The notes beneath the pieces were generated by a model. The model searched no databases and was not told the origin of the DNA. It saw only the letters and a program-made list of their open reading frames with translations. The position numbers and the translations under genes were made by a program. A stretch of 64,000 nucleotides of DNA from Candidatus Epulonipiscioides saccharophilum (GTDB taxonomy: Bacteria; Bacillota; Clostridia; Lachnospirales; Cellulosilyticaceae), in the NCBI GenBank assembly GCA_002007295.1, contig LNZM01000099.1, forward strand, positions 1-64,000. Reading direction: 5' to 3'. Of this stretch, positions 1 through 64,000 are shown piece after piece; the stretch's first letter is position 1; each line of letters opens with the position of its first letter.

Positions 1-484
1 AAAGGCACTATCAAGTTAACAGGCTCAAAGGAAATACCTAAAGATATATGTAAAGATAGAATTATTGGAACGTGGAAAGTTAAGAATGTGGAGAGGTTAC
101 TATCTATGAAGCAGTGGTCTATAAGGATATATCCGAAATGACCTTAATCTTAATGAGAGTAGGGATAGAGTACCTATGAAACCAGGATAATAAGTGGTGG
201 AGGAAAAGTCCCAAGACGGTATTAAAATAATAATTAAAATTAAAGTAATCAAAGGTTCTTGTATGACTAACAGAGGTGATAGCCGAGAGGAGTAAACCGA
301 CTTTGACAGTGAAACATCATAAAGATTATAGATAAGGTAAATACTTTATGAGTTAAAGCTGGAAACTTTAAAATTAATAATTAACGATAAATATCGTTGG
401 AACGCCGTATGAGGTGAAAATCTCACGTACGGTGTGGAGCAGGGGAAAAGGTGGAGATAATATCAAATCCTTACCTATTGCTAT
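1..484 (+). mobile_element. 3' portion of a group II intron (domain V 401-435, domain VI about 447-478); 5' end lies outside the window
   Basis: Domain V fold readable directly: ACGCCGTA..TACGGTGT outer stem, GAGGT-GAAA-ATCTC inner stem with GAAA tetraloop and 2-nt AC bulge; followed by a DVI-like hairpin AGGT.GGA.GAT/ATC.TCC.ACCT and ...CTATTGCTAT, after which conserved flavoprotein coding sequence starts. Exact 3' splice site uncertain by several nt. Confidence 0.85.
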
Positions 485-1014
485 TAGCACCAGGCCATGG
501 GTTAATATTTGATGACATGAATTTTCCTAAATATAAGCATATGTATAAAAAATGGGCTAGCGTAACTCCTAAAAAAGATATAGACATTCTAATTGGTTAT
601 GTATCAGCCTATGGATATACAGAAAAAATAGCTGAGAAAATAGAAGCTATCGCACTAGCCAAGGATAAAAAAGTAGAAGTAATAAATTTAGAGGATACTA
701 AAGTAGAGGATTTTATGAAAAAGGTAGATTCTACCCGTGTACTTTTACTGGGATCAACTACAATTTTAAGTGATACATTACCGCAAATTTGGGCCGTACT
801 TTCTTCATTAAACGGAACAATAAATAAAGGACTAATAGCAGGTACATTTGGATCCTATGGATGGAGTGGAGAAGCTACAAAATTTATAACAGAAAGATTC
901 AATCAATTAAAATTAAAGCAACCGAGTCCACCATTAACTACAGTCTTTCAGCCATCGGATACCGACATGGAGAAGATAGAAGAGTTTACAAAATTAATAT
1001 TAGAATCTTTATAG
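485..1014 (+). CDS. C-terminal exon of an A-type flavoprotein / flavodiiron protein (end of metallo-beta-lactamase domain APGHG plus flavodoxin domain)
   Basis: LLAPGHGLIFDD...YKKWAS...DILIGYVSAYGYTEKIAEKI...GTFGSYGWSGEA is typical of flavodiiron proteins; the N-terminal part is missing and the intron sits immediately upstream. Confidence 0.8.
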
Positions 1015-1060
1015 AGAAGAACAGAAGAGTTTATAAAATTAGTGTTAGAATTTTTATAAA
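970..1060 (+). repeat. 44-bp imperfect tandem duplication of the flavoprotein gene 3' end
   Basis: gagaagatagaagagtttacaaaattaatattagaatctttata (970-1013) repeated as gagaagaacagaagagtttataaaattagtgttagaatttttata (1014-1058). Confidence 0.85.
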
Positions 1061-1067
1061 AAATAAA

Positions 1068-1092
1068 GGAATACTCTCATAAGGAGTATTCC
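1068..1092 (+). terminator. hairpin, possible terminator
   Basis: GGAATACT-ctcataagg-AGTATTCC inverted repeat between two converging genes; no strong U-run. Confidence 0.45.
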
Positions 1093-1130
1093 ACCTTATA
1101 AAAAGTATTCCTATTTGTTGATACATTTTA

Positions 1131-1352
1131 TTACTGATCAGAATATGAGTCATTGGATACCCTACCAAATAAGGTTAGAGCATAAATACCGCATATTCCG
1201 ATTATGGCGTAAATAACTCGGCTTACCCAACTTGCCCAACCTCCAAAAATTAGGGAGATTAAATCGAATTGGAAGAAGCCTATTAAGCCCCAGTTAATCG
1301 CACCAATGACCACAAAGGCCAAAGCTATATAATCGAAAGTTCTAGTATTCAT
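1131..1352 (-). CDS. DUF378 domain-containing small membrane protein
   Basis: 73 aa, AINWGLIGFFQFDLISLIFG...YAIIGICGIY motif typical of DUF378. Confidence 0.85.
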   Translation of the reverse strand: MNTRTFDYIALAFVVIGAINWGLIGFFQFDLISLIFGGWASWVSRVIYAIIGICGIYALTLFGRVSNDSYSDQ

Positions 1353-1457
1353 TTACCTGCCACCTTTCTTTTATTATTGCGATAATACTAGTATAAACAA
1401 AAAAAAAAAAAATAATCATTTAATGTGATGGTAGTTTAAACCAATTGGAGAAAGAGT

Positions 1458-2405
1458 ATGTCGTATAATAGATACAGTGATTTTTTAAAAAATAAGTTTG
1501 GCCAGAAGGTCTATAAAGTAACGTTAAACCAAGCTTTAACATGTCCAAATAGAGATGGAAACTGCGGTGAAGGAGGCTGCACTTATTGCGGTGAAAAAGG
1601 TGTAGGTTTTGAAACCGAGGATGAAAAGTTAAGCCTAAAAATGCAATTAGAAAATAATATAAATGTTATTAGCAAAAAGTATAATGCAAAAAAGTTTATT
1701 GCATATTTTCAAAACTACAGCAATACTTATACATCCTTAGAAAACTTCAGTCGAATGCTACAGCAAATAGAAGATCCAAGAATTGTGGCTGTGAGTATTT
1801 CTACAAGGCCGGATTGCATAAATGACCAGTATTTGGCCATATTAAAAGATTTCGAAACTAAAACTGGCTATAGCGTTTGTGTAGAATTGGGCCTCCAAAC
1901 AGTGAATTATCATACTTTAAAGAAAATTAATAGAGGTCATTCCTTAGCCGAGTTTATAGATGCTGTATTGAAAATTCAAAGATATGGATTTGAAACAGTG
2001 GTACACCTGATCTTAAATTTACCCTGGGATAATATGGACGATGTTATAGAATGTGCCAAAATTATTAGTGCATTAAATTTAACCTATGTCAAGTTGCATG
2101 CATTATATTTAGTAAAAAATACGATTATGGCAGAACAATTTTTAAATGGTGAGTTTAAACTAATTTCAGTGGAAGAATATAAAAAGAGAGTAATAACATT
2201 TTTAAGATATTTAAAAGAAGATATTGTTATTCAAAGAATAATTGGCCGGGTACCAGAAGACTATGCAGTATTTGCTAATTGGGGCATAAGTTGGTGGAAA
2301 ATCCATGATGAAATTATAGAAGAGATGGAAGTCAATAATTTTAAGCAAGGTGATTTATGTGATTATTTGAATGGTAAGGCATTAAAAAATAAGGTATTCG
2401 AATAA
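1458..2405 (+). CDS. TIGR01212-family radical SAM protein (YhcC-like)
   Basis: MSYNRYSDFLKNKFGQKVYKVTLNQALTCPNRDG..GGCTYC; family-typical start and radical SAM cysteines. Confidence 0.88.
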   Translation: MSYNRYSDFLKNKFGQKVYKVTLNQALTCPNRDGNCGEGGCTYCGEKGVGFETEDEKLSLKMQLENNINVISKKYNAKKFIAYFQNYSNTYTSLENFSRMLQQIEDPRIVAVSISTRPDCINDQYLAILKDFETKTGYSVCVELGLQTVNYHTLKKINRGHSLAEFIDAVLKIQRYGFETVVHLILNLPWDNMDDVIECAKIISALNLTYVKLHALYLVKNTIMAEQFLNGEFKLISVEEYKKRVITFLRYLKEDIVIQRIIGRVPEDYAVFANWGISWWKIHDEIIEEMEVNNFKQGDLCDYLNGKALKNKVFE

Positions 2406-2433
2406 AAGAACGATATAAAAGGTGAATCAGTAA

Positions 2434-4011
2434 GTGAAAAGAGAAAATAAAAAAAGCATGATAGAAGCAGAAAACAGGCCAGCCACAGAAAATAAGTTAG
2501 AAACAGAAAACAGACCAGTCACAGAAAATAAGTTAGAAGCAGAAAACAGGCCAGTCACAGAAAATAAGCTAGAAATAGAAAACAGGCCAGCGATAGAAAA
2601 TAAGTTAGAAGTAGAAAACAGGTCAGCGATAGAAAATAAGCTAGAATCAGAAAACAGGCTAAAAATAGAAGATAGGTTACCGGAAAAGTTTAAAGCAGAA
2701 ATGAAAAATTTATTGACCAAAGAGTATGATTTGTATATAAAATCTTTTTCAAGGCCAATATATAGAGGAATAAGAATTAATACAAACAAAGTTTCGTTAG
2801 CAAATTGGGAAAAAATCAATCCATTTAAGAATTTAAAGAATATACCATGGTGTGAAGAAGGTAAATATTATTTTGATGATAGGCCCGCCAAACATCCTTA
2901 TTATTCAGCCGGTTTATATTATATTCAAGAACCTAGTGCTATGGCCGTTGTTGCTCTACTGAGCATTAATCCGGAAGACTCTGTGTTAGATATGTGTGCA
3001 GCACCGGGTGGTAAAAGTACGCATGCATTAGCTAAACTAAATGGAACGGGTGTTTTAGTAGCAAACGATATAAGTTTTTCTAGGGCAAGAGTATTAGAAA
3101 AAAATTTAGAAACGTTTGGTTCCAAAAATACTATGATTATTAGTGAAGATCCGAAAAAGTTGATAACATCATGGAAAGCATATTTTGATAAAATTATCAT
3201 TGATGCACCATGCTCTGGTGAAGGCATGTTTAAAAAGGATGAAAAAGCTATTAAAAGTTGGCAGGATTTGGATAGAAGTTACTTTTGTGAGCAACAAAAA
3301 TCCCTTTTAGATGCTGCAGCTCAATTACTAAAACCCGGCGGAATGATGGTATATTCCACCTGTACTTTTTCAACTGAAGAAAATGAAGGTCGCATAGAGG
3401 AATTTTTGGCTGAGCATAATGAATTTGAAATAGTAAATATACCGTTAAATTTTGGTTTGTCTACGGGTCGCCTAAATGGGACTATTAGATTATGGCCACA
3501 TAAAGTGGATGCAGAAGGACATTTTGTGTGTTTACTTCAGAAAAAAATAAATAGCATTGTAGAGATTAACCGATTTAAAAACAATCAGAGTAAAAAAATT
3601 AAGGATGATCCGATATTAAAAGATTTTTTTGAAGCACATACACATATGAATCTTAATCAATTGATACTAGAACATAATGGAAAAATTTACGCTGTAAATG
3701 ATAATTTTCCACCGACATTAAAAATTAGAACTCTCCGAAGTGGTTTATTTTTAGGAGAGTTAAAAAATAAGAAATCCTTTGTGCCATCTCATTCATTGGC
3801 TATGTCATATTCAAAAGATTTTTTTAAAAATGTGATCTCATTTTCATCCAAGACTAATCTAATAGAAGTAGAAAAATATTTAAAAGGAGAAACACTATTT
3901 AGTGATGTTATTAACGGATACCATATAATTTGTGTAGACGATTATCCTTTAGGCTGGGTAAAAGCATTGAACGGTGTATTAAAGAATAAATATCCACCTA
4001 GTAGAATGTAG
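2434..4011 (+). CDS. NOL1/NOP2/Sun (RsmB/RsmF)-type rRNA cytosine-C5 methyltransferase with a repetitive N-terminal extension
   Basis: VLDMCAAPGGKSTHALA, IIDAPCSGEGMFKKDEKA, MVYSTCTFSTEENE motifs. Confidence 0.88.
   Translation: MKRENKKSMIEAENRPATENKLETENRPVTENKLEAENRPVTENKLEIENRPAIENKLEVENRSAIENKLESENRLKIEDRLPEKFKAEMKNLLTKEYDLYIKSFSRPIYRGIRINTNKVSLANWEKINPFKNLKNIPWCEEGKYYFDDRPAKHPYYSAGLYYIQEPSAMAVVALLSINPEDSVLDMCAAPGGKSTHALAKLNGTGVLVANDISFSRARVLEKNLETFGSKNTMIISEDPKKLITSWKAYFDKIIIDAPCSGEGMFKKDEKAIKSWQDLDRSYFCEQQKSLLDAAAQLLKPGGMMVYSTCTFSTEENEGRIEEFLAEHNEFEIVNIPLNFGLSTGRLNGTIRLWPHKVDAEGHFVCLLQKKINSIVEINRFKNNQSKKIKDDPILKDFFEAHTHMNLNQLILEHNGKIYAVNDNFPPTLKIRTLRSGLFLGELKNKKSFVPSHSLAMSYSKDFFKNVISFSSKTNLIEVEKYLKGETLFSDVINGYHIICVDDYPLGWVKALNGVLKNKYPPSRM
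2463..2680 (+). repeat. 36-bp (12-aa) tandem repeat, about 6 copies, inside the methyltransferase N-terminus
   Basis: Repeated ENRPVTENKLEA-like units; nt unit gaaaataagttagaagcagaaaacaggccagtcaca. Confidence 0.9.
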
Positions 4012-4105
4012 AATGCTAACAGAATGTAGAACGCTATAGAATATAGAACGTTATAGAATGTAGAACGCTAATATAATATAGAATACTAATAAAATATAGA
4101 ATACA
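4005..4105 (+). repeat. degenerate short tandem repeats (tagaatgtagaacgcta-like)
   Basis: Repeated tagaatgctaacagaatgtagaacgctatagaatatagaacgttatagaatgtagaacgctaata downstream of the methyltransferase stop. Confidence 0.7.
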
Positions 4106-4175
4106 AAAGAGTGATAAAAATCTGCCGAAACTAAATAACTAAGACTGGGATTTTAAAACTAGAAAGGAAAAAAAT

Positions 4176-4829
4176 ATGAAGTATGAAGCAGTAATTTTTG
4201 ATTTGGATGGCACGCTAATAGATTCGATGTGGGTTTGGGAGCAAATAGACATTGATTTTTTACAAAACAAAGGACACAAAATAGATGACGAAGTAATAAA
4301 AAAGATAGAAGGTGCTGGATTCACAGAAACTGCTATATTTTTCAAGGAATATTTTAACCTAGATATGAGTGTAGATCAGATAAAGCAAATTTGGTGCGAA
4401 ATGGCTATCAAGCTATATACCGATAAAGTACAGATGAAGCCTGGTGCGCTAGAATTTTTGCAATATTTAGATGCTAACAAAATTAAAATGGCAATAGCAA
4501 CAAGTAACAGTCGAGAAATTACAGAAGCTATTTTACAAAAGCATGAGATAGAAAAATATTTTGAAACCGTAGTAACTTCATGTGAAGTTGAAAAGGGTAA
4601 ACCACATCCATTTGTATATTTAAAAACGGCCGAAATATTGGATGTAGCACCGGGTAGATGCTTGGTTTTTGAAGATATTCCAAACGGTATTATTGCAGCT
4701 AAAGACGCTGGTATGACTGTCTTTGGTATAGAAGATGTCCAGTACGAAAATGTGAAGAAAAGAGCAAAAGAATTATCCGATAGATGGGTTGCCGATTATT
4801 ATGAAGTATTAGAAATTTTTAAGGAGTAG
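4176..4829 (+). CDS. HAD-family hydrolase (beta-phosphoglucomutase-like phosphatase)
   Basis: VIFDLDGTLIDSM, TSNSRE, GKPHPFVY, VFEDIPNGIIAAKDAGM. Confidence 0.9.
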   Translation: MKYEAVIFDLDGTLIDSMWVWEQIDIDFLQNKGHKIDDEVIKKIEGAGFTETAIFFKEYFNLDMSVDQIKQIWCEMAIKLYTDKVQMKPGALEFLQYLDANKIKMAIATSNSREITEAILQKHEIEKYFETVVTSCEVEKGKPHPFVYLKTAEILDVAPGRCLVFEDIPNGIIAAKDAGMTVFGIEDVQYENVKKRAKELSDRWVADYYEVLEIFKE

Positions 4830-4832
4830 ATA

Positions 4833-6602
4833 ATGTTTTTACCAATAAGCAAAGAAGATTTAAATTTAAGAAATATAGAACAACTAGATTTTATTATCAT
4901 TACCGGAGACGCATACATCGATAGTCCATCTTTTGGTACTGCAATAATAGGTCGAACTTTAGAAAGATTCGGATATTCTGTAGGTATTATCTCGCAGCCG
5001 AATTGGAACAATGAAGCAGACTTTAAACAACTCGGCCAGCCAAAATTGGCTTTCCTGATAAACTCTGGTAACATGGATTCCATGGTTAATCATTACACCG
5101 TAAATAAAAAACGTAGACAAAAAGATTCATACACGCCAGGTGGCCAAATAGGAAAAAGGCCGGATCGGGCTGTTATAGTTTATTCTAATTTAGTAAGAAA
5201 AATTTATAGGGATATACCAATTATTATTGGTGGAATAGAAGCCAGCCTAAGAAGATTAGCACATTATGATTATTGGGACAACAAAGTAAGAAAATCTATC
5301 CTGATTGACTCGGCTGCAGATTTATTATTATATGGTATGGGCGAACGTTCGGTTATAGAATTAGCTCAAGCACTGGAAAGTGGCTTAAACATAAACGATA
5401 TCACTTTTATACATGGAAGTGCATTTAAAACGAAAAATATAGCAAATGTATATGATAAAATTTTCTTACCAACTTTTAAAGAAGTAAGTTCGGATAAAAT
5501 ACAGTTTGCAAAAAGTTTTGTTATTCAAGAACAAAATTCAGATCCATATAAGGCCAAACCATTAATCGAAGAATATGAACAAGGTTGGTTTGTTGTCCAA
5601 AATTTACCGGCTGAGCCTCTATCTACATTGGAATTAGACGATGTATATGAGATGGACTTTGAAAATGAGGCCCACCCTAGTTATACAGAAGAAGTTCCGG
5701 CCTTAAGCGAAACCCAATTCAGTATAACAAGTAATCGGGGTTGCTTTGGAAGCTGCAGCTTTTGTGCTCTTACCTTTCATCAAGGCCGAATTGTGCGGGG
5801 TAGAAGTACCGAGTCTATGCTAAAAGAAGCCGTTAAGATGACTGAGCATAAAAATTTTAAAGGTTATATCCATGACGTTGGTGGACCAACCGCTAACTTT
5901 CTAAAAGAACAATGTAAAAATGCTAATAAACTTGGAACGTGTACAAATAAGAAATGTCTACATCCAACCCCCTGTAAATCTTTAGATGTAAACCATGAAA
6001 ATTATCTGATTACTTTGCGTAAAATGAGAAATCTAGATAACGTAAAAAAGGTATTCATTAGATCTGGTATAAGATATGATTATTTGCTTTTGGATAAAAA
6101 TAATAAAAAATTTATAAAAGAGATAGCACAAAATCATGTAAGTGGACAACTAAGGATAGCCCCCGAACATATTTCAGATAATACATTAAAGTTTATGGGT
6201 AAACCTAAAAAAGAAGTTTATGAAAAGTTCGTTGCAGAATTTAATAAAGCATCCAAAGACTGTAATAAAGAACAATACGTGGTGCCTTATTTTATGAGTT
6301 CTCATCCGGGTACAACCCTTTTAGATGCCTTAGAATTGGCTTTGTATTTGAAAAAAACTGGTCAAAATCCAGAACAAGTTCAAGACTTTTATCCAACTCC
6401 TTTTACTTTGGCCACCTGCATGTATTACACAGAATTAAATCCGTATGATTTAAAAAAAGTTTATGTTGCTAAATCTAGAGAAGATAAAGCGCTCCAACGT
6501 GCACTCTTACAGTATTACAAAAAAGAAAATAGATCATTAGTGCACAAAGCTTTAAAACTGCTAGGTAAAGAAAAATTAGCTAAAGATTTATTTAAAAATT
6601 AA
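4833..6602 (+). CDS. YgiQ-family radical SAM protein
   Basis: MFLPISKEDL..., FIIITGDAYIDSPSFGTAIIGRTLE, SNRGCFGSCSFCALTFHQGR. Confidence 0.92.
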   Translation: MFLPISKEDLNLRNIEQLDFIIITGDAYIDSPSFGTAIIGRTLERFGYSVGIISQPNWNNEADFKQLGQPKLAFLINSGNMDSMVNHYTVNKKRRQKDSYTPGGQIGKRPDRAVIVYSNLVRKIYRDIPIIIGGIEASLRRLAHYDYWDNKVRKSILIDSAADLLLYGMGERSVIELAQALESGLNINDITFIHGSAFKTKNIANVYDKIFLPTFKEVSSDKIQFAKSFVIQEQNSDPYKAKPLIEEYEQGWFVVQNLPAEPLSTLELDDVYEMDFENEAHPSYTEEVPALSETQFSITSNRGCFGSCSFCALTFHQGRIVRGRSTESMLKEAVKMTEHKNFKGYIHDVGGPTANFLKEQCKNANKLGTCTNKKCLHPTPCKSLDVNHENYLITLRKMRNLDNVKKVFIRSGIRYDYLLLDKNNKKFIKEIAQNHVSGQLRIAPEHISDNTLKFMGKPKKEVYEKFVAEFNKASKDCNKEQYVVPYFMSSHPGTTLLDALELALYLKKTGQNPEQVQDFYPTPFTLATCMYYTELNPYDLKKVYVAKSREDKALQRALLQYYKKENRSLVHKALKLLGKEKLAKDLFKN

Positions 6603-6688
6603 TATACAATATTATGTATAAAGTTTCATAAATATGGCAATGAATTATATATTAACGTTATGTCATGTAGCAAAGGAGAATTCCTAAT

Positions 6689-7372
6689 ATGATAAGACTG
6701 CATGAAAAATTTGCAAGATCTAATATAGACGAAATGGATGATCTAGATCTTTTAGCTATTATTTTAAGGGCACGGCCAGAAGATAAAGATCTAATGAGTA
6801 TTTTTGACATATTATTAAAGGATCCAAATGGTAATAACAATTTAAATTCGCTTAAACATTGGGATTATAAAAAACTTAAATCTTTAGATGGTATAGGCGA
6901 ATTACGGACAGTGGAAATAGCCACCTTAATAGAATTAGCTAAAAGAATTTATAGAAGCAAAACCAGAGTATATGAATTTAAAAATCCGGAAGACGTTGCA
7001 GATTTTTTTATAGAAGACTTTGAAAACTTGCATAAAGAAACATTTTACGCATTATATTTGGATATTAAATTAGGTCTTATAAAAAAGCATTGTATATCCA
7101 TGGGTACATTGACTGCAACGATAGTACACGCAAGGGATGTCTTTGCACCTGCTATAGAACTTTGTGCTAATTCAATTATAATGGTTCATAATCATCCAAG
7201 TGGTAATCCAGAGCCTAGCGAGCAAGATATTTTAGTTACCAGAGATTTACAATTTATTGGTGAAATGCTACGATTGCCTATTATTGATCATATAATAGTA
7301 GGACATGATGATTTTAGAAGTCTTAGAAACATGGGTTTGTTTGATGATAAAGAAAAATTATTTAATAATTAA
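6689..7372 (+). CDS. radC: RadC family protein (JAB/MPN domain)
   Basis: [16 protein letters not shown] motif, position upstream of mreB. Confidence 0.9.
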
Positions 7373-7395
7373 TTATTAATTATATGGAGGGAATT

Positions 7396-8409
7396 ATGTT
7401 TGGTAAAGATATGGGTATAGATTTAGGAACAGCCAATACTCTAGTTTTTGTAAGAGGGCGAGGTATTGTAGTAAATGAACCTTCTGTAGTAGCTATTAAG
7501 GAACGAACTAATCAAATTTTAGCCGTAGGAGACGAAGCTAAACAAATGATAGGTCGTGTGCCAGGCAATATAGTTGCTATTCGTCCATTAAGGGATGGTG
7601 TTATAGCCGATTTTAATACGACAGAAGCAATGATAAGATATTTTATAGGTAAGGCTCAGAAGCAATCGTTTTTTTCTATTAAGCCTCGAGTCGTTGTTTG
7701 CGTACCTTCGGGAGTAACCACTGTGGAAAGGCGTGCAGTAGAAGAGGCAACTATTAAAGCTGGCGCTAAACAAGCTTTAATCATGGAAGAGCCCATGGCA
7801 GCCGCTATTGGTTCTAATCTGCGAGTAGAGGAGCCAAATGGTAACATGGTCGTAGATATTGGTGGCGGAACTACTGATGTTGCCGTTATTTCTTTGGGTG
7901 GCATCGTGGCTAGTAAATCTCTTAGAATAGCCGGTGATGAGTTTGACGAATATATTGTTTCTTATATAAAGAAAGAATATAATTTGATGATCGGTGAGCG
8001 AACTTCTGAACAAATTAAGATGACCATTGGTGCCGCCTTAGAATCTGAAAAAGACGCTAAAACAATGGAAATAAGAGGTCGTGATTTGGTTACGGGCTTA
8101 CCTAAAATTTTAGCTATATCTTCTGGTGAAATTACAAACGCAATTAAAGAGCCAGTAACAGCGATAATAGAAGCAATTAAAGCTACTTTAGAAAAAACCC
8201 CCCCAGAATTAGCAGCAGACATAATGGAAAGTGGTATAGTTTTAACCGGTGGCGGTGCTCTTCTTAGTGGTTTGGATACTTTAATAAGTTTAGAAACAGG
8301 CATGCCAGTTCGTGTTGCTGACGAACCCTTAGATTGTGTTGCCAGAGGGACTGGATTAGCTTTAGAAAATATTGAAAAATGGTCTGGATTATTTGAAGAT
8401 GACAAATAA
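7396..8409 (+). CDS. mreB: rod shape-determining protein MreB
   Basis: [36 protein letters not shown] ggaggg upstream of ATG 7396. Confidence 0.95.
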
Positions 8410-8436
8410 AGTCGATAAAAAGTAAGGAGTGCTAAA

Positions 8437-9285
8437 ATGAAATTGGCACCAAATTTATCCCCAAATGTTAAAAAAAGTTTTATATTGATATTAGCGGTCA
8501 TAATTATACTTTCATCAGCTTTTATAAAGTTTGGTAATATTAATTTGACTATGTTATTAGGTACTTTAGATGATATCTTAACATATCCTGTAGAAAAAAT
8601 TATAAATAGTATAGAAAACGGATTTAGCGATTTTTATAAATATTTTGAAAATATAGAAGAAGCAGAATCAACTATTAAAAATTTAAAATATGAAAATGAT
8701 AAACTACTTCATGATAATACTCAACTAGAGCAACTTAGGGAAGAAAACATTTTACTAAAAGAATTATTGGACATGCATAATAGATATACTATGTATCCAT
8801 CTGTAGGAGCAAATGTAATAGGAAAAGATCCTGGAAACTGGTATAAATCTTTTAATATAGATAAGGGCAGTACTATGGATGTACATGAAAATGATATTGT
8901 ACTTGCTAATGGAGGATTAGTTGGTATAGTTAGTAGTAACGGACCATTCTCAGCCACTGTATTATCTATTATAGACGATAGAAGTTCTATAAGTATTGAA
9001 TTGATGCGAACAGGGGAAACAGGAATTTTAAATGGGCAGATTGAATTATCTAATAAAGGTTTATTAAGTTTAGAAGTAGATATAAATACGGACATAATAG
9101 TAGGAGATAGAATAATAACATCACATATTAGTGATAAATTTCCACCGGGAATTTTAGTAGGAGAAATCATAGATGTGACAAGAACAAATAACGGTTTAGT
9201 ACAAAATGCTATTGTAAAGCCAGTGGTAGACTTTCAAAGCCTTAAATATGTATTATTAATAAAAAAAAATGAGGAATTATATTGA
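8437..9285 (+). CDS. mreC: rod shape-determining protein MreC
   Basis: Position after mreB; coiled-coil then ANVIGKDPGNWYKSFNIDKGS. Confidence 0.92.
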   Translation: MKLAPNLSPNVKKSFILILAVIIILSSAFIKFGNINLTMLLGTLDDILTYPVEKIINSIENGFSDFYKYFENIEEAESTIKNLKYENDKLLHDNTQLEQLREENILLKELLDMHNRYTMYPSVGANVIGKDPGNWYKSFNIDKGSTMDVHENDIVLANGGLVGIVSSNGPFSATVLSIIDDRSSISIELMRTGETGILNGQIELSNKGLLSLEVDINTDIIVGDRIITSHISDKFPPGILVGEIIDVTRTNNGLVQNAIVKPVVDFQSLKYVLLIKKNEELY

Positions 9286-9797
9286 AGTTACGATGGTTCA
9301 TAACAATAAGTATACTAATATTTAGTTTTACGTTACAAAATACTTTAGGCGATTCAATAAGGATAGCAGATATTGCTCCTAATTTTTTAATTATGATAGT
9401 AGTAGCATTTTCTATTTTACGTGGAGAAAAAGAAGGTGCTATAATTGGATTTTTAGCTGGCTTTATTTATGATATTCCTTATAACTATATCTTTGGAATG
9501 TATACTATAATATATATGTCTATAGGCTATATATGCGGAAAGTTACATCCATTTTGCTATAGAGAGAACAGAATATTACCACTTATGTGTACTGTTTTTT
9601 CTAGTTTATTTTTTAGTAGTGTAAATATATTAAGATTTGTTCTTATAGGAAACATAAACTTTTCGTATTTTTATTTACGTATAGTCTTACCAGAACTTGT
9701 ATATACTACTTTATTAACTTTGGTAGTTTATAGATGTATCTATTTTATAAATTCAAAATTGGAAGAACATGAAAAAAAATCACGCCATTTATTTTAA
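9282..9797 (+). CDS. mreD: rod shape-determining protein MreD
   Basis: Hydrophobic 171-aa protein, overlaps the mreC end, synteny. Confidence 0.85.
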   Translation: MKLRWFITISILIFSFTLQNTLGDSIRIADIAPNFLIMIVVAFSILRGEKEGAIIGFLAGFIYDIPYNYIFGMYTIIYMSIGYICGKLHPFCYRENRILPLMCTVFSSLFFSSVNILRFVLIGNINFSYFYLRIVLPELVYTTLLTLVVYRCIYFINSKLEEHEKKSRHLF

Positions 9798-9955
9798 AAC
9801 TAAGTATAGGCTTAAAGACGATAATCATAATCTTTATTTTTTTTATATATGATAAGTCTACAATAAGCCTATCTTTGTGTTTTTTAAATAAAAATATTAA
9901 TTAAAGATGCTATGGAAAAATGTAACATTGTTTTTGAATAACACAGGGGGGTAAA

Positions 9956-12900
9956 ATGAAAAAATTTCTTGAACTAGTCAATAATAGATTAGTTATAATG
10001 ATGTCAGGAATTTTAGTTCTATTTTTGGCAATTTTACTGAGATTTTACAAACTACAAATAATAGATCATAAAAGCTATATAAATAAGGTGCAAGCCGGTG
10101 TTCAGAGAACAGTAGAAATGGATGCCACTAGGGGGTTAATTTACGATAGATATGGTCGAATTTTAGCTAGCAATGAACCTATACATGTTTTAAAAATTGA
10201 TCTACAAGTGCGCCAAAGTCAAGATGAACTGAATAATGTAATTCTTGAGTTATTAAGATTATTTGAAAAAAATGGAGACAAATTTATAGATACAGTGCCC
10301 ATATCAAAAGAACCACCATTTAACTATACTGGCGGATCTTGGACTATAAATAGATTTATGTATTCTATTCCTTATAATGGCGAAACACAACGTAGGCAAT
10401 TATTAGAAAAATCCGCTGAGGAAATTATCGACTATTTAAAAATTCAATATAATATTTCCGATGATATAAGTGACGAGGACGCTAGAAATATTATAGCAAT
10501 AAGAACTACTATGTATCCATATTCTTATAGACGATATAACCTACCGGTCATTGCAACAAATATATCTGAATTTAGTGCTACTTATATAAAAGAGAACTAT
10601 GAACAATATCCAGGTGTGATAGCCGAATTTGATTCTAAACGAATTTACGAATATGGCGAGATCATGGGGAATATTCTAGGATATACAAGAACTATGACAG
10701 ACAGTCTTTATAAAGAATTAAAAGATAAAGGATATAATGAATTTGATGTAGTCGGTCATGAAGGGATTGAAAAATCCATGGAAGAAGTTTTAAGAGGAAT
10801 AGATGGAACTTCATTAATAGAAGTTGATACATTAGGGCGAAAAGTAAATACTATATCCGAAAGTACGGCCGTAAAAGGTAACGATATTTTTCTAACTATA
10901 GATATAGATTTACAACAACAGGTTTTTAATAGTATCGAAAAAAGATTAAGTGAAGCCTTAGTTGTAAGATTAGAAGGTACCAAAAAGGGTACAAAAAATA
11001 TTACTGCTAGAGAAATGCTAATATCTATGGTTGAATGTAGTCAGCTTTTGGTTAGCAAAATGCAAGATGCCGATAGAGATACAACCATGACTGGTCGAAT
11101 ATACGAAGCTCTATTAAAAGAATATAATGGGTTAAATAGTTTGGTTCAAGATGAACTTACCTTACAAGATTTATTACTTCAATGGATAAGTGCTCAAGCA
11201 TCTCCGTTAAAAGACAAGCAAATTATATTAGCTATGCATGAACAAGGATCATTGTTTTTAACAGAAAAAGAAATAGAGGAGATTACTAAAAATCCTAATG
11301 GGGACGGAAAGAATATTTTAATCTCTCAATTAGAAAACGGTCATTTAAAACCTTCACAAATGTCCATAGACCCATTTAGTGCGGCCGCAACAGTGGTGGA
11401 CGTTAATACTGGTGAGGTTTTGGCCATGGTCGGCTATCCGTCGGTAGATAGTAATGAATTGACAAATGATTTCAATAACTATTATAATAGCTTATTTGAT
11501 GATAGAAGTATGCTTTGGAATAGATCCATTATGACCGTGAAAGCTCCAGGTTCAATCTTTAAAATGGTTACCGCCATGGCTGGCTTAGAAGAAGAGGTTA
11601 TTACGCCCCATGATCATATAAACTGCACGGGATTATATACTAAATCCGGTGATCCCGCTCCAGCTTGTTGGATCTATCCAATTACAGGTGGCGGTCATGG
11701 TAATATTGATTTACAAAAAGCTTTAGAGGTTTCTTGTAATTATTATTTCTTTGAAGTTGCTCATAGATTAGGCCTTAAATATAAGGAAACTTATGGTGGC
11801 ATCGATTCCTTAACTCAATATGCTGAAATGTTTGGTTTGGCCCAGCCTACCGGTATAGAACTACCGGAAAAATCACCCAATATTTCTACTCCAGAAACTG
11901 TTGTAAGTCAAAGCATAAACAATGTTCTTCAAGGCCTAAAAAATATGAGCGAGGAAAGTTTAAATAAACGGGTTGAAGATGTTTCTACTATGTTTAAAAA
12001 AGATATTTTTACTCATACCTATAATCCAAATGCTGATGTAGAGACTCAGGCTTTATATTTGATCCGACATGAAACAGATAGAAATTTAGAACCTATTGTT
12101 ATGTCTATAGTTGGGGCTGAATTAAAGGATATTGTAAAAACTGCATTTTATAGTATTCAAGGATATTTGCAATTAAACATTGACCATATGTTAACCACTA
12201 TAATTGAAGATACCATGAACAATTTAAACTCTTCTACTTTAAAATCTAAGGCTAGAATGGCTTTAAAGGATCAATTATTTATTATGATAGGTGAAGTAAC
12301 CACTGCCGCCATAAATGAATTAGCAGATAACCTAGACAGAAATAGTATAATAGAAGTTTATCAAAATGCTTACTCTAAATTATATAATGAAGAGTTAAGT
12401 AAAAATAAAAATAAAGATTTAATTAAATTTTTGCATTCAGAGCTAACTAATATTGCATTGCTTGGCGATAAATATATTGAGATAGTCAAAGATCACATGA
12501 TTTATGGTTTAGTAGATACGCTAGGAGACTATTTATTACAAAACGCTAATATTCAATGGGATGAAGGAGTAACCATAAGGACAGCTATTGGACAAGGCTA
12601 TAATGCTTTTTCGCCAATTCAAATGGCACGATATGTCGCAGCAGTAGCCAACGGAGAAACAGTATACGATTTAAAAATAATTAGTGGTGTATTTGATAAT
12701 AAGGATACCCAAAAATATTTACCCACAGAGAATAAAATTAGCGGAACTATGGATATTAAGGATGAACACATAGAAGAAATTCAAAAAGGAATGTTAAGAG
12801 TTACAAAAGGGACAGCAGGAACAAGTAGAAATTTATTTACAGGGTTTCCTATAGACATTGCGGGAAAAACTGGTACAGCCGAAGAAGCTAATCATACACA

Positions 12901-13081
12901 TAGTTGGTTTGCGGGCTTTGCTCCTGCGGATAATCCACAAATTGTTGTTGTCACATCAGTATATAATGAGGACAATTTAGGTAGTTTTGGTAGCCAGATT
13001 GCAAAAGATGTTTTTGAATCTTATTTTAAAGTGGATAAAAATGCAACTATAGACACATTAGGAGAGGAGTTCTTATTCTAA
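9956..13081 (+). CDS. mrdA: penicillin-binding protein 2 (MrdA-type transpeptidase), unusually long
   Basis: APGSIFKM (SxxK), EVSCNYYF (SxN), AGKTGTAEE (KTG); N-terminal TM; mre-min context. Confidence 0.9.
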   Translation: MKKFLELVNNRLVIMMSGILVLFLAILLRFYKLQIIDHKSYINKVQAGVQRTVEMDATRGLIYDRYGRILASNEPIHVLKIDLQVRQSQDELNNVILELLRLFEKNGDKFIDTVPISKEPPFNYTGGSWTINRFMYSIPYNGETQRRQLLEKSAEEIIDYLKIQYNISDDISDEDARNIIAIRTTMYPYSYRRYNLPVIATNISEFSATYIKENYEQYPGVIAEFDSKRIYEYGEIMGNILGYTRTMTDSLYKELKDKGYNEFDVVGHEGIEKSMEEVLRGIDGTSLIEVDTLGRKVNTISESTAVKGNDIFLTIDIDLQQQVFNSIEKRLSEALVVRLEGTKKGTKNITAREMLISMVECSQLLVSKMQDADRDTTMTGRIYEALLKEYNGLNSLVQDELTLQDLLLQWISAQASPLKDKQIILAMHEQGSLFLTEKEIEEITKNPNGDGKNILISQLENGHLKPSQMSIDPFSAAATVVDVNTGEVLAMVGYPSVDSNELTNDFNNYYNSLFDDRSMLWNRSIMTVKAPGSIFKMVTAMAGLEEEVITPHDHINCTGLYTKSGDPAPACWIYPITGGGHGNIDLQKALEVSCNYYFFEVAHRLGLKYKETYGGIDSLTQYAEMFGLAQPTGIELPEKSPNISTPETVVSQSINNVLQGLKNMSEESLNKRVEDVSTMFKKDIFTHTYNPNADVETQALYLIRHETDRNLEPIVMSIVGAELKDIVKTAFYSIQGYLQLNIDHMLTTIIEDTMNNLNSSTLKSKARMALKDQLFIMIGEVTTAAINELADNLDRNSIIEVYQNAYSKLYNEELSKNKNKDLIKFLHSELTNIALLGDKYIEIVKDHMIYGLVDTLGDYLLQNANIQWDEGVTIRTAIGQGYNAFSPIQMARYVAAVANGETVYDLKIISGVFDNKDTQKYLPTENKISGTMDIKDEHIEEIQKGMLRVTKGTAGTSRNLFTGFPIDIAGKTGTAEEANHTHSWFAGFAPADNPQIVVVTSVYNEDNLGSFGSQIAKDVFESYFKVDKNATIDTLGEEFLF

Positions 13082-13108
13082 AAATTAGGCTGATTAAGGG
13101 GTTGAAAA

Positions 13109-13804
13109 GTGGTGGCTATAAATGATTTAGTTATTTTTAGAAGACAACCAGACAATGTTTCGGTTATATTAGATGATACAATAGACTTCGAAAATATAAT
13201 TGTAGAATTTGCTCAAAAATTAGACGATAACATAAATATTTTTGAAGACATAAACATTAATATGAATATTAAAGGTAGAAAATTAGAACAAGCTCAAAAA
13301 GAAATTTTACTAGAAATATTATCAAATAAAAATATTATGCAAGTATCATTCCAAGATACAAATTACAAAGCTAATACTTTTTTTCGACAAAATAAGGATA
13401 AACAAAATCAGCAAGTTATGAAATATTCTAAAACTTGCTATTGGGCAGGAGTATTGCGATCTGGACAAGAAATTGTATCAGAAGGGAGTGCTATAATAAT
13501 TGGGGATGTTAATCCGGGAGCAATTATACGAGCACGAGAGAATATAATAGTAGTAGGAAACTTAAATGGCCAAGCTTTTGCTGGTAATAATGCTGACAAA
13601 TCTGATGAATTAGATAAAATTTATATAATAGCCTATGGTATGAATCCAGAACAAATAGCTATAGGCAGAATATTATCTCAGTCTATTAGATCTAACAAAA
13701 AAAATTCGGATGAACTTTATTTTCCAAAAATGGCATATTTAAATGAAGGTACTATTAAATTTGATAAAATAGATGTTAAACGCATGCAATTTATGTTAAA
13801 ATAA
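13109..13804 (+). CDS. minC: septum site-determining protein MinC
   Basis: C-terminal RSGQEIVSEGSAIIIGDVNPGAIIRARENIIVVGNLNGQAFAG beta-helix; upstream of minD. Confidence 0.92.
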   Translation: MVAINDLVIFRRQPDNVSVILDDTIDFENIIVEFAQKLDDNINIFEDININMNIKGRKLEQAQKEILLEILSNKNIMQVSFQDTNYKANTFFRQNKDKQNQQVMKYSKTCYWAGVLRSGQEIVSEGSAIIIGDVNPGAIIRARENIIVVGNLNGQAFAGNNADKSDELDKIYIIAYGMNPEQIAIGRILSQSIRSNKKNSDELYFPKMAYLNEGTIKFDKIDVKRMQFMLK

Positions 13805-13831
13805 TACAGTAAAACAAATAGGAGTTAACAA

Positions 13832-14632
13832 ATGAGTCAAGTGATAGTAGTGACATCGGGAAAAGGTGGGGTAGGAAAAACTACAAGCACCGCAAATATA
13901 GGCACCGCTCTTAGTATGTTGGGCAAAAAAGTAGTGTTAGTAGATGGTGATACAGGACTTAGAAACTTAGATGTTGTTATGGGTCTAGAAAATAGAATAG
14001 TATATAATGTCGTCGATGTGATAGAAGGAAAATGTAGAATAAGACAAGCACTTATAGCAGACAAAAGGTTTAAAGATTTGTACTTATTACCCACAGCACA
14101 AACCAGAGAAAAAGATGCAGTAACACCAGAACAAATGAAAAAATTATGTGAAGAATTAAGAGAGGAATTTGAGATTGTTATAGTGGACTGTCCAGCCGGA
14201 ATAGAACAAGGATTTAAAAATGCTATCGCCGCTGCCGATAAGGCCATAGTAATCACAACACCAGAGGTTTCTGCTATTAGAGATGCGGATAGAATAATAG
14301 GGTTATTAGGAGCTAATGGAATAAAAGATATTAATTTAGTAATAAATAGATTAAGAAAAAAAATGGTCGATAAAGGCGAAATGATGGACGTCGACGCTGT
14401 AACCGAGATCTTGGCTATAGATCTTATTGGCGTGGTACCAGATGATGAGGCAATTGTAATAACAACTAATAAAGGAGAGCCGGCTGTAGGTAAAAACAAC
14501 TCTATAGCAGGAGAAGCTTTTATGAATATTGCTAATCGATTAATAGGTAATGACGTTCCATTTTTAGACTTATCAAAAGAGATTTCACTTAAAAGTAAAA
14601 TTAGAAAGTTATTTGGGTTTGGTGTATTCTAA
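13832..14632 (+). CDS. minD: septum site-determining protein MinD
   Basis: VIVVTSGKGGVGKTTSTANIGTAL deviant Walker A; C-terminal amphipathic helix region. Confidence 0.95.
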   Translation: MSQVIVVTSGKGGVGKTTSTANIGTALSMLGKKVVLVDGDTGLRNLDVVMGLENRIVYNVVDVIEGKCRIRQALIADKRFKDLYLLPTAQTREKDAVTPEQMKKLCEELREEFEIVIVDCPAGIEQGFKNAIAAADKAIVITTPEVSAIRDADRIIGLLGANGIKDINLVINRLRKKMVDKGEMMDVDAVTEILAIDLIGVVPDDEAIVITTNKGEPAVGKNNSIAGEAFMNIANRLIGNDVPFLDLSKEISLKSKIRKLFGFGVF

Positions 14633-14656
14633 GACAATAGAATGGAGTGAAAAAAA

Positions 14657-14926
14657 GTGGATTTTAGTCAGTTGTTTAAAAGAAAAGCTCAAGCAGGAAA
14701 TGTTGCTAAAGATAGATTAAAGCTTTTATTGATCCATGATAGAATAAATTGCTCATCTGCTTTGATGGATATGATGAAAGCTGATATTGTTGCTGTTATA
14801 TCAAAATATATGGAGATTGATGCCGACGAATTAAATATTCAACTACTAACTATTCCCAGCGATGAATATTCAGAGAAAGTTTCTATGCTTTCTGCTAACA
14901 TACCTGTACAAAGATTAAAGATTTAA
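14657..14926 (+). CDS. minE: cell division topological specificity factor MinE
   Basis: AKDRLKLLLIHDR motif; follows minD. Confidence 0.93.
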   Translation: MDFSQLFKRKAQAGNVAKDRLKLLLIHDRINCSSALMDMMKADIVAVISKYMEIDADELNIQLLTIPSDEYSEKVSMLSANIPVQRLKI

Positions 14927-14935
14927 AGAGGCAAC

Positions 14936-16054
14936 ATGTTTAAAAAAATTGAATTAAAAAATTTAGAAATAATCCTTATTTTGCTAATGTGTACTTTAAT
15001 TGCAATAGGGATATTAGCGATTAGTAGTGCAACATCATTTTCAGGAAATAATACACCTTTAATTAAACAAGTCATATTTTTTCTAATTGGGTTAATACTA
15101 ATGACAATTATGATATTCGTAGATTATAGAAAAGTAGGAGAATATTATTCTGTTATTTATACTATAGTCAATATTGTACTTTTAGTCGTATTGCTATTCG
15201 GTGCAATTAATAAAGGCGCTAAAAGATGGATTGATTTAGGTTTTATAGAAATACAACCATCCGAGTTTGCGAAAATAGCAATGATTTTTTGTACTGCAAA
15301 ACTTATTTCATTAAAGAATGAAAAAATTAACTCATTTGCTTCTATTGGAAAAATCCTATTATTTCAATTTATTCCATTCATATTAATCAATAGACAACCA
15401 AATTTATCAACTAGTATTGTAATTCTTACTTTATTAGTGGTACAATTATTCGCTAGTAACCTCAAACTAAAATATATGTTTTCAACAGCTATAATAGGTA
15501 TAATAATACTTACTATGGGCATAGGGTATATAATAAAAAATCCTAATCAACAAATAATAGATGATTATCAACGTAGCCGGATTGTAGCTGCGTTTACAGA
15601 TGGAGATGCACAGGCCGAATCTTATCAAACTAGTAGGTCTATAGACGCTATAGGATCTGGTGGATTATATGGTAAAGGGATATATAAAGGAGCAATAAGT
15701 CAATTAAATTATTTGCCAGAGTCACACAACGATTTTATAGTAGCAACATTAGCAGAAGAATTTGGATTTTATGGTATTATAGTACTACTAACAATCATAT
15801 TGTTATTTGTAGCCAGAGGGTTATATCTAGCAAGTAATTTATTAGATGAGTTTGGAAAATTTATAATAGTTGGATATGTAGGGATGATAGCTGCCCAGTC
15901 GTTTATAAATTTAGGAGTGGTAACAGGACTTTTACCAAATACAGGATTAACGTTACCCTTTGTAAGTTATGGCGGCAGTTCATTATGGGCTAACATGATA
16001 GGAATGGGACTTGTATTAAGTGTAGTAATGAATAAAGAAGAGACTCTGTTTTAA
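14936..16054 (+). CDS. rodA: RodA/FtsW-family peptidoglycan polymerase
   Basis: SEDS family motifs GAKRWIDLGFIEIQPSEFAKIA, PESHNDFIVATLAEEFG, LPFVSYGGSS. Confidence 0.93.
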   Translation: MFKKIELKNLEIILILLMCTLIAIGILAISSATSFSGNNTPLIKQVIFFLIGLILMTIMIFVDYRKVGEYYSVIYTIVNIVLLVVLLFGAINKGAKRWIDLGFIEIQPSEFAKIAMIFCTAKLISLKNEKINSFASIGKILLFQFIPFILINRQPNLSTSIVILTLLVVQLFASNLKLKYMFSTAIIGIIILTMGIGYIIKNPNQQIIDDYQRSRIVAAFTDGDAQAESYQTSRSIDAIGSGGLYGKGIYKGAISQLNYLPESHNDFIVATLAEEFGFYGIIVLLTIILLFVARGLYLASNLLDEFGKFIIVGYVGMIAAQSFINLGVVTGLLPNTGLTLPFVSYGGSSLWANMIGMGLVLSVVMNKEETLF

Positions 16055-16075
16055 GACTAAGAAGGGGAGAAAATT

Positions 16076-16471
16076 ATGAATATTGGATTAGTAGCACACG
16101 ATGCAAAGAAAAAATTAATGGAAAACTTTACGATAGCATATAGACACATATTAGCTAAACATGATTTATATGCAACAGCAACAACAGGACGACTAATAGA
16201 AGAAGCAACAAATTTAAGTATATACAAATATTTAGCTGGCCATTTAGGTGGTGTACAGCAAATTGGAGCACAAATCTCTCATAATCAAGTTGATATGGTT
16301 ATTTTTTTAAGAGATCCTCTTGGCCAAAAACCACACGAGCCAGATAGCTCAACTTTAGAACGATTATGCGATATTCACAATATACCAATAGCAACAAACT
16401 TGGCCACAGCCGAACTCCTAGTAAAAGCTTTAGATAGAGGAGATTTAAGCTGGAGAGAAGTTATACGATAG
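16076..16471 (+). CDS. mgsA: methylglyoxal synthase
   Basis: IGLVAHDAKKK, TATTGRLIEEAT, GHLGGVQQIGAQI, FLRDPLGQKPHEPD. Confidence 0.95.
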   Translation: MNIGLVAHDAKKKLMENFTIAYRHILAKHDLYATATTGRLIEEATNLSIYKYLAGHLGGVQQIGAQISHNQVDMVIFLRDPLGQKPHEPDSSTLERLCDIHNIPIATNLATAELLVKALDRGDLSWREVIR

Positions 16472-16477
16472 ATTTAC

Positions 16478-16510
16478 GGGCACGGTAATCAATCCGTGTC
16501 CACTTTTTTT
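16478..16510 (+). terminator. intrinsic terminator after mgsA
   Basis: GGGCACGG-taatcaat-CCGTGTCC followed by T-run. Confidence 0.85.
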
Positions 16511-16539
16511 GATTAATTAACTAACCATAGGAGAATTAC

Positions 16540-18375
16540 ATGAATAAAATAGATAAACTTTTAATTAAGGTCGATAAACCAGCCAGATATATAGGTGGAG
16601 AATTAAATAGCTTTAATAAAAATATAGACGACATAGATATACACTTTGCCTTCGCTTTTCCAGACGTATACGAAGTAGCTATGAGCCACCTAGGTATGCA
16701 CATACTGTATCAATTCTTAAATAGGCGTGAAGATACTTTTTGTGAGAGAGTCTTTTCACCCTGGATTGATATGGAAGTTCAAATGAGAGAAAATAATGTG
16801 CAACTTTTTTCCCTAGAATCTCAAACACCTCTTAAAAAATTCGATTTTATCGGCTTTACCCTACAATATGAAATGAGCTATACTAATATTTTAAATATGC
16901 TAGATCTCGCCAATATACCTCTATTTGCAACCGAAAGGACTGAAGCAGATCCATTAATAATTGCTGGCGGTCCATGTGTTTACAATCCAGAACCTTTGGC
17001 TCTATTCATAGACTTTTTCTATATAGGTGAAGGCGAAGTTATATTAGATGATATCTTGGATATGTATAAACAATATAAAAATCTTGGTAAATCCAAAAAT
17101 GAGTTTTTAGAAGCAATTTTAAAATTTGACGGTATCTACGTGCCGAAATTCTACGAAGTAATTTATAATGAAGACCAAACCATCAAGGATCGTATAGCAT
17201 TAAATAAATCGGCCAAAAATGTCATTAGCAAACTAGTTGTAAATAATATGGACGAAATTTATTACCCCGATAAACAACTAGTTCCTTGGATCCAAGCCGT
17301 CTTTGATAGAGTAACATTGGAAATGTTCAGAGGATGTCTAAGAGGATGTAGATTTTGTCAAGCCGGTATGATATATCGACCAGTTAGGGAAAAATCTAAA
17401 GAGACATTACTAAAATATGCTAAAAATTTAATCGAAACTACCGGATATGAAGAAATCTCACTGGCCTCATTAAGTACAAGCGATTATAAAGGATTAGAGG
17501 AATTTATAGATGAACTCTTAAAAATTTGTTCGGAAAATATGGTCAATATATCCTTGCCTTCGTTAAGAGTAGACAAATTTTCAATGGATTTAATGCAAAA
17601 AATCCAAGAAGTAAGGAAAAGCTCCTTAACATTCGCTCCAGAAGCAGGTACCCAAAGATTAAGAGATGTCATAAATAAAAATATTACCGAGGACGAGATC
17701 TTTCAAGGTTGTAGTCTTGCCTTCTCCGGCGGATTTAATAGAGTTAAACTTTATTTCATGTTAGGCCTTCCAACCGAAACTGATGAAGATATTTATGGAA
17801 TAGCTAACTTAGCCGAAGAAATTACAAGAATGTATTATAGAACCGAAAAACCTAATAACGCATCCTTAAATTTAATCGTGAGTACCGCCTGCTTTGTCCC
17901 AAAAGCATTTACTCCGTTTCAATGGGCCTCGCAAGATACAACAGAAGAGTTTATGCGAAAACATATGCTATTGAAAAATGCCATTAAACGAAAGTCCATA
18001 AAATATAACCACCATGATGCTAAAACTAGCATATTAGAAGCCGTTATCGCTCGAGGTGATAGAAAAATAGCCGACCTCATTTATCAAGCATTTAAATTAG
18101 GTTGTAAATTTGATGGTTGGAGTGAGCATTTCAAAGAAGAATTGTGGCATGAAGCAGCCGAGAAAAGTAACATAGATTTTAAATTTTATGCACATAGAAA
18201 AAGATCCTATGATGAAAATTTACCTTGGGATTTTATAGATATCGGTGTACGAAAAGAATTTTTAATACAAGAAAGTAAAAAATCCGAAGAAGGTAAGACA
18301 ACACCACAATGCAGAGAAAAATGTTCCGGATGTGGTGCAAGTAAGTTTAATGGAGGAGTTTGTTATGAGGTTTAG
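16540..18375 (+). CDS. TIGR03960-family B12-binding-type radical SAM protein
   Basis: EMFRGCLRGCRFCQAGMIYRPVREKS; paired with a TIGR03936/DUF2344 protein. Confidence 0.92.
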   Translation: MNKIDKLLIKVDKPARYIGGELNSFNKNIDDIDIHFAFAFPDVYEVAMSHLGMHILYQFLNRREDTFCERVFSPWIDMEVQMRENNVQLFSLESQTPLKKFDFIGFTLQYEMSYTNILNMLDLANIPLFATERTEADPLIIAGGPCVYNPEPLALFIDFFYIGEGEVILDDILDMYKQYKNLGKSKNEFLEAILKFDGIYVPKFYEVIYNEDQTIKDRIALNKSAKNVISKLVVNNMDEIYYPDKQLVPWIQAVFDRVTLEMFRGCLRGCRFCQAGMIYRPVREKSKETLLKYAKNLIETTGYEEISLASLSTSDYKGLEEFIDELLKICSENMVNISLPSLRVDKFSMDLMQKIQEVRKSSLTFAPEAGTQRLRDVINKNITEDEIFQGCSLAFSGGFNRVKLYFMLGLPTETDEDIYGIANLAEEITRMYYRTEKPNNASLNLIVSTACFVPKAFTPFQWASQDTTEEFMRKHMLLKNAIKRKSIKYNHHDAKTSILEAVIARGDRKIADLIYQAFKLGCKFDGWSEHFKEELWHEAAEKSNIDFKFYAHRKRSYDENLPWDFIDIGVRKEFLIQESKKSEEGKTTPQCREKCSGCGASKFNGGVCYEV

Positions 18376-18587
18376 AGATAAATGTACAAAAGAGGGCAAC
18401 GTAAAGTTTGTCGGCCATCTAGATACCGTGAAATTATTTCAAAGAATTATAAAAATGGCGAAGATATCTGGAGGAGTTTGTTATGAGGATTAGAGCGAAA
18501 TTTACAAAAGAAGGTAATATAAAGTTTGTTGGCCATCTAGACACCGTAAGATTGTTTCAAAGAGCTATAAAAATGGCCAAAATACCT
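18352..18587 (+). repeat. 118-bp tandem duplication covering the RBS and 5' end of the DUF2344 gene
   Basis: ggaggagtttgttatgag at 18352 and again at 18470; the first copy encodes a truncated MRFRDKCTKEGNVKFVGHLDTVKLFQRIIKMAKI then stops. Confidence 0.92.
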
Positions 18588-19118
18588 ATAGCCTATTCAG
18601 AAGGTTTTAATCCACATTCGAAAGTTTATTTTGGTCTACCTTTACCTGTGGGTATGGAAAGCGAAGGTGAATATTTAGAAATAAAAACTAAAGAAAATAT
18701 TGATGTATCTACAGCAAAGGATCAACTAAATAATAAATTACCCGAAGGAATCATATTAACCGAATGCTTTGAAATAGAAGATAATACGCCAACTTTAATG
18801 AGCCAAGTAGATTCAGCAATATACGAAATAGAAATAAATGAGGATATATGTAAAGCAAGGATACTAGAAAAATTAGAGCAACCGAGCATAGTAGTAACTA
18901 AAAGAAATAAAAAGAAAAAATTTGTCCAACAAGAAATAAAACCCTTAATATTGAATTATGATATTATCAAAGAATCTGGACGAACGATAATAATCGCAAA
19001 AATAAAAGCTGGAAGTAGATCAAACTTGAGTCCCGAAATTCTAATGAAAGCTGTTTTCGTAGATGAACTCCCAAATTTAGAATATAAAATAAAAAGAAAG
19101 GAATTATTTTTAGTTTAA
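18483..19118 (+). CDS. TIGR03936/DUF2344 radical SAM-linked protein
   Basis: MRIRAKFTKEGNIKFVGHLDTVRLFQRAIKMAKIPIAYSEGFNPHSKVYFGLPLPVG. Confidence 0.92.
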   Translation: MRIRAKFTKEGNIKFVGHLDTVRLFQRAIKMAKIPIAYSEGFNPHSKVYFGLPLPVGMESEGEYLEIKTKENIDVSTAKDQLNNKLPEGIILTECFEIEDNTPTLMSQVDSAIYEIEINEDICKARILEKLEQPSIVVTKRNKKKKFVQQEIKPLILNYDIIKESGRTIIIAKIKAGSRSNLSPEILMKAVFVDELPNLEYKIKRKELFLV

Positions 19119-19179
19119 ATAAAATAATTTGGCCGGCAAGTCATAATAATAACAAAATAAGCTTGCTAGCCATTATTTG

Positions 19180-20214
19180 TCATGTGAATCTTTTAATCAT
19201 ATAATTATCTGCAAAAAGTCCTTTATATGTATATAACTTATCATTATAAAGTCCTTCCCCATGCATCATGCCATCCTTAAATTCACCTACATATATATGA
19301 CCGTTTGCAAATGTTTTCTCGCCCTTTCCTGTCATCTTTCCATTGCTAAATGTACCTGTATAAATATCGCCATTGTTAAAATAAAAAACTCCTTCTCCTT
19401 CAGGTTGTCCCGCTATTAACGGACCTTCATATTTTCCTTCAGGATATAAATATACTCCATGATACGAAGCTACCATATAATCATTTTCAAATAATCCTTC
19501 ATATCTGTTGTGCTGAGCATCTTCATAACAACCTTCTCCATGCATCAATCCATTCTTAAAATCGCCCATGTATCTATGACCATTCATAAAGTATTTCATC
19601 CCTTTGCCTGTTACAGCCCCATGGTGAAAATCTCCTTTATATACTGATCCATCAGTTAAGGTTAATGTACCCTTTCCATGCGGGAGAGCATTCTGTATTA
19701 TATCTCCTTCATATACGTCTCCATTGCGAAACTTTATCTTTCCCTTTCCTTTTGCTATACTTTGTTCGAAGTCCCCTATATAGACATCGCCGTTTGCATA
19801 TGTAGCTGTAGCAATGCCCTCTAATTCATTGTTTACAAACATGCCTTCGAAAGTTGTTCCATCTATAAGTGTTAATGTACCTCGCCCTTCTCTATATCCA
19901 TCCACAAATGTGCCCGTATAAATGCTCCCATCATTCCATGTTTGCTGTCCTTGACCATGCATTTTATCCTGACGAAAGTCCCCAGAATAAATAGAGTTGT
20001 CTAAATACGCTACTCCTTTCCCCGATCTTAAACCCTCTTTGAAATTTCCTTCATAAAGTAATTTACCAGTATTTTCATATAATTTTCCATATCCGTCAAA
20101 TAAATGATTGAATAGATCACCCTCGTACATAACGTTTCCATTTGAATAGTATAGTTTATTAGTATGCTGATATTTGTGGTCTTTTGTAAATATTGTACTC
20201 AATTTTTTTAACAT
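19180..20214 (-). CDS. MORN-repeat protein
   Basis: Repeated YxGxF..G..hGxGxxxxxxGxxY units along the whole protein; SD aaaggagc upstream of ATG at 20214 (complement). Confidence 0.9.
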   Translation of the reverse strand: MLKKLSTIFTKDHKYQHTNKLYYSNGNVMYEGDLFNHLFDGYGKLYENTGKLLYEGNFKEGLRSGKGVAYLDNSIYSGDFRQDKMHGQGQQTWNDGSIYTGTFVDGYREGRGTLTLIDGTTFEGMFVNNELEGIATATYANGDVYIGDFEQSIAKGKGKIKFRNGDVYEGDIIQNALPHGKGTLTLTDGSVYKGDFHHGAVTGKGMKYFMNGHRYMGDFKNGLMHGEGCYEDAQHNRYEGLFENDYMVASYHGVYLYPEGKYEGPLIAGQPEGEGVFYFNNGDIYTGTFSNGKMTGKGEKTFANGHIYVGEFKDGMMHGEGLYNDKLYTYKGLFADNYMIKRFT

Positions 20215-20307
20215 AAAATGCTCCTTTACTACTTTTAGTAGAAGTATTCCCTTAATTAAAAAAATCACTCATTTATTTTATATTTTACCAAAAGTTACAG
20301 AAAGGAG

Positions 20308-20939
20308 CTTGCAAAATAAAAAATAACATGTCATAATAAGGAAAACTTTTGTCAAGGAATGAATAAATGAGAAAGAAATATGAAATTGTATCAGGGACAG
20401 TTAAAAAAATTGTCCAAAATAATAAATCCATCATAGAATTAACCTAAGAAAATAAAAGAGAAGTAATTTACGGTCCGGATGTATACTTTGGTCAAAAGGT
20501 CGAAGCTTTAGTAAAACGAAAGAGAAAAGGCAACTGGTTAGGTGAAATAAGATCCATCCTGGAAAACGCACCAAACTATGTACCCGCTAAATGTAAAAGT
20601 GCTCAAATATGCAGTGGATGTACCTTACAAAATAAAAAATAACATGTCATAATAAGGAAAACTTTTGTCGAGGAATGAATAAATGAGAAAGAAATATGAA
20701 ATTATACCAGGGACAGTTAAAAAAATCGTCCAAAATAATAAATCCATCATAGAACTAACCGAAGAAAATAAAAGAGAAGTAACTTGTGGCCCGGATGCAT
20801 ACGTTGGCCAAAAGGTCGAAGTTTTAGTAAAACGTAAACGAAAAGGCAACTGGTTAGGTGAAATAAGATCCGTCCTAGAAAACGCACCAAACTATGTACC
20901 CGCTAAATGTAAAAGTGCCCAAATATGTGGCGGTTGCAC
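20308..20939 (+). repeat. 316-bp tandem duplication (20308-20623 and 20624-20939) of the upstream region plus 5' end of rlmD
   Basis: ATGAGAAAGAAATATGAAATT at 20367 and 20683; copies start at CTTGCAAAATA (20308) and CTTACAAAATA (20624), with CTTGCAAAATA again at 20940. Confidence 0.94.
20367..20640 (+). pseudogene. truncated 5' copy of rlmD-like methyltransferase gene (in-frame TAA)
   Basis: MRKKYEIVSGTVKKIVQNNKSIIEL-T-stop...; the coding frame corresponds to the downstream intact gene. Confidence 0.9.
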
Positions 20940-22044
20940 CTTGCAAAATATTTCTTACGAAGATCAATTAAAAAGAAAACTCGGTATCGTAGCCTTAACT
21001 CTAAATATAGAAAATGACTTAGAGCCGAAAAAGATCATCCCATCACCCACTTGTTTCCACTATAGAAATAAAATGGAGTATACTTTTGGTGATGAAAAAA
21101 AGGATGGGCCGTTAACTTTGGGCCTTCATAGAAAAAATAGAACTTATGATATTATAACAGCCGATGACTGCCAAATCGTACATGAAGATTTTAATATCGT
21201 ATTAAGAGAAACTTTGAAATTTTTTGCCGAAAAAGAATTGCCTTATTATAATAAAAAAACTCATAAAGGCTTTTTAAAATTTTTAATAGTACGCCGTTCA
21301 GAAGCTTTTGGCAACCTGTTAGTCAATATTGTAACCACATCTCAAGAACAATATGACTTTTCCGAATACACTAAAATATTACTAGAATCAGAAGCCAATA
21401 TAACCGGAATTTTAAATACTATAAGCGACAGCATTTCGGATGCCGTAAAACCGGATAAAACCACTTTGTTGCATGGAGAAGACTTTATATATGAAGAAAT
21501 TTTAGGCCTTAAATTTAAGATATCACCCTTTTCATTTTTCCAAACTAATCCGAAAGGAGCAGAACTGCTATATAAAAATGCACTGGATCTATTATCGGAT
21601 TTAGAAGATAAAATAGTGTTCGATTTATATTCCGGAACCGGTTCTATAACTCAAATTATGGCCTTAAAAGCTAAGCAAGTGTACGGCATAGAATTGGTCG
21701 ATGAAGCCGTAATAGCCGCACGAGAAAATGCTGCATTGAATGGCTTGGATAATTGTGAATTTATTTCCGGTGATGTGTTGAGTGAAATAAATCAAATAAG
21801 CCATATAAATCCAGATATCATAGTTTTAGATCCGCCTAGAAACGGCGTAGGAGAAAAAGCTTTAAGCAAAATTGTTAATTTTGGCGCTAAAGAAATTTTG
21901 TATATTTCCTGTAAAGCATCTTCCTTAGCAAGAGATATAGATGTTTTAAAGGATAGTGGTTATAAATTAGAAAAAATTTTTTGCCTAGATATGTTCCCCC
22001 AAACCGTTCATGTCGAGACTGTAGCATTATTTGTAAAAATATAA
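20683..22044 (+). CDS. rlmD: 23S rRNA (uracil-C5)-methyltransferase RlmD/RumA family
   Basis: TRAM domain, CKSAQICGGCTLQ Fe-S motif, FDLYSGTGSI, VLDPPRNG, YISCKASSLARD. Confidence 0.92.
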   Translation: MRKKYEIIPGTVKKIVQNNKSIIELTEENKREVTCGPDAYVGQKVEVLVKRKRKGNWLGEIRSVLENAPNYVPAKCKSAQICGGCTLQNISYEDQLKRKLGIVALTLNIENDLEPKKIIPSPTCFHYRNKMEYTFGDEKKDGPLTLGLHRKNRTYDIITADDCQIVHEDFNIVLRETLKFFAEKELPYYNKKTHKGFLKFLIVRRSEAFGNLLVNIVTTSQEQYDFSEYTKILLESEANITGILNTISDSISDAVKPDKTTLLHGEDFIYEEILGLKFKISPFSFFQTNPKGAELLYKNALDLLSDLEDKIVFDLYSGTGSITQIMALKAKQVYGIELVDEAVIAARENAALNGLDNCEFISGDVLSEINQISHINPDIIVLDPPRNGVGEKALSKIVNFGAKEILYISCKASSLARDIDVLKDSGYKLEKIFCLDMFPQTVHVETVALFVKI

Positions 22045-22155
22045 TATAAGGATGATATTATAGAATAATATATTCCCTCAAATTTTCATGTCGAGTGTGT
22101 TGAGTTGATGCTAAAAGTTGATAAGTAAAAGCTGAAAAACTTATAATATAGTTAT

Positions 22156-22193
22156 TCCGAGAGATTAAAATAAAATTGACCTCTCGGATTTTT
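22156..22193 (+). terminator. intrinsic terminator
   Basis: TCCGAGAG...CTCTCGGA followed by TTTTTC. Confidence 0.8.
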
Positions 22194-22262
22194 CATGTTT
22201 TAAATAATATGGAAATGGTTAAGATTTATGTACATCAACATTTGAAATTCAAAGGAGTAATT

Positions 22263-22983
22263 ATGACAAAAAAAAGAAGAGTATTATCACTATTTAGCGG
22301 ATGTGGAGGAATGGATATTGGATTTGAAGGTGGATTTAGATGTTTGAAGCGTTCAGTCAATAGAGTAATATGCACAAAGAGTGGATAAAAGAAGATTTAG
22401 GTCATTAGATAACTCTCAAGGATACTTCATTTGAAACTGTATTTGCAAATGATATAAGACCAGATGCAAAATCAACCTGGGTGACTTATTTTGAAAAAAA
22501 TATATAGATGCAAATGAACGTTATCATTTAGAAAGCATCGTAGACCTTGTTAAAAAATCTCAAGCTGGAGAAAATGTATTTCCTGATAATATAGATGTAG
22601 TAACTGGTGGTTTTCCTTGCCAAGATTTTTTAATTGCTGGTAAAAGGAAAGGCTTTAATTCAGACAAAAGTCATAATGGAAATATACTTGAAGTTGATGA
22701 ATCCGCGATAGAAAATAGAGGCCAATTATATATATGGATGAAAGAAGTAATTAGCATTGTTCAACCTAAAATTTTTATTGCAGAAAACGTAAAAGGTTTG
22801 ACAACTTTGAAATACGTGAAAAAAATAATAGAACATGATTTTGCTAATGCAGCAGACGGCGGATACTTAGTAATTCCAGCCAAAGTATTGAATGCCGCAA
22901 ATTATGGAGTACCTCAATCAAGGGAACGTGTTATTTTTTATGGCTTCAGAAAAAATTCTTTGAATAGTATAGACTTTTTTTGA
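22263..22983 (+). pseudogene. DNA (cytosine-5-)-methyltransferase, frameshifted, nonsense-interrupted and C-terminally truncated
   Basis: Motif I LSLFSGCGGMDIGFEGGF; then SFETVFANDIRPDAKSTW in another segment; PC motif [11 protein letters not shown] (AENVKGL); [14 protein letters not shown] broken several times. Confidence 0.9.
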
Positions 22984-23123
22984 TTTATATGATATTATAA
23001 AAAATAATCAAAATTATACAAGTTACAAAATTAAAATAAATGAAAATATATTAAAAGGTAAAACAAGATCAGAAATTTATTAGGTAGTAAGATGTGAATT
23101 GATGAATATTGAAAGGAGTAAAT

Positions 23124-24248
23124 ATGAAAAAAACAGCGTTAGAGAAAGCAATTAATGCAAAAACAAAAAAAATAAAAACGGAAAGTTTTGATTTATCGTT
23201 TAATGAAATTTTAGATATGTATAACAATAAGGAGTTAATTATTGCACCTGATTATCAAAGAATGTTTCGTTGGTCAGTTGAGAAACAATCAATGTTAATA
23301 GAGTCCTTAATACTTGATATGCCTTTGCCTCCAATTTTTGTGATTGAAACTGAAGATGGTATTTATGAATTGATAGATGGATTACAAAGAATATCTACAT
23401 ACTTACATTTTAGATATGATGATATTGGATGTGAGTTAAAAAAAGAATTATGTAATAATATAGAAGAAGCTTTAGAATTAGATGGTTGCGATATAATTGA
23501 GGAACTAAATGGTAACACTTTTAGTAAGTTATCTGATCGATATCAACGTGCACTAAAAAGACATTTTATACGTATCGAAGTTCTAAAAAGCGAAACTGAT
23601 CGAGAGATTAGATATCATATGTTTAAAAGATTAAATACAGGCGGAGAACTTTTAAGTGACCAGGAAGTTAGAGATTGTACGATAAGAATATTAGGAGATA
23701 AGTTTAATAACTTTATTAAACAGTGTAGTAAAGATGAAAACTTCATTAATTCGATTTATCCTGTACAAGAAGAGTATGCTAAAACTAAAAAGGATCAAGA
23801 ATTAGTATTAAGATATTTTGCATTAAGAAATAACTTGAAAAATTACAATAAAAACTTGAATGGTTTTCTGACTGGATATATGGAGGAAGTTACGAAAGAC
23901 GATGGTTGTTTTAATTATGATAAGGAAGAAGATATATTTAAAAGTGTATTCAAATATATAAATGAAATGTATGGGATAAATGCGTTCTCTAGTTTAATAA
24001 ATGAGGATAAAAACAAATACCGCAAGGATATGGTGATGTATGTGTTTGATAGTCTCACATGTGGTTTGGCTAAGCATATAGATGAGATAGATAAAAAAGA
24101 TAAAATAAAACTGAAGAAAGAGTTAACTGAATTACGCAGAACAAAGTTCGCAAATAAAACCGGTGGCGGGAAGGGGAACACTAAGGAGCGAATTGAAATG
24201 GTTGAAAAGGTAATCAAGGAGTGTCCCTTAATTGATAGAACTGAGTAA
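23124..24248 (+). CDS. DUF262 domain-containing protein (GmrS-like / ParB-like NTPase fold), no HNH domain
   Basis: IAPDYQRMFRWSVEKQSMLIESLILDMPLPPIFV...YELIDGLQRISTY (DGxQR motif). Confidence 0.88.
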   Translation: MKKTALEKAINAKTKKIKTESFDLSFNEILDMYNNKELIIAPDYQRMFRWSVEKQSMLIESLILDMPLPPIFVIETEDGIYELIDGLQRISTYLHFRYDDIGCELKKELCNNIEEALELDGCDIIEELNGNTFSKLSDRYQRALKRHFIRIEVLKSETDREIRYHMFKRLNTGGELLSDQEVRDCTIRILGDKFNNFIKQCSKDENFINSIYPVQEEYAKTKKDQELVLRYFALRNNLKNYNKNLNGFLTGYMEEVTKDDGCFNYDKEEDIFKSVFKYINEMYGINAFSSLINEDKNKYRKDMVMYVFDSLTCGLAKHIDEIDKKDKIKLKKELTELRRTKFANKTGGGKGNTKERIEMVEKVIKECPLIDRTE

Positions 24249-24363
24249 GAGTATCTTGTTATAGAGAATAGATTAATGTTACGTTTTTTATAATATGTTT
24301 TGTATAACTTTTTATAAGATAAATAATTGAAAATTACAAAATTATCTGATATAATAGATAAAA

Positions 24364-24424
24364 TGTTTTACCTCGACATGTTTTTTTTCAATCATGTCGA
24401 GATTGTAGCATTATTTATAAAAAA
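24364..24424 (+). repeat. diverged second copy of the rlmD 3' end, just upstream of the AKR gene
   Basis: gttttacctcgacatgtttttt..tcaatcatgtcgagattgtagcattatttataaaaa matches rlmD end tttgcctagatatgttccccc..ccgttcatgtcgagactgtagcattatttgtaaaaa (about 21980-22040). Confidence 0.85.
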
Positions 24425-24470
24425 TAGATGAGTTTTATTAATGAAAAAATATAAATATAAGGATGATAAT

Positions 24471-25436
24471 ATGGTTTACGGCAATATTACTTCATTAAAA
24501 GATAAAAAAATTTCTAGGATAGTATTAGGCAGATCCGATCTAGATGGCCGAGATAAAGTTGCTAGCTTTAAATTTTTGGACGAAATGTATTCTTTGGGTA
24601 TAAATACTTTCGACACCGCAGCTATTTATCAAAACTACTCCGAGGCTGTTATTACCGAATGGATTGCCGAACGTGGAATACATGATGATGCGGTTATTCT
24701 AAGTAAATGTGGCCATTTTAATTACTGGAGAAATAGAGTTCACGACTTTGATATTAAGGCTGATATAGCAGATTTTTTAGCGAAGCCAGGTGCCGATTAT
24801 GTAGATATTTATATGTTGCACAGAGACGACGAAACTGTAGCCGTCTCTGAAATAATCAACTGTTTCAATGAACTGTTGGACAAGGGCTATATCAAAACTT
24901 TTGGCGCTTCAAACTGGTCCTTTGAACGATTATTAGAAGCAAATGAGTACGCCTACAAAAAAGGCCTAACTCCTTTTACTAGCATAAGTCCGCAATTTAG
25001 CTTGGCAGAACAACAAGGCGACCTATGGCCAGGTACTCTCTCTATTACAGGTCCAGACCATCTAAATGAAAGACTATATTATGAAAAAGTTCAAATGCCC
25101 ATATTCTCCTATTCTAGCATTGCTCGCGGTTTCTTATCCGGTAGATTCTCTTCCGCCGACGATCCGAATAAAGCCAAAAATATTTTAGATGCAGATATTT
25201 ATAGAGCCTTTATGTGCAATTCAAACTTAGAGCGCCTTAAACGTGTCGAACACTTGGCGGCCCAAAAAGAAGTTTCTGTAGCAACTCTTTCTTTGGCCTG
25301 GGTCCTAAATCAACCTTTCAACTTGTTCGCTATCATTTCCTCTAAATCCAAAGAGCGAATGACTGAAAATATCCAAGCCTTAAATGTAAGCTTATCAGCA
25401 GAAGAGTTAAAATGGCTAAATTTGGAATCTGAATAA
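24471..25436 (+). CDS. aldo/keto reductase family oxidoreductase
   Basis: ISRIVLGRSDLDG, GINTFDTAAIYQNYSEAVI, DYVDIYMLHRDDE, KTFGASNW; ORF track starts at 24441 but ATG 24471 has SD-like aaggatgat. Confidence 0.9.
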   Translation: MVYGNITSLKDKKISRIVLGRSDLDGRDKVASFKFLDEMYSLGINTFDTAAIYQNYSEAVITEWIAERGIHDDAVILSKCGHFNYWRNRVHDFDIKADIADFLAKPGADYVDIYMLHRDDETVAVSEIINCFNELLDKGYIKTFGASNWSFERLLEANEYAYKKGLTPFTSISPQFSLAEQQGDLWPGTLSITGPDHLNERLYYEKVQMPIFSYSSIARGFLSGRFSSADDPNKAKNILDADIYRAFMCNSNLERLKRVEHLAAQKEVSVATLSLAWVLNQPFNLFAIISSKSKERMTENIQALNVSLSAEELKWLNLESE

Positions 25437-25465
25437 ATTTTAGCAATAAAATGTGTATCAATTTA

Positions 25466-25504
25466 AAAAGCAACCCTTGAGAAAAAAATTTTGGGTTGCT
25501 TTTC
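25466..25504 (+). terminator. intrinsic terminator
   Basis: AAAAGCAACCC...GGGTTGCTTTTC; similar hairpins follow both FMN riboswitch copies. Confidence 0.85.
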
Positions 25505-25525
25505 ATATTTTATATACAAATTCTC

Positions 25526-25554
25526 TTGACAAAAATAAATGATTAGCGTAATAT
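25526..25554 (+). promoter_or_regulatory. sigma-A-like promoter of marR-MATE
   Basis: TTGACA (25526-25531) - 17 nt - TAATAT (25549-25554). Confidence 0.7.
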
Positions 25555-25620
25555 AGTTAGTATAAAATAGTTAGTATAAAATAGTTAGTATAAAATAGTT
25601 AGTGTAAAATAGTTAGGTAA
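25551..25620 (+). repeat. 14-bp tandem repeat array (aaatagttagtata), about 5 copies
   Basis: atatagttagtataaaatagttagtataaaatagttagtataaaatagttagtgtaaaatagttag. Confidence 0.9.
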
Positions 25621-25658
25621 ATACACTTAATTCAAAATAAAATTAAAGGAGCAAAAAG

Positions 25659-25739
25659 ATGAATGGAAAACTAATAAAAGCACTACATAAAATAACACAC
25701 AATACAGCGTTCTATGAATTTAAGCGTCTTTATTTTTAA
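25659..25739 (+). pseudogene. truncated 5' copy of the marR gene (26 codons then stop)
   Basis: atgaatggaaaactaataaaagcactacataaaataacacac... matches the start of the intact gene at 25861. Confidence 0.9.
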
Positions 25740-25860
25740 CCAAAATAAATTATTAGCATAAAAATAAATGATTAGCATAATATAGTTAGTGTAAAGTAGT
25801 TAGTTAAAAATAGTTAATTAAATATACTTAATTCAAAATACAATTAAAAGGAGCAAAAAG

Positions 25861-26319
25861 ATGAATGGAAAACTAATAAAAGCAATGCACAAAATAAGAC
25901 ACGATACAGCGTTCTATGAACTTAAGCGTCTTTATGTATTTGATAAAAAAAGTCGTCTTTCATACCATGATACGCTTTATCTGAATATCATTGAGTCACA
26001 TCCCAATAAGTATACTTCTTCACAAATTGCCGATTTATTAAAAATAACTCGTCCGTCTGTAACAGAGAAGATTAACCAGCTATGCAAAAAAGGCTACATT
26101 TTAAGAACACAAAGTGAAACTGATAAACGTCTATTTTATCTATCAATAAATCCTGATAGCCCAAAAGATTATGAAATCACTGCAGGTTATGAAAAGGAAA
26201 TGGAGCGTGAAATTTTAGAGAAATTTGGCGAAGAAAAAGTTAATGTATTCTGTGAAGTGATTGAATTTATGTCCGAATTGATGTTTGAAGATTTTAAGGA
26301 GGAGAAAGAAAATGAATAG
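25861..26319 (+). CDS. MarR family transcriptional regulator
   Basis: Winged-helix YTSSQIADLLKITRPSVTEKINQLCKKGYILRTQSETDKRLFYLSI; next to MATE. Confidence 0.9.
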   Translation: MNGKLIKAMHKIRHDTAFYELKRLYVFDKKSRLSYHDTLYLNIIESHPNKYTSSQIADLLKITRPSVTEKINQLCKKGYILRTQSETDKRLFYLSINPDSPKDYEITAGYEKEMEREILEKFGEEKVNVFCEVIEFMSELMFEDFKEEKENE

Positions 26320-27646
26320 TCCATTAGCAAAAAACTTTAATATGATAGAGCTTTTAAAATACACAATGCCGAGTATGATTATGATGATATTCATGTCCAC
26401 TTACTCGATTATTGATGGTGTTTTTGTATCAACCTTTGTTGGAGAAAGTGCCTTAGCAGCAGTCAATTTAGTTATGCCTCTGATCGGTATAGTAATGGCC
26501 GTTGGCCTTATGTTCGCCACAGGAGGAAATGCAGTAATCGCAAAATTCTTAGGACAAGGAAATATGAGAGAAGCGCAGGAATTTTTAACAGTAATCTATA
26601 TTATAGGAGGAATACTGGGCGGTGTGCTTACAGCTATAGTTTTAATTTTTCCGGATGAAATTCTTAATTTATTAAATGTAAGCGATAGCCTATATTCCCT
26701 TACGAAAGATTATATGCTTAGCTTGACTGCTTTTTTTATTCCTCTCTTTTTTATGATTTTTATTCAATCATTTATGGTAACGGCCGGTCATCCGATGTTT
26801 GGTCTTATGCTTAGTTTAGTCGGTGGGATGACAAATATTATTCTTGATTATATCCTTATCTCACCCGATGTGCTTAATATAGGAATTACAGGTGCAGGTA
26901 TTGCCACAGGTATTGGGTATGCTATTCCAGGAATAATTGGTTTTTTATATTTTATTTTTAACAGAAAATGTGTCCTTCATTTTGTAAATCCGAAGCTTAA
27001 TTTAAAGACTCTTGCTCAAAGCATATTTAATGGCTCATCGGAACTTGTAGGCTCCCTTGCTATATCAATTACAACTCTTATGTTTAATTTTATTTTAATG
27101 AGTATGGTAGGCGATTCCGGAGTTGCAGCAATCAGCGTAATTTTATATATACAACTATTTCAAAATGCAATCTATATAGGCTATACTATAGGCGTATCCT
27201 CAATTATTGCATTTAAATATGGAGAAAAAAATCACAATGGATTACATAAAGTCATAACGCAAAGTTTTAAGATTATTTCTGTAGCCTCTACTCTGGTAGT
27301 AGCATTAACTTTTATTTTTTCTAATGAAGCCGTCGGTATTTTTATTGAAAAAGAAAGTGCAACTTTTGAAATGACAAAAAATGGACTTCTATTATTTCTT
27401 CCTGCCTACTTGTTTATGGGCTTTAATATCTTCTTTTCTGCAATGTTTACATCTCTATCCAATGGAAAAGTGTCTGCCATAATTTCGGTTTTAAGAAGTT
27501 TAGTGTTTATAGTAATTGCACTTCTTATATTGCCACAGATATTTAAACTAAATGGAGTATGGCTTGCTGTGCCTGTGGCAGAGTTTTTAGCAATTATAGT
27601 GTCTATTTACTTTTATAAAAAGAATAAATCACGTTATCAATATTAA
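26312..27646 (+). CDS. MATE family efflux transporter
   Basis: 12-TM, MIMMIFMSTYSIIDGVFVSTFVGESALAAVNLVMP; AVIAKFLGQGNMREAQ. Confidence 0.92.
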   Translation: MNSPLAKNFNMIELLKYTMPSMIMMIFMSTYSIIDGVFVSTFVGESALAAVNLVMPLIGIVMAVGLMFATGGNAVIAKFLGQGNMREAQEFLTVIYIIGGILGGVLTAIVLIFPDEILNLLNVSDSLYSLTKDYMLSLTAFFIPLFFMIFIQSFMVTAGHPMFGLMLSLVGGMTNIILDYILISPDVLNIGITGAGIATGIGYAIPGIIGFLYFIFNRKCVLHFVNPKLNLKTLAQSIFNGSSELVGSLAISITTLMFNFILMSMVGDSGVAAISVILYIQLFQNAIYIGYTIGVSSIIAFKYGEKNHNGLHKVITQSFKIISVASTLVVALTFIFSNEAVGIFIEKESATFEMTKNGLLLFLPAYLFMGFNIFFSAMFTSLSNGKVSAIISVLRSLVFIVIALLILPQIFKLNGVWLAVPVAEFLAIIVSIYFYKKNKSRYQY

Positions 27647-27702
27647 ATTGCAATAGAATTAGCTGATACTTTATTTTGATTTTACATACTTCAAAGAAAA
27701 AA

Positions 27703-27720
27703 TGCGGTCATATGACCGCA
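27703..27720. promoter_or_regulatory. perfect 18-bp palindrome, candidate operator for the TA module
   Basis: TGCGGTCATATGACCGCA ends 6 nt before the -35 box (TTGACA 27727-27732) of the toxin-antitoxin promoter. Confidence 0.6.
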
Positions 27721-27726
27721 AAAGTA

Positions 27727-27754
27727 TTGACATTTATCATCGTTTGAATATAAT
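27727..27754 (+). promoter_or_regulatory. promoter of toxin-antitoxin operon
   Basis: TTGACA - 16 nt - TATAAT. Confidence 0.75.
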
Positions 27755-27776
27755 ATAAATATATGGAAGTGACAAA

Positions 27777-28121
27777 TTGGTCAATCATTCTAATGCATCA
27801 GATATTATAATATTTCTGGAAAGAGCAAAGATATTAATATCTATGGGTAAATATGATTTTGTCCCCAGAAGAAAAAATCTGCAATCTTTAGCACAACATG
27901 GTCTTACACCTATCGATGCAAAAAATGAAATTCTAGACCTGGTCGTTGAAGATTATTATAAAGGACCTAAACTGGATTTGGATCCTAATCGAGCAGGAGA
28001 TATCTGGGAATTCAAAAAAGATATTGACGGAATAACTTTTTATGTAAAAATAAAAATAGTTATCGAGAATGGCAATGAAATTTTAAAGTGCATTGGATTC
28101 CATGAAGATGATTTTGCATAA
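27777..28121 (+). CDS. MqsR-like (RelE/BrnT-fold-like) toxin
   Basis: 114 aa, DYYKGPKLDLDPNRAGDIWEFKKDIDGITFYVKIKIVI...LKCIGFHEDDF; immediately upstream of a YgiT-type Zn finger/HTH antitoxin. TTG start. Confidence 0.75.
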   Translation: MVNHSNASDIIIFLERAKILISMGKYDFVPRRKNLQSLAQHGLTPIDAKNEILDLVVEDYYKGPKLDLDPNRAGDIWEFKKDIDGITFYVKIKIVIENGNEILKCIGFHEDDFA

Positions 28122-28140
28122 CTTATAGGAGGTTGATTTC

Positions 28141-29145
28141 ATGAAAAAATATTGTGAAGAATGTGAAAGAGAAATTGAAGCAAAAATAGTGATTAAAAGA
28201 GAAAATTATGAAGTTTGTGGTGAATCAATCGAAGTTGATGCTAGAATATTAACTTGTGAAGAATGTGGAGAAGAGTTTTATTGCGAAGAGCTTGATAATG
28301 AAACCTTGGTTACTGCTTATAATGAATATAGAAGAAGACATAAATTATTAATGCCCGAAGATATAAAAAAAATTAGAGAAAAATATGGATTAAGCCAGAG
28401 AAGTTTTGCAAAGCTTCTTAATTGGGGAGATAAAACTATTTGTAGATACGAAAATGGATCAATCCAAGATAAAGCACATAATAGTATTCTTTTCTTTTTA
28501 CAAGAGCCTGAGAATATGAAAACTTATATAAATGAAAATGAAATTTTATTAGAGGATAAGCAAAAGAATAAACTGATGCAGACAATTGAAAAATTAGAGC
28601 AAGATGACGAATATCGTGTAAAAAATAAATTTTTTAATATGATTTTTTCGAAAACACCATCAGAAGAAAATGGATTCAAGGCTTTTGATTATGAAAAAGT
28701 ATGTGCAATGGTTATCTTTTTTGCACGGAAAAGCAATCAATTATTAAAAACAAAACTTTTAAAGTTACTAAATTACTCAGATATGATTTTTTATAAAGAG
28801 AATGGAACTTCTATATCAGGAAGTCGGTATATTCATTTCCCATATGGGCCAGTAATGGAAAATTTCGATTTTATTTTTGGTAAGATGGCCAGTGATAATA
28901 TTGTACGAATAGATATTGTATATGAAGGAGTATATGAGAAACATCAGGCTGTGCCGGAAACACAAATGCCCGAAGGTATCTTATCTGACTCTGAGCTAGA
29001 GGTTCTTGAACGGATATACAATAAATTTGCGTATTTTTGTTCGGTGGAAATATCAGATTACTCACATGCAGAAAAAGGGTACTCCTCAACAAAACAAGGA
29101 GAGATAATTTCATACACTTATGCTAAGAATATAAATTTGGATTAG
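28141..29145 (+). CDS. antitoxin with YgiT-type zinc finger, Xre HTH and C-terminal Panacea (DUF4065/SocA-like) domain
   Basis: CEECEREIEAK...CEECGEEFYCEE; IKKIREKYGLSQRSFAKLLNWGDKTICRYENG; KLLKLLNYSDMIFYKENGTSISGSRYIHFPYGPVMENF typical of Panacea domain. Confidence 0.85.
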   Translation: MKKYCEECEREIEAKIVIKRENYEVCGESIEVDARILTCEECGEEFYCEELDNETLVTAYNEYRRRHKLLMPEDIKKIREKYGLSQRSFAKLLNWGDKTICRYENGSIQDKAHNSILFFLQEPENMKTYINENEILLEDKQKNKLMQTIEKLEQDDEYRVKNKFFNMIFSKTPSEENGFKAFDYEKVCAMVIFFARKSNQLLKTKLLKLLNYSDMIFYKENGTSISGSRYIHFPYGPVMENFDFIFGKMASDNIVRIDIVYEGVYEKHQAVPETQMPEGILSDSELEVLERIYNKFAYFCSVEISDYSHAEKGYSSTKQGEIISYTYAKNINLD

Positions 29146-29267
29146 AGTCTAAAGTAATTGATGAATGTAGTGGTAAAGGATTTGGAGAAAAAGATTTGTA
29201 AGTAGCATTTCCTGAAAGATTAGTTTTTAATTTCCCAGGTCCATTATCCACTTTATATCCTCACTTT

Positions 29268-29468
29268 CAAATTGAAATAACAACACTGTAAACAACGATT
29301 TCATTTCAATTTGGCAACTGAAATTGAAATAACAACAATGTAAATAACGATTTCATTTCAATTTGGCAACTGAACTTGAAATAACAATAGTGTAAATAAC
29401 GATTTCATTTCAATTTGGCAACTGAACTTGAAATAACAATACTGTAAACAATGATTTTATTTTAAATA
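29268..29468 (+). repeat. 52-bp tandem repeat, about 3.8 copies
   Basis: attgaaataacaacactgtaaacaacgatttcatttcaatttggcaactgaa starts at 29271, 29323, 29375 and 29427; each unit has ATTGAAAT...ATTTCAAT inverted arms. Confidence 0.93.
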
Positions 29469-29518
29469 CATCCGATATTTTAAACCTTATACTAAAATAA
29501 TAAAAGGGCATATAATAT

Positions 29519-29650
29519 GGTAGAACAGCTAGGCTATCTATGGCCAGGTACTATTTCTATTACAGATTCAGATTATTTGAAAGAAAGACAAGTGAATGAT
29601 CGAAAATATTCAAGTCTTAAATTTAAGGTTATCAGTAGAAAAATCACATT
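29519..29650 (+). pseudogene. internally deleted fragment of the aldo/keto reductase gene
   Basis: gtagaacagctaggctatctatggccaggtactatttctattacag and gatcgaaaatattcaagtcttaaatttaaggttatcagtagaa match AKR segments about 25010-25070 and about 25365-25405. Confidence 0.85.
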
Positions 29651-29780
29651 ATAAATATTAAATTACAGATAGAGTTAACTGAAACTTTAGTTGTATTCTA
29701 CATATCAACAAATGTTTTTGCAAAGATATTGACTTTTTCCTTTGCTTATAATATGATATTCAGTAATAAAATAATAATTC

Positions 29781-29842
29781 AATTCTTCGTGGCGAGATGT
29801 AAATCCTCACCAGCGGTTATAGTCTGAATGGAGAAGAATAGG
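29781..29842 (+). pseudogene. vestigial FMN riboswitch (central about 53 nt deleted)
   Basis: aattcttcgtggcgagatgtaaatcctcaccagcggttatagtctgaatggagaagaata vs the intact copy at 37238-37350. Confidence 0.9.
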
Positions 29843-29894
29843 ATCTTGTTGTACAATTTTTTTCATCTTTTATGTGTGCCAATTTATTAAGCAA

Positions 29895-29932
29895 CCCTGT
29901 AGAAAGAAAGAATTAGGGTTGTTTTTTTATGT
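29895..29932 (+). terminator. terminator (copy of the FMN riboswitch expression platform)
   Basis: AGCAACCCtgtagaaagaaagaattaGGGTTGTTTTTTT. Confidence 0.75.
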
Positions 29933-30105
29933 TTTAAATACAAGCTAAAATTTGGGATGTTTAGATTCAACCTAAAAATTTTATCCGGTATTTAAAATAT
30001 AGAAGGAGTGGTAAATTTGAAAACATATAAAGAAGCTTCGAAAATTTTGTATAATGTTTTAGAGTTATTATTTGTTGATTAAAATATAAAAATGGAGAAA
30101 TTAAA

Positions 30106-31650
30106 ATGTCAAGTGCAACACAAAGAGCAGAATTACAATCACAGATTTGGAAGATAGCAGACGAGGTCCGTGGGTCAATTGATGGATGGGACTTTAAACA
30201 ATATGTATTAGGTACACTATTTTATCGTTTTATTAGTGAGAACTTTTCGAATTACATGGAAGGTGACGACGATATTAACTATGCAGCCCTAGATGATAGT
30301 CTTATCACAAAAGAAATTAAAGAAGATGCAATCAGAACAAAAGGATATTTCATATATCCAAGCCAGTTGTTTGTGAACATTGCAAAAAATGCAAATGACA
30401 ATGAAAGCTTAAATACAGATTTAGCAGGAATATTTCAAACAATCGAAAGCTCGGCCAATGGCTATCCGTCAGAATTAGACATAAAAGGATTATTCGCTGA
30501 TTTTGATACAACAAGTAATAGACTTGGAAATACAGTGAAAGAGAAAAATACACGTTTAGCAGCTGTGATTAAAGGTGTAGAAGGAATTAATTTTGGTAGA
30601 TTCGAAGATAATAAAATAGATTTATTTGGTGATGCTTATGAATTTTTGATTTCTAATTATGCGGCTAATGCCGGAAAGTCTGGAGGAGAATTTTTTACAC
30701 CGCAAAGTGTATCTAAATTAATTGCAAAGCTTGCAACCCATGGACAATCAACAATTAATAAAATTTATGATCCAGCAGCAGGGTCTGGATCTTTACTTTT
30801 ACAAGCTAAAAAACAATTCGATGATCATATTATTGAAGATGGCTTCTTTGGACAAGAAATCAACCATACTACGTATAATCTTGCTCGAATGAATATGTTT
30901 TTGCACAATGTTAATTATGATAAATTTAATATAGCATTAGGTAATACTTTATTGGATCCTAGATTTGGAGATAACAAACCGTTTGATGCTATTGTATCCA
31001 ATCCACCATATTCGATAAAGTGGATTGGTAGCGATGATCCAACATTAATTAATGATGAGCGTTTTGCGCCGGCAGGAGTACTTGCGCCAAAGTCAAAAGC
31101 AGATTTTGCTTTTATACTTCATACACTTAGCTATTTATCCGAAAAGGGTAGAGCTGCGATTGTTTGCTTTCCGGGAATATTTTATCGTGGTGGTGCTGAG
31201 CAAAAAATTAGAAAATATTTAATTGATAATAATTTTGTAGAAACTGTTATCGCACTTGCACCTAATTTATTCTTTGGAACATCTATTGCAGTTAATATCT
31301 TAGTGCTTTCAAAACATAAAACAGATACTAAAACACAGTTTATAGATGCAAGTGGTACAGATTATTTTAAAAAAGAAACAAATAATAGTGTTCTAACACC
31401 AGAACATATCGAGGCTATTCTTGAGTTATTTGCCAAGAAAGACGATGTAGAACATGTGGCGATATCGGTCGATAACGATAAGATAGCAACAAAAAATTAT
31501 AATCTGTCCGTAAGCTCTTATGTAGAAGCAAAAGACACTAGAGAAGTGATTGATATAGTAGAAGTAAATGCTAAAATCAAAAATACTGTGGCGAATATAG
31601 ATAGACTACGTAATGAGATAGATAAAATTGTTTCTGAGATTGAGGGGTAG
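30106..31650 (+). CDS. hsdM: type I restriction-modification system methyltransferase subunit HsdM
   Basis: [32 protein letters not shown] (NPPY), N-terminal HsdM domain. Confidence 0.95.
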
Positions 31651-31652
31651 TT

Positions 31653-32666
31653 ATGAAAAATAATTTTGATTTTTTAATATATCGTTCAGTTACTGAAGAC
31701 ATATCTGTCAATGCACTTGTAAAAGATGAAACAATTTGGTTAACACAAAAAGCAATGGGGGAGTTATTTGCTTGCAGTACTGATAATATATCTCTACATT
31801 TGAAAAATATATTTAATGAGGGGGAATTAGATGAAAATTCAACTACCGAGGAAATCTCGGTAGTTCAACAAGAAGGCAATAGACAAGTAAAACGAACTCC
31901 AAAGTTCTATAACCTTGACGCTATTATTTCCGTTGGCTATCGTGTGAATTCTGCTCGTGCCACACAATTTAGAATTTGGGCAACATCTATTTTAAAAGAA
32001 TACATGATAAAAGGGTTCATCGTTGATGATGAAAGATTAAAACAAGGTAAAACTCTTTTTGGTAAAGATTATTTTAGAGAGCTTTTAGAAACAGTTCGAT
32101 CTATTCGAGCTAGTGAGAGAAGAATTTGGGAGCAAATAACGGATATTTTTGCAGAATGTAGTATTGATTATGATGTAAAATCACAGGTTACAAAAGATTT
32201 TTATGCTATGGTCCAAAATAAATTTCACTACGCTATAACAGGAAAAACAGGTGCAGAAATTAGATATGACTTAGCTGATAGAAATAGTGCGAATATGGGA
32301 CTTACAACTTGGAAAAATGCACCTGATGGCAGAATTCTAAAATCAGATACCATGATAGCAAAAAACTACTTATCAGAAAAAGAAATAAAAAAACTTGAAA
32401 GAACGGTATCGAGCTATTTTGATTATGTAGAAGATTTAATTGAATATGAAAATACTTTTACTATGGCAGAATTTGCAAATAGTATTGATGAATTTTTAGC
32501 TTTTAGAAAATATAAAATTTTAGAGGGTAAAGGTAATATTTCAAAAAAACAAGCTGATGAAAAAGTAACTTTGGAATATAATGAGTTTAACAAAACACAA
32601 AAGATAGAATCAGACTTCAACAAAATGACAAAAAAACTACTTGGAAGAGGGAAAGAAAATGAGTAA
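31653..32666 (+). CDS. RhuM-family protein embedded in the hsd operon
   Basis: VKDETIWLTQKAMGELFACSTDNISLHLKNIFNEGEL...NLDAIISVGYRVNSARATQFRIWATSILKEYMIKGF. Confidence 0.9.
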   Translation: MKNNFDFLIYRSVTEDISVNALVKDETIWLTQKAMGELFACSTDNISLHLKNIFNEGELDENSTTEEISVVQQEGNRQVKRTPKFYNLDAIISVGYRVNSARATQFRIWATSILKEYMIKGFIVDDERLKQGKTLFGKDYFRELLETVRSIRASERRIWEQITDIFAECSIDYDVKSQVTKDFYAMVQNKFHYAITGKTGAEIRYDLADRNSANMGLTTWKNAPDGRILKSDTMIAKNYLSEKEIKKLERTVSSYFDYVEDLIEYENTFTMAEFANSIDEFLAFRKYKILEGKGNISKKQADEKVTLEYNEFNKTQKIESDFNKMTKKLLGRGKENE

Positions 32667-33894
32667 ATTAGATGAATTGATAAAAGAACTTTGCCCGGAT
32701 AGAGTAGAATATAAAAGCGTTGGAGAGATTGCGACACTTGTCAGAGGTAACGGACTTCCAAAATCAGACTTCACTGAAACAGGTATAGGGTGTATTCATT
32801 ATGGACAAATTTACACATACTATGGAACGACAACAAATAAAACTATATCTTGTGTAGCAGAAGAAACAGCACAAAAATTAAAGCAGGTAAATACTAATGA
32901 TATAATAATAACTAATACAAGTGAGAATGTTGAAGATGTTTGTAAGGCGATAGTTTGGGAAGGGTTAGAAAGTATAGTTACCGGTGGTCACGCAACAATA
33001 ATAAAAGGGTTACCAGTACCTAAATTTTTCGTATATTATACTCAAACAAGCGAATTTTTTAAGGTAAAAAAGAAACTAGCAACAGGTACTAAAGTTATAG
33101 ATGTTTCAGCAAATAATATTGCAAAAATACCTATTCCCATTCCACCACTACCTGTGCAAGAGGAAATTGTTCGTATTTTGGATAATTTCACAGAGCTTAC
33201 AGCAGAGCTTACGGCAGAGCTTACGGCAGAGCTTAAAACAAGAAAGAAACAGTATGAGTATTATAGGGAATATCTTTTTAATATAGATACTGCAAATCTC
33301 TTATGTTTGGGCAATGAAAGTGTTGGTAAGTTTACAAGAGGTAGAGAATTACAGAAAAAGGATTTTACCGAAACAGGCGTTGGGTGTATTCATTACGGCC
33401 AAATCTATACCTATTATGGTACTTATACTAATAAAACCAAAACCTTTGTTTCGAACGAGTTTGCCCAAAAGGCTCGTAGAGCTAAATATGGCGATTTAGT
33501 AATAGCAACAACAAGCGAAAACGATGAAGATGTTTGTAAAGCAGTAGCATGGTTAGGAGATAAAGAAATCGCTATTAGTAGTGATGCTTGTTTTTACACA
33601 CACAACTTATATCCCAAATATGTTGCATATTTCTTTCAGACAGAGCAGTTTCAAAAACAAAAAAGGCCATATATCACAGGTACAAAAGTAAGACGTGTTA
33701 ATATCGATAACTTAGCTAAAATAAAGATACCTGTACCAACTTTTATGGAGCAACAACGCATTGTTGATATTCTTGATCGTTTTGAAACCATTTGTAATGA
33801 TATTTCAAATGGTTTGCCTGCTGAAATAAAAGCAAGACAAAAACAATATGAATATTACAGGGATAAGCTTTTAACTTTTAAGAATATTAACTAA
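32659..33894 (+). CDS. hsdS: type I restriction-modification specificity subunit HsdS (two TRDs)
   Basis: Two homologous TRDs (G-IGCIHYGQIYTYYGT) and conserved regions IPIPPLPVQEEIVRILDNFTELTAELTAELTAEL...KKQYEYYREYLF. Confidence 0.94.
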   Translation: MSKLDELIKELCPDRVEYKSVGEIATLVRGNGLPKSDFTETGIGCIHYGQIYTYYGTTTNKTISCVAEETAQKLKQVNTNDIIITNTSENVEDVCKAIVWEGLESIVTGGHATIIKGLPVPKFFVYYTQTSEFFKVKKKLATGTKVIDVSANNIAKIPIPIPPLPVQEEIVRILDNFTELTAELTAELTAELKTRKKQYEYYREYLFNIDTANLLCLGNESVGKFTRGRELQKKDFTETGVGCIHYGQIYTYYGTYTNKTKTFVSNEFAQKARRAKYGDLVIATTSENDEDVCKAVAWLGDKEIAISSDACFYTHNLYPKYVAYFFQTEQFQKQKRPYITGTKVRRVNIDNLAKIKIPVPTFMEQQRIVDILDRFETICNDISNGLPAEIKARQKQYEYYRDKLLTFKNIN

Positions 33895-33984
33895 CGATGA
33901 AGCATAAATATGGGTAAGTATTTAAATAAAATTGTCTAGAGAACACTTAACAGATAATTATATATTTTGGAAGGAATCACAACA

Positions 33985-36900
33985 ATGTATGAGGATAGTA
34001 CAATTGCGGAATCAAAGAATTTTATAGTGCTTGATAAATACGAAAAGTATTCACGAAAAGCTACTGCAGTTCATCAAACAGAGGCATCACTTGAAAAAGA
34101 ATTTATACAAGATTTAATAAATCAAGGCTATGAGTATTTACCCGATTTAACTACACCAGAGGCAATGCTTAAGAATGTGCGTAAAGAGCTGCAAAATTTT
34201 AATGATGTTGTGTTTAGTGATACAGAGTGGACAAGGTTTTGTCAGGAGTACTTAGATAAACCAAGCGATAATCATATTGATAAAATGCGCAAAATCCACA
34301 ATGACTATATTTATGATTTTGTTTTTGATGATGGTCATATTAAAAATATTTACCTTGTGAACAAAGACGATATAACAAAGAATAAAGTGCAGGTTATTTC
34401 ACAATTTAAAATAAAAGGTGTTCACTCCAATCGCTATGATGTTACGATTTTGATGAATGGTCTTCCGCTTGTACAGGTAGAATTGAAAAAACGTGGTATT
34501 GCGATTAGAGAAGCATTTAATCAAGTAAATAGATATAGTAAAGAGAGTTTTAACAGCGAAAATTCTCTTTATAAGTATTTGCAAATTTGTGTTATATCTA
34601 ATGGCACGGATAGTCGCTATTTTGCCAATACAATTAAGCGTGATAAAAACAGCTTTGACTTTACAATGAACTGGGCAAAGTCGGATAATTCTTTAATTAA
34701 AGACCTAAAAGATTTTACAGCAACTTTCTTTCAAAAGGATACGATATTAAAGGTACTTTTACATTATTCGGTTTTTGATTCTAGTGATAATTTACTAATT
34801 ATGCGACCTTATCAAATTGCAGCAACGGAAAGAATTTTGTGGAAAATAACAAGCTCTTATCATGCAAAAAAATGGAAGACTACTGAAAGTGGTGGTTATA
34901 TTTGGCATACAACGGGTTCGGGAAAAACGTTAACTAGTTTTAAAGCTGCACGTTTAGCTACGGATCTTAAGTTTATAGATAAGGTATTTTTTGTAGTAGA
35001 CAGAAAAGATTTGGATTATCAAACGATGAAAGAATATCAACGATTTTCACCAGATAGTGTAAATGGTTCTGAAAGTACAGCAGGATTAAAGAGTAATATT
35101 GAAAAAGATGATAATAAGATTATTGTTACCACGATTCAGAAGTTGAATAATCTTATCAAAGGCGAAGCGGATTTGTCTGTTTATAACAAGCAGGTCGTAT
35201 TTATTTTTGATGAAGCGCACCGTTCGCAATTTGGTGAAGCACAAAAGAATATCAATAAGAGGTTTAAAAAGTATTATCAATTTGGGTTTACTGGTACGCC
35301 GATATTTCCGGAGAATGCGTTAGGAGCAGAAACGACAGCGTCTGTATTTGGTAGTGAGTTACATTCTTATGTTATTACGGATGCTATTAGAGATGAAAAG
35401 GTTTTAAAATTCAAAGTTGACTATAATGATGTGCGCCCTAAGTTTAAATCAATAGAAATGGAACAGGATGATAAAAAGTTGTCTGCAGCAGAAACCAGAG
35501 AAGTGCTTCTTCATCCAGAAAGAATTAAAGCGATATCGAAGTATATTTTAAATAATTTTAGATTAAAAACGCATCGTTGCCATATTGGAGCAAAAGGTTT
35601 CAATGCAATGTTTGCTGTTAGTAATGTTAAGGCAGCAAAGCTATATTATGAATGCTTAAATAATTTGCAAAGAGATAGTGATAAGCCTTTAAAAATAGCA
35701 ACAATATTTTCTTTTGCTACCAATGAAGAGCAAAGTGCTATAGGAGAAATACTGGATGAAACATTTGAAACAACAGTATTGGACCGTAGTGCAAAAGAGT
35801 TTCTAAGTTTGGCTATTAATAATTATAATAAGATGTTTAAAACTAACTTTGGTGTAGATAGTAAAGAGTTTCAAAATTATTATAGAGACCTTGCTAATCG
35901 TGTAAAAAAACAAGAGATTGACCTTTTAATTGTGGTTGGTATGTTTTTAACAGGATTTGATGCACCAACATTAAATACTTTATTTGTGGATAAAAATCTT
36001 AGGTTCCATGGCTTGATGCAGGCATTTTCAAGAACAAATCGTATATATAATTCTACCAAAGCTTGTGGTAATATCGTTACCTTTAGAGATTTGGAACAAT
36101 CAACAATTGATGCGATAACACTTTTTGGAGATAAAAATACCAAGAATGTTGTACTTGAAAAGAGTTATAAAGAATATATGGAAGGTTTTACGGATATATC
36201 TACAGGGGAAGTGCGTAGTGGCTATATAGATGTAATAAAAGAGTTGGACCAAAGATTTCCTGACATTGAAAATATTATGACTGAGAAGGATAAGAAGGAG
36301 TTTGTCAAATTATTCGGTGAGTATCTACGTATAGAAAATGTGCTGCAAAATTATGATGAGTTTACTAAATTAAAAGCATTACAATCTATTGATATAGAAG
36401 ATTCAGAGACACTAGAAGAATTCAAGAAGGCTCATTATGTAACGGATAAAGATATCAAAGCTATGCAAGATATTAGGGTTCCAGATGAAAGAGCCATTCA
36501 GGATTATTGTTCTACATATAATGATATTCGCGATTGGTTACGTCATGAAAAATCTGGAAAAGATAAGGAAGATTCAAATATTGATTGGGATGACACTGTC
36601 TTCGAAGTTGAGTTGTTAAAATCACAGGAAATCAACCTGGACTATATTTTGGAACTTATTTTTGAAAAAAATAAGGCTGTTAAAGATAAAGCAATATTGG
36701 TTGAGGAAGTTCGGCGTATAATTCGTTCGAGTACTGGAAATCGTGCAAAAGAGAGCCTGATTGTAGATTTTATGAATCAAACTGATTTGGATCAAATTCA
36801 AGATAAGGCAAGTATCATAGATGTATTCTTTATCTTTGCTCAAAAAGAACAGAAAAGAGAAGTAGAAGAGCTAATTCAGGACGAGAAACTAAACGAGGCA

Positions 36901-37074
36901 GCAGCCAAGCGCTATATATTTGCTTCATTAAAAAGAGAGTATGCAAGTGAAAATGGAACGGCATTAAATGAAGTTTTGCCAAAGATGAGTCCACTTAATC
37001 CTAAATATTTGACTAAAAAACAAACAGTGTTTAGAAAAATATCTGCTTTGATAGAGAAGTTTAAAGGTGTTTGA
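33985..37074 (+). CDS. hsdR: type I restriction endonuclease subunit HsdR
   Basis: [39 protein letters not shown]-terminal HsdR region; ATG 33985 with SD ggaagg. Confidence 0.94.
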
Positions 37075-37113
37075 TGGAAAGTTATAAAACAGAGTTGAAA
37101 GGAAGGGCTTTAT

Positions 37114-37170
37114 AAGCTTATCAGTATAAGAAATTTTTAAAAGGTTAAAATTGGAATCTGTGTAAATTTT
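37114..37170 (+). repeat. third copy of the AKR gene 3' end, upstream of the ribU promoter
   Basis: ataagcttatcagtataagaaatttttaaaaggttaaaattggaatctgtgtaaat matches AKR end gtaagcttatcagcagaagagttaaaatggctaaatttggaatctgaataaat. Confidence 0.85.
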
Positions 37171-37183
37171 TTTGAAAAATATA

Positions 37184-37212
37184 TTGACTTTTTCCATCGT
37201 TTGTAATATAAT
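37184..37212 (+). promoter_or_regulatory. promoter of the FMN riboswitch-ribU transcript
   Basis: TTGACT - 17 nt - TATAAT. Confidence 0.75.
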
Positions 37213-37237
37213 AATTAGTAATAAAATAGTAATTCAA

Positions 37238-37350
37238 TTCTTCGGGGCGAGGCGTAAATCCTCACCGGCGGTTATAGTCCGTGAATGCTTAGGCATTGAT
37301 TTGGTGAAATTCCAAAACCGACAGTTATAGTCTGGATGAGAGAAGAATAG
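37238..37350 (+). ncRNA. FMN riboswitch (RFN element)
   Basis: ttcttcggggcgaggcgtaaatcctcaccggcggttatagtccgtgaa...gatttggtgaaattccaaaaccgacagttatagtctggatgagagaagaa matches the RFN consensus; upstream of ribU. Confidence 0.96.
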
Positions 37351-37388
37351 GATCTTGTTGTGCAATTTTTTTCATGTGCATCAATTTA

Positions 37389-37427
37389 CTAGCAACCCTT
37401 TAGGAAAGAATTCGGGTTGCTTTTTTA
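37389..37427 (+). terminator. riboswitch expression-platform terminator
   Basis: AGCAACCCtttaggaaagaattcGGGTTGCTTTTTT. Confidence 0.85.
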
Positions 37428-37515
37428 TATTTTACATACAAGCTAAAATTCTGGATGTGTAGGTCTAGGATAGAATTTTTAACCGGTTATCTAAAATATA
37501 GAAGGAGTGGTAAAT

Positions 37516-38115
37516 TTGAAAACGAGAACACATGATTTGATCAAAATTGCTTTGTTGAGTGCTATAGCTGCGGTATTGATGCAGTTAGGGATTAAGCTAC
37601 CTATGTTATTTCCGAGTTTTTTGGAAGTAGATTTTAGTGAAGTGCCTGCATTAATTGGTATTTTAACAATAAGTCCTATGTCCGGTATTATTATTATAAC
37701 CTTAAAAAATTTATTGAAGTTAGTTATGTTTGGTACATCGACGGCCTTTGTTGGAGAATTAGCAAATTGGGTTGTTTCAATAGCTTATGTATTGCCAATT
37801 ATGTATTTGGTACGTAAAGATAAATCTTTTCAAACAGTAGTCATTGGAATATTTCTTGGAATAATATCAATGTCAATAATTGGTGGAGTTATGAATTATT
37901 ATATTATGCTTCCTTTTTATGCTAAGGCATTTATGCCAATGGATGTTATTATTGGTATGGGTCATGCTATTATTCCGGCTATTACAGATAAATTTACGCT
38001 TGTAGTTTGGTCCATTATTCCGTTTAATATATTTAAAGGTATTATAGTATCTATTACAAGCGTAGTGATTTTAAAATCTCTATATCCAGTACTTAAAAAG
38101 TTAAAAATAGCCTAA
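37516..38115 (+). CDS. ribU: ECF transporter S component, riboflavin-specific RibU-like
   Basis: LLSAIAAVLMQLGIKLPMLFPSFLEVDFSEVPALIGILTISPMSGI; preceded by FMN riboswitch; TTG start with SD gaaggag. Confidence 0.92.
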   Translation: MKTRTHDLIKIALLSAIAAVLMQLGIKLPMLFPSFLEVDFSEVPALIGILTISPMSGIIIITLKNLLKLVMFGTSTAFVGELANWVVSIAYVLPIMYLVRKDKSFQTVVIGIFLGIISMSIIGGVMNYYIMLPFYAKAFMPMDVIIGMGHAIIPAITDKFTLVVWSIIPFNIFKGIIVSITSVVILKSLYPVLKKLKIA

Positions 38116-38131
38116 ATACTGGTTGTCCAAG

Positions 38132-38731
38132 TTAACAGTATTCAAACAAACCTAAAGCTTCCCCGACATGTACGGGGACTTTTTTAAATTTAATATACTT
38201 TAAGTGTGAAAAAATTCGTTTTAGGGGAAATGAATTGAATTCTCTTTCTCCAATAAAGGCAAAGTCTAACTTTTCTATAACTCTTTGTGACTTAAGATTA
38301 TCTGAAAAATGGCCACATGTTATAGCATCCATATTAAGGGTTTCAAAACAATATGGTATTAAATCACTTAAAGCTTCTGTCATAAGGCCCATGTTCCAAT
38401 ACTCTTTACTTAAGACAAATCCTAAATCTTTGATTTTTAAAGATTTTAATACTTCATCCACATTGGCCCAGGATGAACTGAGTCCAATTGATCCAATAGT
38501 TTTCATGGAGGACTTGTGGCATATAGCTAAATCACTTTTGTGTCGCATAAACATATTTAATACTTTTTCTGTGTCTCGAATTGTGTAGTGTCTCCTCCAT
38601 CCGGCCATTTCACCCACACCTTCTTCACTAGCATATTCAAAAAAGTCTTCTAAATCACTTGGTCTCCAAAGTCTTAATAATAATCTGTCTGTTTCTATAT
38701 AGGTGTCACTTAAATCGATTTTTAAATCCAA
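38132..38731 (-). CDS. GNAT family N-acetyltransferase (RimJ/RimL type)
   Basis: ETDRLLLRLWRPSDLEDFFEYASEEGVGEMAGW...IGSIGL...LGFVLSKEYWNMGLMTEAL. Confidence 0.85.
   Translation of the reverse strand: MDLKIDLSDTYIETDRLLLRLWRPSDLEDFFEYASEEGVGEMAGWRRHYTIRDTEKVLNMFMRHKSDLAICHKSSMKTIGSIGLSSSWANVDEVLKSLKIKDLGFVLSKEYWNMGLMTEALSDLIPYCFETLNMDAITCGHFSDNLKSQRVIEKLDFAFIGEREFNSFPLKRIFSHLKYIKFKKVPVHVGEALGLFEYC
38155..38186. terminator. terminator between convergent ribU and the GNAT gene
   Basis: agcttCCCCGacatgtaCGGGGacttttttaaa. Confidence 0.75.
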
Positions 38732-39227
38732 TATTATTCATCTCCTATCATTTTAATAAATAAGTATGCTAAAAAATATATATTTTAAGTGTGAATTTTA
38801 ATGTTTGAATAAATGAATACTATGAAATTTCGATACTTACTAGTTAGTATATCCGAAAAAAAATCATTTTTACTAGTATTAATTGGAATAAATGCATTAA
38901 AATTTGGAAAATATTTTATTTTAGTATAGCACTATAAACTTTTTTTCAACTATTTAGGATAGTAAAGAATAAAAAGTGTCCTATTATTATACATCGTTGA
39001 GTTGATATAAAAAATTAGTTATAATATGTAAATAAGAAAAAAAAGATTTATTTAGGGGCAAAAAAGAAATAATAAATGTAATCAGCTTAGATATAAAATA
39101 AAAAAATAGCAATATATTAATTATTAGTTAAGTTACAAAAACTTGAGTACGATATATATTTAAGTATGGATAATGAATACAATATTACTTAAGGAAAGTT
39201 CTGGGTAAGCTAAAATAGGAGGCTAAG

Positions 39228-39950
39228 ATGATTGAAATTAAAAATTTATATAAAAATTTTGGAGAACTAGAAGTTTTACGTGGCATTGATGATTATATAA
39301 AAAAAGGAGAAGTCGTTGTTGTAATTGGCCCATCCGGATCAGGAAAATCAACATATCTTAGATGTATAAACAAAATGGAAGAACTTACAAATGGAAACAT
39401 TATTATTAATAACAAAAATATTTTCGATAAAAATATTGATATTAATGAAATTAGACAACAGGTTGGTATGGTTTTTCAACATTTTAATTTGTTTCCACAT
39501 ATGACTATTTTAGAAAATATTACCTTAGCGCCAATGAAAATAAAAAAGCTATCTAAAGAACAAGCCGAAGAAAAGGCTTATGCTTTATTAGAACGAGTGG
39601 GCCTCGTAGATAAAGCAAACGAATATCCTAGTAAACTTTCTGGCGGTCAAAAACAAAGAATTGCTATTGCTAGAGCCTTAGCTATGGAACCTGAGATAAT
39701 GTTGTTTGATGAACCTACATCAGCATTGGATCCAGAAATGGTGAAGGAAGTTTTAGAAGTTATAAAAGATTTGGTTAAAGACGGTATGACGATGATTATT
39801 GTTACACATGAAATGGGCTTTGCAAAAGAAGTGGGAACTAGGCTGATATTTATGGATCAAGGTAAAATCTTAGAACAGGGTGATCCTAAAAAAATTTTTG
39901 AATGTCCAACAGAAGAACGTACAAAATTATTTTTTAGTAAAGTATTATAA
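39228..39950 (+). CDS. amino acid ABC transporter ATP-binding protein (GlnQ-like)
   Basis: [66 protein letters not shown]. Confidence 0.93.
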
Positions 39951-39979
39951 TAATTTCATTAATTTTAGGAGATATATAT

Positions 39980-40246
39980 ATGACTAACTTACAAAAGATA
40001 ATAATATTATCCACAGCCTTTTCAATAAGTCTATTGTCGGTGCGTGCTTTTGATATTAATAAAACTCTTAAGCAAACAGAAATGCAACTATCTCATATGT
40101 CAGAAGATGTAGACTTACTTAAACAAAAGATTGAAGACTTAGAATATCAGAAAACTTTGGTAGGTACAGATGAATATATAGAAAAGATTGCACGAGAGAA
40201 ATTAGGATTGATTAAAGAAGGCGATATCATATTTAAAGAAAGATAA
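39980..40246 (+). CDS. septum formation initiator family (FtsB/DivIC-like) protein
   Basis: Short N-terminal TM, coiled-coil, EYIEKIAREKLGLIKEGDIIF signature. Confidence 0.8.
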   Translation: MTNLQKIIILSTAFSISLLSVRAFDINKTLKQTEMQLSHMSEDVDLLKQKIEDLEYQKTLVGTDEYIEKIAREKLGLIKEGDIIFKER

Positions 40247-40424
40247 GCAATATTTTATAATAATTAATATTTAAAAGAAATATAAGTAATATTTGTGGAC
40301 AAGTAAGAAACAAAATGTTATAATAGATTTAATTAATAAGTTATATAAAAGAAGATTAGAAGGTGATAAAAACTGGTAGTATTAGGATAAAACGTTTATA
40401 AATTAATTTTTGGGGGAAAAACTA

Positions 40425-41624
40425 ATGAATATATTGTTATATTTAATGCTGATTGTTTTAATAGGTTTATTACTAACTTGTGCGTGGTATTTAAAAAAAA
40501 TAAAATTGCAAAGAGATCAATATGTTAACATATTAAATACTATACCGTATGCAATATCCGTTACAGATAATTCTAGGAATTGGATATTTATTAATAAAAT
40601 GACAGAAAAAATGGTTAACATGAAAAATTATAATGTAGTAGGTAGACCATGCAAAGAGTGGAGAAGTGAAATTTGTGATACTAATAAGTGTGGAATAACT
40701 TGTGCAAATAATGGAGTTCATAACACACGATTTGTAAGTGGAGACACATCATATCAAGTTGATGTAGAAATTATTAAAGACGAGATGGGGACGAAACAAG
40801 GATATGTAGAAATTATACAAGATATTTCTATTATAGATAAGAGTGTAAGGGATCAAGAGAAAATAGCAGATTTATTAAAACAAATATCAGCTAGTACAAA
40901 CAAATTTGCAGACATTTCAGATAATGTAAATAGTTCGGCACAATCTATGGCGGATAATGCAATGGAGCAAGCGGCAGTAATAGAAGAGTTTATAGCATTA
41001 ATAAATCAACTTTCTAATAATACGCTGAAAAACATAGAACAAATAAATGCAACCAGTAATATTTCTCAAGAAGCGCAGTCAAAAGCTGGCGTTGGAACAG
41101 TGCATATGAAAAACATGATAGGAGCTATGAAAGATATAGCGGACGCAAGTAACAATATTTCTGAAGTAATAAAAGTAATAGAAAATATAGCATCCCAAAC
41201 AAACTTATTAGCTCTTAATGCAGCTATTGAATCGGCTAGAGCTGGAGAAGCGGGAAAAGGATTTGCCGTTGTAGCGAATGAGATTAGGGATTTAGCTACT
41301 AAAAGTTCTGAAACAGTGAAAGACATTGAGAAAATGATATCTAACACATTAAATATCGTTAATAAAGGTCAAGAAATACTAGACAACACTAATGATGCTT
41401 TGGAAGATATTGCAAAAACTATAGAATACAATGTTGTTATAAATAAAGATTTACTGGATAATAGTGAAGCTCAAAAAATGTCCTTAAATGAATTAAGACA
41501 AGGCACAAGCCAATTAACTAATATAATGGATACTGCTGTAGCAAGTTCGGAAGAAAATTCAGCTATTAGCCAAGAAATGCTACAGGAAGTAGATACATTA
41601 AAAAATGTATTAGTTCATCATTAA
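40425..41624 (+). CDS. methyl-accepting chemotaxis protein with TM helix and PAS domain
   Basis: PAS-like [22 protein letters not shown] and MCP hairpin [37 protein letters not shown]. Confidence 0.9.
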
Positions 41625-41651
41625 GTTTTATTATAGAACATAAAGAATTAC

Positions 41652-42040
41652 CAGACAAGCCGTAAAGCCCCTAGCTTTAGCTATGGGGATATAAGGCTAT
41701 TAAATTTTTTCAAAAGATGTTTATATCTTTTATTTTTTGGATATACTTTTAGATACAACTGAATATAGACGGTTGCTAGAAGTAGTCGTTTCTAGCACAA
41801 AATATTCAATGTACCGAAAATGTTTCTAAAGTGAAACACGACAAGAAAAAGTCGTTAAAACGATTTCTTAAAGACTCAGTCTCGGATACATGGTAAAAGT
41901 GTATCAGCATACAAGACTATATGTCCTGTTGTACGAAGGGTAATGACATCCCCGTAACTAAAGGTCAGACTGGACTAGCAGAAATGAATTTGTCCCTTAA
42001 TCACTTTAGAATCCCCTGCCTTTAGGCGTGGGGAGTGTCA
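41652..42040 (+). mobile_element. IS200/IS605-like element without transposase; both subterminal hairpins retained, possible omegaRNA-like right end
   Basis: Left hairpin CCCCTAGC-TTTA-GCTATGGGG (41668-41688) and right hairpin CCCCTGCC-TTTA-GGCGTGGGG (42013-42033) followed by GAGTGTCA; TTAC at 41648-41651 as possible target; no ORF inside. Confidence 0.7.
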
Positions 42041-42309
42041 ATAAAAAAATAATATTGCTGTCAAATGGCAGCATTTTTTTTGTTAATTAGTAAGTAAACA
42101 TGCTTAAAATTAATTAAAATTTTTAAGATGATTAATTTTATAAAACCATGTCCATAATATATATTATAGTAGTTTTTAATCATTATAAAATATCGAAATA
42201 TATTGTTTAGAGTCGGGTTAAAAGTCATAAAAGTTGAAAGATTTGCGATGTTTTTTTGGAATAAAAAGGTATTTTCAAAAAATAAGTAGAACTTTTTTTC
42301 AAAAAATCC

Positions 42310-42338
42310 TTGCAATTTATTTTTTTATCGTATATAAT
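42310..42338 (+). promoter_or_regulatory. promoter of S10 operon
   Basis: TTGCAA - 17 nt - TATAAT, about 235 nt upstream of rpsJ. Confidence 0.75.
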
Positions 42339-42345
42339 CGGCCTT

Positions 42346-42445
42346 GTGTGACACTGGGAACTATGATCTAGGAGGTTACTACCTAATTTTAGGTAAATTT
42401 CTAGGGAGCGAAGATAGTTTTAAACTTATCGTCTTGTCACTGCTT
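42346..42445 (+). promoter_or_regulatory. structured 5' leader of the S10 operon
   Basis: Nested complementary arms: GTGACA(42348)/TGTCAC(42435), AACTAT(42359)/ATAGTT(42414), CTAG/CTAG, TACCTAA/TTAGGTA hairpin. Confidence 0.55.
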
Positions 42446-42572
42446 ATGAATGGAATAATAATCTTATATTCAAAAGTTCTTTTCTTTTGGTTTAGTTTAT
42501 AATGTCTATTAGCAGTGTATGATAACCCTGTCAGCATTGTCTTTATAAATTACAAAAGGAGGGAACTTTTTT

Positions 42573-42881
42573 ATGGCAGATAAGAAAATGAGAATTACTC
42601 TTAGAGCTTACGACCATAAGCTTATAGACCAAACAGCCGAGCAGATAGTTACTGTGGCTAAAAAATCTGGGGCTAGAGTTAGCGGTCCAATACCATTACC
42701 TACAAAGAAAGAAATTGTTACTATTCTTCGTGCGGTGCATAAATACAAAGATTCACGTGAGCAATTTGAACAAAGAACTCATAAGAGATTAATAGATGTA
42801 GAAGCGACACCAAAAATTGTAGAAGTATTAACCAGGCTAGATTTACCAGCTGGAGTAGAAGTAAAAGTAAAGCAAAGTTAA
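42573..42881 (+). CDS. rpsJ: 30S ribosomal protein S10
   Basis: [21 protein letters not shown]...[17 protein letters not shown]. Confidence 0.97.
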
Positions 42882-42954
42882 TATCGGACAAGATTGCTTG
42901 TCTAGTATGATTACCCTAAAAAGTAATCCGCTGTAGATTAGGAGGCTATAAATA

Positions 42955-43590
42955 ATGAAAAAAGCTATAATGGCTAAAAAAATTGGCATGACTCAGATTT
43001 TCGATGAGAATGCTAATCTAATACCGGTTACAGTTTTAGAAGCTGGACCATGTACAGTAGTACAAAAGAAGACAAAAGAGAATGATGGTTATGAAGCTGT
43101 ACAAGTCGGCTTTGTGGACAAAAAAGAAAGAGTTACTATCAAACCTGAAAAGGGCCATTTTGATAAAGCAGGAGTTAAGCCTAAGAGATATTTAAAGGAA
43201 TTTAGATTAGATGACTGTTCTGGATTAGAAGTTGGTGCAGAAATTAAAGCTGAGGTTTTTGCCAAAGGTGAAAAAGTAGATGTTTCTGGAGTAACAAAAG
43301 GAAAAGGTTACACAAGTTCTATTAAAAAATATGGATATAGTAGAGGTCCGATGGCCCACGGTTCAAAATATCACCGTCATGCTGGATCAATGGGAGCAGC
43401 AACAAACCCTGGTCGTGTAATGAAGGGCAAAGGTTTACCATCTAGGATGGGTGGAGACAACGTAACTATCCAAAATTTAGAGATAGCAAGAGTTGATTCG
43501 GATAAAAATTTAATTCTAATAAAAGGTTGTGTTCCGGGTCCTAAAGGAACAGTTGTTACTCTAAAAAATAGCGTAAAGCACAGCAAATAG
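42955..43590 (+). CDS. rplC: 50S ribosomal protein L3
   Basis: [30 protein letters not shown]; operon order. Confidence 0.97.
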
Positions 43591-43608
43591 AGAAAGGAGG
43601 AGTAGCAA

Positions 43609-44232
43609 ATGGCAAATATTAGTGTTTTAAATATGGCAGGCAAGAAAGTTGGCGAAGTATCTTTAAGCGATGAAATCTTTGCAGTAGAAATAAAAGAGCA
43701 TCTTGTTCATCAAGCAGTGGTATCTTACCTTGCAAATCAGCGTCAAGGAACACAATCTACAAAGACACGTGCGGAAGTTCGTGGAGGCGGTAGAAAACCT
43801 TGGCGACAAAAAGGTGGCGGTCGAGCAAGACAAGGTTCAATTCGTTCACCTCAATGGACAGGTGGTGGTGTTGTTTTTGCACCGAAGCCTAGAGATTATT
43901 CGTTTAAGTTTAATAGAAAAGAAAGACAACAAGCTTTAAAATGTGCATTGACTAGCCGAGTTAATGAGAATAAGATTATTGTATTAGATGAACTTCAATT
44001 ACAAGAAGCTAAAACTAAAGCTATGGTTAAGGTTTTGGATGCACTACAACTGAAAAAAGCTTTGATTGTAACTGAAGGCCCGTATGTTTTGGATATAAAA
44101 AGAGCAGCAGGAAATATCCAAGGAGTAAAAACTTCAGGAGTAAACAATATAAATGTGTATGATATTTTGAAATATGACACTTTTGTAGTAACTAAAGAAG
44201 CTCTTTCAAAAATTGAGGAGGTGTATAAATAA
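43609..44232 (+). CDS. rplD: 50S ribosomal protein L4
   Basis: [39 protein letters not shown]. Confidence 0.97.
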
Positions 44233-44531
44233 TGGCTGATATAAAATATTATGATGTAATAAAGAAACCGGTTGTTACAGAAAAAAGTATGGGCATTATG
44301 GAAGACAAGAAGTATACCTTTATTGTACACCCTAGTGCAACAAAAGTTCAAATTAAAGAAGCTGTAGAAAAAATGTTTCCGGATGTAAAAGTTGAACGTG
44401 TTAATACTATGAACTATGATGGTAAAACAAAGCGCCGTGGACGAACTCAAGGTAAAACCAGCAAATATAAAAAAGCTATTGTAAAACTTACAGAAGCAAG
44501 TGTTGATATCAATTTCTTCCAAGGTATGTAA
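44232..44531 (+). CDS. rplW: 50S ribosomal protein L23
   Basis: [39 protein letters not shown]. Confidence 0.96.
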
Positions 44532-44605
44532 TAAGCCTAAAGAAATTTGATCTAAAATGAAACACGTGGCAGAGTGTAACAAAAATCGAAAGGAGAATTA
44601 AAGAG

Positions 44606-45439
44606 ATGGCAATTAAGAAATATAGACCATATACACCGTCTAGGAGACATATGACATCTTCATCATTTGAAGAAATTACCAAATCGACTCCAGAAAAATC
44701 TCTTGTGGTCAAATTAAAGAAAAATTCTGGTAGAAACAACCAGGGTAAGATTACTGTTCGTCATCGTGGTGGCGGCGCTACTATAAAGTATAGAATTATC
44801 GACTTTAAGAGAAATAAAGACGGTATTCCAGCTGTAGTAGCTAGTATAGAATACGATCCAAATAGAACAGCAAATATTGCTCTTTTAAATTATGTAGATG
44901 GAGAAAAGAGATATATTATTGCACCAGAAGGCCTAAAGGTTGGAGACAAGCTTATGAGTGGAGAGCAGGCCGAGATTAGAATAGGTAATGCACTTAGAAT
45001 GAAGGATATGCCTGTTGGTGTAAGCATTCACAATTTAGAGATGAAACCAGGAAAAGGTGGTCAATTAGTTAGAGCGGCTGGTCTTAGTGCTCAACTTATG
45101 GCTAAGGAAGGAAAATACGCTACTGTTAAACTTCCATCTGGAGAAATGAGACTACTTCCTATAGAGTGTAAAGCAACTATTGGTGTAATTGGTAACGGTG
45201 ACCATGAGCTTATAAATATTGGTAAGGCAGGACGCAAGCGTCATATGGGTATACGTCCAACAGTGCGTGGGTCCGTTATGAATCCAAACGATCACCCACA
45301 TGGTGGTGGTGAAGGTAGATCTCCAATTGGTAGACCTGCTCCTTGTACTCCTTGGGGTAAACCGGCTCTTGGATATAAGACAAGAAAGAAAAACAAGCAT
45401 TCAAATAAGTATATCGTTCGTCATCGTGATAAGAAATAA
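44606..45439 (+). CDS. rplB: 50S ribosomal protein L2
   Basis: [17 protein letters not shown]...[19 protein letters not shown]. Confidence 0.98.
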
Positions 45440-45461
45440 GTTTATAAAGGAGGTTTAAGAC

Positions 45462-45746
45462 GTGGCTCGTTCAATAAAAAAAGGACCGTTTGCTGATGAT
45501 CATCTTCTTAAGAAAATAGATGCTATGAACGCTGCAGACGAAAAAAAGGTTATAAAAAGTTGGTCTCGCAGATCTACTATATTTCCATCTATGGTAGGAC
45601 ATACTATAGCACTTCATGACGGAAGAAAACATGTTCCTGTATTTATTACAGAGGATATGGTTGGTCATAAACTAGGAGAGTTTGCCTTAACTAGAACGTA
45701 TCGAGGACATGGTAAAGATGCGGAGAAAAGATCTAGGGTTAGATAA
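45462..45746 (+). CDS. rpsS: 30S ribosomal protein S19
   Basis: [18 protein letters not shown]. Confidence 0.97.
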
Positions 45747-45773
45747 ATTTAATAGAAAGGAGTTGTTAATAAG

Positions 45774-46172
45774 ATGGCTAAAGGACACAGATCACAGATA
45801 AAAAGAGATAGAAATGAAGAACAAAAAGAGCAAAGACCTTATGCTAAAGCTAGATATGTTAGACTTTCTAGTTCAAAAGCTAAAATTGTGCTAGACCAAA
45901 TTAAAGGTAAAGATATCCGAACAGCTATAGGTATTTTAAGGTATACACCAAGATATGCAGCAGATATCATTATAAAAATTTTAAATTCTGCAGTTGCGAA
46001 TGCGGAGCACAATAATGGGTTAAATGCAGCAAACTTAATTGTTCAAGAAGCGTATGCTACGCAAGGGCCTACTCTTAAAAGAATTCGTCCAAGAGCGCAG
46101 GGACGTGCGTTTAGAATCGAAAAGAAGACTAGCCACATAACCGTGGTATTAAATGAGAGAAATCTAGGATAG
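45774..46172 (+). CDS. rplV: 50S ribosomal protein L22
   Basis: [22 protein letters not shown]...[23 protein letters not shown]. Confidence 0.97.
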
Positions 46173-46182
46173 GAGGTTAAAA

Positions 46183-46842
46183 ATGGGTCAAAAAGTAAAT
46201 CCTCATGGATTAAGAGTAGGAATTATTAAAGATTGGGATGCAAGATGGTTTGCAGATAAAAAAACTTTTGCTGATTGTTTGGTTGAAGATGATAAGATTA
46301 GAAAATTTATCAAGAAAAAGCTTTATGCTGCTGGAATAGATAGAATAGAAATCGAAAGAATGTCTGGCAAACTTAGAGTTCATGTTTCTACAGCTAAGCC
46401 TGGTATTGTTATTGGTAAAGGTGGAGCATCTATAGAAGCTCTTCGCCAAGAAGTACAAAAGATGACAAAAGAAAGAGTGTCAATAAATATTGTACAGATT
46501 GATAGACCAGAAATAAATGCGCAATTAGCAGCTGAAAACGTAGCACTTCAGTTAGAAAACCGTACAGCGTTTCGTAGAGCTATGAAACAAGTTATGGGAC
46601 GAGCTATGAAAGCTGGAGCTAAGGGTATAAAAGTTTCTTGTTCTGGCCGCTTAGGTGGGGCTGAAATGGCAAGGACCGAAGCTTATTCAGAGGGTACAAT
46701 TCCACTACAAACCTTAAGAGCTGACATAGAGTATGGTTTTGCAGAAGCGGATACAACTTATGGTAAGCTTGGTATTAAAGTATGGATCTACAAAGGAGAA
46801 GTACTTCCTCAAAAAACAGTTAAGGAAGGGAGCGAAAAATAA
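46183..46842 (+). CDS. rpsC: 30S ribosomal protein S3
   Basis: [22 protein letters not shown]. Confidence 0.98.
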
Positions 46843-47282
46843 TGTTAATGCCAAAAAGAGTAAAGCGCCGTAGACAATTTCGAGGGCGTATGAAAGGCAA
46901 AGCTACTCGTGGTAATAAAATCACTTATGGTGAGTACGGAATTATTGCATTAGAGCCAGGATGGATAAAATCCAATCAAATTGAATCAGCCCGTATTGCT
47001 ATGACACGTTATATTAAGCGTGGTGGTAAAGTTTGGATTAAGATATTCCCGGATAAGCCTGTTACAGCAAAACCAGCTGAAACAAGGATGGGTTCTGGTA
47101 AAGGTTCGCCTGAGTATTGGGTGGCTGTAGTAAAACCAGGTCGTGTTATGTTTGAACTTTCGGGCGTAGCAGAAGAAGTGGCAAGAGAAGCACTTAGGTT
47201 AGCAATTCATAAATTGCCAATCAAATGTAAAGTCGTTTCTCGTGCGGAACAAGAAATGGTAGGTGATGGTAGTGAAAACTAA
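46842..47282 (+). CDS. rplP: 50S ribosomal protein L16
   Basis: [25 protein letters not shown]. Confidence 0.97.
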
Positions 47283-47532
47283 AGAAATTTTGAACGATTT
47301 AAGAGCTAAAAATTCTGAAGAGTTACAGGCTGAATTGGTAAGTGCAAAAAAAGAACTTTTTAATCTAAGATTTCAAAATGCTACCAATCAGTTGGACAAT
47401 ACAGCACGTATTAAAGATGTAAGAAAAAATATTGCACGTATTCAAACAATTCTTACACAACAAGAACCGAAAAAAGAACACATTTTAAGAGGTTCTCGTG
47501 AGAAAAGAAAAGCTTGTAAAGGCCATAAATAA
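47263..47532 (+). CDS. rpmC: 50S ribosomal protein L29 (start codon among ATG/GTG at 47263-47272 uncertain)
   Basis: [34 protein letters not shown]. Confidence 0.93.
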
Positions 47533-47550
47533 AGGATAGGAGGGAAAAAA

Positions 47551-47808
47551 GTGGAGCAAAGGAATTTACGCAAAACCTTAATTGGTATTGTTACCAGTGA
47601 CAAAATGGATAAAACAATTACCGTGGCTGTGGTAAACAGTGTTAAGCATCCTCTTTATGGCAAAATTATAAAGAGAACATACAAACTTCATGCACATGAT
47701 GAGCAGAACGAATGCCGAAAAGGTGATAGAGTTAAAGTTATGGAAACTAGGCCACTATCTAAGCTAAAAAGATATAGATTAGTGGAGATTGTAGAAAAAG
47801 CTAAATAG
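47551..47808 (+). CDS. rpsQ: 30S ribosomal protein S17
   Basis: [21 protein letters not shown]. Confidence 0.97.
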
Positions 47809-47881
47809 TTAGTGTGATAAGATTTAAGCAAGTATCTACGGTAAGCAGTTTATTTTATATAAAAGAAGGAGGAACCTTACA

Positions 47882-48250
47882 GTGATCCAACAAGAAAGCA
47901 GATTAAAAGTTGCAGATAACACCGGTGCAAAAGAGTTACTTTGTATACGTGTAATGGGTGGCTCTACAAGGCGCTACGCTAGTGTCGGTGATATTATTGT
48001 TGCTTCAGTTAAACAAGCAACACCCGGGGGCGTTGTCAAAAAAGGAGACGTTGTAAAAGCAGTAGTTGTTCGTACAGTTAAAGAGATCAGAAGAGCAGAC
48101 GGGTCATATATTCGTTTTGATGAAAACGCAGCAGTAATTATCAGAGAGGATAAAAATCCGAGAGGAACCCGTATTTTTGGACCAGTAGCGAGAGAGTTAA
48201 GAGAGAGAAAGTATACAAAAATCTTATCCCTTGCTCCAGAGGTTTTATAG
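47882..48250 (+). CDS. rplN: 50S ribosomal protein L14
   Basis: [28 protein letters not shown]. Confidence 0.97.
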
Positions 48251-48260
48251 GAGGGTAGAA

Positions 48261-48593
48261 ATGAAAACAAGGCTAAAAAAAGGCGACAAAGTAATCATTA
48301 TCGCCGGTAAAGATAAAAAGACCAAAAATAGCTCTGGCGAAGGTGTTATTACTTTTATCGACAGAAAAAAGGATAGAGTTATAGTTGAAGGTTTAAATAT
48401 GGGAACTAAACATTTTAAGCCAACTAACACTAATAATCAGGGTGGTAGAATAGAAAAAGAGATGCCTATACACATTTCTAATGTAATGTATTCTTACAAA
48501 GGAAATCCGGTTCGTTTAGGTGTTGATTTTAAAGAAGATGGTAAGAAGTTTCGTGTTGCTATAGTAAAAGGCGAGCGTATAGCAATAGATTAA
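48261..48593 (+). CDS. rplX: 50S ribosomal protein L24
   Basis: LKKGDKVIIIAGKDKKTKNSSGEGVI; ATG 48261 preceded by ggaggg. Confidence 0.95.
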   Translation: MKTRLKKGDKVIIIAGKDKKTKNSSGEGVITFIDRKKDRVIVEGLNMGTKHFKPTNTNNQGGRIEKEMPIHISNVMYSYKGNPVRLGVDFKEDGKKFRVAIVKGERIAID

Positions 48594-48618
48594 TTAAGAA
48601 GGAAAGGAGAAAAACTAA

Positions 48619-49161
48619 GTGACTGCTAGATTAAAAACGGAATATAATGAAAAAATCGTAGATGCGATGATGAGTAAGTTTCAATATAAAAATAGGCTAC
48701 AAGTGCCTAAAGTTGAGAAAATAGTTATTAATATGGCTATTGGAGAAGCGAAGGATAATGCAAAAATCCTAGAGAGTGCTTCAAGAGATTTAGAGATGTT
48801 GTCTGGACAAAAACCTATTATAACTAGGGCTAAAAAGTCCGTAGCTGCGTTTAAGTTACGAGAGGGTATGCCTATAGGATGTAAAGTAACACTTAGGGGC
48901 GCTAAAATGTATGAATTTTTAGATCGTCTTGTAAATGTTGCACTTCCTAGAGTTAGAGACTTTAGAGGAGTAAGTTCTAAATCTTTTGATGGCCGTGGAA
49001 ACTATGCTATGGGAGTTAGAGAACAACTTATTTTTCCAGAGATAGAGTATGATAAAATCGATAAAGTTAGAGGTATGGACATAATAGTTGTAACTACCGC
49101 AAAAACGGATGAAGAATCAAGAGAGTTATTAACACAATTTGGTATGCCATTCCAAAAATAA
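48619..49161 (+). CDS. rplE: 50S ribosomal protein L5
   Basis: [23 protein letters not shown]...[30 protein letters not shown]. Confidence 0.97.
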
Positions 49162-49187
49162 GGGCTAAACTTTAAGAGGAGGTTATC

Positions 49188-49373
49188 ATGGCAAAAAGAT
49201 CTATGAAAGTGAAGCAACAAAGACCAGCTAAATTTTCTACACAAGCATATTCAAGATGCAAGATTTGTGGTCGTCCACATGCTTATATTAGAAAATATGG
49301 TATATGCCGTATTTGCTTCAGAGAATTAGCTTATAAAGGACAAATACCAGGTGTAAAAAAAGCAAGCTGGTAA
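49188..49373 (+). CDS. rpsN: 30S ribosomal protein S14 type Z (zinc-binding)
   Basis: 61 aa with [25 protein letters not shown] Cys motifs. Confidence 0.96.
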
Positions 49374-49397
49374 AATAAGAAAGGAGGATTTACAAAG

Positions 49398-49799
49398 ATG
49401 ACAATGAGTGACCCAATTGCAGATATGCTTACTAGAATTAGAAACGCTAATACTGCAAAACATGACAGTGTTGAAATACCTTCTTCTAAGATGAAGAGAG
49501 CTATCTCCGAAATTTTATTAGAAGAGGGATATATAAAAGGTTATGAAGTAATAGAAGACGGCGTAAAGCAGACCATTAGGATGAAACTTAAATATGGTAA
49601 AAATAAGAGCGAAAAGATTATATCTGGCATAAAGAAAATATCTAAGCCTGGATTAAGAGTATACGCAGATACTGAACATTTACCAAGAGTTTTGGGAGGT
49701 TTAGGTACAGCTATTATTTCTACTAGCAAAGGTGTCGTAACGGACAAGGTAGCTAGAAAGCAAAAAATAGGTGGAGAAGTTATAGCATTTATTTGGTAA
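49398..49799 (+). CDS. rpsH: 30S ribosomal protein S8
   Basis: [16 protein letters not shown]. Confidence 0.97.
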
Positions 49800-49818
49800 A
49801 ATAAAGGAGGTGCAAGGC

Positions 49819-50358
49819 ATGTCACGTATTGGTAGAATGCCAATAGAAATTCCGGCTGGAGCTACAGTTAGTCTTGGAGACGAGAATCACGTTACTGTAA
49901 AAGGGCCAAAAGGAACACTAGAAAAATCTTTTGACAAAGCAATGAGTATTTCAGTAGAAGGCAATCAGGTTGTAGTAACAAGACCTAATGACTTAAAAAG
50001 AAATAGAGCATTGCATGGACTTACTAGAAGCTTGATTTTTAACATGGTTACAGGTGTAACTAATGGATATAAAAAAGAGTTAGAAATCAATGGTGTAGGA
50101 TATAGAGCACAAAAACAAGGTAAGAAATTAGTTTTATCTCTTGGATACTCTCATCCAGTTGAAATGAACGATCCAGAAGGGATCACAACAACTATAGAGG
50201 GAAATAAGATTATTGTTACTGGTATTAATAAAGAACACGTTGGTCAATTTGCAGCTGAAATCAGAATTAAGCGTCCACCAGAGCCGTATAAGGGCAAAGG
50301 TATTAGATATGTTGATGAAGTTGTAAGACGTAAAGAAGGTAAAACTGGTAAGAAATAA
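49819..50358 (+). CDS. rplF: 50S ribosomal protein L6
   Basis: [17 protein letters not shown]...[14 protein letters not shown]. Confidence 0.97.
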
Positions 50359-50389
50359 TCGGTGAAATAATCTGTAAAGGAGACAAACA

Positions 50390-50752
50390 ATGGTACACAA
50401 AGAATCACGTACTGCTATTCGAGAGAAGAAGCATAAAAAAGTTCGTAATAAAATTTCTGGAACTAGCAATAGACCAAGACTTTCTGTATTTAGAAGTGAA
50501 AAGCATATATATGCACAAATCATCGATGATACTAAAGGCATAACTATTGCTTCAGCTTCAAGTATAGCAAAAGAGCAAAAACTTGAAAATGGTGCGGATA
50601 TTGAAGCAGCAAAGAAAGTTGGTAGTTTAATTGCTAAAAATGCAATATCTAAAGGTGTAAAAGAAGTCGTATTTGACAGAGGTGGATTTATATATCATGG
50701 TAGAGTAAAGGCTTTGGCTGACGCAGCTAGAGAAGCTGGACTACAATTCTAA
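50390..50752 (+). CDS. rplR: 50S ribosomal protein L18
   Basis: [26 protein letters not shown]. Confidence 0.97.
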
Positions 50753-50771
50753 AAGAAAGGAGAACGATACG

Positions 50772-51284
50772 GTGGCAAGAAGACAATTATTTGATTATAA
50801 AACAATGGAACTAGAAGAAAAAGTTGTTACTATTAAGAGAGTAACAAAAGTTGTTAAAGGTGGACGTACTTTTCGTTTTTCAGCTTTAGTTGTAGTAGGA
50901 GATAGAAATGGTCATGTAGGTGTAGGCTTAGGTAAGGCCATGGAAATACCAGATGCTATAAAAAAAGGAATAGAAGATGCAAAGAAAAACTTAATTTATA
51001 TCGAAAGAAACGATGTAGATAGTATATATCACCCACTTGTTGGAGATTTTGGTGGAGCTAGCGTTTTACTAAAACCGGCTTTTGAAGGAACAGGTGTTAT
51101 TGCAGGAGGTCCGGCACGTGCTGTGCTAGAGTTAGCTGGAATAAGAAATATAAGAACAAAATCATTAGGTTCTAACAACAAGAAAAACGTAGTTCATGCA
51201 ACTATCGAAGGGCTTGCAGCATTGAAAACACCTAGTTCAGTAGCAAAATTACGTGGCAAAACTGTTGCTGAGATTTTGGGTTAG
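50772..51284 (+). CDS. rpsE: 30S ribosomal protein S5
   Basis: [42 protein letters not shown]. Confidence 0.97.
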
Positions 51285-51293
51285 GAGGACGAC

Positions 51294-51479
51294 ATGGCAA
51301 AGATTAAAGTAACACTTATTCGATCTACTATAGGCGCTGTTCCAAAACACAAGAAGACAGTAGAAGCGTTGGGGCTTCGTAAAATCAACAGTTTTAATAT
51401 TCACCAAGATAATGCTGCGATACGTGGTATGGCCAGACAAGTATGCCATTTAGTAAAAGTAGAAGAGTTAGCTGAATAA
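51294..51479 (+). CDS. rpmD: 50S ribosomal protein L30
   Basis: KIKVTLIRSTIGAVPKHKKTVEALGLRK. Confidence 0.96.
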   Translation: MAKIKVTLIRSTIGAVPKHKKTVEALGLRKINSFNIHQDNAAIRGMARQVCHLVKVEELAE

Positions 51480-51498
51480 TTAATAAGGAGGTGTAAAG

Positions 51499-51939
51499 AT
51501 GGATTTATCTAGTTTAAAGCCATGCGAAGGCTCCAAAAAAGAAGCTTTTCGTGTTGGTCGTGGGCATGGATCCGGTAATGGAAAGTTTGCTGGTCGAGGT
51601 AGAGATGGCCAAAATTCTAGAACTGGTGGAGGCGTAAGACCTGGATTTGAAGGTGGCCAAATGCCATTATACAGAAGGATTCCGAAACGAGGATTTACTA
51701 ATAGAAATTCTAAGGATATTGTAGGTATAAATCTGGAACTTTTAAATAGGTTTGAAGATGGAGCTACAATAACTGTAAATTCAATGAAAGAAGCAGGAAT
51801 TATTAAAAACTCTAGAGATGGAGTAAAGATTCTTGGAAAAGGCGAATTAACTAAAAAATTAAATGTAGCCGCTAATGCGTTTAGCGAAGGAGCAAAGCAG
51901 AAGATTGAAGCTTTGGGTGGTAAAGTCGAGGTGATGTAG
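51499..51939 (+). CDS. rplO: 50S ribosomal protein L15
   Basis: [41 protein letters not shown]. Confidence 0.96.
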
Positions 51940-51940
51940 G

Positions 51941-53197
51941 GTGTTTAAAACTCTTAGGACGGCTTGGAAGGTACCAGATCTGAGAAAAAGAATAATGTTT
52001 ACTTTTTGGATGATGGCTTTGCTTAGAGTAGGGGCAATTATCCCCGCCCCGGGGGTAAATCCAGCAGCAATAAAGGAAATGTTGGCTAATATTGGCGACA
52101 ACAATTTGCTAGGCCTTATGAATGTATTTACCGGTGGTGGTTTTTCCACTATGGCGATCTTTGCATTCGGTGTTGGACCTTATATCACGTCATCAATCAT
52201 TATTCAATTATTAACAATTGCATTTACTAAATTAGAAGAAATTTCTAAAGAAGGTGAAGACGGTAGAAAACGTATTAATAGGATAACACGGTATTTAACT
52301 TTGCTTATTGCTATTATGCAGGGAAGTGCCACCACTCTTCTTTTATATAATCAAAATATTTTAATGGCTAGAACTCCGCTTTATTTTTGTTTAACTTTAC
52401 TTTCGTTTGTATCTGGTTCTTTATTAGTTATGTGGATTGGAGAACAGATGGCAGTAAAAGGGGTTGGAAACGGTATATCGTTGATAATCTTTGTTAACAT
52501 TGTATCTACGTTACCTCAAACGGTAACTACTCTTAGAAGTACGGATATTCCTATTGCAATAATAGCTCTTGTCTTAATAATATTAATGATAGGTTTTGCA
52601 GTTTTAATGTCTTTAGGAGAACGTCGTATACCAGTACAGTACGCTAAGAGGATGTCTGGAAGAAAAATGTATGGTGGGCAAAGTCAAAATATTCCTATTA
52701 AAGTAAATTTAGCAGGAGTATTACCAGTAATCTTTGCAATGTCGCTTATACAATTTCCAGAAATAGTTACTAATATATTTATAAAAAATCCATCTGAGGG
52801 ATGGCTAACTGTCATTGATAATTTAAGATGGACAACACCTATAGGTGGAACTATATATGTTGTATTAATTTTTGCATTCGCTTTCTTTTATTCATCTATT
52901 GCATTTAATCCAGTGGATATTGCAGCTAATATGAAGAAAAGCGGCGGATTTATTCCTGGCATAAGACCTGGAAAACCAACATCAGACTATCTTTCTAAAA
53001 TAGCAACGCATGTTACGTTAGTAGGTGCGATTTTCCTATCGATAGTAGCTCTGACACCTGTTTTATTCCAGGTAGTTTTAAATGTACCGATTGCTTTTGC
53101 AGGAACTTCACTTTTAATCGTAGTTGGAGTTGCTCTAGAAACAGTTAAAGGGATAGAATCTCAAACGCTTATGCGATCATATAAAGGATTTTTATAA
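51941..53197 (+). CDS. secY: preprotein translocase subunit SecY
   Basis: 10-TM, ERRIPVQYAKRMSGRKMYGGQSQNIPIKVNLAGVLPVIFA. Confidence 0.97.
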   Translation: MFKTLRTAWKVPDLRKRIMFTFWMMALLRVGAIIPAPGVNPAAIKEMLANIGDNNLLGLMNVFTGGGFSTMAIFAFGVGPYITSSIIIQLLTIAFTKLEEISKEGEDGRKRINRITRYLTLLIAIMQGSATTLLLYNQNILMARTPLYFCLTLLSFVSGSLLVMWIGEQMAVKGVGNGISLIIFVNIVSTLPQTVTTLRSTDIPIAIIALVLIILMIGFAVLMSLGERRIPVQYAKRMSGRKMYGGQSQNIPIKVNLAGVLPVIFAMSLIQFPEIVTNIFIKNPSEGWLTVIDNLRWTTPIGGTIYVVLIFAFAFFYSSIAFNPVDIAANMKKSGGFIPGIRPGKPTSDYLSKIATHVTLVGAIFLSIVALTPVLFQVVLNVPIAFAGTSLLIVVGVALETVKGIESQTLMRSYKGFL

Positions 53198-53217
53198 AAG
53201 GGAAAGGAATGTTAAAG

Positions 53218-53865
53218 ATGAGATTAATTTTATTAGGTGCACCCGGAGCAGGCAAAGGAACGCAGGCAGAAATGCTGACTGAATTACTAAATATTCCAAT
53301 CATTTCTACAGGAAATATGTTTCGTAAGCATGTATCTGAAGGTACAGAACTTGGAATAAAGGCTAAAGCTTATATGGATGAAGGAAAACTTGTGCCGGAT
53401 GAGTTGACTATTGAAATAGTTAAAGATAGAATCACTAAAGACGATTGTAAAAAGGGGATTATCTTTGATGGTTTTCCTCGAACGATCGCTCAGGCTCAAG
53501 CACTAGATCAATTACTTTTAGATCTTAACATGCCTCTTGACAAAGTTTTAAATGTTGAAGTACCTGATAGTGATATTGTAGAACGTATGGCTGGGAGAAT
53601 GGTTTGTCCAAAATGTGGTACACCATATCATAAAAAGTTTAAAGTAGAAAAAGCACAAGGTTATTGTGATTATTGTCAAACAAAGCTTGTTCAAAGAGAT
53701 GATGACAAAGAAGAAACGGTAATAAAACGCCTTAATATTTATCATCAGCAAACTCAACCGCTAATTGACTACTATAAAGCTAAAGGCATTTTAATAGAAA
53801 TTGATGGACTTGGATCTGTAGTTGAAATAAGTGACCGAGTCAAGAAAGCATTAGGAGTAGAATAA
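53218..53865 (+). CDS. adk: adenylate kinase
   Basis: MRLILLGAPGAGKGTQAEML, LID Cys4 zinc motif CPKCGTPYH..CDYC; alternative start 53209. Confidence 0.96.
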   Translation: MRLILLGAPGAGKGTQAEMLTELLNIPIISTGNMFRKHVSEGTELGIKAKAYMDEGKLVPDELTIEIVKDRITKDDCKKGIIFDGFPRTIAQAQALDQLLLDLNMPLDKVLNVEVPDSDIVERMAGRMVCPKCGTPYHKKFKVEKAQGYCDYCQTKLVQRDDDKEETVIKRLNIYHQQTQPLIDYYKAKGILIEIDGLGSVVEISDRVKKALGVE

Positions 53866-53866
53866 T

Positions 53867-54631
53867 ATGGCGATATCCATTAAAACTGAAAAAGAAATAG
53901 CAATTATGAGAGAAGCTTCTGATATTTTAATAGAAACTCACAAATATATGGCTAAACATATGAAAGTTGGAATAACAACAAGAGAACTAAATAATTTAGC
54001 AGATAGCTTTATTCGCTCTAATAAAGCTGTTCCATCTTTTAAAGGACTATACGGATATCCTGCGTCTGCTTGTATTTCGATAAATGAAGAAGTAGTACAC
54101 GGTTTACCAACACAGCGAAAATTAAAAAATGGAGATATTGTTAGCATAGACATGGGTGTCTTTTATAAAGGCTACCATTCTGATGCTGCAAGAACTCATG
54201 CAATAGGTAATGTAGCACCTGAAACTTTGGAATTGATAAAAGTAACGAAACAAAGCTTCTTTGAAGCCATGAAGTTTGCCCGAGCGGGAAATCATTTAGG
54301 GCAAATTTCTCAGGCGATACAAGATTATTGTGAGTCACATGGATACGGAGTTGTTAGAGATTTAGTTGGGCATGGAATAGGAAAAAAAGTTCATGAGGAT
54401 CCTCAAATTCCAAATTATAAGCCCAAGGGTCGAGGAGTGTTGTTAGAGCCAGGTATGACTTTTGCAATTGAGCCTATGATAAATCTTGGGACTTGGCAGG
54501 TATACGTTATGAGTGATAATTGGACATATGTGACTCGTGATGGACTGCCCTCTGCACACTATGAGAATACTATTGTAATTACGGATGCCGATCCGCTTAT
54601 ATTAACGTTAGAGCCGGAGGAGCGGTTATGA
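53867..54631 (+). CDS. map: type I methionine aminopeptidase
   Basis: ISINEEVVHGLPTQRKLKNGDIVSIDMGV...GHGIGKKVHEDPQIPNY. Confidence 0.96.
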   Translation: MAISIKTEKEIAIMREASDILIETHKYMAKHMKVGITTRELNNLADSFIRSNKAVPSFKGLYGYPASACISINEEVVHGLPTQRKLKNGDIVSIDMGVFYKGYHSDAARTHAIGNVAPETLELIKVTKQSFFEAMKFARAGNHLGQISQAIQDYCESHGYGVVRDLVGHGIGKKVHEDPQIPNYKPKGRGVLLEPGMTFAIEPMINLGTWQVYVMSDNWTYVTRDGLPSAHYENTIVITDADPLILTLEPEERL

Positions 54632-54912
54632 TTGACAAAGTTAAAATAGGACAGCTTGTTTACTCAAAAGCAGGCAGAGATAAGACTAAACCATTAGTTA
54701 TAATAGAAATTGAGGATGAATATGCGTTTGTGGCAGATGGAAAATATCGAAAAATTGATGCTCCCAAGCGAAAAAAATTAAAACATCTTCAATTTACTAA
54801 TACTAATTTTGCAACTATAAGAAGTAAAATATTTGAAGGTGAATTGATTACCAATAAATTTTTGTGGCACACAATTGATGAGTATTTGAAAGGAGGTTTG
54901 TACGTTGGCTAA
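54628..54912 (+). CDS. KOW domain-containing RNA-binding protein (L14e-like)
   Basis: [49 protein letters not shown]; standard position between map and infA. Confidence 0.85.
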
Positions 54913-55123
54913 AAATGATGTTATAGAAGTAGAAGGAACTATATTAGAAAAGTTACCTAATGCTATGTTTAAAGTAGAAATTGAGGGTGGCCATGTTGTA
55001 CTTGGTCATATATCTGGTAAACTTAGAATGAATTTTATAAGGGTTCTGCCAGGAGATAAGGTTACGGTTGAACTTTCGCCGTATGATCTTACAAAAGGAC
55101 GTATTATTTGGCGTTCTAAGTAA
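54905..55123 (+). CDS. infA: translation initiation factor IF-1
   Basis: [51 protein letters not shown]. Confidence 0.97.
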
Positions 55124-55140
55124 AGAAAGGAGAACTTAAA

Positions 55141-55254
55141 ATGAAAGTGCGCCCATCTGTAAAAAAGATATGCGAAAAATGCAAGGTAATAAAAAGAAAA
55201 GGCCGAGTGTGTGTTATTTGTGAGAATCCAAAACACAAACAAAAACAAGGCTGA
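55141..55254 (+). CDS. rpmJ: 50S ribosomal protein L36 (absent from the supplied ORF track)
   Basis: [37 protein letters not shown]; read from sequence, SD gaaaggag upstream. Confidence 0.97.
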
Positions 55255-55277
55255 TACTAAAGGAGGTGTAATTTTAG

Positions 55278-55646
55278 ATGGCACGTATAGCAGGTGTTGA
55301 CTTACCAAAAAATAAACGTGTTGAAATTGGACTAACTTATATTTATGGTATAGGCAGACCAAGTTCAAGAAAAATTTTAGCAACAGTTGATATAGATTTT
55401 GATACAAGAGTTAAAGATCTAACTGATGAGCAAGCGGATAAAATAAGAGCAGAAATAGAAAAGACAATGATAGTTGAAGGTGACCTACGTCGAGAAGTTG
55501 CTCTTAATATTAAGCGACTAGTTGAGATTGGTTCTTATAGAGGAATTCGTCATAGAAGAGGATTACCAGTAAGAGGACAAAAGACGAAAACTAATGCAAG
55601 AACAAGAAAAGGACCAAAGAAAACAGTGGCTAATAAGAAAAAATAG
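55278..55646 (+). CDS. rpsM: 30S ribosomal protein S13
   Basis: [27 protein letters not shown]. Confidence 0.98.
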
Positions 55647-55670
55647 TCGTTAAATAAAGGAGGGTAAAAG

Positions 55671-56078
55671 ATGGCGGCAGTGAAAAAAAATGCCAAGAAG
55701 TCTACAAATAAGAGACGTCGAGACAGAAAGAATGTAGAAAAAGGGATGGCACATATCCAATCAACGTTTAACAACACAATGGTAACGCTAACAGATGCAA
55801 ATGGAAATGCGCTTTCATGGGCTAGTGCTGGAGGATTAGGATTTAGAGGATCCAGAAAATCCACACCATATGCGGCACAAATGGCAGCTGAAACAGCGGC
55901 AGCGGCGGCGATGGAGTACGGATTAAAGCAAGTTGAAGTAATGGTTAAAGGGCCTGGTTCAGGAAGAGAAGCAGCTATAAGAGCTCTTCAGGCTGCAGGA
56001 TTAGAAGTTACTTTAATAAAGGATGTAACACCGGTTCCTCATAACGGATGTAGACCACCTAAAAGAAGAAGAGTATAA
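55671..56078 (+). CDS. rpsK: 30S ribosomal protein S11
   Basis: [46 protein letters not shown]. Confidence 0.98.
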
Positions 56079-56120
56079 TTTCGCCCCAAAAGGAATTTAT
56101 AATAAAGGAGGGGTTAGTGG

Positions 56121-57080
56121 GTGTTGGAATTCGAAAAACCCAGTATTGAAATAAAAGCCTTATCAGATGATGGTAAGTATGGTTGCTTTGTAATTGAACC
56201 ACTTGAGAGAGGTTATGGGATGACTTTGGGCAATGGCCTAAGAAGAATATTGTTATCTACCTTACCCGGTTCTGCAGTAAGCAATGTTAAATTTGAAGGA
56301 GTACTGCATGAGTTTAGTACTGTGTCTGGAGTAAAAGAAGATGTGTTAGAAATAATACTAAATCTAAAAGGACTATGTATTAGAGACTCAAGTAATACTT
56401 TGGAACCTAAAATAGCATATATAGAAGTTACTGGAGAGGGCATAGTTACTGCAAAAGATATTAAATGTCCATTGGGAGTAGAAATTCTAAATCCTGAAAT
56501 GTATATAGCAACTTTAGATAGCGATAAAAATACTAAATTATATGCTGAGTTAACCATAACAAATGGACGTGGCTATGAAGGTATTAGTAAGCTGAAAAAA
56601 TCTGAACTTCCTATTGGTGTAATACCAGTGGATGCTAGCTATACACCTGTTGAAAGAGTCAATTTTAAAGTGGAAGACACCCGTGTAGGACAACAAACAG
56701 ATTTCGATAGACTGACTCTTGAAGTTTTTACAAAAGGTACTATTCGTCCAGATGAGGCGATAAGTTTAGCCGCTAAAGTACTAAGTGAACATCTAAGTAT
56801 CTTTATTGATCTATCTGAGCATGCTAAACGAGCTGAGATTATGATTACTAAAGAAGATGATACGAAGGAAAAAACTTTAGAAATGACAATAGAAGAGCTA
56901 GACTTGTCCGTTAGATCTTTCAACTGTTTAAAGAGGGCAGGAATAAATAATGTTCAAGACCTTACTAATAAAACAGAGGAAGAAATGATGAAAGTTAGAA
57001 ATTTAGGACGAAAGTCATTAGAAGAAGTATTTAAAAAACTGGAGGATCTAGGTCTTACTCTTAGGCCTACAGAAGAGTAA
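56121..57080 (+). CDS. rpoA: DNA-directed RNA polymerase subunit alpha
   Basis: [32 protein letters not shown]-terminal [22 protein letters not shown]. Confidence 0.98.
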
Positions 57081-57107
57081 CAAAAGAAAAAGGAGGGAAA
57101 ATCAGAA

Positions 57108-57638
57108 ATGTCACAAAGAAAATTAGGACGTTACGCATCTGCTAGAAAAGCTTTACTTCGTAACCAAGTAACAAATCTTTTGTATCATGGTAAGATCAAA
57201 ACAACAGAAGCTAAAGCTAAAGAAATTAGAAAGATAGCAGAAAAAATTATAGCGATGGGCGTTCGTGAACACGATAATTATGAAGAAATAACAGTAACTG
57301 CTAAAGTCCCTAAAAAAGATAAAGAGGGCAGACGTATTAGAGTAGAAAATCCTGAAACTAATAAAAGAGAAACACAATACGAAGAAATTCAAAAAACAAT
57401 TAAAAAAGATAGTCCAACAAGACTGCATGCAAGAAGACAAATGCTTAAGTTTTTATACCCTGTAACAGAGGTAGAAAAAATGAGAAAGCGTAAAGCAGTG
57501 AAAGTGGACATGGTAGATAAAATATTCAGCGAGATAGCACCGAAATACACCGATAGAAATGGTGGTTATACTAGAATAACTAAGTTAGGTGCAAGAAAAG
57601 GTGATGCGGCTCCTGAAGTAATAATAGAATTAATTTAG
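57108..57638 (+). CDS. rplQ: 50S ribosomal protein L17
   Basis: RKLGRYASARKALLRNQVTNLLYHGKIKTTEAKAKEIRK. Confidence 0.96.
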   Translation: MSQRKLGRYASARKALLRNQVTNLLYHGKIKTTEAKAKEIRKIAEKIIAMGVREHDNYEEITVTAKVPKKDKEGRRIRVENPETNKRETQYEEIQKTIKKDSPTRLHARRQMLKFLYPVTEVEKMRKRKAVKVDMVDKIFSEIAPKYTDRNGGYTRITKLGARKGDAAPEVIIELI

Positions 57639-57643
57639 TTTAA

Positions 57644-57692
57644 AAGGCTTCATTTCCTTTATGTATAATCTGGGGAATGGGCTTTTTTTTAT
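57644..57692 (+). terminator. intrinsic terminator after rplQ
   Basis: aaggcttcatttcc...ggggaatgggcTTTTTTTT imperfect stem plus U-run. Confidence 0.65.
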
Positions 57693-57806
57693 ATAAAAAA
57701 TTTCATCAAATTTAAAAAGTAAGCCCTTGCGTTTATATGTAGAGTAATGGACGAAAAAAAAGCAGGTATATTTCAACCTACTCTCTTGTTTCGAACAAAT
57801 TATTAA

Positions 57807-58919
57807 TTAATTAGAAATAGTTAATTCAGTTTCGATGTCAAATAAGTGAATTTTCTCTTTATCAAATCCAAGTCTTACAGTACTTCCTGGTTCAGCTTTA
57901 CATGAAGGGTCAACTCTACCAGTCATGTTAACGCCTTCACATACCATGTAAAGGAATGTCTCAGAACCAAGTTGCTCTGTAACCTCAACTTGAGCTTTTA
58001 CTTCTGAATATTTTTCTATTTCATACTCAGGAACTGTATCCATGTCAGCAGTATGCTCTGGTCTGATACCTAACATAATAGTTTTTTCTAAATATGGCTC
58101 TAACTTAGAAGTTTTGCTTGAAGGAAGAACTACTTTTGACTTACCAAAAGTTAATACATAGTCGTCGCCTTCTTTGCTAACTGCTGTTTCAATAAAGTTC
58201 ATTTGAGGAGATCCGATGAATCCTGCAACGAATAAGTTGTTTGGTTTAGAATAAAGTGTACCAGGAGTATCTACTTGCTTAATGATACCATCTTTCATAA
58301 CAACGATACGAGTACCTAGTGTCATCGCCTCTACCTGGTCGTGTGTAACGTAGATAAATGTTGTTTGAAGTTTTTGATGTAATTTAGAGATCTCTGTTCT
58401 CATCTGAACACGAAGCTTGGCATCAAGGTTTGATAAAGGCTCATCCATAAGGAAAACTTTTGGCTCACGAACGATCGCACGACCCATTGCTACCCTTTGT
58501 CTTTGACCACCAGAAAGAGCTTTAGGTTTTCTATCTAAACATGCTTCTATATCTAGGATTCTGGCTGCTTCACGAACACGCTTATCAATTTCTGCTTTTG
58601 GAGTTTTTCTAAGCTTAAGACCGAATGCCATATTGTCATAAACTGTCATATGGGGATAAAGTGCATAGTTTTGGAAAACCATTGCGATATCTCTATCTTT
58701 TGGAGCAACGTCGTTACATTGCTTAGTTCCGATATATAATTCGCCTTCAGAAATTTCTTCAAGACCAGCGATCATACGTAACGTAGTAGATTTTCCACAT
58801 CCGGATGGTCCTACAAAGATTACAAACTCTTTATCTGCTATCTCAAGAGAAAAATCTTTTACCGCTGTAAAACCATTGGGATACACCTTATAAATATTTT
58901 TTAAACTTAATCCTGCCAT
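57807..58919 (-). CDS. sugar ABC transporter ATP-binding protein (UgpC/MsmK-like)
   Basis: MAGLSLKNIYKVYPNGFTAVKDFSLEIADKEFVIFVGPSGCGKSTTLRMIAGLEEISEG; TOBE-like C-terminus; SD gggagg upstream. Confidence 0.93.
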   Translation of the reverse strand: MAGLSLKNIYKVYPNGFTAVKDFSLEIADKEFVIFVGPSGCGKSTTLRMIAGLEEISEGELYIGTKQCNDVAPKDRDIAMVFQNYALYPHMTVYDNMAFGLKLRKTPKAEIDKRVREAARILDIEACLDRKPKALSGGQRQRVAMGRAIVREPKVFLMDEPLSNLDAKLRVQMRTEISKLHQKLQTTFIYVTHDQVEAMTLGTRIVVMKDGIIKQVDTPGTLYSKPNNLFVAGFIGSPQMNFIETAVSKEGDDYVLTFGKSKVVLPSSKTSKLEPYLEKTIMLGIRPEHTADMDTVPEYEIEKYSEVKAQVEVTEQLGSETFLYMVCEGVNMTGRVDPSCKAEPGSTVRLGFDKEKIHLFDIETELTISN

Positions 58920-59324
58920 TTTAAATTCCTCCCTAATCAATTTTTTATATTGCAAGTATAGCATCTTTTTTCAAGCATTACTATTCGCTTTTTTTATGAA
59001 AAAAAATCAGTTTTTTTGGTAATTATTGATACTCACATAAAAAACATGTAACAAATTTACTGCTTAAATTGTATTCCTGGATAAAGACAAGATATATTTT
59101 TAGATATGCCTAAAAATTCAATAAATTATATTATATGTTTTTTTAGAGATTTGGCATGGTATGAAGTTCACATCATAGGAAAAAAGTAAAAAAATTAGCA
59201 TATATTTATAAAATACATTGTGATAAGGAAGGATTTTTTAGATATAAATACTTGAAAATAAAAAAATATACAAAAAAAAAGTTTCAAAAAAGGAAAAGGA
59301 AGATTTTAATAAAACATATATTAT

Positions 59325-60059
59325 TTATTTCAAATTTGATATTTTAACATAAAAAGTTTTTAATAAAAAGAGAGGAAGGTTTAGCATGCGTTTTGCTCGA
59401 GTAGGATCTGTAATCAATCTATAAAACCATTCAAGGCCGAAACGTCTAAAGCATTTTGGAGCACGTTTTACTTTATTGGCCATAACATCTAAGCTACCAC
59501 CTGCGCCAATAGCTAATTTAATATGAGAAAATTCTTTCCTATATTTGGATATAAAAAATTCTTGTTGGGGAGATCCGAGGCCTACGATAAGGACGTTAGC
59601 TTCAGAATTATTTATATCTTTTATAATGGATTTTATATCACTCTCTTGAAAGAAACCATGATGGTAACCGGTTACTGCTATGTTTGGATACTTTAATTGC
59701 ATTTGTTTAGTAGCTTCTTTAGCTACACCAATTTGACCACCTAAAAAATAAAATTTGTACGAACCATATTTCATGATATTTTGAATTAGATCATAACCAG
59801 TAACTCTGGATAAATTATAGCCGTACAAAATTTTAGAAGCTATGACAAGACCGATACCATCCGGAATAACCATGTCAGCAGAATTTAATATAGAGAGTAA
59901 ATTAGGATCTTGCGAAGCGTTTATGATCATTTCTGGATTTGGGGTACAAATCATGCGTAAATGTTTAGATTTTAATAAAAATTTTTTACTTACATAAACT
60001 GCTTGTTTCATATTTATGGTGTCGACTAATACACCGAGTATATCAATTTGTTTTCTCAA
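59325..60059 (-). CDS. WecG/TagA/CpsF family glycosyltransferase
   Basis: ICTPNPEMIINASQDPNL...IPDGIGLVIASKIL...RVTGYDL...GLGSPQQEFFI...RAPKCFRRFGLEWFYRLI. Confidence 0.93.
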   Translation of the reverse strand: MRKQIDILGVLVDTINMKQAVYVSKKFLLKSKHLRMICTPNPEMIINASQDPNLLSILNSADMVIPDGIGLVIASKILYGYNLSRVTGYDLIQNIMKYGSYKFYFLGGQIGVAKEATKQMQLKYPNIAVTGYHHGFFQESDIKSIIKDINNSEANVLIVGLGSPQQEFFISKYRKEFSHIKLAIGAGGSLDVMANKVKRAPKCFRRFGLEWFYRLITDPTRAKRMLNLPLFLLKTFYVKISNLK

Positions 60060-60091
60060 TTTATATGCAGCTCCAATCTAGGTTTAAATAT

Positions 60092-61174
60092 TTAATAATC
60101 TAATAATAGTTTCCTTATATAATGAATGGGTTTTTGGATATCTTTGATATCGATAAGATCAATTAATTTATTTCGCTCAGACTCTAAATTTTCGATAACA
60201 TAATCTACATGAAGTTTTAAGGCGGAAAAGGAAATATCCTCAATTTTAATTTGGTGATCTATATGCAACTCATTCATGATATTTTCGATTTTAGGATCGT
60301 ACGACAAAGCAATGGCTGGAGTGTTAGCGATGATGGCCATAATTAAACTATGCAGACGCATACCGATGATGAATTCGAAATTAGCGGTAAAGGCCAAAGT
60401 TTCACTAATAGTAAGAGGGCGTTCTATGACAGTTATATTATTATTTTTAAGGCTAGTAGCTATTTGGCGAGCAATTTGAGTATCCTGTATGGGCTGCATA
60501 GAAATAAAATATATTTTATAATCTAAGGAAAGCAAGTAGGCGGATATTTGAGTGATAACTTTTATAATTTGGGCTTGATTTTTCCAAGGACGAATATAGA
60601 TGCCAACAGTTTTTTTATAGCGAATTTCTTTTTTTATTTGAAAAGTAAGGGTGTGATCTAATTTTAAGGCAAAAACGGGATCTGGAGATATTTCGATGTT
60701 TGTTTTTATGGCCATACTTTCTAAGAATAGCTTAGACTTTTTATCTCGGACGAAAATATAATTTACTTTATTAGCGATATACCTAATTAAATGTTTATTT
60801 ATTATATGATTAACAGGGCCAATACCCTGAGAATAGAAGACGACCTTTTTTCTAAAAAGAATGCCTAGTTGGGCAATGAATAGATAATATGGTATTGTCT
60901 TAAGACTAGTTACATCTTGTAAGAGACTTCCACCTCCACTAATTAGAAGATCACAGCTTTTTATAGCATTTATAATAGAGTGCGGGTTAAATCGATTTAC
61001 TGCTTTTACTTTATATGCTAAAGCAGTTGACTCAGGATCATTGGACAATACAATAATCTCTATAGATTTTATGTTGGCTTTCAACATGTTTATTATGGCA
61101 AAAAGAATTGCCTCGTCACCCGTATTATCAAAACCATAATAACCGGATATTACTACTCGTGTTTTTTTATCCAT
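60092..61174 (-). CDS. csaB: polysaccharide pyruvyl transferase CsaB
   Basis: VVISGYYGFDNTGDEAIL...DLLISGGGSLLQDVTS...GQGIGPV...GMRLHSLIMA. Confidence 0.9.
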   Translation of the reverse strand: MDKKTRVVISGYYGFDNTGDEAILFAIINMLKANIKSIEIIVLSNDPESTALAYKVKAVNRFNPHSIINAIKSCDLLISGGGSLLQDVTSLKTIPYYLFIAQLGILFRKKVVFYSQGIGPVNHIINKHLIRYIANKVNYIFVRDKKSKLFLESMAIKTNIEISPDPVFALKLDHTLTFQIKKEIRYKKTVGIYIRPWKNQAQIIKVITQISAYLLSLDYKIYFISMQPIQDTQIARQIATSLKNNNITVIERPLTISETLAFTANFEFIIGMRLHSLIMAIIANTPAIALSYDPKIENIMNELHIDHQIKIEDISFSALKLHVDYVIENLESERNKLIDLIDIKDIQKPIHYIRKLLLDY

Positions 61175-62544
61175 TGGTTCATCACCCTAAAAATTAGTAT
61201 TAAAATTATTCCTAGTAATCCCCCAAAAAATATCCCAATGATTGTTCTGTGTAAAGAAACTATAAAAGGGGTGTGAAGGTGCATAAACGTATTTATAATT
61301 GATACTTGGCCTATGGTACCTATAACTAAACCAAGATATTTAGCTTTCTTATAATATAAGCCACATATTAATGCTGGGTGCCCTATAAGAATCTCTTTTG
61401 TTCTAGGCCGAATACCAAATAAAAGATCTAAATATTGTCTGATGTTTTGCTCTAAAAGAGTAATTTGCGAATTGCCAGTTCTAATTATAAATAAATATAA
61501 TATAATACCGGCTATTAATGTTAACGAAATTAGTAAAAGCCAATTTTTTTTAAAATAATTTATAAAAATATACAAAGTCAAAGTCTGCTTTATATTTTGT
61601 ATATAACTATTTGTTTTTACACTTCTATATAAGGCTATTATGGCTATTAAAAAAATTGGTAAAATATATGCAACCTTAACGCCTCTGAAAGAATTAATGC
61701 CAAGTCTAAAGTTAGCAAAGTTTAATATGCAACTAATAGCGATAGCCCCTAAAGTTGTTGTAGAACAAATTTTTAAAAAATATATTATAGCATAACTATT
61801 TTTTATATTACCAAATGCAATTTTATATATAACTAAGACAGGCCAGATTATGGCTAGTAACAATGCTATACCTTGTAAAAAGGAAATTATCAAATTACTT
61901 CTAATCAATGTAGCTCGGATAGAATGTAGGCCATGTGAGGATAAATAGAAGCCGTTGTTGGTAACGTCATTTATAAATAACTTTATATCCGTTTTTAGAG
62001 AATCAACACCAGATTGATCTAAGGTAAAAATGAATATTCTATTAGTCCGTTCTTCTAAGGCTAATTTATATCTATTGACTCGGTTTGGGGTAGAAATGTT
62101 TTTTACGGTTGCATCTGTAAATAATCTAGCATATTTGAAATTGGCGGGATAAGGTATTTGAGTAAAGAACTCAACTAAGCATACACCGTAATGCATGGCC
62201 CAATCATTTTTTATAGTATTTTCAAAAAATACATGAGAAAAATTATCTCGGTATTCAAAGGATTCATTATTTATAATTGGAATTATATTTAAGTTAGTAA
62301 AATTTTTATCCAAGTCTTGAGGCTTAGCAGCAATAGTTGTGATGCCCAAGTTTTTAAATTCATCTATCACTTTTGAAATGGCTATATCCTGTTGCTTAGA
62401 AATAAGAAGTAAGTCTTCGTATCGGACGGCGATCTCAATAGCTTTATTTTGATATTCATCTGTTATCCTAATTAAGGTGGAGATAGTACAACATAAGATA
62501 ATTAATGTAATAAACAGTTTTTTCATACAATCAGTCGAACACAA
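61153..62544 (-). CDS. DUF5693 family membrane protein
   Basis: N-terminal YEDLLLISKQQDIAISKVIDEFKNLGITTIAAKPQDL then multi-TM; adjacent to csaB as is usual for this family. Confidence 0.8.
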   Translation of the reverse strand: MCSTDCMKKLFITLIILCCTISTLIRITDEYQNKAIEIAVRYEDLLLISKQQDIAISKVIDEFKNLGITTIAAKPQDLDKNFTNLNIIPIINNESFEYRDNFSHVFFENTIKNDWAMHYGVCLVEFFTQIPYPANFKYARLFTDATVKNISTPNRVNRYKLALEERTNRIFIFTLDQSGVDSLKTDIKLFINDVTNNGFYLSSHGLHSIRATLIRSNLIISFLQGIALLLAIIWPVLVIYKIAFGNIKNSYAIIYFLKICSTTTLGAIAISCILNFANFRLGINSFRGVKVAYILPIFLIAIIALYRSVKTNSYIQNIKQTLTLYIFINYFKKNWLLLISLTLIAGIILYLFIIRTGNSQITLLEQNIRQYLDLLFGIRPRTKEILIGHPALICGLYYKKAKYLGLVIGTIGQVSIINTFMHLHTPFIVSLHRTIIGIFFGGLLGIILILIFRVMNQWIKKHE

Positions 62545-63013
62545 TAATGGATACGATTTCTGAACTATTAACGTTTACCCATTTTGTGTACCAAGCTAAA
62601 TGAGCACCTAAATATAATTCGGTGCCACAACTTCCGACCATGAGCATATCACTTTCTCGGCCGTCGGTTCTAATTGTAATATAAACTTCGTATTTATCTG
62701 GTGCTTCTAATTTATATTGGGTTCCGTCATTTAAGACTTCGATATCGGTGAAAGGCTTAGTGTAAACATCAACAACCTGGCCCATAAAGGCCCCATTAGA
62801 AGTGTAGGCAGGTCCGAATTTTTCTAAAGCACGAACTGTATAATCACGGACATCCCTAACAACAACAGTATATTCTATAGTCTTCGGAGTATTAATTGCT
62901 TGGATATCATCCGAAGAAAAAAAAGGAACGAATCTAATTATAACACCAACAAAAAAGGCTAGGATTAAAACGCAAATTAAAATGTCTACTATATTATACT
63001 TATTTGATTTCAT
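62531..63013 (-). CDS. DUF4330 family protein
   Basis: NIVDILICVLILAFFVGVIIRF...EYTVVVRDVRDYTVRALEKFGPAYTSNGAFMGQVVDV. Confidence 0.75.
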   Translation of the reverse strand: MKSNKYNIVDILICVLILAFFVGVIIRFVPFFSSDDIQAINTPKTIEYTVVVRDVRDYTVRALEKFGPAYTSNGAFMGQVVDVYTKPFTDIEVLNDGTQYKLEAPDKYEVYITIRTDGRESDMLMVGSCGTELYLGAHLAWYTKWVNVNSSEIVSIIVFD

Positions 63014-63476
63014 CGGATAAGACCTCCATTTCTAAAATATGTGCTTTTGAATTATATTCTTTAGCTTTTATAAAAAGAGGTGATCCAACCTTTAAGGAAA
63101 TATCACCGATAGTGAAATGATCTTCTATTTCGATGGCATCGACTAATATAGTGATGTAAGCGTTATATTTTCCGGAAATACTATCTACCATTTTATAAGC
63201 TTTTAGAGTTTTATCAAAGACCCTGATTTGGGTGACTTCCAAATCCACATTTGTGATAATACCTTTATAAACGTTGTCGACGCTTAAAAAAACTTCGCCA
63301 GGTTTTATTTCATCTAAAATAAATGTATCATTAGCAGCGATTTCCACTAAAAGTTCTAACTGGACAGTCTTTGGTTTAATATTTAGTGAGCCGTGATTTA
63401 ATATAGCAACACTAAGTAAAATAAAAAAAATAATAACAGCTATTATGAGAAAGTCAAGTATATTAAATTTTTTCAA
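63000..63476 (-). CDS. DUF4330 family protein (TTG start inferred)
   Basis: LKKFNILDFLIIAVIIFFILLSVAIL...LELLVEIAANDTFILDEIKPGEVFLS; paralogous to neighbour. Confidence 0.72.
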   Translation of the reverse strand: MKKFNILDFLIIAVIIFFILLSVAILNHGSLNIKPKTVQLELLVEIAANDTFILDEIKPGEVFLSVDNVYKGIITNVDLEVTQIRVFDKTLKAYKMVDSISGKYNAYITILVDAIEIEDHFTIGDISLKVGSPLFIKAKEYNSKAHILEMEVLSDEIK

Positions 63477-63477
63477 G

Positions 63478-64000
63478 TTAAAGTTCTCCCTGTTTGTAAA
63501 AATTTCGAATTTGTCTGGCCATTTTACTTGCATGATAATATTGATTAAATCTAGAAATAGAATGACGCTTCATAGAGAGATAGAAAGATTCATTGGATAA
63601 GAGAAATTCAATTTTATTAACATAAGCATCTATGTCACCGAATTCAACGACAAAACCATTGTAGCCATCTTTGATAAGAGAAGGGTTACCGCCAACATTG
63701 GATACTATAGCAGGTATACCGATGCTCATGGCTTCTAAAAGAGATAAACTTTTAGCTTCTGTTATCGAAGTGTTTAAAATTATGTCTGTAATACTGAGGA
63801 TATCCTCTACCTCGTAAACAAAACCTAAGAAACGAAGAATCTTTGCATCTAACCTTTGTTGATTAATGAGATTAATTATGTTATCTCTTTCAGGGCCGTC
63901 TCCAACTATTAGGGCGAGTATGTTATGTTTGGAGAATTTTAATTTATTTACGATTTCTATAAAATGGTGAATACATTTTTCAGGAGATAGCCGAGATAGT
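63478..64000 (-). CDS. glycosyltransferase family 4 (partial, runs off window end)
   Basis: RLSPEKCIHHFIEIVNKLKFSKHNILALIVGDGPERDNII...ITEAKSLSLLEAMSIGIPAIVSNVGGNPSLIKDGYNGFVV. Confidence 0.88.
   Translation of the reverse strand, partial: LSRLSPEKCIHHFIEIVNKLKFSKHNILALIVGDGPERDNIINLINQQRLDAKILRFLGFVYEVEDILSITDIILNTSITEAKSLSLLEAMSIGIPAIVSNVGGNPSLIKDGYNGFVVEFGDIDAYVNKIEFLLSNESFYLSMKRHSISRFNQYYHASKMARQIRNFYKQGEL

Follow-up and report, generated by a model that had tools for sequence, protein, structure and literature searches.

Insertions of restriction-modification (R-M) systems with long, variable duplications of their target are described for Helicobacter pylori (Nobusato et al. 2000, Gene 259:99, as covered in PMC1643837 and PMC3031569). 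The passages on target duplication in a review place their length in the order of 100 bp, and the same review considers type I systems less mobile (PMC3874152). Two further known arrangements invite comparison here, namely defence islands and the FMN riboswitch (RFN element, RF00050) upstream of ribU.

Epulopiscium is a giant fish-gut bacterium. Our window, a stretch of 64,000 nucleotides from Candidatus Epulonipiscioides saccharophilum, lies on contig C99 (79,310 bp) of a 3.19-Mb draft genome in 166 contigs (G000); the closest named relative, judged by RibU, is Epulopiscium sp. SCG-B11 (67%). In the interval between rlmD and ribU, the window contains a type I R-M operon for which both testable features of a known R-M insertion with long target duplication are found: direct repeats of the target flank the operon (29624-30024 and 37113-37523), and the target is single and without insert in a different species of the same genus (G004). 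As in the described cases, the R-M system lacks a transposase, and the direct repeats on either side of it are host sequence of which a relative has only one copy. It differs from them in that the repeat measures about 400 bp, against the order of 100 bp in the review passages (PMC3874152), includes a riboswitch leader, is diverged and partly decayed, and has similar counterparts several times in one interval. The locus resembles defence islands in that R-M, GmrSD-type and antitoxin genes and a C5-methylase remnant cluster in one variable interval, but no integrase or transposase was identified and the module borders are copies of neighbouring host genes. We consider an R-M insertion with long target duplication, a process repeated in this interval and followed by decay, the probable origin of the arrangement (probability roughly 0.6).

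The repeats and the operon between them

The operon and its surroundings comprise the following features:

29518-29640, forward strand: left repeat (copy B), AKR fragments matching AKR 25003-25074 and about 25354-25400 (z=13.2)
29637-29710, forward strand: copy B, end of MATE (last codons) and downstream segment (z=13.6)
29710-30024, forward strand: copy B, ribU leader with promoter-like site, shortened FMN aptamer, linker, terminator, post-terminator segment, RBS and TTGAAAAC start
30025-30063, forward strand: 39-nt stretch separating copy B from the R-M homology
30064-37088, forward strand: accessory module 4, the R-M operon (homology to G001:C40)
30106-31650, forward strand: hsdM (TIGR00497)
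31653-32666, forward strand: rhuM (PF13310)
32641-33894, forward strand: hsdS (PF01420, twice)
33967-37074, forward strand: hsdR (TIGR00348)
37113-37170, forward strand: right repeat (copy C), AKR 3' tail, a pseudogene fragment (79% to AKR 25387-25441; z=11.6)
37164-37523, forward strand: copy C, intact ribU leader with FMN riboswitch (37234-37351; RF00050, 109.4 bits), terminator and RBS
37516-38115, forward strand: ribU, gene of a RibU-like ECF transporter substrate-binding subunit, with the FMN riboswitch directly upstream

A first-pass annotation had described a mosaic scar upstream of the operon, and all its parts are present in the claimed order. Copy B (29518-30024) is a shortened host sequence that runs from an AKR fragment through the AKR and MATE tails into the ribU leader as far as TTGAAAAC. 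AKR 25003-25074 recurs at 29518-29589 with 81% identity, the near-tail of AKR (25354-25428) at 29591-29663, where copy B follows AKR to about 29637, and the MATE tail with its downstream sequence (27601-27799) at 29614-29788 (z=12 against dinucleotide-sampled sequence). Each repeat piece with a z-score beat all of 500 dinucleotide-sampled controls, and the leader itself was assessed by BLAST.

A pairwise alignment of the kind that the annotation had proposed, here of 29624-30024 with 37113-37523, yielded 307 identities, 48 mismatches and 102 gap positions in several indels (within-window BLAST E=4e-55). Identity over the roughly 400 bp is about 72% with gaps counted and 86.5% without, and the longest exact runs common to both copies are 32 and 22 nt. 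Because promoter, linker, terminator, post-terminator segment, RBS and start codon align too, the similarity extends beyond the riboswitch core, which excludes the possibility, raised in the annotation, that it is limited to that core. Downstream of hsdR the order from promoter to RBS is intact, as claimed, but since the AKR 3' tail belongs to the repeat, copy C begins at 37113 and not at 37184; likewise, the bracketing of the operon by direct repeats holds, whereas their length is about 400 bp instead of about 340 bp. That the genome is a draft of 166 contigs could suggest an artefact of assembly or amplification. Chimeric copies would however be near-identical, and B and C differ at 48 aligned positions and by several indels, so that we regard this explanation as very improbable.

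No further copies of the scar were found elsewhere in the genome, and within the window it occurs in only three places. The ORF of 21 codons that follows the copied start (TTG at 30017) has no homology to the ribU N-terminus (z=1.0), and a homology search with the 39 nt of 30025-30063 gave no significant match. The RibU-like gene, which matches an ECF permease family weakly and has an 80% identical orthologue in G004, is served by the intact copy C. Judging from the repeats, excision of the operon by homologous recombination between B and C is conceivable.

The operon contains intact type I hsdM, hsdS and hsdR genes (TIGR00497 and TIGR00348 above cut-off, PF01420 twice in HsdS). We found no transposase or integrase in the bracketed unit, where the ORFs of at least 80 aa on the coding strand (29145-37500) are hsdM, rhuM, hsdS and hsdR only. 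A related operon with homologous hsdM, hsdS and hsdR (hsdR 77%) exists in G001 (G001:C40) at a different site, after rplM-rpsI and before a serpin gene followed by uvrA. Its nucleotide homology is confined to window positions 30064-37088. The left repeat stops at 30024 and the right one starts at 37113; the cargo thus fills the space between the repeats, with borders 39 nt (left) and 24 nt (right) from them. The G001 operon in turn has a copy of the rpsI terminator on each side (43 nt, 86%, E=6.5e-6).

Some further observations concern the operons and rpsI. The rhuM-family gene, located between hsdM and hsdS in the window, is absent from the G001 operon, which has three hsdS-like stretches with common long repeats that may allow specificity switching (L040, L048; G001:C40). 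On G000:C118 (L061), the rpsI end F-S-K-R-stop is found again some 470 bp further on, with another codon for serine, and the two ends enclose what we recognized by eye as an ImmA/IrrE-like remnant; this is possibly a decayed integrative element at the rpsI 3' end.

Ancestral arrangement and the other modules of the interval

In G004, whose genome is a single 3.28-Mb contig, AKR (L007 12947-13987), the FMN riboswitch (14044-14161) and ribU (14256-14861) follow each other without cargo; the distance from the AKR stop to the ribU start is 275 bp, compared to 12,077 bp in the window. An AKR orthologue occurs only in these two genomes, beside ribU in G004 and within the ribU interval in G000. An ancestral order AKR-FMN riboswitch-ribU with no gene between is thereby shown in a relative, and the cargo of the window is derived. 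Searches for an intermediate ribU arrangement found none: in G012 (L010) the FMN riboswitch and ribU occur without AKR, AKR is also missing next to ribU in G013 (L042), no ribU match came from G001 or G003, and the ribU of G002 is on a 4-kb contig. An R-M-free copy of the locus from the same species was not found either.

A three-way alignment of the leaders has 40 columns unique to G004, against 16 unique to B and 10 to C. B and C therefore group as sisters, which makes the duplication lineage-specific and later than the split from G004. This bears on a Campbell-type integration, in which circular DNA carrying the R-M genes and an AKR-leader segment from a close relative would have entered by a single crossover. 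Such an event yields the same repeat-cargo-repeat order and accounts for the divergence of B and C (86.5% identity in aligned columns), yet with B and C as sisters only a very close relative could have been the donor, and the cargo ORFs include no replication or mobilisation gene; we hold it to be improbable.

Upstream of copy B, the interval contains the following features:

20308-20663, forward strand: truncated, stop-containing tandem duplicate of the rlmD 5' end, upstream of the intact gene (88.8% over 358 nt)
21962-22130, forward strand: rlmD 3' tail (to 22072), then a second, decayed tail copy (22068-22130; z=6.3)
22738-24248, forward strand: accessory module 1, a decayed dcm C5-methylase fragment (22738-22983) and a GmrSD-type gene (23109-24248) (PF00145, PF03235)
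24349-24453, forward strand: third rlmD tail copy, closing module 1 (81/103 identities to 21962-22072; z=12.1)
24441-25436, forward strand: intact AKR gene (PF00248; G004 orthologue 67% identity)
25451-25519, forward strand: leader remnant A, directly after AKR, with linker, terminator and ATACAA (58/67 identities to 37374-37441; z=8.7)
25526-27646, forward strand: accessory module 2, a duplicate of the marR 5' end, marR (25861-26319) and MATE (26285-27646)
27720-27791, forward strand: leader remnant D after MATE, promoter part only (z=6.0 to 37177-37241)
27777-29145, forward strand: accessory module 3, a small ORF (27777-28121) and an MqsA/SocA-like antitoxin gene (28141-29145; PF15731, PF13274, TIGR03830)
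29269-29465, forward strand: tandem array of about four 52-bp units, partly palindromic and without other copies in the genome

Leader copies in the window are thus more than a B/C pair. The remnants after AKR (A, 25451-25519) and after MATE (D, 27720-27791) are newly found here, as is the AKR tail that opens copy C. A, B and C have a post-terminator ATACAA segment in common that is absent from G004. D is the weakest of the remnants and could partly reflect promoter consensus; together with the MATE tail it scores z=12.1 against copy B. Modules 2 and 3 are placed between leader remnants, and module 1 is bracketed by the second and third copies of the rlmD tail. At the other end of rlmD, the intact gene carries the second copy of the duplicated 5' end (20624-20981), a duplication that includes the upstream region. 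Since copy B has the MATE tail, its source must already have had MATE next to the leader, which means that the MATE insertion preceded the duplication giving copy B. Rather than the product of a single event, the scar is best seen as one among several duplications of host sequence that go along with accessory modules between rlmD and ribU.

The small ORF of module 3 has no family match. The 5' end of marR and its promoter region are duplicated (25526-25935, 84%), with the upstream copy broken, and both copies carry 14-bp repeats containing TAGTTAGTATAAAA. The 52-bp array adjoins the antitoxin gene and could be an operator or hairpin array. Far upstream, window positions 400-484 match a group II intron domain in Rfam (63.1 bits).

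To set these duplications against their background, we counted local direct duplications of which one copy or both lie outside long ORFs. The density was 13.7 clusters per 100 kb in G000 with the window excluded and 9.4 in the window, compared to 1.7 in G004, 2.6 in G001 and 3.9 in G012; the same census found no clusters in dinucleotide-sampled sequence. Local noncoding duplications are thus 4-8 times denser in G000 than in the three relatives (sampled stretches, L062-L081 for G000), ratios that are approximate because ORFs were set mechanically (100 aa or more) and samples comprised 280-420 kb. Given how common such duplications are in G000, duplication and insertion may have been separate events, and mainly for this reason we do not hold more firmly that they were one. 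The AKR tail, leader and ribU start could have been duplicated in tandem first, the R-M genes later replacing the redundant ribU copy at the junction, and cargo-free duplications at rlmD and marR are in line with this. A later insertion would, however, more often have split a copy, whereas no more than 39 and 24 nt separate the R-M homology from the ends of the repeats, and the same bracket is seen at module 1 and at the G001 R-M operon. We therefore find this order of events doubtful, though it deserves consideration.

The FMN aptamer upstream of hsdM

GTTATAGTC occurs at two places in the aptamer of copy C, at a distance of about 53 nt. Copy B retains a single GTTATAGTC followed by the sequence that comes after the second repeat in C and has lost about 53 nt, as expected if one deletion between the two short repeats removed the middle of the aptamer. 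Rfam matches copy B at 29779-29842 with 28.6 bits (E=0.0012), below the gathering score of 66.2 that copy C passes with 109.4 bits, in agreement with the earlier description of a decayed FMN riboswitch upstream of the R-M operon. Copy C is an ordinary full-length member of the RF00050 elements found upstream of ribU; copy B, unlike these, is a decayed duplicate placed before an R-M operon.

The promoter-like site of copy B is kept (TTGACT-17-TATGAT, 29729-29757). The terminators have predicted folding energies of -13.0 kcal/mol in copy B and -11.8 kcal/mol in copy C; a scan for terminator-like structures found none in the copy B stretch because its loop limit was 8 nt and the actual loop is longer. 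Given these elements, transcription of hsdM may start at a promoter of the ribU type and run through a terminator that has lost its FMN sensing. Capture of the R-M genes under the riboswitch for a function, with riboflavin status controlling restriction, would fit the preservation of ribU leader promoter, terminator, RBS and start codon upstream of hsdM. Against it, the middle of the aptamer is gone (28.6 bits versus 66.2) and the terminator that still folds (-13.0 kcal/mol) fits attenuation without ligand sensing, leaving this idea hardly any credence. Riboflavin control of the R-M system is thus unlikely, and from the retained promoter-like site and strong terminator we infer that its transcription is not expected to respond to FMN. 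Among the ten best-ranked matches of a literature search, no publication linked an FMN riboswitch to type I R-M.

Proposed course of events and its meaning

Under our preferred reading of an insertion with long target duplication, the locus would have started as AKR, FMN riboswitch and ribU without intervening genes. In the window's lineage, insertion of the type I R-M operon would have brought with it a duplication of about 400 bp of host sequence, comprising the AKR/MATE tail, the ribU leader and the first ribU codons, and the operon now sits between the two leader copies. The downstream copy still serves ribU, while the upstream copy decayed; the alignment shows one deletion between GTTATAGTC repeats that took the middle of the aptamer and others that took most of AKR and MATE. 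The bracket of module 1 and the leader remnants at the MATE and antitoxin modules suggest that several modules entered the interval by the same route. This route was likely a homology-anchored capture of incoming DNA that re-joined upstream of its anchor and would thus have duplicated it. The 39 and 24 nt at the two junctions, which belong to neither the repeats nor the R-M homology, speak against this reading, as does the fact that a search of the locus identified neither an integration enzyme nor a donor molecule.

For Epulopiscium type B, a published proposal is recombination with DNA that lysing mother cells release, and several competence genes have been reported (PMC8245194), which makes homology-anchored capture plausible, though not shown. 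In this lineage, host gene tails and leaders might act as repeated landing sites where accessory modules without a recombinase are taken up by homology, accumulate and perhaps replace one another, a process that extreme polyploidy and the uptake of DNA from lysed mother cells would favour; we offer this as a speculation that is rather unlikely to hold in full. A riboswitch that is copied before an unrelated operon and then lost is a source of false annotations of 'riboswitch-regulated defence'. We regard the locus as a candidate for insertion with long target duplication that occurred serially in an Epulopiscium relative, in which the acquisition of an R-M system would be dated and oriented by its footprint, a duplicated and decaying riboswitch leader.
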